Part shown: positions 1 through 64,000 of the stretch, piece by piece
How positions within the stretch are numbered: the stretch's first letter is position 1
How the letters are laid out: each line of letters starts with the position of its first letter
From: Caenorhabditis elegans
Taxonomy: Eukaryota; Nematoda; Chromadorea; Rhabditida; Rhabditidae
Assembly (NCBI RefSeq): GCF_000002985.6
Contig: NC_003284.9
Location: forward strand, 15,810,001 to 15,874,000
Direction: 5' to 3'
DNA length: 64,000 nt
Notes under the pieces: model-generated
The model's database searches: none
What the model saw: only the letters and a program-made list of their open reading frames with translations
What the model was told of the DNA's origin: nothing
Translations under genes and position numbers: made by a program

Positions 1-1183
1 CTATTTTTGGTGAACGGCCAGAGTCACTATTTTTGGTGAACGGCCATAGTCACTAAATTTGGTGAACGGCCAGAGTCACTATTTTTGGTGAACGGCCAGA
101 GTCACTATTTTTGGTGAACGGCCATAGTCACTAAATTTGGTGAACGGCCAGAGTCACTAAATTTGGTGAACGGCCATAGTCACTAAATTTGGTGAACGGC
201 CAGAGTCACTATTTTTGGTGAACGGCCAGAGTCACTAAATTTGGTGAACGGCCAGAGTCACTATTTTTGGTGAACGGCCAGAGTCACTATTTTTGGTGAA
301 CGGCCATAGTCACTAAATTTGGTGAACGGCCATAGTCACTAAATTTAGTGAACGGCCATAGTCACTAAATTTGGTGAACGGCCAGAGTCACTAAATTTGG
401 TGAACGGCCAGAGTCACTAAATTTGGTGAACGGCCAGAGTCACTATTTTTGGTGAACGGACAGAGTCACTATTTTTGGTGAACGGCCAGAGTCACTAAAT
501 TTGGTGACCGGCCAGAGTCACTATTTTTGGTGAACGGCCAGAGTCACTATTTTTGGTGAACGGCCAGAGTCACTATTTTTGGTGAACGGCCAGAGTCACT
601 ATTTTTGGTGAACGGCCAGAGTCACTATTTTTGGTGAACGGCCAGAGTCACTATTTTTGGTGAACGGCCAGAGTCACTATTTTTGGTGAACGGCCAGAGT
701 CACTATTTTTGGTGAACGGCCAGAGTCACTATTTTTGGAGAACGGCCAGAGTCACTAAATTTGGTGAACGGCCAGAGTCACTATTTTTGGTGAACGGCCA
801 GAGTCACTAAATTTGGTGAACGGCCAGAGTCACTATTTTTGGTGAACGGCCAGAGTCACTAAATTTGGTGAACGGCCAGAGTCACTATTTTTGGTGAACG
901 GCCAGAGTCACTATTTTTGGTGAACGGCCAGAGTCACTATTTTTGGTGAACGGCCAGAGTCACTAAATTTGGTGAACGGCCAGAGTCACTATTTTTGGTG
1001 AACGGCCAGAGTCACTAAATTTGGTGAACGGCCAGAGTCACTATTTTTGGTGAACGGCCAGAGTCACTATTTTTGGTGAACGGCCAGAGTCACTAAATTT
1101 GGTGAACGGCCAGAGTCACTAAATTTGGTGAACGGCCAGAGTCACTAAATTTGGTGAACGGCCAGAGTCACTATTTTTGGTGA
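1..1183. repeat. 26-bp minisatellite, about 45 copies
   Basis: Perfectly phased tandem repeat with a 26-bp unit, core GGTGAACGGCCA followed by GAGTCAC or TAGTCAC. Units vary mainly at two places: CTATTTTTGG versus CTAAATTTGG, and GAGTCA versus TAGTCA. Single changes also occur, for example GAACGGACAG near 456 and GGTGACCGG near 505. The array is cut by the left edge, so its true length is unknown. No coding potential is apparent. Confidence 0.97.
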
Positions 1184-1303
1184 AACAATCTAGTTTTTCG
1201 TGTAACAATCTATTTTTTCGTGTAACAATCTATTTTTCGTGTAACAATCTATTTTTTCGTGTAACAATCTATTTTTTCGTATAACAATCTATTTTTTCGT
1301 ATA
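1184..1303. repeat. 20-bp tandem repeat, 6 copies
   Basis: Six near-identical copies of a unit reading AACAATCTATTTTTTCGTGT directly abut the 26-bp array. The last copies carry CGTAT instead of CGTGT and one copy lacks a T. It is a second, independent satellite. Confidence 0.93.
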
Positions 1304-1372
1304 TTGTTTTCAGACAATTTCGAGTCTAATAAAGCAATAAAAAATTCAACTACACCACCTTCAACAGAAAAA
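1304..1372. repeat. Solo arm of a palindromic element (ACACCACCTT family)
   Basis: This 70-bp stretch reads as the terminal arm of the inverted-repeat elements at 38487-38727 and 62557-63131. It shares GACAATTT-GAGTCTAATAAAG and ends in CAACTACACCACCTT. Only one arm is present, so it is a truncated copy. Confidence 0.75.
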
Positions 1373-4052
1373 TCCAACCCTAACTAATGTAAATAACAGT
1401 CAGCATTTCACAACAAATCAATTCAAACCCCACAAAAAATGTGTGCGTCGCCCCGGTCCCCTTTCTAACATTTGGTTCGTTTTCCCCACTCCCATTCGCA
1501 TTTCTTCTCCCCTGTTCACGAGGTATACCGTAGTTTTCTCCCTTCGCTTTCCTTTGCATAAACATAATCGACATAAAGTGTGGGATACGAGACGCAAAGA
1601 AAGGAGACTCGGGGTGTGTGGGACAGACTTTTTTCCTTTCTCAACAGAAATCTGGCAATGACATTTCATAATATGGTATTTGTGTGTTCGCTGTACCCTC
1701 AAATGTTTTCGTTTTTTCAATAAATAAAATTGAATTTTGATCTTCAGAAAAATGGTTTCTAAACTTGATAATGAAAATACACTATGCACCTCTAGCACAC
1801 AGTCCCCTCTGCATCTTATGGCAATCAGTAAAATCATGCAGCAAAGGCGAGAGACACATGGCTCGACAAACCAGACAACGAGAGGAGCTTGGCGCTGTGC
1901 CTCTCACATACAGTTCCTCCTGTCTCTGCTCATTGCGTCAATCAATAAAAAGCGAGAGCCACATGTATGTACCGCGGCACAACTCCTCCGTGTTGGTGCG
2001 AGGAAGCAAAGATGCAGATATTGGAGAGAGGAGCGACACAACCAGCAGTAAGTCATTTGAACTGACAATAGGAGGTCTTCTTGTAATAGATAAAGTGAGT
2101 TTTTTGTTGAAATTTGATATCTGACTATTGTGAAAACGTGAAGCAACACTTAAGAGGGTTTGAATTGTTTGCTTTCTTATTTCATATAATGATACTGTAG
2201 TGGTACAATAGTGGTACGGTAGGAGTACTGTATGATTACGGTAGTTTCAGAAAAATTAGTTTTCAGCCCCAGAAGTCGGGGGCCGCGCCGAAGGTGCGGT
2301 CCACGGCTGGTTCTAAATAGGTGTTTACATTTTTATCATTGTCAACAATTTATAAATTTTGTGATATAAATCTTTTTTTTTTCTATATTATTTTTCTGAA
2401 CTTGGGCTTTGGGCTGTTATGGGGCTTGGGTGGCGCCGGAATCGGCTCCCAAAAATCGAGAGGCAAGAGGCATCCCCCATAACAGCCCTACTAACTAATG
2501 TTAGGAACACGAGTAAATTGTCATAGGTTGCCGTTAGGTTGCACTCTTCGACGATGATACACACCAGATCCACAGAAACTTCTGTTGCGTAACAAGTAGA
2601 TGATGATCACTTCCTTGGCAGCTGCCCAGGAAGACGTTACTTTGCGTTTTTAGAACACTTACATTGGTGAGACCTGTATGTACAACCAAAACATTCCTAG
2701 AATTCGTTTCAAAAAGCATCGTGACTAATGCCGTTTTATTTCAAAATTTTCATCCAGTTCTACTGTGGGCTGACATTTCGCTAGTGATTTAAAAATTTCA
2801 GTTCCAATTTGAACTTCAACTATTCTATGCTTCTTTTTTTTCGAGCCCTCATTCTTGTCTAGTCCCATTCTCCTCACATATGAATGCTTTCCGAAGATGG
2901 CCAAGTATTGCCACCTGCCTCGAATAAGACCTCCAATGTTTTAACTCCTATCTGGCCGTCATTTTTTATTTCCTTTTTTTCTCACAGTTTCTGCTTTCTC
3001 TTGATTTTCAAAATCTAAATTCATTCCTGCTTGTACAAAACAATTTTCAGGATCCTCAACTACATGTATTGTCAGTGCAACATGCAACCACAAAAACGTT
3101 CAAAAGGACTTTCTTTCCTATTGCGTCGCAAAAAGGCAAGGCGCAAAAACACAATGAGCGAAATCTGAATGCCGCCTAAAATAATGGAATAATTGACACC
3201 CATAAAGGTAAACGATAATGTTAGTCGTTTTGTATTTGAACTTTTTTTTTGATAGATTTTATTTTTTCGTGCCCTAATTCAAAAAAAAAAACCACAGCTG
3301 CAATCGCTTAATTTCAATGAAAAAATCTAAAAATCTGAGTTTGAAGATTGTAAAAAGAATTTTTGATAAAAAATCGTATTATTTATTTATGACAAAGTTT
3401 GAGACACCCGCCAATCGCCATCTGTCACTCCGCCCACAAATGCTTCTTACGAAAGTTTAAATATTTTTCTTCAGATTTTTAACAAGCTTAATCTCTTTGA
3501 TCTGGAATACTGGAAGATCTCGAAGGTCTGGATATTCCGCTGATTCTCCGATGACATCGTCCTCTAAAAATAGGATTTTCTACTGATAAAGTAAGTCAAC
3601 TTTATACGTTCTTTGTCTCAATTCTCCTGCGAGCAAAACAGTTGGATTTACATTATTCCATATTTTTAATTGTTTGAGAGTCAAAAACTGGTTCATCTGG
3701 CTGTACTCTTTTTTAAATTCAAATTAATCTTTGTCGTTGTTCACATACATACGTAATATTTCTCCAGTCTAATAGACATTCTCCTGCAGTTTTTTTCTAG
3801 TTTCCTACGTGAGCAATAAGAAAAGGAAGATGATGTCCGTTTGAGCAACCACCCTGTGTTAGACGTCCAACTGCCCCGCCCTTACTATTATTGCACTGTT
3901 CTCCAATTAACAGCTGCCTGTTGTACCGTATTTCATTTTTCGGGATACCTTGATCAGTCTGTCTTCGTCTTCATTTTACCTTAGCGCTAAATTCCTCCGA
4001 ATCTTCTTTTTTCCAAAAACTTTTTGAAAAAATTTGAATTCCAACTTTTCAG
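1373..4052. other. Intergenic stretch, no supported gene
   Basis: There is pyrimidine-rich sequence at 1440-1640 and a purine-rich patch at 1840-2040. Short open stretches behind TTTCAG sites occur near 3050 and 3475 but could not be joined into a gene. They may be upstream exons of the candidate gene at 4053 or chance. A perfect hairpin at 2411-2488 is listed separately. Confidence 0.5.
2411..2488. repeat. Hairpin with a 13-14 bp perfect stem
   Basis: GGGCTGTTATGGGG at 2411 is the reverse complement of CCCCATAACAGCCC ending at 2488. The roughly 50-nt interior also contains CTTG/CAAG and GGGTGGC/GGCTCCC complementarity. It could be a small MITE or a transcribed hairpin; the sequence does not decide. 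Confidence 0.5.
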
Positions 4053-4949
4053 AGTTCACCAAAACATTCAATCTTCAAATCACATTCATCGCCTCTGTCA
4101 ATCTACTATCTCCGAGTTTTATTGGAAATCATGGATATAAAGGTATTTATTAAATATTAAAAAAGTTTTGAAGTAATCAACTTCTAATATATGATAGTTA
4201 ACATTAAAATTTGATACTTCAATTGAAGTTTCTTTTTGAAAATTAAAGCTATGCTAATGGATTTTGCAATTAAAATTTTACTTAGGACTTACTACACTCA
4301 TTTGAATGCCTTCTGGATTTTTGTTTAGATTTATTGTACTTTCCGTTTTTCAGAGTTCCATCCCAACTTCATTCCGGTACTTACAAATTGCCATTACTTT
4401 CAACATGCCGCTACAACAAGAGACTTGCATCTGCTAGTGCTGGAACAAGGATTAAAAGGTATGGAAATGTTTTATAAAAAACCTAAAACCGCTTCTACGT
4501 GTTTCATATTTCAAAAGAAATAATTAGCGCTATTTCGAAAAAATTTTCATCTCTCCTTTTTTAATTAAAAATCAAGTTTTCAACACGAAGTTATAAATTA
4601 ACAAAAATTGAAGTGGTATTAATTGAAGTGTTTCGTATTAGAAGCATAATTATGTAGACCAAAAGATATTTAGCGCGTACAAGTCAGATACGTATCATAT
4701 ACATCACAGTTTCTTGCGCAACATGGATGGCAAGCTGATACTTTGCTCATTACACGAGCAGCACATCTGTTACGCAACAACAGAACGGCTATGATGATCA
4801 TGAAAGTCAAAGTTGATTTGGTGGTTTCTAGAAAAGACGGGATTGTCATCTACCGCTCATGTTACCAATCCTTCTCCACTGTAGGATGTGCGCACACAGA
4901 ACTCTTTGTATCATCGGATCTCAATTTTTTCAGTCTTCGAATCGACTGA
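4053..4949 (+). CDS. Candidate unrecognised gene, three in-frame exons (partial)
   Basis: Three segments bounded by good splice sites keep one reading frame. They are 4053-4142 (TTTTCAG acceptor, AAAG|GTATTT donor), 4354-4458 (TTTTTCAG, AAAAG|GTATGG) and 4684-4949, which ends in TGA. All junctions use the same phase. The predicted peptide includes NLLSPSFIGNHGY, VLTNCHYFQHAATTRD, LLITRAAHLLRNN and SCYQSFSTVGCAHTELF. No start codon or 5' exon was fixed, and the 4684 acceptor (TACAAG) is weak. A TTTTTCAG at 4934 opens another short frame ending near 5036, so the 3' end is uncertain. I do not recognise a family. It could be a diverged gene, a pseudogene or a relic of an element. Confidence 0.33.
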
Positions 4950-5252
4950 TATCTTCTTCATCTTGTCATCCACAATCAACATTCTCAAGTTCGAACTCCT
5001 GATGGATTTTCCCAAGTATGCAGAGAATGCTCCTTAGAAGTTCTTGTCGGTACGCCATTTTAATTGGGAGTTTTTTGGGTTTATTTAAGGGGTAGGAGAA
5101 TAGGTGTTCTTTTTTTTGGAAAAAAAAAATTCAATCAAGGCGGGGAAGGGGTACGGGAAGAGTTAGATACGTTGATTTAGCACTATCGGGGGTTTTTATA
5201 AAGAATAGTGAAATGGTAGGAAAATTCAACGGGAGAGTTGAACTTGAGGTAA

Positions 5253-5649
5253 TTAAAAATGGAGTAGCGCCAGTGAAGAAAGTATTTGAAACTATGTACT
5301 CATACGGCGCCAAAAGGACAAAATATCATAGTAAAATTTTTCAAAAAAAGTTTATAGATGTTTTATTTACTGTCAAAAACCGAAAATAACTCAGTTTTGC
5401 CACTCATAATTTTGGAAGTCAACCAGAAAAGATAATTTTTCTATGATTTTTATACCTCAATTTTGTATTAGTTCTATCAAAACATTCTAGGGAACGGAAA
5501 GCACTGTTTTTTAATTTGGAATTTTGACAAAACTTTAACTGGAAATTTTGAAAAATCTGAAATTTTTTGTGGCGTTATTATGATGTTCTATTGTTTGGGT
5601 CATACTAAGTATGTACACAAATTCCCCTTCGGCGCTACTCCGCCTTTAA
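5253..5649. repeat. Palindromic MITE, GGAGTAGCGCCAGTGGGG family
   Basis: The left end AAATGGAGTAGCGCCAGTG and right end GGCGCTACTCCGCCTTTAA are inverted copies of each other. The inner arm carries the family hallmark TTTGCCACTCATAATTTTGG. This copy is older than the others, with several changes in both termini. Confidence 0.85.
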
Positions 5650-5916
5650 GTACATAATTTTTGGTTGTAGGTAAGAAAAATCAAAAAATGTGAAATGGGT
5701 TAATGGCATTGAGAATGTGTGACGTTTTCTAGGATTTTTTTTTGATGTGAAGTATAGTTTTTATGATATTTATGCTTTTACAGCTGTTTGAAAACATTTT
5801 GAAGTTTGATTTTTGTACAGAAAAAGAACTAGCCAACTAGCATTTTGAACCCGTTTACATTTAAATTGTGAGACTTTCAATTAAAAACTATGCTTCATCT
5901 TTTCAAATTTTTATTT

Positions 5917-6388
5917 TAAAGGAGGACTATCGGTTTGGGGTATTATTGTACGTATAGACTCATCATGTGTAAACTGAACTGTTAAAAATATGATGGTGGT
6001 TCACAATTTCTAAAAAATGGGCAAATTTCAGTTTGAATCTCAAATTTTGCAAATTTTCTGTGTCGCAGCTGTCAAAAATTGACTTTATTGCATATTTTGG
6101 TTATTTTACTCTTGTTATGATGTTTGTCAATGTACACTTTAGGCCGAATGGTAATCAAAAAATAAAAGAAATTAAAAGTTGGTTACTTATCTGTTTTGAA
6201 AATATCTTAATCAACGAATTAACGCGAGATAAACGACAAAACTATGTAATTAAAGATGATAATCAAATAAAAATTAAATTCCGGTTTTTTTTTCAAAATT
6301 TCGAACCACCATTTATTCTTTCATTCAGCGCATTTTTTTTTAGTTTTCACAAGCAATAAAACTCGGAACCGTTATTCCTCTTCTAGGA
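5917..6388. repeat. Palindromic MITE, AAAGGAGGACTAACGGTT family
   Basis: It begins TAAAGGAGGACTATCGGTT and ends with AACCGTTATTCCTC, the degraded inverse. A much cleaner copy lies at 25775-26373, including the shared CGTATAGAC and the TGTCGCAGCTGT inner segment. Confidence 0.75.
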
Positions 6389-7418
6389 TACTATATTTTT
6401 GCTTCTCATTCGCGTCACTGCGCCTGATCACGCATTTGAAACAGCTAAGCTGTACTGTTACAGCTTTAAATGTTATCATTATCCTATTCTGTCGTTTTTA
6501 ATTTTTGGGACGCTTCCTTTTTGTGAAACAAGTTTACGTGGACTTTATTACTTGGACTTTCAAAATCTCACTAGTTAATAGATTTTCAGATCAAGAAACT
6601 TTTCACAAAGATTTTTGTCATCGCTCATTTAACGGTGTAAGTTATTTGATGAATTTCTCTCACATTTGATAGCGAACTTTTGGAAAATTCTTATCACATA
6701 TTTCTGTAAATACAGTACATAGTTTTGCAAAAAAATTACTTTTTAAATCATTTGTTTATAAAGATTTTTGACTAATATACTAAACATTTTAATAATAAAA
6801 TAATACTAAACATTTTTCCAAAACGGTATTAGGTCTATTTAATTATAATAATTTAAAATTTTCAGCTTTCAGGTGATTAGATCTTGAGGATCTTGATTCC
6901 AATGATAACGAAAGTTGCTTGAGCATGATTCGCAACGCATAATCCACAATTTAAAGGAATTCAAAAAAAGAAGGGTAAAAAAAATTTCCTTCCAGACATA
7001 AACTACAGAGATTATGTTTTCAGTGCAACCAGCAACAAAATGACGTCATCGACGCCGTGAACTGCCTCTGCTCAAAGAACATTACCCGTTTCCAGCCATA
7101 ACGGATGAATGTTCAAATGTAAGAGGTTGCAAGAAGGGAACAGAAACGAGACAGTGGTGTCGTCTGCGTCTCCTGGCATATTTTTTTGTACAAAATTTTT
7201 GAAAATTTTTGAATTAAAAATTTTTTTTCTTGCATTTTTGCAGGTTCTAACCCAGACAATGGTCAAATAAAAAAACTGAAATGAACATATGTATTTTGGA
7301 ATTTAACAGAAAACACTTTTTGGCCGACTTCCATAGGTGAAAACTAAGTAATTGTCAATTTTTACCAATAAATTGAAAAAAAAGTAAATTTTATAAAATA
7401 TCAAAAAGCTCGAGTGTA
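6389..7418. other. Intergenic, nothing recognised
   Basis: A/T-rich sequence with no splice-consistent reading frame, RNA gene or repeat that I could support. Confidence 0.5.
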
Positions 7419-7992
7419 CAGTGCCGGCCAAAAATATATCCCGTTTTCGATTTTCGATAAATTTACCAATTTTCCAAACGAGCACAACTTAAAAACTAGA
7501 AATATTATCGAAAAAATTTCAACTGTTAAAGTATTGCCCATAATTGCGTCTACTTGTATTCAGTTGTTTCAGTTGTTTACCTGTGTCATAACAGCATCAA
7601 ATACAGCGACCGACCTCTCGCGAGCTCGTTTTTGACAACGGTTACTGATTCGGCCGTATCTCGAGAACTAATTTTTTTCTGGAAGTGTTGTTAGAGTAAA
7701 ATAGTCTTCATACTACTCGCCATCATTTGACATTTCCAGAAATAAATTAGTTTTCGAGATACGGTCGAATCAGTAACCGTTGTCAAAAACGGGCTAGCGA
7801 GATGTCGGACGCTGTATTTTTTGTTATGACACAGGTGAACAACTGAAACAACTGAATACAAGTAGACGAAATTATGGGCAATACTTCATTAGTTAAACTT
7901 TCTTCGATAAAATTTCTAGTTTTTAAGTGTCTCGTTTGGAAAATTGGTAAATTTATCCAAAATCGAAACGGGGTTTTTTTTGGCCGGCACTG
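7419..7992. mobile_element. Palindromic element with Tc1-like termini
   Basis: A 574-bp inverted repeat flanked by TA on each side (7417-7418 and 7993-7994). The left terminus CAGTGCCGGCCAAAAA closely resembles the recalled Tc1 end (CAGTGCTGGCCAAAAA), and the right end GGCCGGCACTG is its inverse. The arms are long and well matched: AATTTACCAATTTTCC pairs with GGAAAATTGGTAAATT, and GACAACGGTTACTGATTC pairs with GAATCAGTAACCGTTGTC. Only about 100 bp in the middle is unpaired. No transposase is present, so it is a non-autonomous fold-back derivative. Confidence 0.88.
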
Positions 7993-7994
7993 TA

Positions 7995-8669
7995 TATTAT
8001 AATATAATATTTTTAGATTGGTAACGGTGAAAAGTAAATGCCGACTATCTGAACACAAATACCGACTGCATTATTGAAAAAAACAACAATGAAAAAGGGA
8101 ACGATTGAATTGATTTAAAGAAAACTGTTGATTTTTGTAAAAATAAAAATAAACCTATTTTGTGTTTAAAACTTGAAATTTTTTTAGCTTGTTGTTATTC
8201 ATGGGTCTCGGATACCCGCTCATTATCTTACTCAATAATTTTTAACTCTTTTTTTGCTCAGATATTTTTAGCTTGAAAATGCACTCTTTTCTTCAACTTT
8301 TCAAAATATATCGGAGAATGTTAGATCATTGTTACGAAAATCAAAAATAAATTGTTTCCAATGATAGATACTATGTAGTTCAATTTTTTTTTTTTAATTC
8401 AAAAACAACGTTGCAAAATTTAACGTAGGCTATGCTCTGCATTTTGTCAAAAATTGAGATTTCCAGCTAATTTTTGACCGTTCATAATTTTTTTGTATTT
8501 CTAAAATGATTTCATCACATCACGAAATTTTGTCATTTTTAGACCATTTTTGTGCTCCAGTCTAAATTTTTAATTTTTATTAAAGACGTCTTGCATTTTT
8601 ATATTTTTTCGAAGCTTTTTTTGTGTTTTTGAACTGTCCATTTATTCTTCCTAAACCTTTTTTATTTCA
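7995..8669. other. Intergenic, nothing recognised
   Basis: A/T-rich filler between the Tc1-like palindrome and the first unit of the tandem array. No gene or repeat is supported. Confidence 0.5.
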
Positions 8670-9660
8670 GACTATCTGGAGGATGGTCAAATTTGATTCT
8701 TTCAAGTTTTAATTTTTCAATTTGCCCAATTTTAATTGGCATCAATTTCGACTCTCAAAGATGCCAAGAAAAAATTCTGCTTAGAAAAAGGACTAGGCAC
8801 TGCGCAAGAGGGACTTGAGCGAAAAGAAAAATTAGCTACTAAGTTAGTGAATTCACATTGAAACTCCAACAAGTTTGACATTCAGATCGTTCTGCAAAAT
8901 GCTCTGCCAGCTTCAACTTGAACACTTCGTCAAGCATCATATTGGAGCAACATGGTCAGATGGAGATTGAAATAGCGATTGCTGCAACTTGAAATGGTAT
9001 TTTCAATGGACAAACAAGAATAACGAGTTTGAAGTGAGTTGAACGAACGTGCAGCCGAAATCGATCTTGCTGCATTTTTATTTTGACAATTGCCAGATTT
9101 TTAAATTTTTCTGCATCGGCCTTCGGCCATGTTTAATCTACCTCTGAGCTTTGGAAGTCGTTTCTAGAAAGAGCTTTGGGTGTGTATCAAGTATCAAGTG
9201 GCTTAACGCTATTTTTTATTTATTTTTCGGCCTACGGCTAATTCTGTTAATTTAACAAGTTAATTTGGCCAAATTCAGCACAAAATGACTTGTCGTAAAA
9301 ACTTTTATAAAATCAAACTAATGTTGTCGTAAAACGAATAAGATTAAAAATTTTTAGGTGCAGATGCGCAGAAGGAGGGGATCACGAAACTAACAGAAAA
9401 TCTGTTTAAAAAAATTACTGCAAACTAGAAAAAAATCTGAAAGGACTGGAGCAACGGAAGGAAGATCGACGAATTTTCCAAACATGGAAATTGGATGATT
9501 GGAACAAAGAAAGAGAAGAGCAGAATCGATTTTTTTTTTGATGATTAGCATTCGAGACTGTTATTTTCACTTTCATAAAATTATATTATTTTTTAAACTG
9601 TTTCTAATAATTTTTTATTGCTTTGATGGGTTTCAGCTACCCGTTGTCTATCTATTTTTT
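8670..9660 (+). pseudogene. Array unit 1, coiled-coil family relic
   Basis: It opens with TTTCAG followed by ACTATCTGGAGGATGGTC, the array's 5' stem-loop (8670-8688) with one loop change. Behind it lies charged, Lys/Glu-rich broken coding sequence at about 8760-9060, including a patch reading as a lysine-rich coil near 8762. The unit ends with the 3' stem-loop ATGGGT-TTCAGCT-ACCCGT at 9626-9644. Stops follow the first ATG after a few codons, so no intact protein is predicted. Confidence 0.6.
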
Positions 9661-9969
9661 CCCAATTTTTTGTTGCCATATTCTTGAAACAATTAATTGT
9701 TTTTTTCACTTCTTGGACAGTTAATGTAGGAAAAAAATGTCTAAACTCCTTTAGCTTGGTTTTATTTGGAATTAGAAGGTCTATGAACTGTAGTTATATT
9801 AGCGTATATTTGGATTATGAAATTTTTAGACTAAAAAAGTTTTGGCAAAAAAAGAACAGCTCTTGGAAATTTTGTATCTCAAATCATAAAAAGTAGTTAT
9901 TTTGGAAGCCCAAGTATTGCTTAGTTCAAAAAAAAACGTATAATTTTTTTCAAGTTAATACACTTTTCA

Positions 9970-10806
9970 GACTATCTGGTGGATGGTCAAATGCTTTTTT
10001 TCAATTTTTACCCCTGAACAGTGCCAGCTGACGGAAAATTAGTTGCGAGTTAATGTAAGTTTTTTTTTACTTTTACTTCTAAGATCATTCTCTTGAGCGC
10101 TTGATATGAATTTTTCAAAAGTGAAATTTTAATTTTTTTTTCTATATGCAGTTAGATTCATTTAATCAAGCTTTCAATGTTTTTCAGCAGTACCATCTCA
10201 TCGATCCAACAAGAGTCAGCACCTATTTTAACACACGACAAACAGAACATCAAATGCACAAATATCGCATGGGTTTTGAAAACATTTTCTGCAAGGTAAT
10301 ATATATTTGCCTTTTTGTCTTTGACTATTTTTTCTTAACATTTTGAAAATCGTAGGCTATAATTTAGAAATGTTGATAGTTTATCGGCATAAGAAAACAT
10401 TTTGGAAAATATATCATCAAAATAATTTTTTTTAGCTGAACGCTCAAGAAGATCATGAAAGATGAAACAAGGAATGATTTGGAAATTGAGGAATTGAAGA
10501 ACATGAACTTGGGCTATAAGCTCTGAAACGGCAAAACCCACGAGATAGCGTAAAGTTTTTGAAAATTTTCGAATAGAACTGCTGACGGTCAAGGAGCTCT
10601 AGAAGTTTCAAGGGAACATCATAAAAATGAAATCAAGGCGCTGCAAAAAGCAGTCGGAGCAACATGACAAAATCGTAGAAAAAATGGAAGCCAATTCAAA
10701 TTTTTATGAACTGCTTTTGAGAGTTTTATTTTTTTCCATAAAGTATATATATATTTTTTTAATTTTTTTAACAACTTTTTTTGTTTGATGGGTTTCCGCT
10801 GCCCGT
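9970..10806 (+). pseudogene. Array unit 2, coiled-coil family relic
   Basis: The TTTTCAG acceptor is followed by the conserved 5' stem-loop (9970-9988). The first exon reads MVKCFFSIF, then a segment like PEQCQL, then a TAG where a sister unit has CAG, then LRV before a GTAAGT donor. The second exon at 10188/10191-10295 is open and reads YHLIDPTRVSTYF, then NTRQTEHQMHKYRMGF, with a CAGCAG tandem acceptor and a GTAATA donor. Lys/Glu-rich exon remnants follow at 10437-10640. The 3' stem-loop is at 10788-10806 (loop TTCCGCT). It reads as a pseudogene of a short coiled-coil protein. Confidence 0.62.
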
Positions 10807-11063
10807 TGGTTATCTATATTTTTGTTCTTCATTGTTTTTTAACGATCAGGTTTTTGTCAGCCTCCTTCTAATAATTACCAGGTTTATCAGCAGTTTTTGT
10901 AGCGTAGCTTTATCGGCTTATAAGCTTGAAATTTTTAGACTAAAACGAACATTTTCTTAGAAGATAGCACTCAATTTTCAAGCACAAAAGTTGGAAACGT
11001 AGTCGTTTTTGAACCTTACACTTTTAGATATTCAAAATTATTTTTCAAATCATTATATTTTCA

Positions 11064-11802
11064 GACTATCTGGTGGATGGTCCACTGCTTTTTTTTTAAA
11101 TTTTTACACTGAACAATGCCAATGATGGATTAGTTGCGAGTCTATGTCAAATTTGTGAGTTTGTTTTTAACTTTTTATGAAAAGTAGAGTGATTTCTCAC
11201 ATATACATATTTTTTAATTTTTTAAACGAAATTCAAAGTTTATATAAAATAATTATAGGATTAAAATGAAAAAGATTAAAAAATTTCAGGAGACTACCAT
11301 GAATGGATATTTGGTACCAAAAAATCAGAAACACAAAAGGAGGAAATCAGAAAGCTGATGGAAGCTGGGGCGACTGAAGATGAGGAAATTGATGATGAAA
11401 GGAAAAAGATCAATAATGCAGATGCACTGCGAAAAGATCAGCAGAAGCACGAGCAGGATGCCAGAAAAAGATGAGCTAGAGAAAAGCCGGAAAAATCTGA
11501 AGCAAGGAAGCAGCGTGAAATTTTATAATGTGCTCAAAAATGCAATGTGTTGAAAAGAATGATCGACAAAGCTTTAAAAATTGCAGAAAGCTATTGAAAC
11601 AAGAAATAGCTCACAAGCTCAACTTTGAGCAGACAGTTGATGACTATCAGGAACAACCAAGTATTGATGGACTACAAAGGACAATGCAAGCAAAATACAA
11701 GAAGAACAATTGCTTTGAAATTTTATTTTTTATTCAATAAAAGTTTTTTTTTGAGAACTGGGTTTAACTTTTATATTTGTTTAATGAGTTTTAACTACCC
11801 GT
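11064..11802 (+). pseudogene. Array unit 3, coiled-coil family relic
   Basis: The 5' stem-loop lies at 11064-11082. The first exon is thrown out of frame by a run of nine T after MVHC. A good open exon at 11290-11474 begins DYHEWIFGTKKSETQKE and continues as a highly charged heptad-like stretch (EEIRKLMEAGATEDEEID) before a stop. Further Lys/Glu-rich sequence continues to about 11720. The 3' stem-loop is at 11784-11802 (ATGAGT/ACCCGT, one mismatch). Confidence 0.6.
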
Positions 11803-11972
11803 TGATTATCTATTTTCCTGTTTATTGTCTCTTGTTAATTTTCATTCATCAAATTAGGCAATTCGTTTCTTAACCTAGATTTTTTTCCTAAATTTCCAAA
11901 TCCTTTCCAAGAATAACTAGACTATTTGCCTTTAAACTTAAAGTTCTGCAATTTTAAGAGCTTTTTCTGGTG

Positions 11973-12335
11973 TAAAGGTGGAGTAGCGCCAGTGGGGATT
12001 TTGTCTAAATGTACTTATGATGATCCAAAACAACCGAATATCTTAATAAAACACTCCAATAAATTTTAGATTTTTCATAATTTCCGGTCAAAGTTTTGGT
12101 AAGCTGCCAAAATTTTGAAAAATACGAGTTTTTGAGAAAATTTAAATAAATGTCACATGTTTCGGCTCTACAATGTTTTAATACAAATAATTTGAACAAC
12201 ATTAAAACATAAAAAATGCCGAAAAAAAAATTAAAAAACAAATTTTTTTGGAAAGTTTTATCATGATATTTGGTCATTTTGGGACCAAATGAGTGGTTTT
12301 TAACAATTTCCACACTGGCGCTACTCCACCTTTAA
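11973..12335. repeat. Palindromic MITE, GGAGTAGCGCCAGTGGGG family
   Basis: The left end TAAAGGTGGAGTAGCGCCAG is matched by CTGGCGCTACTCCACCTTTA on the right. It sits between array units 3 and 4 and explains why that spacer is longer than the others. Confidence 0.93.
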
Positions 12336-12499
12336 AAATTGAATTTTTTAGACTAAGCAATAATTTTAATAATAACTCTTGAAAACGAAGTCATTTCAAA
12401 GACTATTTCAATATTTTTTTTCAAACTGTTAGGTTTTAAAAATTCTCATTTTATGAAGTTGGGTTTTTCTACCCTCTTCTTAACTTGTTATAATTTTCA

Positions 12500-13325
12500 G
12501 ACTATCTGGTGGATGGTCAAATGTTTTTTTTCAAATTTATCACCCTGGGCAATGGTAATTAATGGATCTGTCTCGAGTTTACTTGAAATGTGTGAGTTTT
12601 TGAAACGTTTACTTTGCTTTTGAAAAGATATTAATATTCATTTGATTCACTATATTTCTAATTTTTTTAATGTTTTTCAGCAGTACCGCAAATTTTCTCA
12701 AACCAACAACATCTACTTCAAGACAAACCAAAAAGAGCAATGGCACAAGGAGAACATGGAGTATGAACGCACTTTCTAGAAAGTAACATTTTTTGTCCTT
12801 TTTTCTTTGAAATATGTATTTAAAATAATTTGTCTACTTTTATCAGAAAAAAAAAACTATATTTTCTTAGCATTCTAAAATACTCTAGACAGTTTGATTG
12901 TTTATTGTCATGAGAACAAATTTCGAAAAATAAGACATCAAATTATTTTTTTTCAGAACGACGCTTCAAAAGAGCAAGAAGCTAAAGCTCAAAAAGTGGA
13001 AATCAAGAAGCTTACAGCAAACGGAAAAAACAAGGACAAGGAAGTAAAGAAATAGAACCACGTGCTGATCTTCAAAACGCTGATGCGCCCCGAACAGAGC
13101 TTCAGAAGCAAAAAAAGGGCGCCGCAAATGAAAGCAAAGGATGAGCTGGAGAAAACCTGAAGATTGAAAAGTCAAGAGCCACATAAGCAGCTGAGATGAT
13201 AATAAATGATCTAGGAAACTATAAAACTGATATTACTGTTATTTTTTAGTTCCATAAATATGTTTAATTTTAGAACTTTGTTTAAAAACTTTTTTCTTTG
13301 TTCCTAATGGGTTTCTGCTACCCGT
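12500..13325 (+). pseudogene. Array unit 4, coiled-coil family relic
   Basis: The 5' stem-loop at 12500-12518 is followed by an open first exon reading MVKCFFSNLSPWAMVIN up to a GTGAGT donor. The second exon at 12681/12684-12779 (CAGCAG acceptor) reads YRKFSQTNNIYFK, then KEQWHKENMEYERTF, then TAG, where unit 2 splices instead. The third exon from 12957 (NDASKEQEAKAQKVEIKKL) carries two more stops and includes KDELEK, as unit 3 does. The 3' stem-loop is at 13307-13325. It is a pseudogene or a strongly decayed gene. Confidence 0.62.
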
Positions 13326-13405
13326 TTTCTACATACTTGTTCAAAATTGTCCTACTTCTTTTGTTTCTCATTTATCACATTTTTCGAAAAATTAGTACAA
13401 TTTCA

Positions 13406-14250
13406 GACTATCTGGTGGAAGGTCAAATGCTTTTTTTTCAAATTTTTACACTGACGAATTCAATGGACGAATAAGTTACAAGTTTTTCTGGAACATGTGA
13501 GTTTACCCCCTGGAATTTCATGAAAAATACGACGCTTTTTTAACTTAGGTTTGAAATTTTTCGTGATGGATTTTAATTTCTCTTTTCTATAAAAATCTAG
13601 ATTTTTCTGCTTTATTTCATTTCGAACGTTGAATTTTCAGCAGTACGAAGATGCTGAGAGATGAACTCAGCGAGTTGATCCAGATGAATGAAGTGCTCCG
13701 AGTGAAAAGTGATGGTTTCGGGATGCTCTAGGAGAGGCTCAACAACAAATAATCGATAGAAATAGGTTTGGGGAAGAAGGTATGTACACACGTGGTGTCA
13801 GGTTGATCTACGAAAAATGCGGGAATTTTTTCCCAAAAATATGTGACCTCAGCACGCTCTTAACCATGCAAAATCAGATGAGATGTCAGCGTCTCTTCTC
13901 CCGCATTTTTTGAAGATCAAAGAAAAATGGGACTTTCTGACTACACGTGTGTACAAAGCTTAACCATGAGCAGAACTGTGATATAATTCAAGAAATTGTA
14001 TTTTATTTAAAGTTGAAACATTTTCAGAATACGTTTGGGAACACCATCGGAAAGAAATCAAGGCACTGGAAGGGCGATTTGAGTAACTGAAGAAAACCAT
14101 GAAACAAGCAAGGGACACTGCAGAAAACGCGACTATTGAAGAACAAAAACTTAACAACTTTAATATTTTTTTCTTCCATAAAAATTGTTTTATTATTTCA
14201 TTCTTTTCAATGTTTTTTTTTAATTTTCTTCACGGGTTTCTGCAACCCGT
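13406..14250 (+). pseudogene. Array unit 5, coiled-coil family relic
   Basis: The 5' stem-loop at 13406-13424 has one broken pair (GAAGGTC), which also removes the usual ATG. One T fewer in its T tract would open the frame as far as a GTGAGT donor. The second exon near 13641 reads MLRDELSELIQMNEVLRVK. A later exon from 14027 reads YVWEHHRKEIKALEGRFE and then TAA, with the coil continuing beyond (KKTMKQARDTAENA). A small MITE (13782-13960) lies between them. The 3' stem-loop is perfect, ACGGGT/ACCCGT at 14232-14250. Confidence 0.6.
13782..13960. repeat. Short inverted-repeat MITE, CACACGTGGTGTCA type
   Basis: The ends TACACACGTGGTGTCAG and TCTGACTACACGTGTGTA are inverted near-copies, as are GATCTACGAAAAATGCGGGA and TCCCGCATTTTTTGAAGATC. 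A related partial copy lies in an acl-1 intron at 40364-40525. Confidence 0.82.
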
Positions 14251-15249
14251 TATCTTTTTTTGTTAATCGTTGTTTAGTTCGTTGTTTAGATAATTTTTCA
14301 TTTATCAGATTTTTTAAAACATTTCTTGTTCTTCACTTTTGGTCAAAAAAAAATTTTGAGTAAACTTTAAGATCTGAATTTTTGACTGTAGAGTAGTTTT
14401 TTTGTACGGTTTATCAGTTTAGCCTAAAACTTTCAAGTTGAAAAATTATTTCATTAAAAAAAGTTTTTCTCAACTTTCAATTTTCAAACTCAAAACATAA
14501 TAACGTAGGTCTTTCTTTAGTTCCAGTTGTGTACTTTTTTCAAAATATATAAGCTTTCAAGGTTCACATTGTTTGAATTTTGGTTTTTTAACCTTGTTTT
14601 CAAATTGTTTTGTTTTTCAGGCTATCTGGTGGATGGTCAAATAATTTTATTAAAAATTTTACCCTGAACGATGCCAATTGAAGGATAAGCAGCTGCGAGT
14701 TTATCTGGAACATGTGAGTTTGTCCTTTGAAATGTTATGGAAAAATTCGACAGTACTTTTACTTTTTTTTGCCGTTTGTTTGGAAATTTTCGGTGATGGA
14801 ACTTTAATTTCTACTTTCTATAAAAATCTAGATTTATTTGCTTTATTTCTTTTCGAACGTTGATTTTCAAGCAGCATGCTGAACAAATGATGCTGAAAAA
14901 TCAAGTTAGCCAGTTGAGCAAACATAAAAGTTGAATTAAATGCTCCGAGTAACATGTTTTGTGGGCGATTTTTGTATCAAACATTTCTATACACTATATC
15001 TACATTTATTTTCAGAAAATGAACTCAAATGTGAAAGGAGAACCTTGGAAAGTACATGTGGTCGGTGGAACATGGATAGAGAAGGCGAATAAAGCGGAAT
15101 CTGGATGTACGTTTTTTTCACTTTTTAATTTGATTTAAATCTGTTACTAGCGTGACATGACATCACCTTTTTAGTGTAACCATGTTTTGACATCTTCTCT
15201 GATTTGAGTTATTTTTAAAAAAAATGCTTCAATATAGAAATAAATATTA

Positions 15250-16493
15250 GGCTGTGAAAAAAGTTTTCTCCGAAATCTTACTCCAGTTCATTTTCTCAGT
15301 AACTTTATTTTTAGTCACTATCAATCAGCCATATAATCATCATTATTATTCACAACTGTGAACCACCTATTGGAAAGATCGTCCACCCTCTTCTTCCAGA
15401 ACGTGGGCGAGCGCGAGTTGAAGAAGTCGGACACTGATTTTTTGAGGTCTTCGAAGTTTCCGAACTTCTAATCTTTAAGAAACAGCTTGAGCGGGCGGAA
15501 AGGTGATAATCCAAAAGTGCAATGTCCGGCGAATACAGTGGATGGAAAACTGTGATCCAGCCGAACTCCTGCAACTTGGCCTGGGTGTCCTTTGCCACAC
15601 GAGGGCGCACGTTGTTGTGAAGAAGGTGGGCCGCGGAGTGTCTAGGGTGCTTTTCTTGGTCTGCGAGAGCGAGCGAATCCAGCTGATCAGAGTAGGTGAA
15701 AGCCGTGATTGTTCTGCCTTGCGGAAGCAACTCGAAAAACGACATATCCTTCGCGTCTCAGAAGCAGCGCAGCAAACACTTATTCTCATCGAGCTCCGGC
15801 TTTGGCTGCACAGACGGCTTCTCGTCATGTACATCCAGACAGAACAATGGGTGGCGTTATTATAGAGTAACCAGCTCTCGTCTCCGGTAACTATGTTCGC
15901 TAAAAAGTCTTTACTCTGTTGAGTGAGGAGGAGAGACTGACATATCGTCTCACGCGTCTGCATCTGAAACGAAAAAAGCATGAGGCACCCATCTCACCAG
16001 CACTCTTCTGTAGCCGAGCCAGTAAAAGTGGTTGCTGATAGCGTAATTACTACATTGGAGCTTTGTTGCCAATTCACTTGTAGTTTGATCCGGATTCTCC
16101 CTCACGGCGGCTCACAACTGATCATCGATCATGACAGAAGGCCTCCTGAGCGGTCGTTGTCATCGAGGCTCGTACATCCAGAAATGAAGCGAGCGAACCA
16201 ATAGCGAACGGTGTGATCGGTGACGGCATCCTTGCCAAACACGTTGCATATTTTAGCAGCCGTCTCAGCAGCACGAGCGCCTCTCTTCCACTCGGAGTAG
16301 ATGAGCAGTCGAAGTTGAGGTCAAGAAAGTTCGATCATCGTTGGTCGATCAGCAAGCGTGCGCGCTTTATATAGGCTTAGGGGAGATGCCACTAGGATGT
16401 TCTACAACATTCTATGATAGAATAGTCCAGAAAGCTGCAAAACGTTCCGGGGCATAACTTTCAATTATTTCGGAGAATACTTTTTTCACAACC
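15250..16493 (-). mobile_element. Degenerate mariner-family transposon
   Basis: A 1244-bp element with terminal inverted repeats GGCTGTGAAAAAAGTTTTCT and its inverse (AGAATACTTTTTTCACAACC), each flanked by TA (15248-15249 and 16494-16495). That is the expected mariner/Tc target duplication and size. The transposase reads on the minus strand. It has inserted within unit 6 of the coiled-coil array, so it is younger than that unit. Confidence 0.95.
15350..16370 (-). pseudogene. Mariner transposase pseudogene (D,D34D type)
   Basis: Two overlapping minus-strand frames carry family motifs. One (about 15745-15981) has VTGDESWLLYNN, matching the first catalytic Asp region. The other (15350-15745) has LHNNVRPRVAK and then YSPDIALLDYHL, matching the second and third Asp regions. 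They lie in different frames, so at least one frameshift near 15745 kills the gene. Helix-turn-helix remnants extend toward 16370. Changes such as DYHLSAR where a Phe is usual show further decay. Mariner transposases cut and paste at TA sites; this copy cannot make one. Confidence 0.9.
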
Positions 16494-16943
16494 TAATAAA
16501 TACTAATGACGCATCTTTTCTTTCTTTTAAGTTTTTTTTGATAAAATCAAAGATCACCGAAATATATGCTTTTAGCAAAAATAATATTTTCCAGATTCGT
16601 CGCCGATATTGAGCAGCGCCTAAATTGAAGTTCCCACCATGAGTATGACTTGGTTAATTTCACACCAAAACATTGTAATTTACAATGCTATCCTGGCCTG
16701 TCGTATATTAACTCTGTTAACACTTTTCCTTGTACCAACAATTTTTCTGTTACGTTTCCAAATTTGTTCACCTCAAATTGTTTATTGTGTTCTATAAAAA
16801 TTTGTTTAACAATTGCTTTTATCCTTTTTAAATTTGTTTATTGGGTTTCAGCTACCCGTTTGAAATCTTTTTGTTGTAACATATTAGTTAGCATTTCTAT
16901 TTTTCAGATTTTGAAATTTTCTTTCAAATTGTTATATTTTCCA

Positions 16944-18072
16944 GACTATCTGGTGGATGGTCAAATGTGTTTTTTTTCAAATATTTAACCTGAACGATGC
17001 CACTTGGCAGATCAGCAGTTCCAAGTTTGAGTGGATTATGTAAGTTTTTTACTTTTTTTCAGTTTCGCAAGTGGGCGATTAAATCCAACTGGTTTATTTT
17101 TAAAAAAATTGTTTTTTTTTAGAAACCCCACAAAGGCCCTCAAAACGACAAACAATTTTGAGGTCTGAAAAACGTCAACCCGAAGCGAAAAGAACTGCAG
17201 AAGCACTAGGAGCATGTGAACATCGAATGCATTTTTTGGGAAGGTAATATATTTTTGCATGTTATCAAATAATTACTCTCTTGGACTGTTTGCAATAGTA
17301 CAACTACCGGTATCAGCTGAAAACCCAATGTTTTCTTTGAGATTCAAAAACTTGGCTAAAACGTTAGTCTAGAGAAGAAATTGGAATTTTTCGAAGGTAT
17401 TTTCTAAATTAACAGTGTGAGAAGGAGCCCGAAATCTTTGTATACTTAAGTCATTTTAAAAGAAAAGAAACTGTATATTTTTAGCAATGTTTTAGAGGTA
17501 TCCGATAAGGTGTACATTTTGGCTATTTTGTTACCACCTTCACTTTGTTTCAAACACCTACATATATAGTTTTGCAAATACTGAAAATGCCAGAAAGAAC
17601 ATTCATCAAGATATCAGCTTCTTCAAAAAGTCAAGAAAGGAATTGTCTTATTTAGGACCAAGATGGAACATGGAAAATCAAGCACAAAATTTATGTTGGG
17701 CACAGGAAAAGCGGCAGAATGTTCTAGCACTGACCATCCAGTTTGCAGCAAACACGATTGTGAGCCTAAGTTGGTATGCTGGAATTAAAAAAAAGATCGT
17801 TATATTTCCAGGAAAAACTAGATTGTCGGAAAATTCACAAGATGGAAAGAGGCTGTCCGGGAAGATGAAAGTCCAATTGTTCGCCATGAAAAATCGTCTA
17901 ACTTTTATCAAAACAGTTGTGGCCAACGTCAAAGGGAACGAAACGAGTTGTTCCAGTTAACTTTTCCGAAAAAACTTAATATGTTATTTTTCTTTCATAA
18001 AGCTTTATTAGTTTTTAAACAATGTACCTAATTATTGATTTTAAATTTCTTTTATGGGTTTCAAATACCCAT
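16944..18072 (+). pseudogene. Array unit 7, coiled-coil family relic
   Basis: The 5' stem-loop at 16944-16962 is followed by an open first exon that reads MVKCVFFQIF, then NLNDATWQISSSKFEW, before ATTAT|GTAAGT. Later segments are Lys-rich but interrupted: one after 17120, and one at 17643-17960 reading with many Lys/Arg/Asn. The 3' stem-loop is perfect, ATGGGT/ACCCAT at 18054-18072, with a T-A pair where other units have C-G or T·G. Confidence 0.55.
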
Positions 18073-18359
18073 TGTCTATCTATTTCTTTGTTTTTTTTTC
18101 TATTTGTATTCTCTCCTTTTTAATCAAACTTTTAGATAGTTAAAGTTTTATATTTTGACTATTAGTCTAGTGAAAAAAGTCCTTGACCGAATTCTAAAGA
18201 AAACAGAATTATACCGGCTTATCAAGGAAATTTGCATTTTCGATATTGGTTAGGAAATTTTTCTATTAATTCTTTAATGATTTAAAAACTTTATCAAAAT
18301 ATATTAAGAAACTGTTACTATTTTGATTTCAATTTAAATCTAAGAATCGGACTATTCCA

Positions 18360-19373
18360 GACTATCTGGTGGATGGTCAACTTCTTCTTTTTCAAAATTT
18401 TCATTTTCTACTCTGAACTTCCAATGATGGAACAGACGGATACAAATGCAAATTTATATTATCAATGTAAGTTTTGAACAAATTTATTTAGATTTTTTTC
18501 ATAAATTTTAAAATAAGTTTCAAATTGGAATCAATTGTGGTGACGTGATCAAAACAAAACATTTCCAGAAAAAGAACATGAACTGATGATGGCTTCAAGA
18601 CCGAAATCTGGAGAGCATTGTACCGATGATGCTAGCTCTGCAGCTACTACTCTCTTCAACTTTGAGGTTTTGTACGCAATTTTAGAGCCTAAGCGTAATT
18701 TTAGAGCCTAAGCCTTCGCCTAAGCCTAAGCCTAAGCATTTGCTCAAGCCTAAGGCCCAAGCCTAAGCCAAGCATAATCCTGAGCCTAAGACTAAACTTA
18801 AGCATAATCCTGAGCCTAAGACTAAACTTTAGCCTTAGCCTAAGCCTAAGCCTAAAAGCATAATCCTGAGCCTAAGCCTCAAATTAAGCTGTAAGCCTAA
18901 GCTTGAGACTGATCCTGAAACTGAGTGTAAAAATTTAAGCATTTTTTAATAAACACTTGTGCAAGTACATGTCAACAACAGATATTTTCAGTGCCAAATT
19001 ACACCCAAGAGCAGACAGAAGTTCTGGAACTTATTGTGAAAATCTGAAGGAAGCTTATAACGGTAGGCAAATACAGAAGAATTCCAAAAAATGTCGGAGA
19101 ATTTCAGTTGATCTCAAGAAGAAAGATGTAGAAATTGCTCAATTGAAAAGTTGGTATTCCCAGATTTTGAATTCTTGAATTTCATGCGTTTTGCAGCTCA
19201 GCTTCAGGACGTTTACTATCAGAGGGAAATTGTGGCCTCACTATCAGCGATGATCAGTCGAATGTTAGTTCTGATAATAGCGACGGTACAAGTTGACAAT
19301 TTTTTTGGGAAAATACATAAATTGATTGTTTCAGGAAGCAGTAGAAGTAGTATGACAGATGAAAATAATTGAC
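18360..19373 (+). pseudogene. Array unit 8, longest surviving open segments
   Basis: The 5' stem-loop at 18360-18378 is followed by an open exon (MVNFFFFKIFIFYSEL, then PMMEQTDTNANLYYQ) up to CAAT|GTAAGT. The next exon from 18569 is open in one phase (EHELMMASRPKSGEHC, then TDDASSAATTLFNFE), but the simple join gives TAA. Later exons are 18993-19061 (LHPRADRSSGTYCENLKEAYN), 19112-19151 (DLKKKDVEIAQLK), 19197-19287 and 19335-19373. The 19197 exon is open in two frames: one gives QLQDVYYQREIVASL (coil-like), the other SASGRLLSEGNCGL ending SSRSSMTDENN. A tract of telomere-type repeats lies in the largest intron. It could be an active diverged gene with an unresolved junction. Confidence 0.45.
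18684..18905. repeat. Interstitial telomeric repeat tract
   Basis: There are many copies of AAGCCT/CCTAAG (the nematode telomere unit TTAGGC on the other strand), perfect in short runs such as GCCTAAGCCTAAGCCTAAGC and degenerate elsewhere (AAGCATAATCCTGAGCCTAA duplicated). It lies inside array unit 8. Confidence 0.92.
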
Positions 19374-19899
19374 GTCTTCAGAAAAAAAGACCAAAGACTT
19401 GGAATTCTTGAAAGTGAGTGATAGCCCAATTTAATTTTCTCTAGATCACATTTTTTTAAATTGAAAAATGTTTTTGAAACTACGTACGGGGAACGTTTCT
19501 TTTGAAAAGTAATTATTTAATAAACGCACCTCAAAAATATTGTGTTTAGTTTTTTTTAAATAAAAATGATAATTTTTTAAAAACGTAGGGTTTTTTTAGG
19601 CTCAGAAATTTGCAACTTCTAAGCCTAAACGTTTTCACGGTAATACTTGTTAATAGTGAAAAAAATTGGGGTCCGGCTACTATGCACCTTTAAAAATAAT
19701 ATTTCAGAAGCGGCGCCAATTAAACACGATCAAATGGATAATGATAATGATTTTATTTATATTTTGTATTAAATAATAACATTTTTAAGCATTTTGAATT
19801 GAATTTGTCTTCTTTTTGAATTGGGTTTAAAAACCTTTTTTTTCTATTTTTGTACTTTTTTCCACTTTTTTAAAACGTTTTGTTAAAAATTAATTTTCA

Positions 19900-20440
19900 G
19901 GTTCTTTGGTGAAGGGCCCCACATGATTTTTTTTAAATTTTCTAATAAGAATTTTGAAATGGCAAGGAACTTCATTTGAATTAAAGTCACAAAACATGGA
20001 TTACTTGCATATGTAAGTGAAAGTTTTTAAATTATAGAGGCATTTTCCGGGTAAGGAACGAAGAGTCGCACTTTTGTTCTTTTAATTCTCAATAGTTTTA
20101 CAACTGTTTTTCGCAAAATCTGAAAATAATAAAAGGTGGAGTACCGAAATTTGAGACTTTGCGTTTTTAGACCCAAAATGGTCCAAAATTACCAAATTTC
20201 GTAATGAGACGTTCTGAATTTTTTTAATTTTCGAAATTTTTTAAAATTTTATTTTTAATGACAAAAATCGGAATTTTTCGGCGGCAACAAAGCAAATTAC
20301 AAAATATTTTACCAAAATTTGATCCTAGATAATTTAATTAAAATTCTATAAATTGCAGTTAATCATGGCTGTTTGGTATGGAATGAGATTGCAATCAAGC
20401 AATATGTGGATGAGAGAAACTATGAAAGTTTACGTAAGTT
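19900..20440 (+). pseudogene. Array unit 9, divergent copy
   Basis: The TTTTCAG acceptor is followed by GGTTCTT-TGGTG-AAGGGCC (19900-19918), the same 7-bp stem and TGGTG loop as the other units but with different paired bases. The exon ends with SQNMDYLH before AT|GTAAGT near 20013. A later exon (20359-20431, TTGCAG acceptor) can read NHGCLVWNEIAIKQYVDERNY, but its phase does not match the preceding exon. It is duplicated as unit 10. Confidence 0.5.
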
Positions 20441-20869
20441 TTTCCAAATCTTTGAGTCGTGATATGTTTTGTAGATGTGATATAACTTATTGATGTGTTT
20501 TACATATGTAACTCAATTTTTTTTTTGACATGACAGCAAGAATATTGAAAGTTTTTTGCCACACTGGTACAGTAAAAAAACCGCAAGTTAAATTAGAAAA
20601 AAACTTGGGTTGATATGTAAGTGTTACAGGCTTAAGCTCAAATTTTCTTACCAAATCTTATAATTATGTATGTAGTTCACTGATCATTTACTCTAAAATT
20701 AACTGTAAGATGAAGATTTTTAAGTATTAACTTTTTTATACGATATTTCAAAAAACGTTTTTTTAAGCTTAAGGATCAAAAAAATTTGAACAATTTATGA
20801 CGTGAAGAATAATTTTGTATCAAATGAAACCTAGTGGGATAATGTTTGAGCTATACCGTTTTCAGAACT

Positions 20870-21265
20870 GTAGCCACCTCTCCAGTGATTTAGATATGAC
20901 AAGGAACTTCATCTGAATTGGAGTCACAAAACATGGATTACTTGAATATGTAAGTGAACGTTTTCGTGTTTTGACCATGACATCGTGATTCTTGACTAAA
21001 TATCTCTTTAGTCAGTTTTTAAAGTATTTTCTGAAAATTTTGTTTTTTCATGACACTTGGCCAAATCGGTATTTCTCGGCGGCTACCGATAATTTAGTGA
21101 ATTGTCAAATTAGCGAATTAAAAAATATTGGATCAAAATTTGATCCACAAACTAGATTTTTTCATCAAACTCGGATAAATTGCAGTTAATCATAGCTGTT
21201 TGGTATGGAATGAGATTGTGATCAAGCAGTAGGTGGATGAAAGAAACTATAATATGAAAAAAGTG
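20870..21265 (+). pseudogene. Array unit 10, duplicate of unit 9
   Basis: Two exons of unit 9 recur about 930 bp and 830 bp downstream. GGAACTTCATCTGAATTGG...GGATTACTTGAATAT|GTAAGT corresponds to 19965-20014, and TTGCAG|TTAATCATAGCTG...(NHSCLVWNEIVIKQ, then TAG) corresponds to 20359. The in-frame TAG marks decay. The 5' stem-loop is not recognisable here. Confidence 0.5.
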
Positions 21266-21417
21266 TTTAAAAAATATGTTTTATTTTTAAATAAACTTTT
21301 TTTACAATTTGGGTTTTCTTTCTGATTATATTGGTCAAATTTACCAATAATGCTATTTTCTATTCAAATGTTTTTTCAAACTTTTCCCACTTTTCGTTAA
21401 AAAATTGCTAGTTTCAG

Positions 21418-22077
21418 GTTTCAATTAGTCATCAAAAGTTTTGCAAATTGCTGCTCCTACCTTAACCCAGTATTTGATCAAGTAAGTTGTTTTAGAAAAA
21501 TGGAATTATTGTAGTCCCTGCGTTTTTTTTGGACTGTATTCATTATATCAAACAACTTTATCAAAGACAATGACTACAATTGGCTTGAAAAATTGAAAAA
21601 AAAAAAACATTTAACGCGGTTCGTACTTTTTTTTCGCAATTGTATAATAAAAGTAACTAGTTCAGTTAGGAAAAACTTATGTGGATATTCAAGTAGTGTC
21701 GATAGCTAAAAAATGTTGAGAAATGACGTCATAAATGTATAAAAATACATTTAAAAAATGTATTTTAATACAGTTGTGATGTCATAAGTGTATTTAAATA
21801 AATTTTGCAACATTACTTGAATAGCTCGAATATGCGCAAGTGATAATGATAAAATTTGAATTTCATGACAATGCTGGGTTAAAAAGTGTGATACGTACTT
21901 GTTTACTGAATCATATGACTTTGAAGCCCAACAAGGTGTAGATCATTTTGAATCTTGATTAAGAAAATTAAATTTAAAATTTAAAATTGTTGTTTCTTTA
22001 AGTTGCAGGTAACACATCACCGTCTTCTCAAATCATTGACCAAAAGTAGTCCCAGTATCCTCGTAGATCAACTATAA
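21418..22077 (+). CDS. Candidate terminal exons of an unrecognised gene
   Basis: Two exons join in frame. The exon 21418-21481 (TTTCAG acceptor, GATCAA|GTAAGT donor) reads FQLVIKSFANCCSYLNPVFDQ with its first base belonging to an upstream codon. The exon 22009-22077 (GTTGCAG acceptor) reads VTHHRLLKSLTKSSPSILVDQ and then a stop. The upstream exons were not found; unit 10 lies just before. An AT-rich inverted repeat occupies the intron. This may be the 3' end of the array's last member or an independent fragment. Confidence 0.3.
21688..21828. repeat. Inverted repeat, TATTCAAGTAGTG family
   Basis: The left arm (TATTCAAGTAGTGTCG, GACGTCATAAATGTAT) and right arm (GTGATGTCATAAGTGTATTT, TTACTTGAATA) are inverted. 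A second copy is at 39004-39144, with the same TACGTCACAACTGTATTAA and GACGTCATAAATG segments. Confidence 0.85.
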
Positions 22078-22744
22078 CTCCAACTTGTAGTTTATTAGGA
22101 AGCCTTGTGGGAAGCTGACCGGCAAAAAATGTTTAATGGAAAATTGGTAACACTGAGCTGAACTTTGTTCTTGCTCGAATTATAATTCGAAAAAGCCAGT
22201 GAATATCGATTTCTCCAAAACAATTGCCTGTGGGTCAACTCCTTACAGGGAAACCTTGTGAGCATTTCCCAATCCCATATTTCATGTCATCCCCCTATCC
22301 CCCTTCCTTGACTGTTTGTGTTATAGTACCCCTGTCCTGTCAATGACTTCTTGTGTTGAGGTCCCTGCTTTTTCCCAACTTTTTTCCCTTTTCTGAGCTT
22401 CTTGTGTTAAGGTTATAGTTGATTTTTTCAAACTTTTTCCAATTTTTTTCTCCTACCTTCTGCATCTTCTCATCGACAAACGTTGCCAAACTACCAACCT
22501 GATAGCAGATTTTTTAGTGAGTTTTAGTCAGTACAACTTTAGTAGGATTTTATTTAAAGCAAATATGTAGCAAAATTCGTTTTACATTTTTGAAAGTGGA
22601 GGCATGATACTTCTGATGTACCCTTACTCAAAATATTTTTCTACATTAACTTCCAACATATAGCTAGGCTTACACTTTTGGCTGAATATATAAAAAATTC
22701 CTAAAGCCCACCTAACGAAATCAAAAAGCTTCCCGTATTTTCAG

Positions 22745-23135
22745 TGCCTTACGGGTTGAAAACGCTGTTTCTCTACGAAATCACTTTGTCTGGTATGAGT
22801 ACAGTCTGGAAGAGCTCAATGATCATGATGAAGACGTCTACCGACATCATAAGCAAATGTTTGTAAGAAGCACCGGGAGTCAGTATAGCAAACAGCTCAC
22901 AATTAAAGTAAGTTTTTTTTGTGTGTATTGATTTTAATTCTTTGAATTTTGTTTTTCAGCGCCAACGTTTAAACAACACATTGGATGACTGCTATTGTTG
23001 CATGTTAGATTTACCGCGTAGGTAAGCGGATGAATAACAAACCGAAACATGAAAATGTATAAAAAAATTGATTTCAGCATGTGCTCGATGATTACAAAAG
23101 AGGGAAACATAACTTCGGCAGTCGAAAGTCGGTGA
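22745..23135 (+). CDS. Candidate C-terminal three-exon gene fragment
   Basis: Three exons keep frame: 22745-22907 (TTTTCAG; AATTAAA|GTAAGT), 22960-23021 (TTTTTCAG; CGTAG|GTAAGC) and 23078-23135 (ATTTCAG; TGA). The peptide reads LRVENAVSLRNHFVWYEYSL, EELNDHDEDVYRHHKQMFVR, then after the second junction NNTLDDCYCCMLDLPRSMCS and a short tail ending AVESR. It is about 94 residues, rich in charged residues with a Cys cluster. The splice sites and phases are all canonical, so this looks like a real gene's 3' part. The 5' exons were not identified; the exon at 22745 expects two bases from an upstream exon. I do not recognise the family. Confidence 0.45.
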
Positions 23136-24121
23136 ACATATTGGAAGGGTCAAAAAAGAAAGATGGGTCATATGCTTTATGTATTAAATTTAATTGTTTT
23201 CTAGTTTTTCTTCTAAAAAAAGTTTCTCAATAAAATTTTATTCGATATCTTGAAATATGGTACGATATTTTCAAATAAAAATAATATTTTTCTCAGAACA
23301 TTTGAATTTTCTACGTTTGTATGTACACTGCGCCCAACTTCTATAGCGCTCCCTTAACTTTTGAACTCTACCACATTCTGAATTTTTTATCAAAAAATGG
23401 TTAATGTCATTCGATTCCAAATGTCAAAAACCCCCTGTCCAAAATTTTTATGAAAATATATGGAAAACTACATAAATTAGGTGAAAAAATCATAAAAATG
23501 ACCGCCTAACTTCAAGGCGTCCCCTCAAATTTTTGACATTTTTCGATAAAAACAATGAATTTAAAAATGAAACTGAACACAGTTTGCAATTTTGTAACGT
23601 CCAAAAGTGTTTTGACGTCTCATTTGGGTATTTTTAGACAAAATTTGGTACGTAGAAACGCGATAGGTGTTCTAGAGTGTCCTGAAACGCTCTGATTTTC
23701 GTTACAGACCAGTTGATGTACCATGTTGCAGATAACAATCAGGGCTGGGAATTTTTTGGTTTTTTTGTTTTTTGTATTCTGGTTTTTTTTTTGTATTTTG
23801 ACGAAAAATCGATTTTTTTGGAACCAAAAAAACCAAATGGTCTCGCCACGCACCCCAAAAATCAATGAGTGGCGCGTTTCGAGACCATCGCACGTAAATG
23901 CGCCCCCCTTTAAAGCCGTAGAAGTAGAAAAAAATACACTGTATTTACTGGTAATAATCTTCTAGAATAAAATATGATAATTAAATAAAAGCTGATTTAT
24001 GACCGCTGCAACACGGATATGTAGCCAATATTGAAGAATATATAAAAAATAAGCTTTTTCTTTTTTTTAAATCGTAATAATAAATATTTATATAACTATA
24101 CAGCAACAAAAAAACAACCGA
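23136..24121. other. Intergenic, 3' flank of acyl-CoA oxidase
   Basis: No gene is supported. It includes a poly-T-rich patch (23745-23830) followed by TGGTCTCGCCACGCACCCC and GTTTCGAGACCATCGCACG near 23835-23895, which resembles a dispersed worm repeat. The sequence nearest 24121 would be the oxidase 3' UTR. Confidence 0.45.
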
Positions 24122-27100
24122 TTACAATTTTGATCGAGCGTCTTTCATCATTGGACCAAGATACTTTTCGTAGGCCGGAAGAACTTCCGATCTGTTGAGT
24201 TGACTATTTTGAGCCCACTGGAGAAGAGCAGGGTACACGTTTCCGTCACGTCTTCCCAAAACTGATTTGAGCTCTTTATCGTCATAATCCCAACAGTCAA
24301 CTAGGCCAACCGCATTTGGACGCATATTGGACAAGCATCTGAAAATAGACAATTATGAGCAATCACCACTTTCCAAGTTTTTTACTCACTTATAAATACC
24401 TTCTTTAACTTCATTCATCTGATTAGAGCTCATGTAGCCATCCTCCAAAAATGCTCCAATTGATGATGTAATGATGTCATAAGCATACAGCCGAGCAACA
24501 TCGAAGAGCACAATCTTCAAATCCTGAGGAGCAATAGAAACTTTGTGCAATAAGTTCTTCACGAGATACAGACGAACGTGCCATCTCGAAGCTTTAGCAA
24601 GTTCCACAGAAACCGAGTTCCAAGCATCTTCCGGACGAAGATGCTCCTGAGCCTTTTTCAGGCGGTCGTAGGCTCGGAATACTTGTTTGCGAGCAACGTG
24701 CTCAAGATCTTCAACGATATCAGCATCTGTGTAGTGGTGGTGAGTTGTTAAGCGCGAGGTTTTCCTTCCAGGCTTTCCAATGTAAGCTCCGATGTCTGCT
24801 AGGTTAGCAGTTCCTTTTCTAACTCCTTCGGCTGCTTTCATCAGGAATCTGAAAGATAAGTCTTTGTTAAATATCAGTGATCAGAACTTGTTCTTTATCT
24901 CACCTTGCTACTTGCAGAAGCATCACAATATTTTCACCCTCGTAAGTGCATCCACCAACAGCATATCCATAGATTTCTGGGAATCCAGAAGCTTGTGAAT
25001 ACCCATGACCTCCACACGCCAATCTGCATTGCTCAATTCCTTGAGCAGTATCCCACGACACTAACGACTTGAGACCGGAAGACAAGACATGAAGCTCGGC
25101 GAGAAGTTCGGTGTTTCCATGTGTAAGCTGCTCGGTGACTGTCATGTAGAGATCACGGATTTCAGTGGCCGCTGCCATGAAAGCAAACGCTCTGGCGAGT
25201 TGAGGGAAGACACGAAATTGTTGGGTTTGGTAGTCAATGATTTGAACTTCCCCTTTTCTGAATATATAATGTGAGACAGGATTTTAAGAACTTTTTTTTA
25301 ACTTTTGAACAATTTAAAGGTGAAGTAGCGCCAGTGGAGAAATAGTTTTAAAAAAATACTCTGTTGGTCTCAAAATGGCCAAATATTATGATAAAACTTT
25401 TCAAAAAATTTTCGAAAAATTTTTATTTACTGTCAAAAAATGGCAATTACTCAGATTTTGCCACTCATAATTTTGGAAGTCGACCAAAAAAACATTTTTT
25501 TTTCGACATTATTTATGATTTAATTTTGTTCAAATTATTTGTATTAAAACACTGTAGAGGTCGGAACATGCGACATTTCTTCAAATTTTCTCAAAAGCTA
25601 GTATTTTTCAAAATTTTGGCAATTTGCCAAAACTTTGACCGGAAATTATGAAAAATCTAAAATTTTTTAAAGCGTTTTATTATGATATTCTTGTTGTTTT
25701 GAATCATTATAAGTGCATTTAGACAAAATCGCCACTGGCGCTACTCCACCTTTAAAGTACACATTTCTCATACGTAAAGGAGGACTAACGGTTCGGACGA
25801 TTTTGAACGTATAGACCCAAAATGAGCTCAAATAAACGAATTTCGTAATGAAACTGCTCAAAAGGTTTTCAAAAATTTTTTGTGGCGGTTCAAAATTTTG
25901 AAAAAATTACACAGATTTTGGCTAAAATCGCGAATTTTCCCATTTTTCCGTGTCACATCTGTTCGAAGTTAGCTTTTTTGGAATTATCGTCCTTTATTAC
26001 ACATATTGGTAGTTTATCTTATTTAATTTCGTCGATTAAGGCACATTTAAAGCCGATAGGTAACCAATTTCGATGATTTTTGGTCACCTATCGGCTTTAA
26101 ATGTACCTTAATCGACGAAATTAAATGAGATAAACCACCAATATATGTAATAAAGGACGATAATTCCAAAAAATCCAACTTCGAAATGATGTGACACAGA
26201 AAAATGGGAAAAATTTGCGATTTTAGCCAAAATCAGTGTAATTTTTTCAAAATTTTGAACCGCCATAAAAATTTTTTGAAACTTTTTTGAGCAGTTTCAT
26301 TACGAAATTCGTTCATTCGAGCTCATTTTGGGTCTATACGTTCAAAATCGTCGGAACCGTTAGTCCTCCTTTAAGCCAGATTAACCCTTACTTACCCTGG
26401 AGTGATTTCTCCCTGTCTTCTCACTGCTGCATATCTCGTAGCAATTGTTGCAGCTGCCGCAAGTTGAGTCGACTGATCCTTGATCATAATTGATCTCACA
26501 AACACCATAGTTCCATATCCCAATTTGGAATGAGCCGGAGCAATGTAAGTTCCATCTGGATTCACTTTTGCGTATCTCATCAGCAATGCTTTTCTTGGAA
26601 TTCTGACTTTATCGAAAAGTAAGAATCCATTGTCATTTCCATTGATGCCAAGTTTTGGTCCAATATCTCCCAAACGAATTCCCTTGAGTGGATAGTGAGT
26701 GTCTTCATCGCGAAGTTGCACAATGAACGGATGAGGTCCTTTACACTCTCCTTTTGTGTACAACTGTGCAACAACCACAGCGTAGTTCGACGATTTACCC
26801 AAGCCTCCCGGCCACCATCTTAATTAAGACCATCACATTTCTTATCACATTTTGAATACTTACTTGGCTGCAGTGATTGTTGGCGAGTTCATAACAAACT
26901 CTTCTGTGGCTGGATCATAAGTTGCAGTGGTTTCCAGTTTTGAAAGGTTTGTACCATGACCGAGTTCTGTTTGAGCATAAGTTCCAACTACTGCACGGGA
27001 AATTGCTTTGGTAAGCCACTCGTCCAGTTGATCATCGTCAGTTTGACCTGAGAAAGTTTTATTTGATAAATTTGGATTTTAACGTGGATTTCTGATTTAC

Positions 27101-28525
27101 ATCATAAATGCAAGTAGGGGTCTTTATAGCGATGCGCGGAACCCAAAAAGTGTCGGACGCGGAGCCAAGTCTCCACCAAATGGTGACATACCCTATCGCA
27201 CTATTTTGTGAAAACGTGGCTCCGCGTCCGACACTTTTTAGGTTCCGCGCACCGCTATAAAAATTTTGGAGCGCACCGTGAGAGAGTTGTTTTCGGGGTC
27301 GACATGGGAGCCCCGTGCAAGTGTTAAATTGAATATGAACTATTAAAGGTGGAGTAGCGCCACTGGGGATTTTGCCAAATTACACCTATTTGGCAAGTTG
27401 CCAAAATTTTGAAACATATGAGTTTTTGAGGAATTTCAAAGCAATGTCGCATGTCCCGACCCCTACAACGTTTTAATACTAATAGTTAAAACAAAATTAC
27501 AGTATAAAAAATGAAGAAAAAAACTTTTTTTTTTGGTCGACTTCCAAAATTATGAGTGGCAGAAACTGAGTAATTGTCACTTTTTGACATTAAATAAAAA
27601 ATTGTCAAAAAAGTTTTGTAAGAGTTTTATTATTATATTTGGTCATTTTGAGACAATTGGAGTGGTTTTTAAGATTTCCCCCACTGGTGCTACTCCACCT
27701 TTAAGATTTTTTTTTCACTACAGTTGCATTTGAAATGTAAAGTTTGATCAAAAGTTTTAAGATTTAAAACTACTCAAGATCAAAAGCTGCAACTGCCAAT
27801 AATGCGTGATTTTTTGAGTTAATTGAATTTAACTTTGAACATTTTTCAAAAGTCTCTTTTTGAAAATTTTATATTGGAACAACTTCTAATGTTCCGAAGA
27901 AAACATTTTCAGGTTTCTACTTCTCTAAAAATAGTACCTTGAAGTGTTGGAATAAACATAACGTAATGAAGCGACATTGCATGAAGATCACGGCCCATCG
28001 TCAATCTTAAATTATTTTCAGTTAATATGTTTTTACCAAATTCCCAAAAAAAAACTGACGCTTGATAATACATTCCTTCTCCGAAGAAGTCAGATCCATC
28101 AATCTGATCGGTGTTATTTGTCATTGCCACAACTTTACGAGCATTGTTCAGAATGCGTTCTTCGCGAGACATAAACTCTGTTGGAACCGGATCTTTGAAG
28201 TCGTCAACGCTTTTGACAAAATCCAGAATTTCACGGCGACGCTGAACATTAAGAATTTTTTTCCAAATAACTAACTGTTTTTGGAAGCTCCGTTATTTAT
28301 TTTGGCATAATTTTTGAATTAAGATTGGAAAATCATCCATAAAAGTTAATAATATAAATTTTCGAATTAATATTTACCTTTTTCTAGCAAATGCAGACTA
28401 AAGCTTACCTTCATAACTTCAGTCCCTCCATGTATCCAAGCTGACATACGTTCTGTGTCAAACGTAGCTTTTTTCCGTTCATTGGTAATGTCTACATTAT
28501 CGCCTGGCTGAATCCATCGACTCAT
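24122..28525 (-). CDS. acox-1.6: Peroxisomal acyl-CoA oxidase, seven exons, 685 aa
   Basis: It carries out the FAD-dependent first step of peroxisomal beta-oxidation, acyl-CoA to trans-2-enoyl-CoA with H2O2; worm paralogues shorten ascaroside pheromone side chains. Exons in coding order: 28409-28525, 27938-28241, 26864-27047, 26396-26818, 24904-25257, 24390-24848, 24122-24338; all junctions keep frame. Visible hallmarks are MSRWIQPGDN at the start, GTYAQTELGHGTN at about 162-174 (acyl-CoA/FAD-site loop), KWWPGGLGKSSN, CRLACGGHGYS and GGCTYEGEN with the probable catalytic Glu near 449. The C-terminus DARSKL is a PTS1 peroxisome signal. Length fits the family. Three introns hold palindromic MITEs. 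The family call is certain; the symbol (F59F4.1 by recall) is less so among worm paralogues. Confidence 0.9.
25314..25756. repeat. Palindromic MITE in an acox intron
   Basis: It belongs to the GGAGTAGCGCCAGTGGGG family. The ends are TTTAAAGGTGAAGTAGCGCC and GGCGCTACTCCACCTTTAAA, and the inner arms carry TTTTGCCACTCATAATTTTG. It lies in the intron between the fourth and fifth coding exons. Confidence 0.93.
25775..26373. repeat. Palindromic MITE, AAAGGAGGACTAACGGTT family
   Basis: Nearly perfect fold-back of about 600 bp. GTAAAGGAGGACTAACGGTT pairs with AACCGTTAGTCCTCCTTTA, and the arms meet near 26075 at a short spacer around GATGATTTTTGGTCACC. It is only about 20 bp from the preceding MITE in the same acox intron. 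Confidence 0.93.
27122..27263. repeat. GC-rich inverted repeat in an acox intron
   Basis: TTTATAGCGATGCGCGGAAC with AAAGTGTCGGACGCGGAGCC is mirrored by GGCTCCGCGTCCGACACTTT and GTTCCGCGCACCGCTATAAA. The loop is about 45 bp. A diverged relative (GCGCGGAACCCCAAACGTGT) lies in an acl-1 intron near 41190-41325. Confidence 0.9.
27343..27704. repeat. Palindromic MITE in an acox intron
   Basis: GGAGTAGCGCCAGTGGGG family copy with ends TTAAAGGTGGAGTAGCGCC and GGTGCTACTCCACCTTTAA, in the intron between exons 2 and 3. Confidence 0.93.
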
Positions 28526-29170
28526 TTCAAAAATTTCAGTGAGTTCCTAAAAAGAGGTAAGTTGATAGAAATACATATGTACAAAATTTTTTCTTTGAAA
28601 AATTAGAAGAAAAAAAAAACAACAAAAAAATCAAAGTTTTTTAGCAGAGCAACACAACTTGCTTAAAAAGTACTAATAAATAGACTGGCTACATGGGACA
28701 CTACGTGCTAACAACGGGAAAAATGATAACAAGGAACTTTATTGATAACGTTGGTTTAAAACTATACTACGGTTCCAATATAATAGAAACACTTTTGAAG
28801 AAATTGCTTCAAACTGTAGTATACTTTGATTAAATAGACTGTCTTTAAAAAAAAAACTTTTTATATGACTTATAGGAAAATCTATAAAAAACAGAGATAC
28901 ACGAAAATAGAAAAAAACACGTAAGAAAAAACGTGCAAATAAGTGTTTATGAAATGAACGCAACGACAACAGTGTAGTCGTTAGGCATTCCTGTTATCTC
29001 GGAGAGTCAATTGAAAACATGGAGACGTAGACGCGAAGACTGATTAAACTGGATTAATTTGTTTATAAGAATATTGATTATACAAAAAAGGGAGAGAGTT
29101 TTGATAATTTCTTAAAAATACGCTTGGTGCAAAAAATTGACAAAAATAACCGCACAATTGATTATGAGAT

Positions 29171-29885
29171 TAAAGGTGGAGTAGCGCCAGTGGGGAAAAT
29201 GCTTTAAAACATGCCTATGGTGCCACAATGACCAAACCTCATAGTAAAAATTTTTTAAAAAAATTTCTAAATTTTATATGATTTTTTGAAAATTGAAAAA
29301 ATCTCGAATTGCATCAAATTCCTAATTGAATTACCGCCAATAGTTCGATGTTTGATGGTGCGCGCTTGCATTATTTTAACTTTTATTTATCAATTTTTCT
29401 TAGTTTTGATTGATTTTTCATGTTTTTTGTGTAATTTTACTAGAAATTTAATGAAAAATTCAAGATAAATGTAGATTGTTCACTAAAAATAATTGAAAAA
29501 AAAAGAAATAACGTTTTCCAACGACGTTGAGCCTGAAATATTCTATTTCACAGATTTAGGCTTCAGCGCCCGCTTTTTAATAACAAATTTACATTTCTCT
29601 TGAATTTTCCATTAAATTTCCAGTAAAATTACTCAAAAAAAAACATGAAAAATCAATCAAAAATAAAAAAAATTGATAAATAAAAGTTAGAATAATACAA
29701 ACGCGCTCCATCGAACATCGAATTATTGGCGGTAATTCAAATAGGAAGTTGATGCAATTCGAGATTTTTTCAATGTTCAAAAAATCATATGAAATTTAGA
29801 AATTTTTTTACAATGATATTTGGTCATTGTGGTACCATATACATGTCTTAAAGCATTTTCCCCACTGGCGCTACTCCAACTTTAA
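29171..29885. repeat. Long palindromic MITE upstream of acox
   Basis: It has GGAGTAGCGCCAGTGGGG termini (TTAAAGGTGGAGTAGCGCC; GGCGCTACTCCAACTTTAA) but different, longer inner arms of about 330 bp: GAATTACCGCCAATAGTTCG pairs with CGAATTATTGGCGGTAATTC. The centre carries GAGCCTGAAATATTC and AGATTTAGGCTTCAGCGCCC. Confidence 0.92.
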
Positions 29886-31276
29886 ATTTATCGGTTTCAT
29901 TTTTTCTTTGGAACAAAATTTCCTGGTCGCATATTTAACTGGGTAAGTTGAGATTGAGCTATGTAGTTTGACAAAAAAAAAACAGATTTGAATAGATAGT
30001 TTCTGATAAAAAAATTTGTGAGTGCAAGATAAACACCGCATCTTGAAAGTTAAATAAAAACATGATACAAAATGTTCTTCCGTTCTTGAGAATTATTCCC
30101 CCACACTTGTAAAATTTAAGTTTTTAGATATCAAACATGGCATTTATTTGGGATTTTTGTTTTCGGAATCCATTTTTTCTATATTATATTTTCTCGTTTT
30201 GAATAAATGGAAACTGAAACAATTAATAATTCAATTGAAACGTGGTTTCTTAACACAAATGTATTTGTTTGTTCAATCAGGAATTTAACAAGGAGTCTAA
30301 CAATTTTCTGGCAATTTATAAAAATTAATTAGAAAAATTTAAGTTGGCAAATTGAAGAAAAATTTCTTTTCAAAGCCTTAAGGTACTATAAAACTTTCAC
30401 TCCAAATTTTTGCTCACTTACTATAATTCGTCACTGTAATTGAAGAAATTCCAGATTGCAAAGTTTAACTGTCGGAAAACAATTAATTAGAAATATATAA
30501 TAATGTCAGTTCTCGGAAATATCAAAAAAACTTAACTTTAATTTTCTTGTATTAAAACAAATTTTGTAATATTTCTTGCTCAATTTTGCTGTTGACTTAA
30601 ATGTTATATGTAATGTGATGTGTTTGGATCTTTTTTAAAAATATTTTTCCAAAAGCTTCTGTTTTTTAAATAAAAATGAGTCAACTCTTTGAAAAATTAT
30701 GACTTTCAGAAAGTCAAAAATCTTGCAACACCAGTTTTCCTACCAAAAAATTTATTTTTATGCATGTTAATTTTATTAGCAACATTATTTTTTGTTTTTT
30801 TTTTGGAACAGGTATGAAGGACAATTTGGATGTGTGTTTGGAAAATTTTCACATTATAATATTTTCCAAATTAAACACTTTTTCTTAATTTAAAAATTAG
30901 ATAACATTTTCCAGAACCTTTTATATGTATTACTTATGAGCTGTCAGTTCTGAATTGTTTTTTTCAAAGTTTTTTCAGAATTAATCGGCACTTTTTTTCA
31001 ATATCCTGTAAATTTATTGTACTCATTTTTCAAAACTGTTCTTTTTTTCGATGTGGAAAGAGATTTTAGCAAAACAGCCCGTTTGCTCCACTCACTTCCT
31101 GGTCAGTCAAATTCCCAAAAAAAACACTATACAAATTGACTATCCAATAGTCTCTATAAACCAAATCTGTCTGTGTCTCTTCACTCTTCCCCCCACCTCC
31201 TCCTCCTCTCCCATCCTATCGGAAAGTGGTGCGTCTTCACTTGTTGCGTGTTTGCAGTCTGCAACACGACGCACCA

Positions 31277-31283
31277 TGACGTC
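31277..31283 (+). promoter_or_regulatory. TGACGTC site upstream of RAMP4
   Basis: A TGACGTC motif lies about 320 bp before the RAMP4 start, in the GC-richer promoter block. The core TGACGT is shared by bZIP factors including XBP1 and ATF6, and RAMP4/SERP1 genes are known unfolded-protein-response targets in animals. Function here is inferred. Confidence 0.35.
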
Positions 31284-31562
31284 GTTTACCGTACCCCCAT
31301 GCGTCGTTGCGGGCGTGCTGCGTCGGTCGGTTCCACAGCTGCACTGCCTCGCGTGGCGGCCTCGTCTACGTTCGGCCTACATTCATTCGTAATTCCTCGC
31401 CCTTCTCCGCACATTTGGGTCACTCAGCTCTTTTCTCTTTTTCCCTATCTGTTCGCCCTCTCTTGATATTCAGCAATTTGTTATTCATTCTTTTATTTTG
31501 TTTCTCAAACCGAACTAATTACTATCGTTTTTTTTTTGATAGTTCCAATTAAAAATATATCA

Positions 31563-31571
31563 ATTTTTCAG
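31563..31571 (+). promoter_or_regulatory. Probable trans-splice acceptor of RAMP4
   Basis: The consensus-like TTTTTCAG sits 28 bp before the ATG with no upstream coding exon, as expected for SL1 leader addition in Caenorhabditis. Confidence 0.55.
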
Positions 31572-31578
31572 AACCTAA

Positions 31579-32123
<545 letters not shown>

Positions 32124-32182
32124 ATTACTCCACCACCGCCACCACCAACACATTATATTTATTGCATACTGGTCATCATGTT

Positions 32183-32194
32183 CCCCCCCCCCCC
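32183..32194. repeat. Poly-C tract (12) in the RAMP4 3' UTR
   Basis: Uninterrupted run of C in the transcribed strand's 3' UTR (G on the other strand), 60 bp after the stop codon. Confidence 0.95.
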
Positions 32195-32359
32195 TCCCAT
32201 CGGAATCCCCCTTTCTCTTTTCGTTCCTTTCGTCCCCCAATTCAACCTTGTTCCCCCAATTCGCATCATGTTGATAATGTGATAATACTCGCTAGTGCGA
32301 TCAAGTAGAGATTCCCTGGCCCTCCTACAACCTCCTGAAACCCTCGTACATGTTCTTGG

Positions 32360-32365
32360 AATAAA
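32360..32365 (+). terminator. Poly(A) signal AATAAA for RAMP4
   Basis: The canonical AATAAA lies 237 bp after the stop codon in TTGGAATAAACGCATTT, leaving about 260 bp before the convergent gene's stop codon. Confidence 0.75.
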
Positions 32366-32626
32366 CGCATTTATTTTTGGCTTACAAATTTGGTAAAATG
32401 AACCCGTTTGCGGGGAAGAATTGTAAATGAAACAAAAAAAATTGGAAAACCGAATCTCGAAAACGGAAGAAAAACATGTTTGATCAGTTCGTTGTGTGCG
32501 GAAAGAACGGCAATGGTTGAAGCTGAGAATAGAAGGACTTGGAGGAAATAGAGGAAAGATAATAATAAAAACTAGACAAAGACAGCTGCTTGGGCGATTT
32601 GAAACTATTTGAGAAAGCATCAAGGA

Positions 32627-35600
32627 TCACCAGCTGGGTTGGTACTTTGCAAACGTGGTGTTGGGCATCAATCGGCACCAGCTTAGATCCAAGTCATTCA
32701 TGACATACGTCATTGGGATGAACATGACTGTCGTTGACACCTGAAACAGGAAACGTGTAACGATCAGAGTTTGCAATTGATAAGGCAAGGTGATTGTCAC
32801 ATGCCAATTTTGTCAAGTTTTCAATTTTGCTCTTTTTATATTCAATGTGCACTTTGTAAAATGAACTAGATATCGGTTAATCGGTAACCGTTTCAATTAG
32901 AAAATTGTTCAAGTAATCAGTAAGTTTCCAAAGTAGAACAGCGTCAGTACAACTTTACAAAATTCGTAGTAGATTTCAAAAGATGTCCCAAGGTTATCAA
33001 ATGTCAAGTATTTTTAGTCAGGCCCTCTGAAACATTATGAGGAACAATCAGGGGTAAACGATTTTTTCCGGCAAATCGGCAAATTGCCGGAATTGAAATT
33101 TTCGGCAAATCGATAAATCGGCAAATTGCCGGAATTGAAAATTTCCAGCATATCGGCAAACCAACAAATTGCCGGTTGGCCGAATTTGCGGTAAAAACGG
33201 CAATTTGCCAAAAACTTTCGGCAAATTGTGATTTCGCACTTATTTTTTTGGTAATTTCAGAAATTCAATTTCAAATGGCAAAATTAAACGCATCCTATGA
33301 ATGTTCCTGAATCTATTTTGAAAAGTAAGCAAATTCTATGAAAATATATAAGGAAAACGGGGAGAAAAATTCAAAAAAACACAGTTTTAAGTGTTTCCGT
33401 CTTATAAAAAAATTTTTCCGGCAAATCGGCAAACCGACAATTTGCCGAATTTGTCGGCAAATCAATTTGCCAAACGGCAGTTGCCGCCCATTCCTGGTAA
33501 CAATGCTTTCAATGTGTCAGAATGTCCAATTTTCTAATATTTGGCAATTGCCAAAAATGTTTGGAAAGTTTTATTCAGATGCATAGATATGTAGCCTCAG
33601 TTTAAAAATTTTTTAACAAAATATTTGTATGTTTTTTTTTTGATTTAATCAAGTGTTCGGAATTTCAAAAATAATTTAATAATTGTTTTAAAAAAAACTT
33701 ACCACGCCAAGAAGCATCGCCCAAAACACAAATCGGAAGAATCCGAGTCGACAGCACAGTTGCCATTGCAGGCAGTACGCGTAGGTGACGTTCATCCAAA
33801 ACATGGCAATATCCAGAAAAGCGGTGCATCTGAAAATTGAACGCGTTTTATTTGTGGATGGAAATGAGCACGATACAAAAATGTGTAGTTTTCCAAATTG
33901 TTTGGGTTCGATTTTTTGACATCCGAAATTAAACAATTTAAACTACAGATAACTCAACTTTTGTCTATATTTTATAGTATTTTTTAAGATATTTAAAACT
34001 CACCGGAAAAGCAAAATAAGCTCATAATTGTCATAAGCATGTTGTCCTGGTTTGAGATATTTAAACGATGCTGGAATAAAAGTTTTTCTGATTGTTCCAA
34101 TGAGCATTGCAAATGAAGACATCATTCGGAGCAGCTGGAGCAAGAGCTCAATCGCATCGGTCACTTTCTTCCGGCTGCAATGTAAACTATGAAGGTTTTT
34201 TGACAAATCTGGGATGTCCGCCTACTCTCGTTCTTTAGCTGCATCTGCCTTCATCGCCATTCGGAGCTCGTGGCGAACTCTGTGTCGGAGAGCCTTGCGA
34301 TCACGTTTTTCACGAGCATCTCGTTTTGATTTGTCATGGATGTCGTAGCGGTTTGAGTAATCCGGACGGAGTACTTCCATTTCTAAAATGTTGTAAGTTG
34401 GGTCTAAAAGAAGTTCCGATAGTTTGTAGATCAAAAACTTTGAACGAGTGAGGAGTAGGACTGGTATATTCCGGTTTTGGAATTTTGATAATTTTCCAAA
34501 GGTAGTTTTTTCACGGCGGCCGACAATTTCCGAGTTTGGCCACTCACTATACTCAATCGAATAATTTGATAATGAGTGGCTAAACTCGGAAATTGTCGGC
34601 CGCCGTGAAAAACTACCTTCGTAAAACTCTCAAAACTCCAACACCGGACACCGGACGACCAGCTCTAGTCAGAAGTTCAACAATCTCTCCATCAGTTTTT
34701 AAAAGGCTCTCCATTTTGAAATTTGAAACTATATTTTGTAGATATTGATAGTTTTTTTTTCAAACCAAATTTTACTTTGAAAAATTGCTGAACATTTTCA
34801 ATAATGTCCCAATGTTTTAATGAAATCTTACCATCAGATCTTCTCGTATTCGTAGACGTATTCGAATTAGACCTGTTGAACTTGATTCGATCATAAAAGC
34901 GCCCGATAGCTGATGTTGAGTTATTTCCCTCTCCATTATTAACTTCATTCTTCACATCTTTGTTTGTTGAAGCTTTTGATTGTACAGAAGGCGTTGAGCT
35001 CGTTTGTCTTGGCAAGAATCTGAAATTTCATAAGCTAGTCTAGAAGAAAATAGCTGGCACAAACTTCATGACAGTGTTGGGCACGTAGGATTTCCACTTT
35101 GGTTGTTCTGATGTTGGACTTGCTTTGTTTGAACCTGAAAGCTTGAAAAGTTTTACATGTTCCAACTAAAGTTTTAGCTTTTTGAGGCATTTCAATTTAG
35201 AAATGTAGGAAAAAGTGAAGAAAAAGTAAATAATAAAATAGCCAGAAACAGCACAAAAATAGTTGAAAGGCATCATAACATAGAAGCTTACCGGTTTCTG
35301 GCACCGGCTCAGTCACAACTTCAATAACCTCATCCTCATCATCATCGGGCTCTTCAAACTTTGGCCGAGATGGCCTTGGCGGGCGCAGAGGCGTAGTTTC
35401 AGTTGTGTTGTGCTCATCATTTTCTTCAGCGTCGTCTGAAAAACACATAGAAAGGAGATCCTAAAGCTGAACAGAAAGTAAAGAGTAAAGAAACAGTAGA
35501 ATAGAATAGGAGAAACTCATGCAAAAAATTGGAAAATTTTTGTTGACCTATGAGTTGTCTAGCAGTTAATTGTTGGAATTCAAAATAGGGAAACCCAGGT

Positions 35601-37579
35601 GAAACTGATATTAACCAAAATACCTTGGTAGCTTTTGAAAACATAGTTCAGGGTTACTAAATTCAAAAAATTAATGTTCATATACGGTCAAGTTTAACAG
35701 ATTTCATCTTGGTATGCTTTGGGTTTATCAAATTTTCTACAGTTCGTAATTTTTAAAGGTTGAGTGGCGCCAGTGGGGAAAGTGTGAAAAACTTTACATA
35801 TGGTGCCACATTGACCAATTATTATAATAAAACTTTTCAAAAAAATTTCGAAAAATTTTTTTTTACTGTCAAAAGGTGTCAATTACTTAGTTTTTGCCTC
35901 TCATAATTTTGAAAGTCGACCAAGAAAAACGTTTTTTTTTCTACATTTTTTATTCTGTAATTTTGTTTTAATTATTTGAATTACAAAACTGTAGGGGTCC
36001 GAACATGCGACATTGCTTTGGTTTTTTTTTCTCAAAAGCTCCTATTTTTTAGTATGTTTTATTATGATATTCGGTCATTTTAAAGAATTATAAGCGTGTT
36101 TTGACAAAATTCACACTGGAGCTACTCCACCTTTAAAACATTTAAATCAAGCTGAACTCATTTTCAAAAGAGGTGTTTCGGTTTTTGTTAATTTGAACGT
36201 TTATGTAGACCCAAAATGTGTTCAATTAAACAAATTTCGCAATGAAACTTTTCAAAAAACGGGTCACATTTTTATGGCGGTTCACATATTTTGGTCATTC
36301 AATTCAAAAAAGTTAACTAGGGAAGATCTCACCATCGTCAATTTCTGGAACCTCTGCCACAGGTGGAGGAATGCTTCTTGATTTATCTGCGTTGATAGTT
36401 CTCAACGGGATTGGCGCTTCCGCATCTAGCTGCTGGGCTCTACTGCAAATTTATGCTATGATTTTCCCCTTTTTTCATTTCAAACTGATAAGTTTACAAT
36501 CACTCCACACTCACCTTCTGCTTGTCACTGTTTCATTTTTCTCGTCTTCGTCACTGTTGGAGTCTGAAAGTTACCGGAATTCTTTCTCGTATTGTTTGAA
36601 TTTTGTTTATTTGCATTTGTAGTCTATTATCTTAACACACTACCCACCAAGTTCAATCACTCCTTTCTTCTCCTTCCTCGACATCAAACGCTTCGTAAAG
36701 TGCGCCGATCGGTTGGTTGTGTAGAGGGCATAGTACAATTGCTGGAAATTTTGGAATTCATCGGTTTCCTTTTGTATGTTTTACCTTGAAAGTGTAGTCC
36801 GGATACTTGGTGAGTTTCTTGATAACCAAGTTTGCCCAGACAATCAGGTAGTTTTCCGGCCTAGAATCACGTGATTTATGGCATTATTGAACAGTTTATA
36901 GTGGTGGAAAAAATAATCAGAAGTGAGTTTTACTGGTTTTTAAGGACAGCTCTGGTCTATTGGATGTATTTCAATTTTTTATAATATTTGTTTCCGCAAA
37001 GTTTGCAACAAAATTTCCCTTTTTTCTTGAACTCTTTTTTTTATATTTTTAATTTTGCTTTTAGTATAGAATTCTAAAAATCAATTTTAGATCTACTAGT
37101 GACAATAAACTTTTCCATATTTTCTGCTAATTTTTTGAAAGTTGTTTGGAAGAAAAAACAATTTTTTTCAAATTTATTTCAATGTGAAATTGGCAAAAAA
37201 TCTTTGGTTTTACCAAAATATAGACTCCCATATTTTTTAAAATATGATTTAAAAAAAAATTTCACTATTTAATTGAAAGATCAAAATTAGCAGTTCTCAA
37301 AGCAATATTCTTGTTTATTTTCATTTTTTGTTTCCAAATAAAATTATACCTCAACTGTGGGAAGCAACTACACAGAATAAAATGCATCCAGAACCAGAGA
37401 AGATCGTAACTTTTCCATAGGGTAAAGTACACACAATTTGTGTAGATTGACATGCACCTATAAATCAGTAATTTTTTAAAGCCTTTCAAATCCCTGACTT
37501 ACCAGTTAAAATGCGCTAAACAAGCTAGAGTGAGCCGGTAGCTGAACCAGAACAGGAAACAGTACCATTTCGTTTCCAT
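32627..37579 (-). CDS. Unrecognised multi-pass membrane protein, 14 exons
   Basis: Coding exons in order: 37503-37579, 37350-37457, 36785-36860, 36648-36741, 36515-36563, 36333-36442, 35292-35435, 35065-35134, 34832-35019, about 34645-34728, 34226-34460, 34004-34174, 33703-33829, 32627-32740. The start METKWYCFLFWFSYRL follows a TTTCAG, suggesting trans-splicing. The N-terminal 65 residues are hydrophobic (SYDLLWFWMHFILCSCF). A long acidic/Ser-Thr-Pro-rich middle follows (EEPDDDEDEVIEVV; TNTRRSD), then a basic helix (REKRDRKALRHRVRHELR). The C-terminal half has at least two more spans (FLDIAMFWMNVTYAYCLQW; FFRFVFWAMLLGV), ending TTFAKYQPSW. All junctions keep frame except exons 10-11, where an inverted repeat supplies the best donor but the wrong phase. 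By recall this is F59F4.3; I do not recognise a family. Confidence 0.75.
33049..33496. mobile_element. hAT-like palindromic element, copy C
   Basis: Begins CAGGGGTAAACG and ends CCATTCCTG. It is flanked by GGAACAAT (33041-33048) and GTAACAAT (33497-33504), a 7/8-matching 8-bp target duplication. Both ends are packed with CGGCAAATCGGCAAATTGCC-type subterminal repeats in opposite orientation. It lies in the last intron of the membrane-protein gene. Confidence 0.82.
34499..34619. repeat. Inverted repeat spanning an exon-intron boundary
   Basis: AAGGTAGTTTTTTCACGGCG with GCCGACAATTTCCGAGTTT is mirrored by AAACTCGGAAATTGTCGGCC and GCCGTGAAAAACTACCTT, about 50-bp arms with a 20-bp loop. One arm contributes the GTAGTT that would be the natural splice donor after exon 10 of the membrane-protein gene. 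Confidence 0.9.
35753..36136. repeat. Palindromic MITE in the membrane-protein gene
   Basis: GGAGTAGCGCCAGTGGGG family copy. The ends are TTTAAAGGTTGAGTGGCGCC and GGAGCTACTCCACCTTTAAA. It lies in the intron between coding exons 6 and 7. A fragment of the AAAGGAGGACT family follows at about 36168-36290. Confidence 0.88.
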
Positions 37580-38486
37580 CACATTCGAGCGATCTGAAAT
37601 ATTAAACTATTTGTGGATTTTTTTTTTGAAAGAAATTCTAATAAATTCGCAAGAAAAATGGCAAAAAGTCTAAAGTGTGAGTAACGTAAACGATCAAACA
37701 TTTGTGAGTGGAAGTATTGTCAACAAGGTAGCAATGAGTCATTTTGTTTCTGTTTCTGTTCCTAAAGTTTCTGGTTTCCACAAACGATCAAAAGACAAAA
37801 TTTTTCAAATCCCATTTCCAAAACGTTTTGCACTAACTACGTGTTGTAATCTCTCAATCTGATCGACTACATCACGTGTGTTTCCTTATCACTCCTCAAA
37901 TTTTTTCATCTCACTTTTTTTTCTCGTTTTTGCAACTTGGAGTAGTTTTGATAAGAGATTTTTTGAGTTGGTTTTAGTAATTTACTAATTTTTTTTACAG
38001 TTTCTTTGTGTGGTCCTTGTATAAAAATTTATTTTTTTAACGTCGATGAACCGACAATAATTTTTAACTGGAAAATGATTTAAAACAAATAATCAATTAA
38101 TTGGCAGGTTCAGAAAAAAAATAGGTGTGATATTCTTAAAATTTAAGGAATGGGATTCATAGTTTCGCAAAGCTGCTCCAACTAAACTAAAAACTTCAAA
38201 AAACTTTAAAATGCGTTTAGGACATTTTTTTCGAATTCAGAAGCTCACATAAGAATGAGGAAAGGGTTTTATTGAATTCCTTTTGCAACAAACTGCAGAT
38301 TTCAAAAAATAACAACAGAGATTTGTCATTGTTGACCGGAAATGATTGATCTATGATTATTTCGGGCTTTTTTTGTTTTTGGTATATGAAAAACTACATA
38401 AAACATCAGCTATTGTGGTATTTCCTAAGAAAATGCAAATTTTGGCCAGGTGGTAAGAGAACCCCAAAAAACATAATATATTCCTT

Positions 38487-38727
38487 GAAGTTGGTGTAGT
38501 CGAATTTTTTTATTACTTTATCAGACTCAGAATTGTCCGAAAACACTGCATTTCATAATGTAGCTTCTTGAAAACTTATCAAAAAAGTTATGACGGCTCA
38601 AAAAATGGCCTAAAATTTGATAAAATTTGAAATTTGACAGACTATTTTAATTATGAAATCCGGTGTTTTTAGACAATTTTGAGTCTAATAAAGCAATTTA
38701 AAAAAAATTCGACTACACCAGCTTTAG
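38487..38727. repeat. Short copy of the ACACCACCTT palindromic family
   Basis: The ends GTTGGTGTAGTCGAATTTTT and AAAATTCGACTACACCAGCT are inverted copies, with TTATGACGGCTCAAAAAATG inside. Compared with the 575-bp copy at 62557-63131 the whole middle is missing, so this is an internal-deletion derivative. Confidence 0.88.
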
Positions 38728-39003
38728 GATATGAACCAACTTTAAAGAGAATTAAAAAAAATAAAATCAAAAATTTTTTTTTTTAATCCGGAAAATGCGT
38801 GAAAATTTCAATTTAACATTACCTCATTAAGAAATTTCAAAATTTACAAACTTGCGTAATTGAAAAGTTGCCATGGAAGTCGATAACTAAATTTTTTATA
38901 CGTTACTGGAAATTGCTACTGGTTTTTTATAGGTTTATGCAGTAATTTTCAAAACATATTGAAAATTAAAATTATAGAACAGGATCAAATTTTAGCGAGG
39001 TTA

Positions 39004-39144
39004 TTCAATTAGTGTCGGAAAATTGAAAAAAGCGTAGAAAAATTACGTCACAACTGTATTAAAATACGTAAAAGCATGTATTTTAATTCAGCTGTGACGT
39101 CATAAATGTATTTAAATACATTTCTCAACATTACTTGAATAACC
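39004..39144. repeat. Inverted repeat, TATTCAAGTAGTG family
   Basis: Second copy of the 21688-21828 element. TTATTCAATTAGTGTCGG and the ACGTCACAACTGTATT arm are mirrored by AGCTGTGACGTCATAAATG and CATTACTTGAATAA. Confidence 0.85.
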
Positions 39145-39899
39145 CCATAATGTAAAAATGACCAAAAATGTATACCCTAAATTCTAAAAATGTATCTTGT
39201 CAGAACAAATACATCAATCATTAATGAACATTCATCGATTCTGAGGGCATGTCAGACATCATGAAAAATAGGAGAACTCTCTGTATTTTTAATAAAACTG
39301 GTTTTGAGATTTTACCAAAACTTGAAATATTTGAAATTGAAAGAAATTTTTGAAAAATGCAATGAAAAACATTCCAAATGAATGTTTTCTTTTTGAATGC
39401 AAAAAATTTTCAAAATTATCAGCTTTGTCGATAAATTGATGTAAATCTTGTTGCGAGAAGATATATGAGAGGAAAACAATGCAACGCGAGAGAGCGCAGA
39501 GAAAAAGGGAGAGGTGACGACACTCCGGGAGTACAGTGTGCGCTGTGTTTAGATGAGTCCCTCTAATTCTTCCAGCACTGTTTCTGTTGATTTTTATCTC
39601 ATTTTTGTTAATTCTTCATTTAAATCTAGCAGAAAAAAAAATCCGAAACATTTTTTCTTGTGAAAACGTTGATTTTATTGATTTTTCGTTGCTTTTTTCT
39701 CAGTTCAAAATTAATTGGAGTTTTCTAGGCCATCTCAAGTGTCGATTTACGAGGAGGCATATATGAAAACCATTCCATTTTTTTCTCGATTCATTTCTAG
39801 CTATTTTTTGTTGATCGCTTCTTCTTTAATTTTATTCCTACTTTTTGGTCAAACTCTTGAACTTTTCGTACCAAGTGTAAAGATAAGTTTTCAGGTACC

Positions 39900-41567
39900 A
39901 TGACCTTCCTAGCCATATTATTCGTTATCGCGGTTCTTCTGCTGCTCGCGCAGCTCCCAGTTATTGGATTCTACATTCGCGCCGTCTATTTTGGAATGTG
40001 CCTGATTATCGGAGGATTTCTCGGTGGACTCGCGTCGATTCCATTCGGAAAATCACCAAACAACCACTTGTAAATCTTTTTTTTTAATTAAAAATATTGT
40101 GGATTAGAGACAATCTACCAAAAATGAAAATGTAAATCTTAAAAAAGTAGTTATTTATCAGCCGAATGTTCAAAATCTTCCAAGCAATGACGTGGCCGAT
40201 GGGCGTCAGATTTGAGCTGAGAAATAGTGAGATTCTCCACGACAAGAAGCCATACATTATCATTGCCAACCATCAGAGTGCTCTTGACGTCTTGGGTAAG
40301 TTATATTTTAAAATCAAAGAGTCGACTATTGAAGAATAAAAATTCAACTCGGAGCCGGGATTCACGCGTGGTGTCAGAGTGCCTCATTTCGGCTTTATCT
40401 ACGTAGATCTACAAAAAACGCGGGAGAAGAGAGACGCAGAGCTTTCAACTGATTTCACATGGTTAAAAACGTGTTGACGTCATATTTTTTCGGGAAAAAA
40501 ACTCCCCCCATTTTTTGAAAAGTATTGTCAAGTACTTGTTTGAACTGTAGGTGCACAGATTGCATACTCTAGATTTCTGAGTTTAGTCTTCTAAATTTGG
40601 CAAAACTTTCTTTTGCATTTTCTCAAATCAAACATTTATGGCAAATTATCCATATTTCTTTCCAGGAATGTCATTCGCCTGGCCAGTCGATTGTGTCGTG
40701 ATGCTCAAGTCGAGCCTCAAGTACCTTCCCGGCTTCAATCTCTGTGCATATCTTTGTGATTCCGTGTACATCAACCGATTCAGCAAGGAAAAGGCGCTCA
40801 AGACAGTTGACACCACGCTCCACGAGATTGTCACCAAGAAGGTGAGTTCAAGTTCAAAATTTGTTAGAAATGAATATTGCATTAAAATAATTTCAGAGAA
40901 AGGTGTGGATCTACCCAGAAGGAACCCGCAACGCCGAGCCAGAGCTTCTGCCGTTCAAGAAAGGAGCCTTCATTCTTGCGAAACAAGCCAAGGTTTGTCA
41001 AGGAAGGGTTTTTGAGTTTAATTGAGAAAAAGTGTGGTAAAGTACAGTAAAAAACAATATCATTGTTTGCTTGGAAGCTGACAAAAATTTGAAAGAAAAA
41101 TCTAAATGTTTTTCGAGCTCCCATGAGGTCGCCGCAACGGCGCCTCCGCCAGCTTCACGGCATCACCATGCCGCATGTATCCGAATGTATAGTGCGGCGC
41201 GGAACCCCAAACGTGTCGGCCGCTCCGAAAACTACTTTTCGCACTACGTTGCGCACACCAAGCTACCTATTTCACGCCAAGCTGCGGATCCCCGAATATG
41301 TCGGCCGCTCCAAAACGCCCACAATTCCTTTCAATCAGTGTATTCATTTTCCAGATCCCAATCGTCCCATGCGTCTTCTCATCTCACAAGTTCTTCTACA
41401 GCCACGCCGAGAAACGTCTCACCTCAGGAAACTGCATCATTGACATTCTTCCAGAAGTAGATTCATCGAAATTCGACTCAATTGATGACCTCTCAGCTCA
41501 TTGTAGGAAAATAATGCAGGCTCACCGCGAGAAGCTCGACGCAGAAGCCGCCAATTTGAATATCTGA
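39900..41567 (+). CDS. acl-1: 1-acyl-glycerol-3-phosphate acyltransferase, 262 aa
   Basis: It transfers a fatty acyl group from acyl-CoA to the sn-2 position of lysophosphatidate, giving phosphatidate at the ER. Exons 39900-40069, 40162-40295, 40666-40841, 40897-40992 and 41355-41567 join in frame to 262 codons, a standard LPAAT length. An N-terminal hydrophobic stretch ([19 protein letters not shown]) and a second span (about 30-50) precede the four acyltransferase blocks. These are NHQSALD at 93-99 (catalytic His/Asp), YINR at 136-139, EGTR at 168-171 and IPIVP at 193-197. All key residues are present. The fourth donor, AAG|GTTTGT, is weak but keeps phase. Intron 2 holds a MITE fragment and intron 4 a GC-rich repeat relic. 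By recall this is F59F4.4, acl-1. Confidence 0.95.
40364..40525. repeat. MITE fragment in acl-1 intron 2
   Basis: It shares CGTGGTGTCAG, GATCTAC-AAAAAACGCGGGA and the AGAGACGC segment with the inverted-repeat element at 13782-13960, in part as its reverse complement. The right terminus is not clear. Confidence 0.6.
41115..41325. repeat. GC-rich repeat relic in acl-1 intron 4
   Basis: It contains GCGGCGCGGAACCCCAAACG and two TGTCGGCCGCTCC segments related to the inverted repeat at 27122-27263, plus GC-rich sequence (GAGGTCGCCGCAACGGCGCC). The higher GC content stands out against the A/T-rich intron. Confidence 0.6.
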
Positions 41568-41983
41568 GTCATTTTTTTTGCTGTTTTGTTTTAGGGTCCA
41601 ATTGTTAATTCTTGCCGATAGCTATGGTTTTTAGTTTTCCAGTTTCCCAGTTATGCATTCCCACTATCATTTTGTGCCACAAATTTCCCCTCGTCATTTA
41701 CAGTTTTCTCGTTGTTGCAACATTGTTGCCGAATGAATTTTATTTGCCTGCGATGAAGAGGGGAAAGAATATAACAAAGAACACAATAATGTGCACCAAA
41801 AATAGTGGTTTGACCTACAAATTTTCTTTCAAAGATTATCAAAAATTGAAAACGTTCGTGGCTAGCTAGTGCAATTGTTTTTGAATGGACAGCAATCTGT
41901 TAGTCAAATCAAGTTGCAAAAAAAAAAATACAAAACGTGAATTTCGATCAAGCTTCATTACAATTTCCTGAATTTCAATTGGA

Positions 41984-41989
41984 AATAAA
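41984..41989 (+). terminator. Poly(A) signal AATAAA for acl-1
   Basis: AATAAA in GGAAATAAATACATT, 417 bp after the stop codon. No earlier canonical signal was noted. Confidence 0.55.
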
Positions 41990-42114
41990 TACATTCTTAA
42001 AAATTATCATCAGAAAATGCGTGTAAAATCAATATCTCAAGAGACGAGAAGAAACAATAAAGCATCGGAAGAATATATTGTCATGGATGGGGGCAATTAA
42101 TGATAACTTGAGAA

Positions 42115-42935
42115 TTTGAGATGTTTATGAGGAACTGGAAATATACATTAAATTCTATACACAGGAAAAAATAAAATGGCTGGTGGCTACAGGGACACGG
42201 GAAACCTGAAACAATACGATCATTAGATCAATACCAAAAATTTCAAACTTGAAATATTTCAGTCAAAGGGAGATAATTATAAAATCAGGAAACATACAGA
42301 GAAATACAAATCATCGGCCACTAATATGTACTCACAATCAAAGACCGCTGGTACTCAAACAATTGGAGCTCTTGGCCATAAAAAATTGGAACATTTTAAA
42401 GAAAAGTGGATATTTGAGTTAAAATTTCGCAGGTTTTCGGCAAAATAAAAACACTGGGAAAATTGGGAACTTGAAAAAGAAAAAAGCGGGACAATGTAGA
42501 TAAGTGAATGAGAATTCCCAAAACTGCAGGGAAATTGAGACTAACAACAGGAATGTTTGTGGATTCAAAGAAGTTAATTAGTTAATTAAAAATCATACAT
42601 TCAAAATGACCGGTGGGTACTGAGGCACGGGAAGCCTAGAAAATACGATCAATATAGGTCATTTGAAAGTTTTCAAATTTGAAAAATGGCAGTCAAAATG
42701 AGAAAAGGATAATAGCAGAAATAAATGAGCGGTGGAACACTGGAAAAAGTGGAGCTCTTGGTCATAAAAAAATGGGCACGGTTTAAAGAAAAATGGATAC
42801 TTGAATTCAAACTTCGCAGGTTTTAAGGAAAATAAAAACACTGGGAAAATTGGGAACTTGAAAAAGAAAAAAGCGGGACAATGTGGATAGGTGTATGAGA
42901 AAAAAGCCGAAAATCGAGGCAGAGTAATATCAGAC
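42115..42935. repeat. Direct tandem duplication of about 400 bp
   Basis: A block starting near 42175 (GGCTGGTGGCTACAGGGACA) recurs from about 42605 (GACCGGTGGGTACTGAGGCA). The two share CGGGAA-CCT-AA-ATACGATCA, CTCTTGG-CATAAAAAA, and the long exact segment around 42449/42838 (CACTGGGAAAATTGGGAACT). It lies between the acl-1 3' end and the stop codon of the CSB paralogue, so it may be 3' UTR of the latter. Confidence 0.85.
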
Positions 42936-42974
42936 TAACAACATAAATATTGGTCAATCCAGTGCCGCAACCAT

Positions 42975-45900
42975 CTAGTCTTCATAGCTTCCGGCCCCCA
43001 CTCTTCTGGGTTCACGGTCAGGCTGGAAAGAGAAGTCGTATCTCAAACTGTGCCGTATCGAAGATTGATTTTCATACTCTGGACGAATGATCCATAATTG
43101 CCAATTTTCATGAAACTTGGCAAACGTCCAGAAGATATCGTAAATGAAAAACATTCGAATCGGGTTTGAACGGTCTGCATTTCTCACAAACAGTTCTCGA
43201 AGCTTCTTTTCCGTTTCACCGTAACATTTCAGCATATGAGAGCGAACATCGACGGCCATTGCAACAAGAAAGTTGAGCTGCAAAATATTACAGTGTTAGT
43301 TTTTTTTCTCTCGAAAATAAGCTATACCTCTTCCCGGTCAGAAGTCCTGGGTACCATTGGATGAACGGCTTCCCAATACGGGTCTATCTGCATTGGCTCC
43401 ACGTAGAATTCAGGATTTGGTGGATCCAAAGTCGGTTCATCGACTATCTGATGATACATCTGCCTCCAGTAGCGCGCAAGACGACTATCGCTGGAAATAA
43501 AAAAGTTTAGTTTTTAATCGATTGCCCCTTTAGCTTGACTTACATCTGTATAATACTTCTGACGGCCCGATTCACAACATCTCTGCTTTTAATCCGGTCA
43601 CTGGTCGTAGAGTGATATTGAAAAGAGGTGAAGTGGGTCCTGATTGTGTCTAAGCGAGTCGTGTCAATGATTGAAGAGAGAAGCTGCTTGTCTTCATACT
43701 CCAGAAGCCGGTTCTTCTGAATAAAAAATATTAAAAGTTAAACTACAGTAATGAGAGTACCATATGCGATTTAACAACTGGCATGTCGTTTTTTCCAGCT
43801 TTTATTTTTGGTCTCACAGTAAGAAACTCTTCCAGTGTAGTTCTCGGGACAAATGGCTCGAACTTGGGATCAGATAAAAGTCTGGAAGCCAAGCCGCTCT
43901 CCCACAGCTTTCTGTAAAAAAAAAGTTATTTGAGTTTAACTACCAAACTTTGCGAGCAGTTTCAAATAGTACCCCAATTGAATTTTCTCCTAATTATAGG
44001 CGGAGTAGTGCCAGTGTGGAAATTGTTTCTAAGTTTTGCCACTTTTTGAGAAAACTATCGCGTATTCTCTCTACAATGTTTGAACATTGATTAAAAAAAA
44101 CATAAGTAAACCGAAAAATTTGAAGGGCATTTTTTCGATTGTCGGCTTTCAAAAATGTGCAAAAGCTGAGTAACTGCCACTTTTCTACCAGGGCTGTGCG
44201 GCAACCGGGATTTCCGGCAACCGACAATTGCCGAAGTTGTCGAACCCGAAAATTTTCGGCAACCGGCAACTGCCTAAGTTGCCGAACCCAAAAAATTTCG
44301 GCAACCTGCAATTGCCGAAGTTGTCGAACCCAGAAATTTTCGGCAACCGGCAACTTTCGATTGCCGAAATTTCGGCAACTTTTCGGCAACCGGCAACCAA
44401 GTTTTAAATTTTTTTTGTTGAATTTATATTTTTGAGGGGTTTGGCAAAAAATAATGGTCGTTTTCTCGTTTACGGCGAAATATTAGCATTTTCAGGCTCT
44501 CCGAATGCTTTTTCTGAGCTACAGAATTTTTGACATTGATATCGGCAATTGCCGAAGTTGCCGATTCCAAAAAATTTCGGCAACCGGCAACTTTTGGTTG
44601 CCGAAACTTCGGCAACTTTTCGGCAACCGGCAACCCGGTTGCCGGTTGCCGCACAGCCCTGTTTTCTACTGTAAATCAAAAATGTTTTCAAAATGTTCAA
44701 AACGTTTTACTATGATTTATGGTATGTTTAACACGATTCGAGCTGTTTACAACAATTTACCTGCAGACAATACTCCGTTTTTTGATAACTGGAGCAAGTA
44801 CACACCAGAGCAGGGCGAGTTGTTGCCGGTTTCCGAAAATTGTTGGGCTCAGCAACTTCGGCTATTGCCGGTTGCCGAAACTGTTTGGGTTCGGCAATGG
44901 TAACTTATTCAAACATCGAAAATTCGTACGAAACAATGGAGCTTTGGAAATATTTAATTTTTCTAATTTGCCAACACTTTTTTCTCTCCAATTTTGCATT
45001 TTGGGATAATTCGGAGAAATGAAAAAATTGCAAACACACACTAATTTTTTTCAACTCACTTGAAATAACTTGAATCTTCAACTGTTCCCTCTGAGACCAG
45101 TCTGACTACGGTAACGTCTTCCACTTTTTTCGTGAGGAAAGACATCTCTCTCGTATGCTTTACATCTGAATCCGGATTCCATTCTGGATCAAAAATAATA
45201 ACTTTATTCGCCTTCTTCAATTGCATTCCCAATTTGAACATGATCGATGGTGCCAGCAGTATTTGGACATCAGTTGTGTTCTCAAAATAATTCACAACAT
45301 TCTCGCGATCATAAGCATTTTTCGCTTTGAGAAATGAGCAATATGCAATTCTGCAATTAAGACAGATGCATTTTCAATTTAAAAACATATAAAACTGAAT
45401 ACCTTTTCTGCTTCATGAAGTGCTCCAGCATCACTGCCACCTGCCTTCGCTGGGTAAATATGACAACCTTCGCGCCAGGCGTGCCGAGCCACATATCAAG
45501 CAACTGGAACACTATCCTAACCTTCCCACTATCTTCAATTGATCCGAATTTTTTCGTCTCCGGAGTTACACCTTTGTGGATTCCCGGGTGGTCGCAGATA
45601 TCGGTAAGCTTCTTGAGACCCACGCAAGCGGCAGAACTTTGGCGCAAAATGCCTTGAACCTCGTCGGATCTTTTGTAGATCTTCAAGCATCGGCGTTGGC
45701 GTTTCGAAAGCGGACAGATAATGTCCTGAAAAAAAAGTGTTTGTTCAAAATATTGCTTTACAAAAATTCTCACTTTAATGTGTTCCACTTCTTTCTTCGA
45801 TATCTCTCGCCGACAAAACCAATCGTTGGGATTCTTGATCAATCTGCTCAAGATCAGAGGTTTCAGCGCAACATGTAATGCAACAATGCATTCATAAGCA

Positions 45901-48900
45901 GTGCTTGCTTCCTCGGGAGTTGCATCCAGCCTGCAGCCTATCTCAATAACATTCTGGAAGTTGGTCTGAAAAGTCTTGTAATCCGAAAGCCGTCCAGGAA
46001 AGACAAAGTCGACATTCCACCACAATTCTTCCAATCTGTCACGCACAGAGGTGTCAGTGAAAATGAATCTATTCGGTGTTTTTAGCTTTTTCATCCCTTC
46101 AATCTGGTTTCTCATCTGTCTGGTCATCTCAAATAGTCCTTGATCTAGATAGACAAGCTGCCACTGATGATCGACAATTGCCTTCTCGTGCTTTCCAAAT
46201 TCCGCGAATGTGGTGAGAAGTACTGCTCCGAAAGGAATCTTCTTAGTTTCTTTAAGATCCTGAAAGATTTTCTCAACGTAGTCAGTTTCGTGTCCAGTTG
46301 TCGATGCTTTGTGGAGTACGAAAATTCGGGCATAGTCGAATTGGTGTCTAATCGCCAACATCCACTCCGATAGTTTTGCTTCCGGGCAAACTATTAGTGC
46401 TGATGACAGACCAGCAGAACTGAAATATGTTTATTAAAAAGTTGATCTAGGTTTTTTTTCATAATTTAATATTTTATTCAAAAAATTTGTGGACGGAATT
46501 TTTCAAGGGTCTGTTTTTTGAAAAAGAAAACCAAAGAGGAGTAGCAACAAATCAGAAATGGTATTCAAAAATGGTACACTGAGTTTGAAATGACACATTA
46601 AGTCTTGATAAAACTGTGTTCTTGGTGAAATTATCAAAAAAAAAACATTAGCTGCCGCGGAGCCATTACTACCATTGCAAATAAGAAGTTCAAACATAGC
46701 AGTACGTGCAAGTTGTATTTGCAGTTCCCAAACCTCTAGCTTACTAAAATTACAGGGCTATAATTTAAGCCACGATGACCGGACTTGAACTCGTGGCCTC
46801 CAAATTTCTAGCGGACACCACTACAGACTGAGCTATCCTTCTTCCCTTTCATTTAGAAATTAGGGCGTTTTGATCGATTTTCAAATAATTTCAATAATTT
46901 TATATCAACTAACAATGTCGCAAAGAAAATTATTTCCAACTTTTTTCAGAAACAAAAGCCCACAGACACCTCATGACGTGCACAGTATAACATTTGATTC
47001 AAAAATCAAGATTTCCAGTTTTCCAAAATAAAAACCACAGAAAAATCAAAATAAAGTCTATATTGAACATATACGTATGTTTTTAGACATATCATCACTT
47101 TCATACAAATGTTTGAAACTTGGTGCATAAAAGCAAGCTTCTGATTCAGTTACTTCACTTTTTCTAAAAATGATGATAAAGTACACGATACTTCTGCTTT
47201 CCTGTGTTTCTTTGCAATTAGCATTCCCTACAGATGTCCCAGTGGATACTGTCGAAACTACTGCTGCAACGACGGCGGAAAATATTACAGAGTGTGATCA
47301 GATCTCCCAAGATATTGCAAAATGCTTTGTTTCGGTCATTGTGAGTCGAAAAATTTTAAATTTTGCTAATTTAAATATTGTATTAATCCTCAATGTTCAG
47401 CAAAAAAACCTACTTTCTGCTTCATCATGGGAGGCTCTTCTTATGGACAAAAATAAAATGATAGAAATGATTAGCGATTTGGAAAATGCATCTTGCATTG
47501 TCACATCGGAATGTCTGACAGTTAAAGCCATGAAATATTCACATGACTCTATTATTCAAATCGGTCATCTTGTCTATGAGCATGGGTTCGATTGCTTGCA
47601 AAAAGTGAGATAGCTGATATATTTCTTTTCAATTTGATAATTTTTGTAAACTTTAGGAATATAAAAACATTGAAACGTACTGGTACACGTGCTCAAATTC
47701 CTCCATGTCAACTGAATTTTTGCCAATAGAGCAGTTGGAATTTAATGTTATTTGTGCCGGTTCAAAATTAGAATGCTCTTCGGAAGAACAACTTGTTCTG
47801 ATTGAAGCTGCGCTCAAAGGAATTGATATATTTAAAACTTTGGGAGAATACGGACAACTTCAACGAGCTGATGGACAGTCTCCAAGCGAAAATGAAGATA
47901 TCTCGACAATTGTGACGAATATTGCAGCTCGACTTAAGTAATTAATTTGAAACGAAATGAAATTATTACCGCATATGTTTTATAACAATTGTTTATAATG
48001 TTCTAATGTCTCAGTCTCAGTAATCTCAGAAAGATCTCAGAAAGTAATCTCAGTAAAAACCACTTATTGTTCAACTCAATTATTTCCAAAACCAAAGCGT
48101 ATCTACTGTGACTTATCTATCTAGTGCTGGTAGCGAATAATTTTTTCTAGAACATTATTGCATTTTATAAATTTCGATGGAACTGCGCTGAAATCTAGAC
48201 TGCCTCATTTAAGAATGAATTTCACACAAGACAAGTTTGAATGGCAACAGCTGGACAAAACTTGGAAAATATTACTAAAAACGTACTTTTTGAATTTTCG
48301 GAAGGATTCGAAAATCGATGACAAGAACGAGGCTCCTTGCCATGCTTTTCGCGGTTTGTTCAAAACGTTCTCGTCAATGACGATTCCTCCGCGATTGTGA
48401 TCCATTTGAGTTTGAAGCCATTTCGTTGTCAAATGCTCGTTACTGAAAAGTTTCAAAGTGATTCTGATTCAAAATGTTCATTTAATTTTAGTATTTCGTT
48501 TCAATAGTCCATGATTTAAGTTTATATGTTTAGAAACTGTTGTCTCAGAACGATCGAGTTGTTATAGAATTTGATAATTATATGGGTAAAATAAAATTTC
48601 CTGTTTAACCTAATTTTATAGTTTCGAAAAAAAACTCACATTTCAGAATTTCGGAATAACGTGTCCTTGACTCACCAAGGCTTTCTGGATTCTTTCCCAT
48701 CTTCTGAGCGGACCATTCTTGTCACAGTTGTCCTTGACTCGGGAATGTATGGAAATGTATTTCTGCATCGCATATCATCGGACATGTTATCGTCGTCAAT
48801 CGAGTCGGGGGTCTCAAATGAGTTCCTGAAAGAAAGAAGTTGTGTTATGAGAAAAATACATGTTTTCATTATTCAATAGAAAGATAAATTTTTGTTTTGC

Positions 48901-50601
48901 CATATTCTCTCCGGTTTTTTAAAAAATTAACTTTTAGAACTAAAATTTGGCATTTCAAAAAACTGAATCAAATTACTTGTTCTTTACTCGGCATTTGCCA
49001 AGTTTGGTCCAAAAAATATTAACTTGGATCAGAAGTTGGCTAAACTTGAGCAAACCTTGGGCAAGACTTTGGCAAAAATTGGATTCAGGCTGCACCAAGA
49101 TTTATCTCAATATTCACCCAAATCTTGCCAAACTTTGGCCCAAATTTTTCTTGTTTCGTTTCAAACTTGGGCAGAAGTTTGGCAAAAATTGTGTGGAACT
49201 TGGGATGAACCAAGTTTTGCCAAAGTCTTGCCCGACTCCTGTTGATATTTTTGTGCCGAACTTAGACAAGAAGCTAACGCCAAATGCCGAGTAATTGAAA
49301 ACACTTGCCAAAAAAACTCAACCAGTGCTATCAATTTAGTTATAAAATATATTGATTCCTCAAAAACTCTCACTTACGTTTTCTCCGGCGTTCTTTCAAT
49401 AATCATAACATCGTCATCACTATCCACTGTTGTCTGTTTGTGACGCTTTTCAATTGGTGGATCCGGTAAAGCATCTGGCCTTCTGAAAAATATTGCAACA
49501 AATTATAACTTTATGATGCATATATTCTTAATGTTCAAATTTGAAATCTAAAAATAAATTCTGAAATTTTTTAAAACATGAACCTTCTGTTCACTTGGAT
49601 GTTCTATGCGTGTACCAGCTAAAAAGTTTCTAAAAAAGATAATACCTTTTCAATGACTTTCTATCATTTGAAGTATTTGTTGGCTTAATTACAATGGCGT
49701 CATTGTTCTTGTCCGGGCGTTGCTCATTCCTCTCGGAAGCATTGGCTCGATTTTTATTAGCATTTCTGGCAGAGATGTTGAGCTGGCCAGTATGTCTGAA
49801 ATTAAATTTGTGGCATTTTAGTTAAATGTTATTAATGTTCACCTTTTCAAAGAGTAGTATTACATTTAATTGTTCTTAATTAGGACCTTCAATTAGAACT
49901 AGCATCACACTTTTCTATTAGTCACATGAGTCCTTCCGACAAACGTGATAAAGATTTGAAGATGTACCAACTATGATGGTCGGTAGTTGGTTCACCAGCA
50001 TACATACACTTTCTACGTCACAACATCTTGACAGTTGTTTCCCTTCACAGCTTGTTACCTGTTTATCTCTACAGGCTCACCTCCTTTTACAGGCTCTCAG
50101 GCCACTCTCTCTACGGGCTCACCACTGTCAAAATGTTGTGACGTAGAAATTGTATGTACCAACTACCAACCTCTACACCAAGTCTTCAATTACCTCATCT
50201 CCAATCTTTGTGACGTTTTTTTGAAAAGTTAATGTCACATTTGATTCGACGTGAAGGAGGTAAAAATTCGCCTCCTCTGAACTCAAATACCACCACTTTT
50301 TGGCTCGAAATAAAAAACATTCCAAAATTTTTTGAAATGTTTCGTTATGGATTTTGGTCATTTTAGCAGCTTGAGAGTAGTTTTTTTGTTTAGTTTTCCA
50401 AAATTTCTTTACTGGACCTAGTCCACCTTTAAACCTATCATACCTCATCCAAAAAGCTTTAGCTTGACGGTATTTCAAAGCGGAATCCCATTTTTCTTGA
50501 TCTCCATTCGTATCGTCAGAAGCAATACCATTCGTATCCTTATTATCACGATTTTGCGTTGAATTTATGGGATCGCGGTAAACAGTCCATTTTTCTGTCA
50601 T
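42975..50601 (-). CDS. CSB/ERCC6-like SNF2 paralogue with degraded helicase motifs
   Basis: Twelve exons in order (50444-50601, 49646-49795, 49378-49482, 48676-48825, 48287-48442, 45774-46419, 45403-45725, 45060-45350, 43761-43911, 43544-43716, 43328-43490, 42975-43277) give an uninterrupted 922-residue protein. It aligns end to end with csb-1 next door and shares several intron positions. Compared with csb-1, the Walker A block DEMGLGKT is DENVLNKP (211-218), the DEGH box is DQGL (332-335), TGTP is TDTS (361-364), motif V ([11 protein letters not shown]) is APSIMFKLGMQL (596-607), and the motif VI region RIYRMGQ is lost (628-638). Structural stretches such as FVFPGRLSDYKTFQTNF and FGSIEDSGKV are kept. 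It cannot be a normal ATPase. By recall this is F53H4.6. Confidence 0.9.
43998..44188. repeat. Left part of a palindromic MITE disrupted by a hAT element
   Basis: GGCGGAGTAGTGCCAGTGTGG is the family start; the inner CAAAAGCTGAGTAACTGCCA segment is also typical. It stops at the hAT-like insertion (44189-44661) and appears to resume at 44670 (TGTAAATCAAAAATGTTTTC, then TTTTACTATGATTTATGG). It lies in the intron between exons 8 and 9 of the CSB paralogue. Confidence 0.75.
44189..44661. mobile_element. hAT-like palindromic element, copy A
   Basis: The termini CAGGGCTGTGCGGCAACCGG and CCGGTTGCCGCACAGCCCTG are perfect inverted repeats. The flanks are TTTTCTAC at 44181-44188 and 44662-44669, an exact 8-bp duplication. 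The CAGGG start and 8-bp target duplication are hAT hallmarks. The interior is built of CGGCAACYGGCAA-type repeats. No transposase is present. It is inserted inside an older palindromic MITE. Confidence 0.92.
44815..44903. repeat. Fragment of hAT-like subterminal repeats
   Basis: GTTGCCGGTTTCCG and GGCTATTGCCGGTTGCCGAA match the interior of copy A but no termini are visible. It is probably a decayed, older copy. Confidence 0.6.
46755..46850 (-). repeat. tRNA-derived SINE-like element, truncated
   Basis: Read on the minus strand it begins AAGGATAGCTCAGTCTGTAG (box A-like), continues with GAGTTCAAGTCCGG (box B-like), then GTGGCTTAAATTATAGCC. The same head and the same GTGGCTTAAATTATAGCC block occur in the longer element at 55009, which has about 60 bp more in between. 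It lies in the large intron of the CSB paralogue. Confidence 0.78.
47170..47941 (+). CDS. Secreted DUF19/T20D4.11-like protein, 219 aa, nested gene
   Basis: Three in-frame exons (47170-47340, 47401-47604, 47657-47941) encode 219 residues. A clear signal peptide (MIKYTILLLSCVSLQLA, cleavage around residue 20) is followed by a Thr-rich linker with an NIT glycosylation site. A Cys-patterned domain then runs to the end (CDQISQDIAKCF; ASCIVTSEC; YTCSNSSMS; CAGSKLEC), resembling the worm DUF19/T20D4.11 family of unknown extracellular role. The whole gene lies on the opposite strand within the roughly 1.9-kb intron between exons 5 and 6 of the CSB paralogue, with its own short introns and a stop TAA. 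The family assignment rests on Cys spacing and overall look, not on a search. Confidence 0.8.
48986..49295. repeat. Inverted-repeat element, TTACTCGGCATTTGCCAAG ends
   Basis: The left end TACTCGGCATTTGCCAAG is mirrored at the right by AACGCCAAATGCCGAGTAA. The inside is built of a loose roughly 15-bp repeat around CTTGGGCAAGACTTTGGCAA, in both orientations. A relative starts at 63779 and runs off the window. It lies in an intron of the CSB paralogue. Confidence 0.82.
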
Positions 50602-50752
50602 ATTACCTGGAAATAAACTTTAATAGTTAGAAAGTTGATCTGTTAAAAAAACAATAAAAAAACAACAAAGAATTGGAGCAAGAGAAATTCGAAGAGAGCG
50701 TGCGAATAAGAGAGTCGCAAAGAAAGGAAGGGCCAAAATAGCGTATGAAAGA

Positions 50753-50825
50753 AGAGACGCAGACGGCAAAACGGTTATTCTTGGCGTTTTTCACGTCCGG
50801 AGAAAAAAGTAGTATCTGCGTCTCT
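50753..50825. repeat. Small inverted repeat upstream of the CSB paralogue
   Basis: AGAGACGCAGA (50753-50763) pairs with TCTGCGTCTCT (50815-50825). It sits about 150 bp upstream of the paralogue's start codon, in the 1.1-kb region between it and the csb-1 stop codon. Confidence 0.5.
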
Positions 50826-51694
50826 CACGCCCAATGGATAGCGAGAGTTGGCGCCAACGTGAATTCTCAATGAGGCGCGTTTGCTTCAAAATTATGCAAA
50901 AGGACAGCCAGCGACCACATGCCGTAGGTTTTCACTGTTGAATTCGCTTCCCCCCAGTAAATTTCAAATTTTAATTTCAAGGGCACTTGGAAAATCTCAT
51001 AGCTTGCAAAAAAAAAAACAAAATTTCATCGCGAGCGACGATAAGCGCGTGAAAACTGATAATCAATAACCATTTCCTCATTGCTATGAAATAAGAGGGC
51101 GCGAGGGAGAGAGTGGAACATGGTTCTTAACGTATTCATATGCCAGCGGGAAGCCCATGTGTTCCGCCGCAGTATGAACAAGTTACAAAACTACAAGTGT
51201 CGTACCAAAAGTTCAAAACCAATTAGGTTTTAGAAATAGAGAAGAGCATAAACTTTTAAAGCTCTTTAATATTCATTCGAAGCCGTTTTTCTTCAATGCA
51301 ATGATTATTTATTCATATTCTTCAAACAAAAAGAGAAAGAATGTGTAATATCACAACTGGGAGAAAACCGTGAAAACTTGAGTGGTGGTCAATGACAGGT
51401 AGAAGCGTGATACTATGGAAAAAAGATCTGATAACGAGATCTTGTGGGAGAAGCCTTCTTGGCTTTGATGGGGGTATTATGAAATGATTATAATATAATA
51501 GTGATGAAATATGATAAATGTGCAATATAATAACAGTGGCAAAATGGGTAAAAAGCAATAAATATAAAAGGCAGGTTTAGCAATTTGGGGCTGGGGGATT
51601 CAAATTATCAGTGTGAAAAATGAATCAATGAATAATGGGAGCAAATGCGGTATTTTACTGGAAAATTTGAAAATATAAAAAGAGTAGAGAATTT

Positions 51695-54600
51695 TTACAT
51701 TCTAGAAGTACTCGGTCCTGATGAATCCGACCACTCTCTTGACTTCCTGGCTCTCTTGGCATCCACTTCATCATTGTCATCTGATCTTCTCTTATTCTTC
51801 TTCTTCACTGGCGACAGCACATCTGCCGATCTATACTTATCGCGAAGAATCCACGTATCGCTGGCATCGTCATACTTTGCCAACGTCGATATAATCTCCT
51901 GGATGAAGAACATTTGCGTTGGATCTTTACGGTCAGAATCTTTCACAAAGATTCTGTGGATAGAATCTTCTTTGGCTCCAGGCACACCATTGAAGAACTG
52001 GAGCATGTCGGTGGCAAGCTTCACAAGACGATCAAGCTGCAAAATTGAAGTTTTTAAATTGCAACTGTTGAGAAATAGTGTACATACCTCTCGCTGATCG
52101 TCGTTTGCACGAAATCCCGAATGCACTGTATTCCAATATGAATCCAATTGCTCCTCCTCGACAAAATAGTCTCCGTTGATGGATTTCTTCAAGGTTTTAC
52201 GAAGTTGCTTGTGGAATACTTGTTTCCAAGTGTGCGCAAGGCGTCCTTCTCTGTAAAATTTGGCAAATTTGTAAATAGAATTTTAGAACTGAACTTACGT
52301 ATGAAGCAAACTCCCAACAGCATCGTCAATAGACTTTCTCATTTTCATCTTTTCAATTCGGTTCATCGAAGACGAATTTTGAAGTGAGATCGAGTGCTCT
52401 CGCATGGCAACCAGCTTATCATCATCAAACAGAGACAGAAGGAGCTTCTTGTCCTCGAATCCTGCCAGCTTGTTCTTCTGTAAAAATAAGAATTTCGCTT
52501 AATCTTGATTTAATCAAATTCAAATTACCATCCGTTTCTTGGCGGCCTTCTTCTCCACCTTGTCACGTTTTTGTTTCTTTGATCCTTCTCTCGCGATCTC
52601 GCCATCCAAGTAGACTCCGATTTCAGATCCTTCGAGCCCTTTTGGCTTAAGGCGGAAGAGATCAGCAAGTGTGTTGTTCGGGACAAACTGATCGATTTCA
52701 GCATTGTGTAGTAGGCGAGCAGCAAGATTCTCCTTTTGAACTTGCCTGAAAATTCATATTAGTAGATTCATAGAGCATTTTTAAGTTTTAACATTTAAAA
52801 ATTCTCAAAGTATATGAAGTGTCACCGTTAGTCTAGAAAATGAAAAACTAAATTGCCACTATTGTGAAAAATCCGATCGAAAAGTTGCAGATTTGTGAGA
52901 AACGCTTGCAATAGTTAGCTGGATCAATCTTCTACTCACTTAAAGAACTTCAGATCTTCAATGGTTCCATTAGACACGAGTCGGTAGATCGCTACATCAT
53001 TGGTCTGACCCATCCGATAAATCCGGTTCTTGGCTTGATTGTCAGCTTGTGGGTTCCAGTCAGGATCAAAAATTATCACCTTGTTTGCACACGTCAGGTT
53101 GAGTCCGAGACCTCCCGCACGAGTTGTCATCAAGAACACCTTGATGCTTACGTCATCTTCAAATTTCTTGATGATCTTGGGACGGGCTGCAGCGGAGTCG
53201 GCTCCAGTGAGTGAGACGCATTTGATTCTGCAAGTTTAAGTTTACGAGGTTGAAGTATTACGGTACAACTTACCCCTTCTCGGCAAGAAAATACTCCATC
53301 ATCGTGATGACTGTTCTTCTCTGAGTAAACAGGATCACACGATTGGTGGGGGACTTGAACCAATCATCAAATAATTTGAACGTCATTTCCACCTTTCCAC
53401 TATCTTTGATGGAGCCAAATTTTGGGCTTGCAGGGCTCAGAGAACGATAGATTCCCGGATGGTTGCAAATGTTGGTGAGGTGGTTGATGCCGACGAAAGC
53501 TTTCAATCTGCGCTCAATAATTTCATTTACTTGATGCGAATTCCCGTATTCCATGTACAATCTCCTTTGTCTTTTGGAGAGCTCACAACTGAGAACCTGT
53601 AAAAATTGTCTATTTTAATGCAACCCTTCAAAGAAAAAACTCACGATTTCCTGCTTCTCCGGCAGTTGAAGCACCTCTTTGTGATCTTCTTGAAGTCTTC
53701 GAAGAATGAGGGGCTTCACGGCTATGTGCAGAGCTACAAGGCACTCATATGCTTTTGCAGCGGCTTCAGGTGAGCAGTTCAGGTTGGCTCCAGCATTGAT
53801 GATATGCGTAAAATTGCGATGGAATGTCGCCGAGTCCGAGAGCCGTCCGGGATGCACAAAATCGACAAGTTTCCAAAATTCCGAGAGTCGATTTTGGAAT
53901 GGTGTGCCGGTCAGGATAAATCTCTGGGTCGTCATAAGCTTCCGCATAGCAATTGAGCATTTTGTGTTTTCATTTCTAATATAATGCCCTTCATCTAGAA
54001 TCACAACCTGCCAAAGATGCTTCACAATGGGCTTCTTCAGTTTGGTGAACAGTGAGTAGGTGGTGAGGATGATGGCGCCGTCCGGATACTCTTTGCGTCT
54101 TCTCTGCAGTTTTCGGAAGATACTTCCTACGTAATCTTCTTGTCGGCCGGTAGAACAGTGTGAGTGGAGCAGAAAAACTCGAGCTTTCGGAAACCACTGG
54201 TTCAGCTCCTTAATCCATTGTGCGATGATTGAGACATGGCAGACGATTAGAGCGGTGTCAAGGCCAGTGGTTCTGGAAATGAAATTGTGAATAAGTTGAA
54301 ATCTTTTAGAGCAGAGATTTGAGTTTCGAAACTAATTCAAAGGTTCAACTTTTGTGAAATACCAGAACCTGATAATTTGTCACAAAATATTTCCTAATAT
54401 GGCATTTGGCGGCAAATTATTTCTGAAATTTTGCCAAAAAACACCAGCCTAGTTCAAAAATTGCCAGTATTTCTTTAATGGCCTAGAAAACTTCAAACTC
54501 CTTTCTCAATCACTCACTTGTAATGAGTACGAGCGGTTTCTTGAATTGATCTCAAAAAGACAACTGATTGAATTGTCTTTCCAAGACCCATTTCGTCCGC

Positions 54601-55912
54601 CAATATTCCTCCGCTCCGATGATCAGTCTTCTTCTGCAACCACTCGACACCTTCCTGTTGGAACCTGGAATTTCAAAATTGTTTCTGAGATCACAATTAA
54701 CCGTGTTTGGTTTTTGTTTAGCATTGCAATTCACTTATTTCTCTCTGTTAAAGTTTTTTGTAAAACATTTTCATTCATTTTAGCCAGATCAAAATTGTGG
54801 AAACATTTTAGGCAAGTTTAATTGTTCAAATATTTGAAATTTGTTTCAACGGGCTGAATAAAAGAAAGATATAAATTTTCAAAATGGGAAATAGGAATTC
54901 AATATTAATATGGCCTTCAGGTTTTCCCATAAATTTTTTTATAAGCAGTTGATTATCGTCCTGGCTCTTTGTTTCTACAGCGATATTTTAAGATATTTAT
55001 TTAAGGAAGGCGGCAGGATAGCTCAGTCGGTAGTGGTGGCCGCTAGCAATCTGGAGGTCACGAGTTCAAGTCCGGCCTCACTTCCTAGGTTCACCCAGCC
55101 TCTATTGGGAAGTGGAGCAGTCCACGACTGGATTATCGACCACAGTCCCTGGGTAGGACGTGGCTTAAATTATAGCCTAGTAGAAGCACACAAGGCAGTG
55201 TACCTGACTCCTAGATCCGCAGTACAAAGCACTTGAAGAACGGCTCGTCCTTTAATTCTTTTAATTTTTTAAACTCACTTGTGAAGCTTATTCCAGACTC
55301 CAGCGTTCACTTTCCAAGGCTTGCTTGACTTTCCATACTCCTCCGACGTAACCATCCGCGTGTCGACAAGCTCACTCGTGGCTTCAGGCTTCAGCTTATC
55401 AATACGAGCTTTAAAGTTTTTCGAATCATTGTCATCTAGCAATCCTGCCGATTTGTAATCCTCATTGTCATCAGACTCAATGAAATCATCTGATGAAGAT
55501 CGAGAACTGGATCCAGATTTCCGTCCTTTTTTCCTCGATTTTTCGAGAACTTCGTACTCTTCATCATCGTCAGACTCTTCACTTGGCACGAATTCTGAGG
55601 AATCACTTCGTCGTGACTTTTTCCTGGATTTTGAGCTAATTGGCTCAGCCAACACATCCGCGTCATTTTCACAGAAATCTTCCTCATCAAGTTCTGGCTC
55701 CCATTTTTCATCAAAATCCGACGAGCTCGAATTTGATCTTCTGAAAATTCATATTTAATTGAAATGTTATGAAATGTTTAATGATACCTGAGAGCTGCCT
55801 CTCTATACTTCGGAGTATTCTGATCTTCAATAACAACTATATCATCATCGTCAACTGAGAGAGTTTTTGGTGTACCAGAATCGGGATTTTCTGGTTCCGG
55901 TTTAGTTGACAT
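51695..55912 (-). CDS. csb-1: CSB/ERCC6 homologue, SNF2 ATPase, 957 aa
   Basis: Cockayne syndrome B protein is a SNF2-family DNA translocase that binds RNA polymerase II stalled at lesions and starts transcription-coupled nucleotide excision repair. Ten exons (55788-55912, 55279-55740, 54518-54664, 53645-54272, 53274-53596, 52940-53227, 52529-52745, 52299-52477, 52088-52250, 51695-52036) join in frame to 957 residues. An acidic/Ser-rich N-terminus ([28 protein letters not shown]) precedes the core. The core has [13 protein letters not shown] (Walker A, 214-226), DEGH (338-341), [23 protein letters not shown] (596-606) and RIYRMGQ (630-636). The C-terminus is Lys-rich, ending KKNKRRSDD and [18 protein letters not shown] acceptor (55919) precedes the ATG by 6 bp, so trans-splicing is likely. 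All motifs are intact. By recall this is F53H4.1. Confidence 0.97.
55009..55265 (+). repeat. tRNA-derived SINE-like element, full-length type
   Basis: The head GGATAGCTCAGTCGGTAG (box A) and GAGTTCAAGTCCGGCC (box B) resemble an internal RNA polymerase III promoter. A non-tRNA body follows (CCTCTATTGGGAAGTGGAGC; GTGGCTTAAATTATAGCC) and then a T-rich tail. The tRNA cloverleaf 3' half is not complete, so it is not a functional tRNA gene. It lies in a csb-1 intron on the opposite strand. The truncated copy at 46755 shares head and body. Confidence 0.8.
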
Positions 55913-56605
55913 TTTTACCTGAAAAAATACCTAAGTACCTGGAAAAAAAAAAGAAAAAGTAAGCTACGAAATATTTCGAAATGTTTCGATTGAAAAAATT
56001 AACGTGCAATGCGATTTGAAAAAAAGAACAAGAAATCGATTAAAAAAACACAAAGGTGAGTGGCGGGCGGGGGGGGGGGGATGAATAGAGTGCGTGTAAC
56101 AATAGGAGGGTGTAAGAGAAAAAAAGGTGCACCCATCCCACATTGTCAATTTGCATGAAAACTATATTATTTATTTGAAAAGTAAACATTCAAGTATCTT
56201 TTGAAAAATATGAAATATTTAAAAATGAAACTAAAATAAAAATTTTCATTGAAAAACTCGACATAAATTTTAACATAACCAGAAAATAGCCGGAAAAAAA
56301 CAAGGCGGAGGGAGTATTGCAAGTGCGCTCTATCGACAACTTGACAAAATCTGGCCTAGGATTTCTGGCCGAGGCGAGCACGTGCATGGGTAAAGCTTGA
56401 GTATCAAAGTAATCAGTGTTTCTATATTAAAAAAGTGAGTAAAACAATTTTTAAGTGGTAATTAACTGTTTTAATACAATTTGTTATTCAAGAAGAGCTA
56501 TTGAATATTTTAGATAATTTTATTTGTTTTTTCATATAAAAATTATTTTTAAGGGAATTACTCATTGTTTAAAATTAAATTTCAAATTTTTGCAGGGTAA
56601 TAATA
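55913..56605. other. Divergent promoter region between csb-1 and the 56.6-kb gene
   Basis: It contains the csb-1 trans-splice acceptor (55919-55927 on the minus strand), a run of 12 G at 56069-56080 and the GC-richer segment GGCGGAGGGAGTATTGCAAG...GCGCTCTATCGACAAC at about 56303-56340. No further gene is supported. Confidence 0.55.
56069..56080. repeat. Poly-G tract (12)
   Basis: Uninterrupted G run in the csb-1 upstream region, preceded by GGCGGGC, so the whole 56062-56080 stretch is G-rich. Confidence 0.95.
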
Positions 56606-58310
56606 ATGGGAATGACTCCCGCACAAGAAGTAATAAGTTATCTAATAAACGCTGCAATTGGTGTCTCCTCTACTTCGAGCCGTCCATTTCGAGATGCACC
56701 ACCTGGGTGCCCGGATACACTTCTTGTACAGTGTGTGAAGTGGTTTTTTCGAAATGGAGATTTTTCAAATTTCTATGAGGACATCAAGTATTTGGTGAAA
56801 GGGAGTGAGTTTTTGAGCTTTAAATTTAGTAAAAAATTATTTTTCTTTAAATATTCTCATGCATTCTTTTTGAAAAAGAACTGAAAAAGATTAATTTAAA
56901 ATAAAAAAGTTTTCTTCCAATTGAAATATGCCTGAAATGAACTTCCATTGACTATCTCTATTCATTACGCAAATTTACAAATTATATTATTTTTGTTTGC
57001 TACTAAAATTAACTTTTAGGAAAACCAAGGTCTAATAGATCCTGATTTTTTTTAAATTTTGCATTTCAATTATATGTATATATATATACTTACTTAAAAT
57101 TCCAAACTTCAACTTTATATTCACATTATATTCTAGAATCACTTGCTGGATTCGTCAACAGTCACTTAATGGTGTGCCCGGAACTTATCAGAATTATTGT
57201 GGAAAATGCGGATAACAAATCGCGACGAGTAAAATTTCTAATCAAAAAAGATGAATTTGCAATATGCGTTGGACGCGGCCGACTTATTACATTTCCATTT
57301 ACCAAAGACATGGAAGAACCCGCATGTATACTTGCAGAGTACACCGAATTGCTCTTCTCCTTTCCACATTATGATATCGAGTATTCATTTGAAGGTGAAC
57401 ACATTTTTGTTTAAAGGAGGAGTCGTGCCAGTGGGGAAATTGTTAAAAACCACTTTGGTCCCGAAAAGATCGAATATCATAATAAAACTTTTCAAACATT
57501 TTTTGAAGTTTTTTTATTTACTGTCAAAAAGTTACAATTAGTCAGTTTTTGCCACTCATAATTTTGGAAGTCGACCAAAAGAAATTTGTTTTCTACTGTT
57601 TTAATACTTTAATTTTGTTTTAATTATTTATATTAAAACTTTGTAGGGGTCGAAACATGCCACATTGCTTTAGATTTCATCAAATGCTCATATTTTTTCA
57701 AAATTTTGGCAATGTGACAAAACTTTGCCCGGAAATTATGAAAAATCTAAAATTTTTTGGATTGTTTTATTATGATACTCGGTTGTTTTTGATTATTATA
57801 AGTGAATTTTTACAAAATCCCCACTGGCGCTACTCCACCTTTAAATACAAAAGTAGTAAATGAAAAAAAAGATAACCTGCTAACAGATCATCAGGCTATT
57901 CAAATATTATGTATTTCTATATAACAATATGGATTTCAGGTAGCTACGGACTCAGCCGGAATATGGACCTCACAGAAACCCACATCATGCTTCTCAGCAA
58001 ACTAACACCCAGTATGTTTGCTGAAAAGGCGCGTCCAAGGAGGGTCCGTGAAAGAAATGGTCGACTCGCTGTCCGAATGAGCAGAATCTCTTGGAATCGA
58101 AGTGGTCTCTACTACAACGCCATAATTCAGTTTTTTGAATCACTCCGCGGAACTGTAATCACACAAGGCGAACAACCATTATGTGAGAAGTCTGTGACTT
58201 ATCAGGAAATGTTGAAGCACACGTTGGCTCACCCCGGGGTACATCAGTTGGACAGTCGGCCCAACTTTCAGTGGAAGATCTCAATGAGGAAGACTCGAAA
58301 AAATGATTGA
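56606..58310 (+). CDS. Unrecognised 275-residue protein, three exons
   Basis: Exons 56606-56804, 57137-57394 and 57940-58310 join in frame; each junction is canonical (GGGA|GTGAGT, TTCTAG|AA; GAAG|GTGAAC, TTTCAG|GT). The start lies just behind a TTTTTGCAG, so trans-splicing is plausible. The protein begins MGMTPAQEVISYLINAAIGV, then CVKWFFRNGDFSNFYEDIKY, SHLMVCPELIRIIVENADN, EFAICVGRGRLITFPF and a basic C-terminal third (ARPRRVRERNGRLAVRMSR; ending RKTRKND). There are no signal peptide, membrane spans or motifs I recognise. A palindromic MITE fills most of intron 2. It is divergent from csb-1 and may share its promoter. Confidence 0.78.
57411..57844. repeat. Palindromic MITE in intron 2 of the 56.6-kb gene
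   Basis: GGAGTAGCGCCAGTGGGG family copy with ends TTTAAAGGAGGAGTCGTGCC and GGCGCTACTCCACCTTTAAA and the typical TTTGCCACTCATAATTTTGG arm. It begins only 17 bp after the upstream splice donor. Confidence 0.93.
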
Positions 58311-59026
58311 TTTATTTCTGAAAGTTGTGATGAGTTGTGATTGACTGAGCTCTGTAGACTTGGGTTGCCGGTTCAGGACGAGTAGAAAAATGCTTCCACA
58401 AGATTTTGTATTCAACCTAAAAAGTTATCCTGAATCTCATACAAAGCTCTACTGTGTATTGTGTGTTTTTTGTTTGCTGTTCCTAGTCTACTAGATTCGT
58501 CTCATTTTTCGACCTCTATCATTCTTATTAACATTTGCAATTATTTTGCAGTCACCAAATCTCCCTGCTGCTGGCACATCACATTTAAAAAGTCTTTATG
58601 CCTGCCTACGCCTTATATTTTTTTGTACAAATGTTCAAATGCCCATTTTCTTTCGCTGCATGTACTGTGTCTTCTTTTCATCTCGTGTTGATCCACCAAT
58701 GTGTGCTAAAATGCACAGAATTTGAGTTTCTTCAAATTTTTGTATTCAATGAAGATTTTGAAGTAAAAATAGTTTTTAAAACTATAACATCAAATCACGT
58801 TTGAACTGATAAAAGTAATGAAAAAAAAGCTGTTAAAATAAATTTAATTTAAATGATTTGATTTGATTTTATAAAAAGTAAAAATTCCAAGTGGTCATAC
58901 TGTTGAGTACTGTTGAGATGCTAAAATTGATAGCTAAAAAAGTAATCAGATATTCATTTCTACTAAAGAATTCTGAAAATTTTAAACCTCTCGTTAGCTT
59001 AACTTTTTATCTGGCTCTTGGTCGCA
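58311..59026. other. 3' flank, nothing recognised
   Basis: Presumed 3' UTR and intergenic sequence, T-rich. No gene or repeat is supported. Confidence 0.5.
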
Positions 59027-59467
59027 CTTAAAGGTAGAGTAGCGCCATTGAGAATTTTGTCCAAGTACCCTTACAATGATCCAAAATGACCGAATATCAC
59101 AATAAAACACTTCCAAAAATTTTAGATTTTTCATAATTTCCGGTCAAAGTCAAAGTTTGGGCAAATTGCCAAAACCTTGAAAAATGTGAGCTTTTGAGGA
59201 AATCCAAAGCAATGTCGCATGTTCCGACCCCAACAATGTTCTAATAAAAATAATTAAAACAGAATTCAAGTATAAAAATTTAGGAAAAACATTTTTTTGG
59301 TAGACTTCTAAAATTAAGAGTGGCAAAAACGGAATAATTGTCACTTCTTGACTGTAAATAAAAAAATTTCAATAAAATTTCAAAAAGTTTTGTCATGATA
59401 TTCGGTTGTTTTGGAACCTTAGCAGTGGTTTTCAATAATTTCCCCACTGGCGCTACTCTACCTTCAA
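59027..59467. repeat. Palindromic MITE, intergenic
   Basis: GGAGTAGCGCCAGTGGGG family copy with ends CTTAAAGGTAGAGTAGCGCC and GGCGCTACTCTACCTTCAAA. The two termini share the same substitution (GGTAGAG and CTCTACC), so the arms have stayed matched. Confidence 0.93.
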
Positions 59468-60368
59468 ATCTTCATAGACTCACACTAGCGGTCGATATTT
59501 TTGAACAGGTTTTTGAACAGAAACAACTAAAAATTTGAAATTTTTCCATAAAAATTGCAAATGCGAATTTTCAGATTTTCAGACTACTTTTCAGGTAGCA
59601 TAACCTCTTTTTTACTTCTGCAAAAAACGTGTTAACGTCTCGATAGGATTATGTGTCGCCTAATAAATTACAGGAATGACCTATTCCATGTTTTTCCTCT
59701 ATTTTCTCTGTCTTCTCCCACAGGTCGTGAACATTTATCATTCAGTCATGTGAAGGCGTAAAGAGTTTCAATTTCGATTCCAAATGCTTTGGAGTGGCTT
59801 AGCATGGCGATAAAAATGACGGACGTTAAAAAAAAACACCAAATCGACGTGGTGGTTTGAGAATGAACTGGTGTGAGACGCATCGAGTTTCCAGTATCCC
59901 TCGGAAGAATCGGATGGGTGGTCTAACGTGAAAATACAAAATGATCAGTTCGTTTTGAAGAAGAACAGGCGGCAAAGATGATATGATATGATTATATGAT
60001 AATGATATATTGACAGCTGTTTTTTTTATTTGTTTAATGATAGATATTATCTGCTAGATGTTCTAGGAGGATGGGAAACATTTTTGCAAAAATAATGTTG
60101 ATAAAAACTGAAAACTTATCAGAAAACTGATTCAAAGGTTATGTTTTTTTTCAGGTTTATAAAGCTTTTACTACTAACTTGACGAATTCTGTATCAAACA
60201 ATTTTAATTATTAAGCAAATACGGCGTACAAGATTTTAAACATTGAAACTTAAAATTGACTTCTAGGATGTTTTTTTCGAATATCTAAAATACAAGAACT
60301 CAAAGAAAAACTGGAATTTTTGTGAAAATCAAATTTCGAAAAAAAAGAGCCAAACTGTGGGTTCAGCT
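59468..60368. other. Intergenic, nothing recognised
   Basis: A/T-rich sequence. A short ATGATATG-rich simple stretch lies at about 59975-60010. No coding signal is supported. Confidence 0.5.
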
Positions 60369-60376
60369 CTTTAAAT

Positions 60377-60938
60377 CAGGGGTGTGCGGCAAATTTGCCG
60401 ATTTGCCGAAAATTGCCGACTTGCCGAGCTCGGCAAATTTGCCGATTTGCCGAATTCGGCAAATTTTAAAAAACCAGCAATTGCCGATTTGCCGAGCACG
60501 GCAAATTTCAAAAAAGTAGATTTGCCGAATTTTCGAAATTTGCCGCACACGTCAAAAATTTTACAGTAAAATTTTGACTAAAATTATTGATTTTTTCGCC
60601 AAAAATTTAGTAAAATGACACAAAATTGAGTTAGTTTTATGCTTAAGCAGACATACTACACGGAACTAATTCAGAAACCAGATGTGTGTTAAGAATTCGG
60701 TAGTTTTGGTGTTCCAAAAAACATCAAAAATTATCAAAATTTTCCGAGTTTGTTAAGCACGGCAAATTTGCCGAATTTGCCGAATTTGCCGAGCTCGGCA
60801 AATTTGCCGAATTTGCCGTGCTCGGCAAATATTGAAAAAAGAGATTTGCCGAATTTGCCGAGCTCGGCAAATTTTGAAAAACCAGCAATTGCCGATTTGC
60901 CGAGCTCGGCAATTTTTTCCATTTGCCACACACCCCTG
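60377..60938. mobile_element. hAT-like palindromic element, copy B
   Basis: Starts CAGGGGTGTGCGGCAAAT and ends ATTTGCCACACACCCCTG, flanked by exact 8-bp copies of CTTTAAAT (60369-60376 and 60939-60946). The interior is dominated by GCCGAATTTGCCGAGCTCGG-type repeats in both orientations. The right-hand duplication is also the outer base of an adjacent palindromic MITE start (TTTAAATGTGGAGTAGCG). Confidence 0.93.
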
Positions 60939-60965
60939 CTTTAAATGTGGAGTAGCGTCCGTGGG

Positions 60966-61523
60966 TTTTTGACAGAATACAGTCCCAATATACCGAATAT
61001 AACAGTAAAAAAATTTGTTAAAATTTTCTAAATTTTTTTCTGTTTTTTTTTTTTAATTTTGTCAAAATTTTAAAAAGGTCCTAATTAAATTTGAATTCCC
61101 GTGCAAATAAGTGGCGTTATTTTTGACATTTTTTCGTTTTTTGGCCAAACTAATTGATGTTTGAAACATAATTTGTCAATTTTGCAGACATATTACCATA
61201 GATCACAGTTATGATTAGTTTTGAATAATTGATTTTTAGGCCAATTTCAAAGTTTCGGCAAGTTTCTTCAAATTTATAAATTTTTCTTTACGGAAGAATG
61301 ACTGAAAAATTGAAAAAAAAATGATTCAAAATACATATAAAACAAAAATAAATAGAGAAAACCCAATCAGAAAAATGCCAAAAGTGACGTCACTTATTTG
61401 CGCGGGAATTCAAATTTAATTTGGCCCTTTCTATTTTTTGAAAAAAATCATAAAAAATTTAGAAAAATGATATAAATTTTGTTAGTGCTATATTTGGTAT
61501 ATTGAGACTGTATTCTGTCATTT
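60966..61523. repeat. Palindromic element of about 560 bp
   Basis: TTTTTGACAGAATACAGTCC at the left is mirrored by GACTGTATTCTGTCA at the right; inside, AAATTTGAATTCCCGTGCAA pairs with TTGCGCGGGAATTCAAATTT. It starts shortly after a GGAGTAGCG-type terminus at 60948, so it may be a variant of that family disrupted at its left end. Confidence 0.85.
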
Positions 61524-62556
61524 AGGGCAAAAACCTTTAAAAAACTTTTACTTTTTATTCATAGTTTTACAGATTTTGACCTTGTTTTTTGACTTATCAG
61601 AACTGTTCAAATATATTTCAAAACCCTGAAAGCTTATGTTTTTTTTTCAGTTAATCAAGAACAAAGCACATTTGCCAACTTTCCAATTTTTTTTCTCAAC
61701 TTGAACATATGTAACATAACTTTACTGGATATTTTACAAGGCCATCCACATTTTGGCAGATCTGTCATCTTGCTGTTTGTTCATATTTTTCGTTAATCTC
61801 TGAATTTTCAAACTTCAAATTCTAAAATCTAGGAGTATATTACTCCATGCAATCCCCCCGGGGTTTTGTCTCCAGCTGTGTTTCCATTTATATTCAGAAG
61901 GACGATAGTTCAGACAGGTGTAGGCCGGTTTGACCAAAAAATAAATATAAACTTACAAAAGAAGGAGCGTGTGTGGTAAGAATGAAAGATGGACGAAGAA
62001 GCAAAGGGGGTGGGGTTCACGCTTAGACCAAAGGAGAAGGGGGGGGGGCGATGCGAAACGTGATAAGCAAACACACGTCGCCCTTTTCGTTCACCCCGCG
62101 TGTTCCCTTTTTTGTGCTTTTGCTTTTTTTCGGGGTCCTTATCCTTTTGTTCAGTTCAGTTCAGTTTTTTTGTTTTTTCTCATCCTACGTGGAGAACAAG
62201 CACATTGTCGTGTAATGTTCTGTTTTCTGCGCGCTGTTATGTGTTCATTCGGTCTTCAAGAACTGTTTGCTAGAGACACTTCAATGTTACATATAAGCCA
62301 TTGCATAACTTTGCTTCTCTCCGTTGCAAAAAGGTCACACTTTGGAGATGGTAGAAAAGAAAAGTGTAGACTTATAAAATGTCTCTCTAGCGTCCTAGTG
62401 CACTAACCACATCACCATATCTCACTACAACTTTATCGCTCTACCGCACTTTCAACCTACCCCTAAGGCCCTATCACCCCCGTGCTCCAATTTCCTAATG
62501 CCCTAGCAACCAAAAATTGTTGACAAAATGTTCACATAGAAAGCCTGGCCATCAAT
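61524..62556. other. Intergenic, possible promoter region
   Basis: It holds a GC-richer block (61840-62110) with CCCCCCGGGG and a run of ten G at 62039-62048, then pyrimidine-rich sequence (62100-62200, 62400-62500). It may be a promoter for a gene beyond the window, but no exon is supported. Confidence 0.4.
62039..62048. repeat. Poly-G tract (10)
   Basis: Uninterrupted G run in GAGAAGG...GCGATGCG. Confidence 0.93.
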
Positions 62557-63131
62557 TTAAAAGTGGTGTGGTCGAATTTTTTATTACTTTTTTAAACATA
62601 AAATAGACTGAAAACACCGAATTCCATAATGAAACTTTTTAAAAACTTATTTAAAAAATGTTATGACGGCTCAAAAAATGACCTAAAATTGGTTAAAATT
62701 TGAAATCTGACCGATTTTTCAATCTCGCAGCGGCTGGAAATTTTTTTTTTGAAATCACCGTCAAATTTTAAGTATACACTGTAATTATCTTTCGATGGAC
62801 GGTGAGATTTGGATTTAAAGAAATTTAAAAATCTCGCCGTCCATAGACTTTAAAATACCTAAATAAAGTTGAAAACGCAAGATAATTACACTGTAGGTTT
62901 ACTCAAAATTTGACAGCGATTTCAAAAAAAAATTGTGTCCAGCCGCTGAAAAGTCGGTCAAATTTCAAATGTTAACAATTTTTAGGCCATTTGTTGAGCC
63001 GTCGTAACAACAAAAAAACACTTTTTTTTAAAAGTTTTCAAGTAGTTTTATTATGAAATTCGATGTTTTCAGACAATTTTGAGTCTAATAAAGAATAAAA
63101 AAATATAAAAATTCAACTACACCACCTTTAA
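62557..63131. repeat. Palindromic element, ACACCACCTT family, long copy
   Basis: The left end TAAAAGTGGTGTGGTCGAAT and right end ATTCAACTACACCACCTTTA are inverted copies. Inner arms include ATGACGGCTCAAAAAATG against CATTTGTTGAGCCGTCGTAA and GCAGCGGCTGG against CCAGCCGCTG. Within the centre, GGACGGTGAGATTT pairs with AAATCTCGCCGTCC. The 38487 and 1304 copies are shorter derivatives. Confidence 0.93.
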
Positions 63132-63426
63132 TGTTTCAAGTCTCATGTACAACCGTCTTACTTGTTGGTAACAAACACAGACGGCCCCAGGCCAGAAATG
63201 TCACGTCGTCGCAAGTTTCTGTATGTGTTTGGTGTTTTGCAGCAGTTTGTTGGTAACGATAAACGACGTCGTCGTCACTAGCTATGGCTGGAGGGGAGAA
63301 AAGTGAAGTGGGCCCGTGGTGATGACGACACTCATCAGCAATAGCATCCTACAGTAGTTAAGGACAACATCGGTCCTCTATAGTCGTCCGCGCCAATGAC
63401 AAAACCGTCGGTAGAAATGAAATGAA

Positions 63427-63438
63427 GGGGGGGGGGGG
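63427..63438. repeat. Poly-G tract (12)
   Basis: Uninterrupted G run in ATGAAGG...GGTTGTTTGGGGG. Confidence 0.95.
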
Positions 63439-63602
63439 TTGTTTGGGGGAGAAAAAAGGTTACACGTTTCGTTTCTTCCAATCCCGGTTGACGTTCACTC
63501 ATCAGTGTCTTCTCTTTCAATTTCGCCTCCGTCACCTTCATCCCCCTCTTTTCTACCGCTTTCTTCACGTTAATCTTTGACGTTTCAATCCATCCGATTT
63601 TG

Positions 63603-63615
63603 CCCCCCCCCCCCC
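63603..63615. repeat. Poly-C tract (13)
   Basis: Uninterrupted C run in TTTTGCC...CCTCTTCGG, 165 bp from the poly-G tract and of opposite strand polarity. Confidence 0.95.
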
Positions 63616-63778
63616 TCTTCGGTTTCTGTCTTTTTTTTCCATGTTCTTTCTCGTCCCTGCTTCCGTTGGCTACAAGAATTAGGAGGTGGGAGAATACTTT
63701 TTTTGTAAAATTATTTCCGTTAAAAATAAATTGAAGCTATCTGCGTTAGGACACTTGATAATTTTATTTTTAATGATT

Positions 63779-64000
63779 ATACTCGGCGTTTGCCGCCAGC
63801 TTCCTACCCAAGGCTTCGCAACTTCTTGCCCAAGCCTTGCCCAAAAAATAAAAACATTTATAAGGAGTTGCCAAGACTTGGGTAAACCTTGGGCAAGAGT
63901 TGGGCGCCGCGTCAAAAATGAAAAAAGTCGTCGACTGCCTCGGCGTCCCGAGGCGTCGCCCAAGTCTTACCCAAGTCTTACCCAAGTTTTGCCTATTTCT
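63779..64000. repeat. Inverted-repeat element cut by the right edge
   Basis: It starts ATACTCGGCGTTTGCCGCCA, like the 48986-49295 element (TACTCGGCATTTGCCAAG), and is filled with CCCAAGCCTTGCCCAA / TTGGGCAAGAGTTGGGC units in both orientations. The matching right terminus is outside the window. Confidence 0.75.

Follow-up and report, generated by a model that had tools for sequence, protein, structure and literature searches.

A conserved 19-mer with hairpin potential at the probable gene starts of a decayed tandem family on the Caenorhabditis elegans X chromosome

Introduction

When a short word recurs almost unchanged along an array of decayed tandem units, and that word can fold on itself, is it the fold that has been kept, or does the word mark something more ordinary, such as the start of a gene? 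The question is raised by a stretch of C. elegans chromosome X at 15.81–15.87 Mb (the window, 64,000 nucleotides in all, to which the positions below refer). A sequence-only reading of this DNA had described nine tandem units, each opening with a 7-bp hairpin, and had attributed the pattern to selection on RNA or cruciform structure.

Results

The array and its nine 19-mers

The coordinates given for the nine 19-mers were right in every case (9/9), and all lie on the forward strand. Copies 2 (9970–9988), 3 (11064–11082), 4 (12500–12518), 7 (16944–16962) and 8 (18360–18378), five of the nine, are letter-identical and carry the consensus GACTATCTGGTGGATGGTC, which has five exact matches in the 100-Mb genome, all inside the array. 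The loop had been called constant as TGGTG; in copy 1 (8670–8688) it is TGGAG, and the 19-mer of this copy is identical to that of a relative at X:16,909,248. The perfect 7-bp hairpin ascribed to each unit fails in copy 5 (13406–13424), where GAAGGTC sets A opposite A, breaking one of the seven pairs and turning the start ATG into AAG. Similarly, the TTTCAG said to begin each unit is replaced by TTCCAG ahead of copies 7 and 8. The A to G change in copy 6 (14620–14638) does still pair, an A-T pair becoming a G·T wobble (the single G·U of the RNA), and copy 9 (19900–19918) was described accurately, with 7 of 19 letters differing from the consensus and all seven pairs intact.

The units run head-to-tail, are 0.9–2.3 kb each, and have received a mariner and repeat insertions; pairs of units have differing longer blocks in common (for example, 13401–13703 with 14615–14950). 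That the coding parts are decayed was borne out, the tandem homologous units containing stops and damaged reading frames. Copies 1–8 and the X:16.909 Mb relative are clear homologues.

Relatives elsewhere and database searches

This relative is one related block elsewhere on X, 1.09 Mb from the array, and keeps the same ∼26-nt block with flanks that are 74% identical. Allowing up to three mismatches, the 19-mer was found at 25 places in the whole genome against 4 in a reversed control; eight of these are the array, one is the X:16.9 relative, and 16 are others, including two chromosome I sites (L007 and L008) whose flanks have no similarity to the window. For the pattern TTTCAG-N6-TGGTG, the genome has 181 occurrences and the reversed control 54. 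A dispersed element was rejected, given that exact 19-mers are confined to the array and that the two chromosome I look-alikes lack flank similarity. A known RNA family was likewise rejected (no Rfam match at gathering scores across the whole window), as was a tRNA (none found using the bacterial setting). Translated pieces of the array matched the genome only within the array, at five places and at three places, the latter search (copy-5 exon) having missed most copies and therefore being insensitive. A Pfam scan of three array ORFs matched no family, and among the papers listed for clone names (12 of 16) none had a title concerning the array.

The 19-mer follows a splice acceptor-like sequence

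Across copies 1–8 and the X:16.9 relative, the 19-mer has an identity of 0.956; the six bases preceding it have 0.843, the 24 bases upstream of those six 0.463, and the 21 bases downstream of the 19-mer 0.653. The 19-mer is far more alike than its flanks, and has therefore been constrained or homogenised. Each of copies 1–8 is preceded by a T-rich tract and then TT(T/C)CAG, and a T-rich tract ending in CAG is also present at the exon start in copy 9. Such a tract is the worm 3′ splice consensus, and each 19-mer copy opens a putative exon there, in what appear to be small decayed tandem genes.

Presumed second exons lie on the forward strand at 10188–10295 in unit 2 (open frame) and 12681–12785 in unit 4 (in-frame stop), and as protein they align at a score of 51, where the best of 1000 shuffles scores 27. 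Over 34 codons, their differences number 8, 16 and 15 at codon positions 1, 2 and 3, a spread that bears no mark of protein constraint. Read from the ATG, copies 4, 7 and 8 stay open as far as the presumed donor, and the X:16.9 relative has a long frame. Because a stop interrupts copies 1, 2, 3 and 6 and the ATG is lost from copy 5, this frame is not proven, and either of the two others may have been the translated one. Copy 5 instead reads through to its presumed donor in CTA TCT GGT GGA TGG TCA (LSGGWS). Hand counts put the start of the presumed second exon in phase 0 and give 84, 90, 90 and 93 as the lengths presumed for exon 1.

A second stem-loop alternates with the 19-mers

Eight GGGT-N7-ACCC stem-loops, likewise conserved and all on the forward strand, alternate one-to-one with copies 1–8. 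They precede unit 1 (8203–8217, found by a profile of the other seven, E = 0.00048), unit 2 (9628–9642, CATAAA 54 nt upstream), unit 3 (10790–10804), unit 4 (11786–11800, one pair broken, AATAAA upstream), unit 5 (13309–13323, acceptor 97 nt on), unit 6 (14234–14248), unit 7 (16843–16857, acceptor ∼100 nt on) and unit 8 (18056–18070). An (A/C/T)ATAAA hexamer lies 50–60 nt ahead of the stem-loop in all seven units measured. From stem-loop to acceptor the distance is ∼100 nt in two of the eight (units 5 and 7), which is too short for a promoter plus an upstream exon, and 274–715 nt in the others. The combination of ATAAA, stem-loop and TATCT occurs at four places genome-wide, three in the array and one at X:16.908 Mb, with none in the reversed control; the TATCT motif is missing from some of the stem-loops, and the stem-loop sequence is common to this family only. 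A search for covariation in this stem-loop found no two-sided change, and pairing equalled that of shuffles. The alternation of stem-loop and 19-mer suggests a gene end followed by a splice acceptor.

Pairing and covariation in the 19-mer

Seven pairs in the register of the 19-mer are rare elsewhere in the window, found at 0 of 129 other TTNCAG sites on the plus strand, 1 of 121 on the minus strand, and 0 of 139 other TGGTG words on both strands. The fold is common to copies 1–8 by descent, and therefore counts once. Within these copies the stem has changed twice, giving one broken pair and one wobble. With copy 9 left out, the nine secure sequences (in 8 distinct rows) have no doubly changed pair among the seven, and all 500 shuffles give the same covariation score as the alignment itself. 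With copy 9, three pairs are changed on both sides, all three contributed by copy 9 alone, and the score is reached by 1 of 500 shuffles; in that alignment the X:16.9 row was displaced by two bases, with padding beyond the stem, and a later alignment has this row right.

Much thus turns on whether copy 9 belongs to the family. Copy 9 shares 12 of 19 letters with the consensus, where the best of 250 unrelated TTNCAG sites shares 11. A structure model built without copy 9 scores it at 16.4 bits (E = 0.092), making it the best unselected match, with a chance site (L018) close behind at 15.9 bits; L007 and L008 outscore it, yet were picked for their resemblance to the 19-mer and so are not fair chance matches. 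Copy 9 was absent at E ≤ 10 from the results of a sequence-only model built without it. With an exon profile built without it, copy 9 received E = 0.015 and an unrelated site 0.033, and the sequence downstream of the copy-9 19-mer gave no match. Copy 9 is not placeable in the family independently on these comparisons, and its membership, which is not secured, appears doubtful. In simulation, seven random changes keep all seven pairs in 2.7% of trials, and pairs plus loop in 0.07%. If copy 9 is homologous, this result is suggestive of kept pairing, for one sequence that was picked after the fact.

Folded as isolated 19-mers, copies 1, 2 and 6 outperform all of 200 shuffles and copy 9 outperforms 193 of its 200; for copy 5, 25 of 200 shuffles fold equally well. 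Six copies were also folded at exon length: five did no better than shuffles, and copy 8 adopted another fold. In pre-mRNA context the stem is predicted to be likely in four of nine copies, at 0.10–0.37 in four and at 0 in copy 8. The sequence-only reading is supported in that the 19-mer is conserved far more than its flanks, beside decayed coding sequence, can fold, and with copy 9 included has pair counts above those of shuffles; that the changes reflect selection on pairing is not supported, since the secure copies do not covary. Selection on the fold may or may not have acted, the evidence for it coming from one doubtful ninth copy.

Discussion

The account we lean towards, and hold to be probable by a modest measure, is that the 19-mer is the junction of a splice acceptor, probably for trans-splicing, with the first exon of small tandem nematode genes, most of them now broken. 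Were the array transcribed, each gene would begin where the T-rich tract and its terminal CAG form a 3′ splice site, one that probably serves spliced-leader trans-splicing; 12 nt of leader, ACTATCTGGTGG, would come next, and then a putative start at ATG GTC. The gene would close with a poly(A)-like signal and, 50–60 nt on, the GGGT-N7-ACCC stem-loop with a TATCT-type U-rich tract, after which the next acceptor would come. Tandem duplication would have made the array, with leader and start nearly fixed and the remainder diverged. The hairpin would then be a property of the fixed leader sequence, either incidental or a 5′-terminal mRNA hairpin over the start codon, and the spliced leader, ending in G, would restore the first G of the stem.

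At SL2 operon junctions, a stem-loop and motif lie ∼50 nt past the poly(A) signal and the acceptor ∼100 nt downstream; the Ur element there is reportedly a stem-loop plus UAYYUU. The array resembles these junctions, and spliced-leader trans-splice acceptors of C. elegans, in its poly(A)-like signal, its stem-loop and TATCT-type U-rich tract ∼50 nt on, and its T-rich CAG acceptor, which in units 5 and 7 also lies ∼100 nt beyond the stem-loop. Unlike them, it has a stem-loop sequence restricted to its own family, and most of its stem-loop-to-acceptor gaps, five of eight, are at least 270 nt. Gaps of this size exceed typical operon spacing, and stand against the gene-start account. Head-to-tail units, stops, frame damage and insertions are shared with other C. 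elegans tandem gene and pseudogene families, from which the array differs in that its translations match the array alone and three of its ORFs lack a Pfam family.

Constraint on protein would explain the 19-mer differently, as the coding sequence of LSGGWS with the fold a codon by-product. Third positions make up four of the six variable columns in that frame, including the GGT to GGA change of copy 1 (nine sequences, by hand), and copy 5 is open in it; however, four of six is not significant, the phase 0 of the second exon and the exon-1 lengths favour another frame, and the copy-5 exon search matched three array places only, so that we regard this as rather unlikely. Selection on the hairpin itself, as RNA or cruciform at the unit start with copy 9 a true diverged member bearing compensating changes, we also consider unlikely. 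It draws on the two-sided pairs, the simulation and the strong folding of copies 1, 2, 6 and 9 in isolation, but the covariation goes when copy 9, of unproven membership, is left out, a pair is broken in copy 5, whose folding 25 of 200 shuffles equal, most copies tried at exon length fold no better than shuffles, and in pre-mRNA context the stem is likely in four of nine copies.

Gene conversion or recent exchange might keep the 19-mers alike in place of constraint, and the copies do lie in tandem over 10 kb, in units with differing longer blocks in common. A ∼26-nt tract in eight copies would be unusually short for such a process, however, and the relative 1.09 Mb away has the same block between flanks 74% identical; we find homogenisation very hard to credit. 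Least plausible of all is that the CAG is an initiator-like transcription start, because the T-rich tract and CAG match the splice consensus. The mRNA would on that account begin with the hairpin, and Bernard et al. (2023, PMC9984361) do describe poorly trans-spliced worm mRNAs that can form 5′-terminal hairpins, with seven and six pairs in vit-2. Such hairpins are a class already described in worms. They are like the 19-mer in having a stem of about seven pairs, here at a putative mRNA 5′ end, and unlike it in that the array hairpin follows an acceptor-like sequence in genes that are mostly broken.

The gene-start account has a bolder form, in which trans-splicing completes the hairpin, the leader's last G closing the stem and the start codon lying in its 3′ arm, so that the fold, present at the spliced mRNA's 5′ junction, would gate translation of the whole tandem family; copy 9 would then be a diverged member whose fold was kept by compensating changes. 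We think this improbable. Were it true, a worm 5′ leader would be conserved as a structure over the start codon and completed by trans-splicing. If the ordinary form holds, the locus offers a caution, namely that one loosely related copy can produce an apparent covariation signal and that a word conserved beside a splice site can pass for an RNA element. Either way, eight gene starts and eight stem-loops would make a compact natural series on the signals that outlast coding decay.

Pairing and conservation of the 19-mer

The window spans positions 15,810,001–15,874,000 of C. elegans chromosome X (contig 6). All nine 19-mers attributed to the tandem array (8670..19918) by the sequence-only reading are present, each with two 7-nt arms around a 5-nt loop at a presumed exon start. 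A T-rich tract leads into a CAG whose G is also the first base of the stem, which is the arrangement of the worm 3′ splice consensus. Copies 2, 3, 4, 7 and 8 are letter-identical. The loop had been described as a constant TGGTG, which copy 1 contradicts (TGGAG), and the seven-pair stem ascribed to every copy is complete in copy 9 but broken in copy 5, where A lies opposite A; copy 5 folds at -3.4 versus -7.4 kcal/mol, and 25 of 200 shuffles are equally stable. The change in copy 6 does still pair, as G.U, and copy 9 (19900..19918) is diverged yet paired as proposed, differing at 7 of 19 letters and retaining 7/7 pairs. Seven pairs in the same register occur at 0/129 plus-strand and 1/121 minus-strand TTNCAG sites elsewhere in the window, and at 0/139 other TGGTG words. 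The fold is unusual, but copies 1–8 descend from one ancestor and so count as one observation.

Among copies 1–8 and a minus-strand relative at X:16.909 Mb, mean pairwise identity is 0.956 across the 19-mer, 0.843 over the six bases before it, 0.463 over the 24 bases preceding those, and 0.653 over the 21 bases after it (computed ungapped, which makes the flank values too low). Given this excess over its flanks, the 19-mer has been constrained, or else homogenised, as its surroundings diverged. The relative lies in a related block 1.09 Mb off on the opposite strand (X:16,905,300–16,912,300), whose pieces match window positions 1363–23281, mostly in window order, and which contains just a single unit and a single stem-loop. 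A 1.3-kb stretch, 22047–23281, is 74% identical to this block; no frame is open throughout it, and the single ORF scanned gave only a sub-threshold Pfam match.

Covariation and the status of copy 9

The 19-mer had been read as RNA or cruciform structure under selection. Across ten sequences (9 distinct), three of the seven pairs are changed on both sides, a score reached by 1 of 500 shuffles. With copy 9 removed, no two-sided change is left among the secure sequences (copies 1–8 and the X:16.909 Mb relative) and the score equals that of every shuffle; the entire covariation signal is copy 9. A covariance model built from these nine secure sequences scores copy 9 at 16.4 bits (E = 0.092), with the best unselected other site at 15.9 bits; higher scores (22.3 and 17.7 bits) go to two loci on chromosome I, which had been preselected for likeness to the 19-mer and are unfair as chance matches. 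With an exon profile of copies 2–8, copy 9 has E = 0.015 and an unrelated site at 44476 has 0.033; at E ≤ 10 copy 9 was returned neither by a profile covering the sequence downstream of the 19-mer nor by a sequence-only model.

Fifty bases downstream of copy 9, 19951–20027 matches its neighbour 20888–20964 at 90%, and the acceptor of that neighbouring piece carries no such hairpin. These stretches belong to a further tandem pair, smaller than the array and lying to its right, made of decayed gene pieces; within it, 20291–20423 and 21112–21250 are 82% identical. Assuming that copy 9 is a homologue, simulations with seven random changes retain 7/7 pairs in 2.7% of runs, and 7/7 pairs plus the loop in 0.07%. 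Given the 12 acceptors within 18,400–21,500, a second such fold with TGGTG by chance among them is unexpected. Copy 9 cannot be dismissed, yet a single sequence picked by its fold is insufficient for a claim of compensatory evolution, which for this 19-mer is without independent support.

A stem-loop between the units

A second element, GGGT-N7-ACCC, lies between units; just after it, most copies carry a TATCT-type motif and a U-rich stretch. Eight such stem-loops alternate with the eight secure 19-mers; the one at 8203 was found by a profile of the other seven (E = 0.00048). In the seven measured, (A/C/T)ATAAA stands 50–60 nt before the stem-loop (a raw count, with no shuffle control). Genome-wide (100,286,401 bases, 7 contigs), the strict ATAAA/stem-loop/TATCT combination occurs four times, of which three are in the array and the fourth is at X:16.908 Mb; the reversed control gives none. 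The stem shows no covariation beyond shuffles.

Worm operons run in the order gene end, Ur element, acceptor, and the array appears to show a like order with a Ur-like element; however, just two of the eight stem-loop-to-acceptor distances (465, 342, 274, 715, 97, 384, 102 and 304 nt, from start points accurate to ~2 nt) are near 100 nt. The 715-nt distance contains a repeat inserted before copy 4 (~11973–12336) that has related copies at numerous other window positions. Other features lie in and around the array: a near-palindrome at 7417–7994 (86% match to its own reverse complement over 592 aligned columns); a mariner-type transposon, now broken, that separates units 6 and 7 (15245–16498; 32-bp inverted ends 94% alike, Transposase_1 match on the minus strand); and, inside unit 8, a degenerate array (18686–18902) of the 6-mer AGCCTA, the worm telomere repeat. 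Right of the array are an acyl-CoA oxidase and two SNF2-related minus-strand stretches, 45357–46430 and 53615–54331, ~8 kb apart, scoring 74 and 145 bits to one Pfam model.

Reading frames and a possible leader

Presumed donors lie 84–106 nt beyond the 19-mer acceptor (by hand count 84, 90, 89 or 91, 90, 93, 95 and 106 in copies 2–8). The presumed next exon common to units 2 and 4 aligns as protein (score 51 versus a best of 27 in 1000 shuffles), and is open in unit 2 and stopped in unit 4. The differences between them fall 8, 16 and 15 on codon positions 1, 2 and 3, and so give no sign of protein constraint. The phase-0 start of this exon, together with four exon-1 lengths divisible by three, favours the frame with an ATG at leader position 13 (ACTATCTGGTGG ATG GTC). 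In copies 4, 7 and 8 this frame reaches the presumed donor without a stop, and in the X:16.909 Mb relative it runs open for 44 codons; stops interrupt it in copies 1, 2, 3 and 6, and copy 5 has no ATG. One of two alternatives is the frame reading LSGGWS, which is open in copy 5 and places four of six variable columns at third positions (hand count). Translated array pieces match within the array only, and three array ORFs matched no Pfam family.

The 19-mer would most likely comprise an acceptor junction, a short fixed leader and a start codon. SL1, whose sequences lie clustered on contig 5 near 17.12 Mb, has G as its last base, so the first stem G would be restored by trans-splicing. In model SL1-mRNAs, pair probability is 0.56–1.0 in six (1, 2, 4, 6, 7 and 9) of the seven copies tried and ~0.4 in the seventh, copy 5. 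In pre-mRNA context it is 0.77–0.98 in copies 2, 4, 5 (broken pair excepted) and 9, 0.10–0.37 in copies 1, 3, 6 and 7, and 0 in copy 8. Five of six exon-length folds are no more stable than shuffles; that of copy 8 is more stable, with a different fold. In poorly trans-spliced worm mRNAs, 5′-terminal hairpins have been reported, with seven and six pairs in vit-2 (PMC9984361), so a predicted terminal hairpin here would be no new kind of thing. The 19-mer is real, strongly conserved and has real folding potential, and is best read as a putative gene start that stayed conserved in a decayed tandem family.
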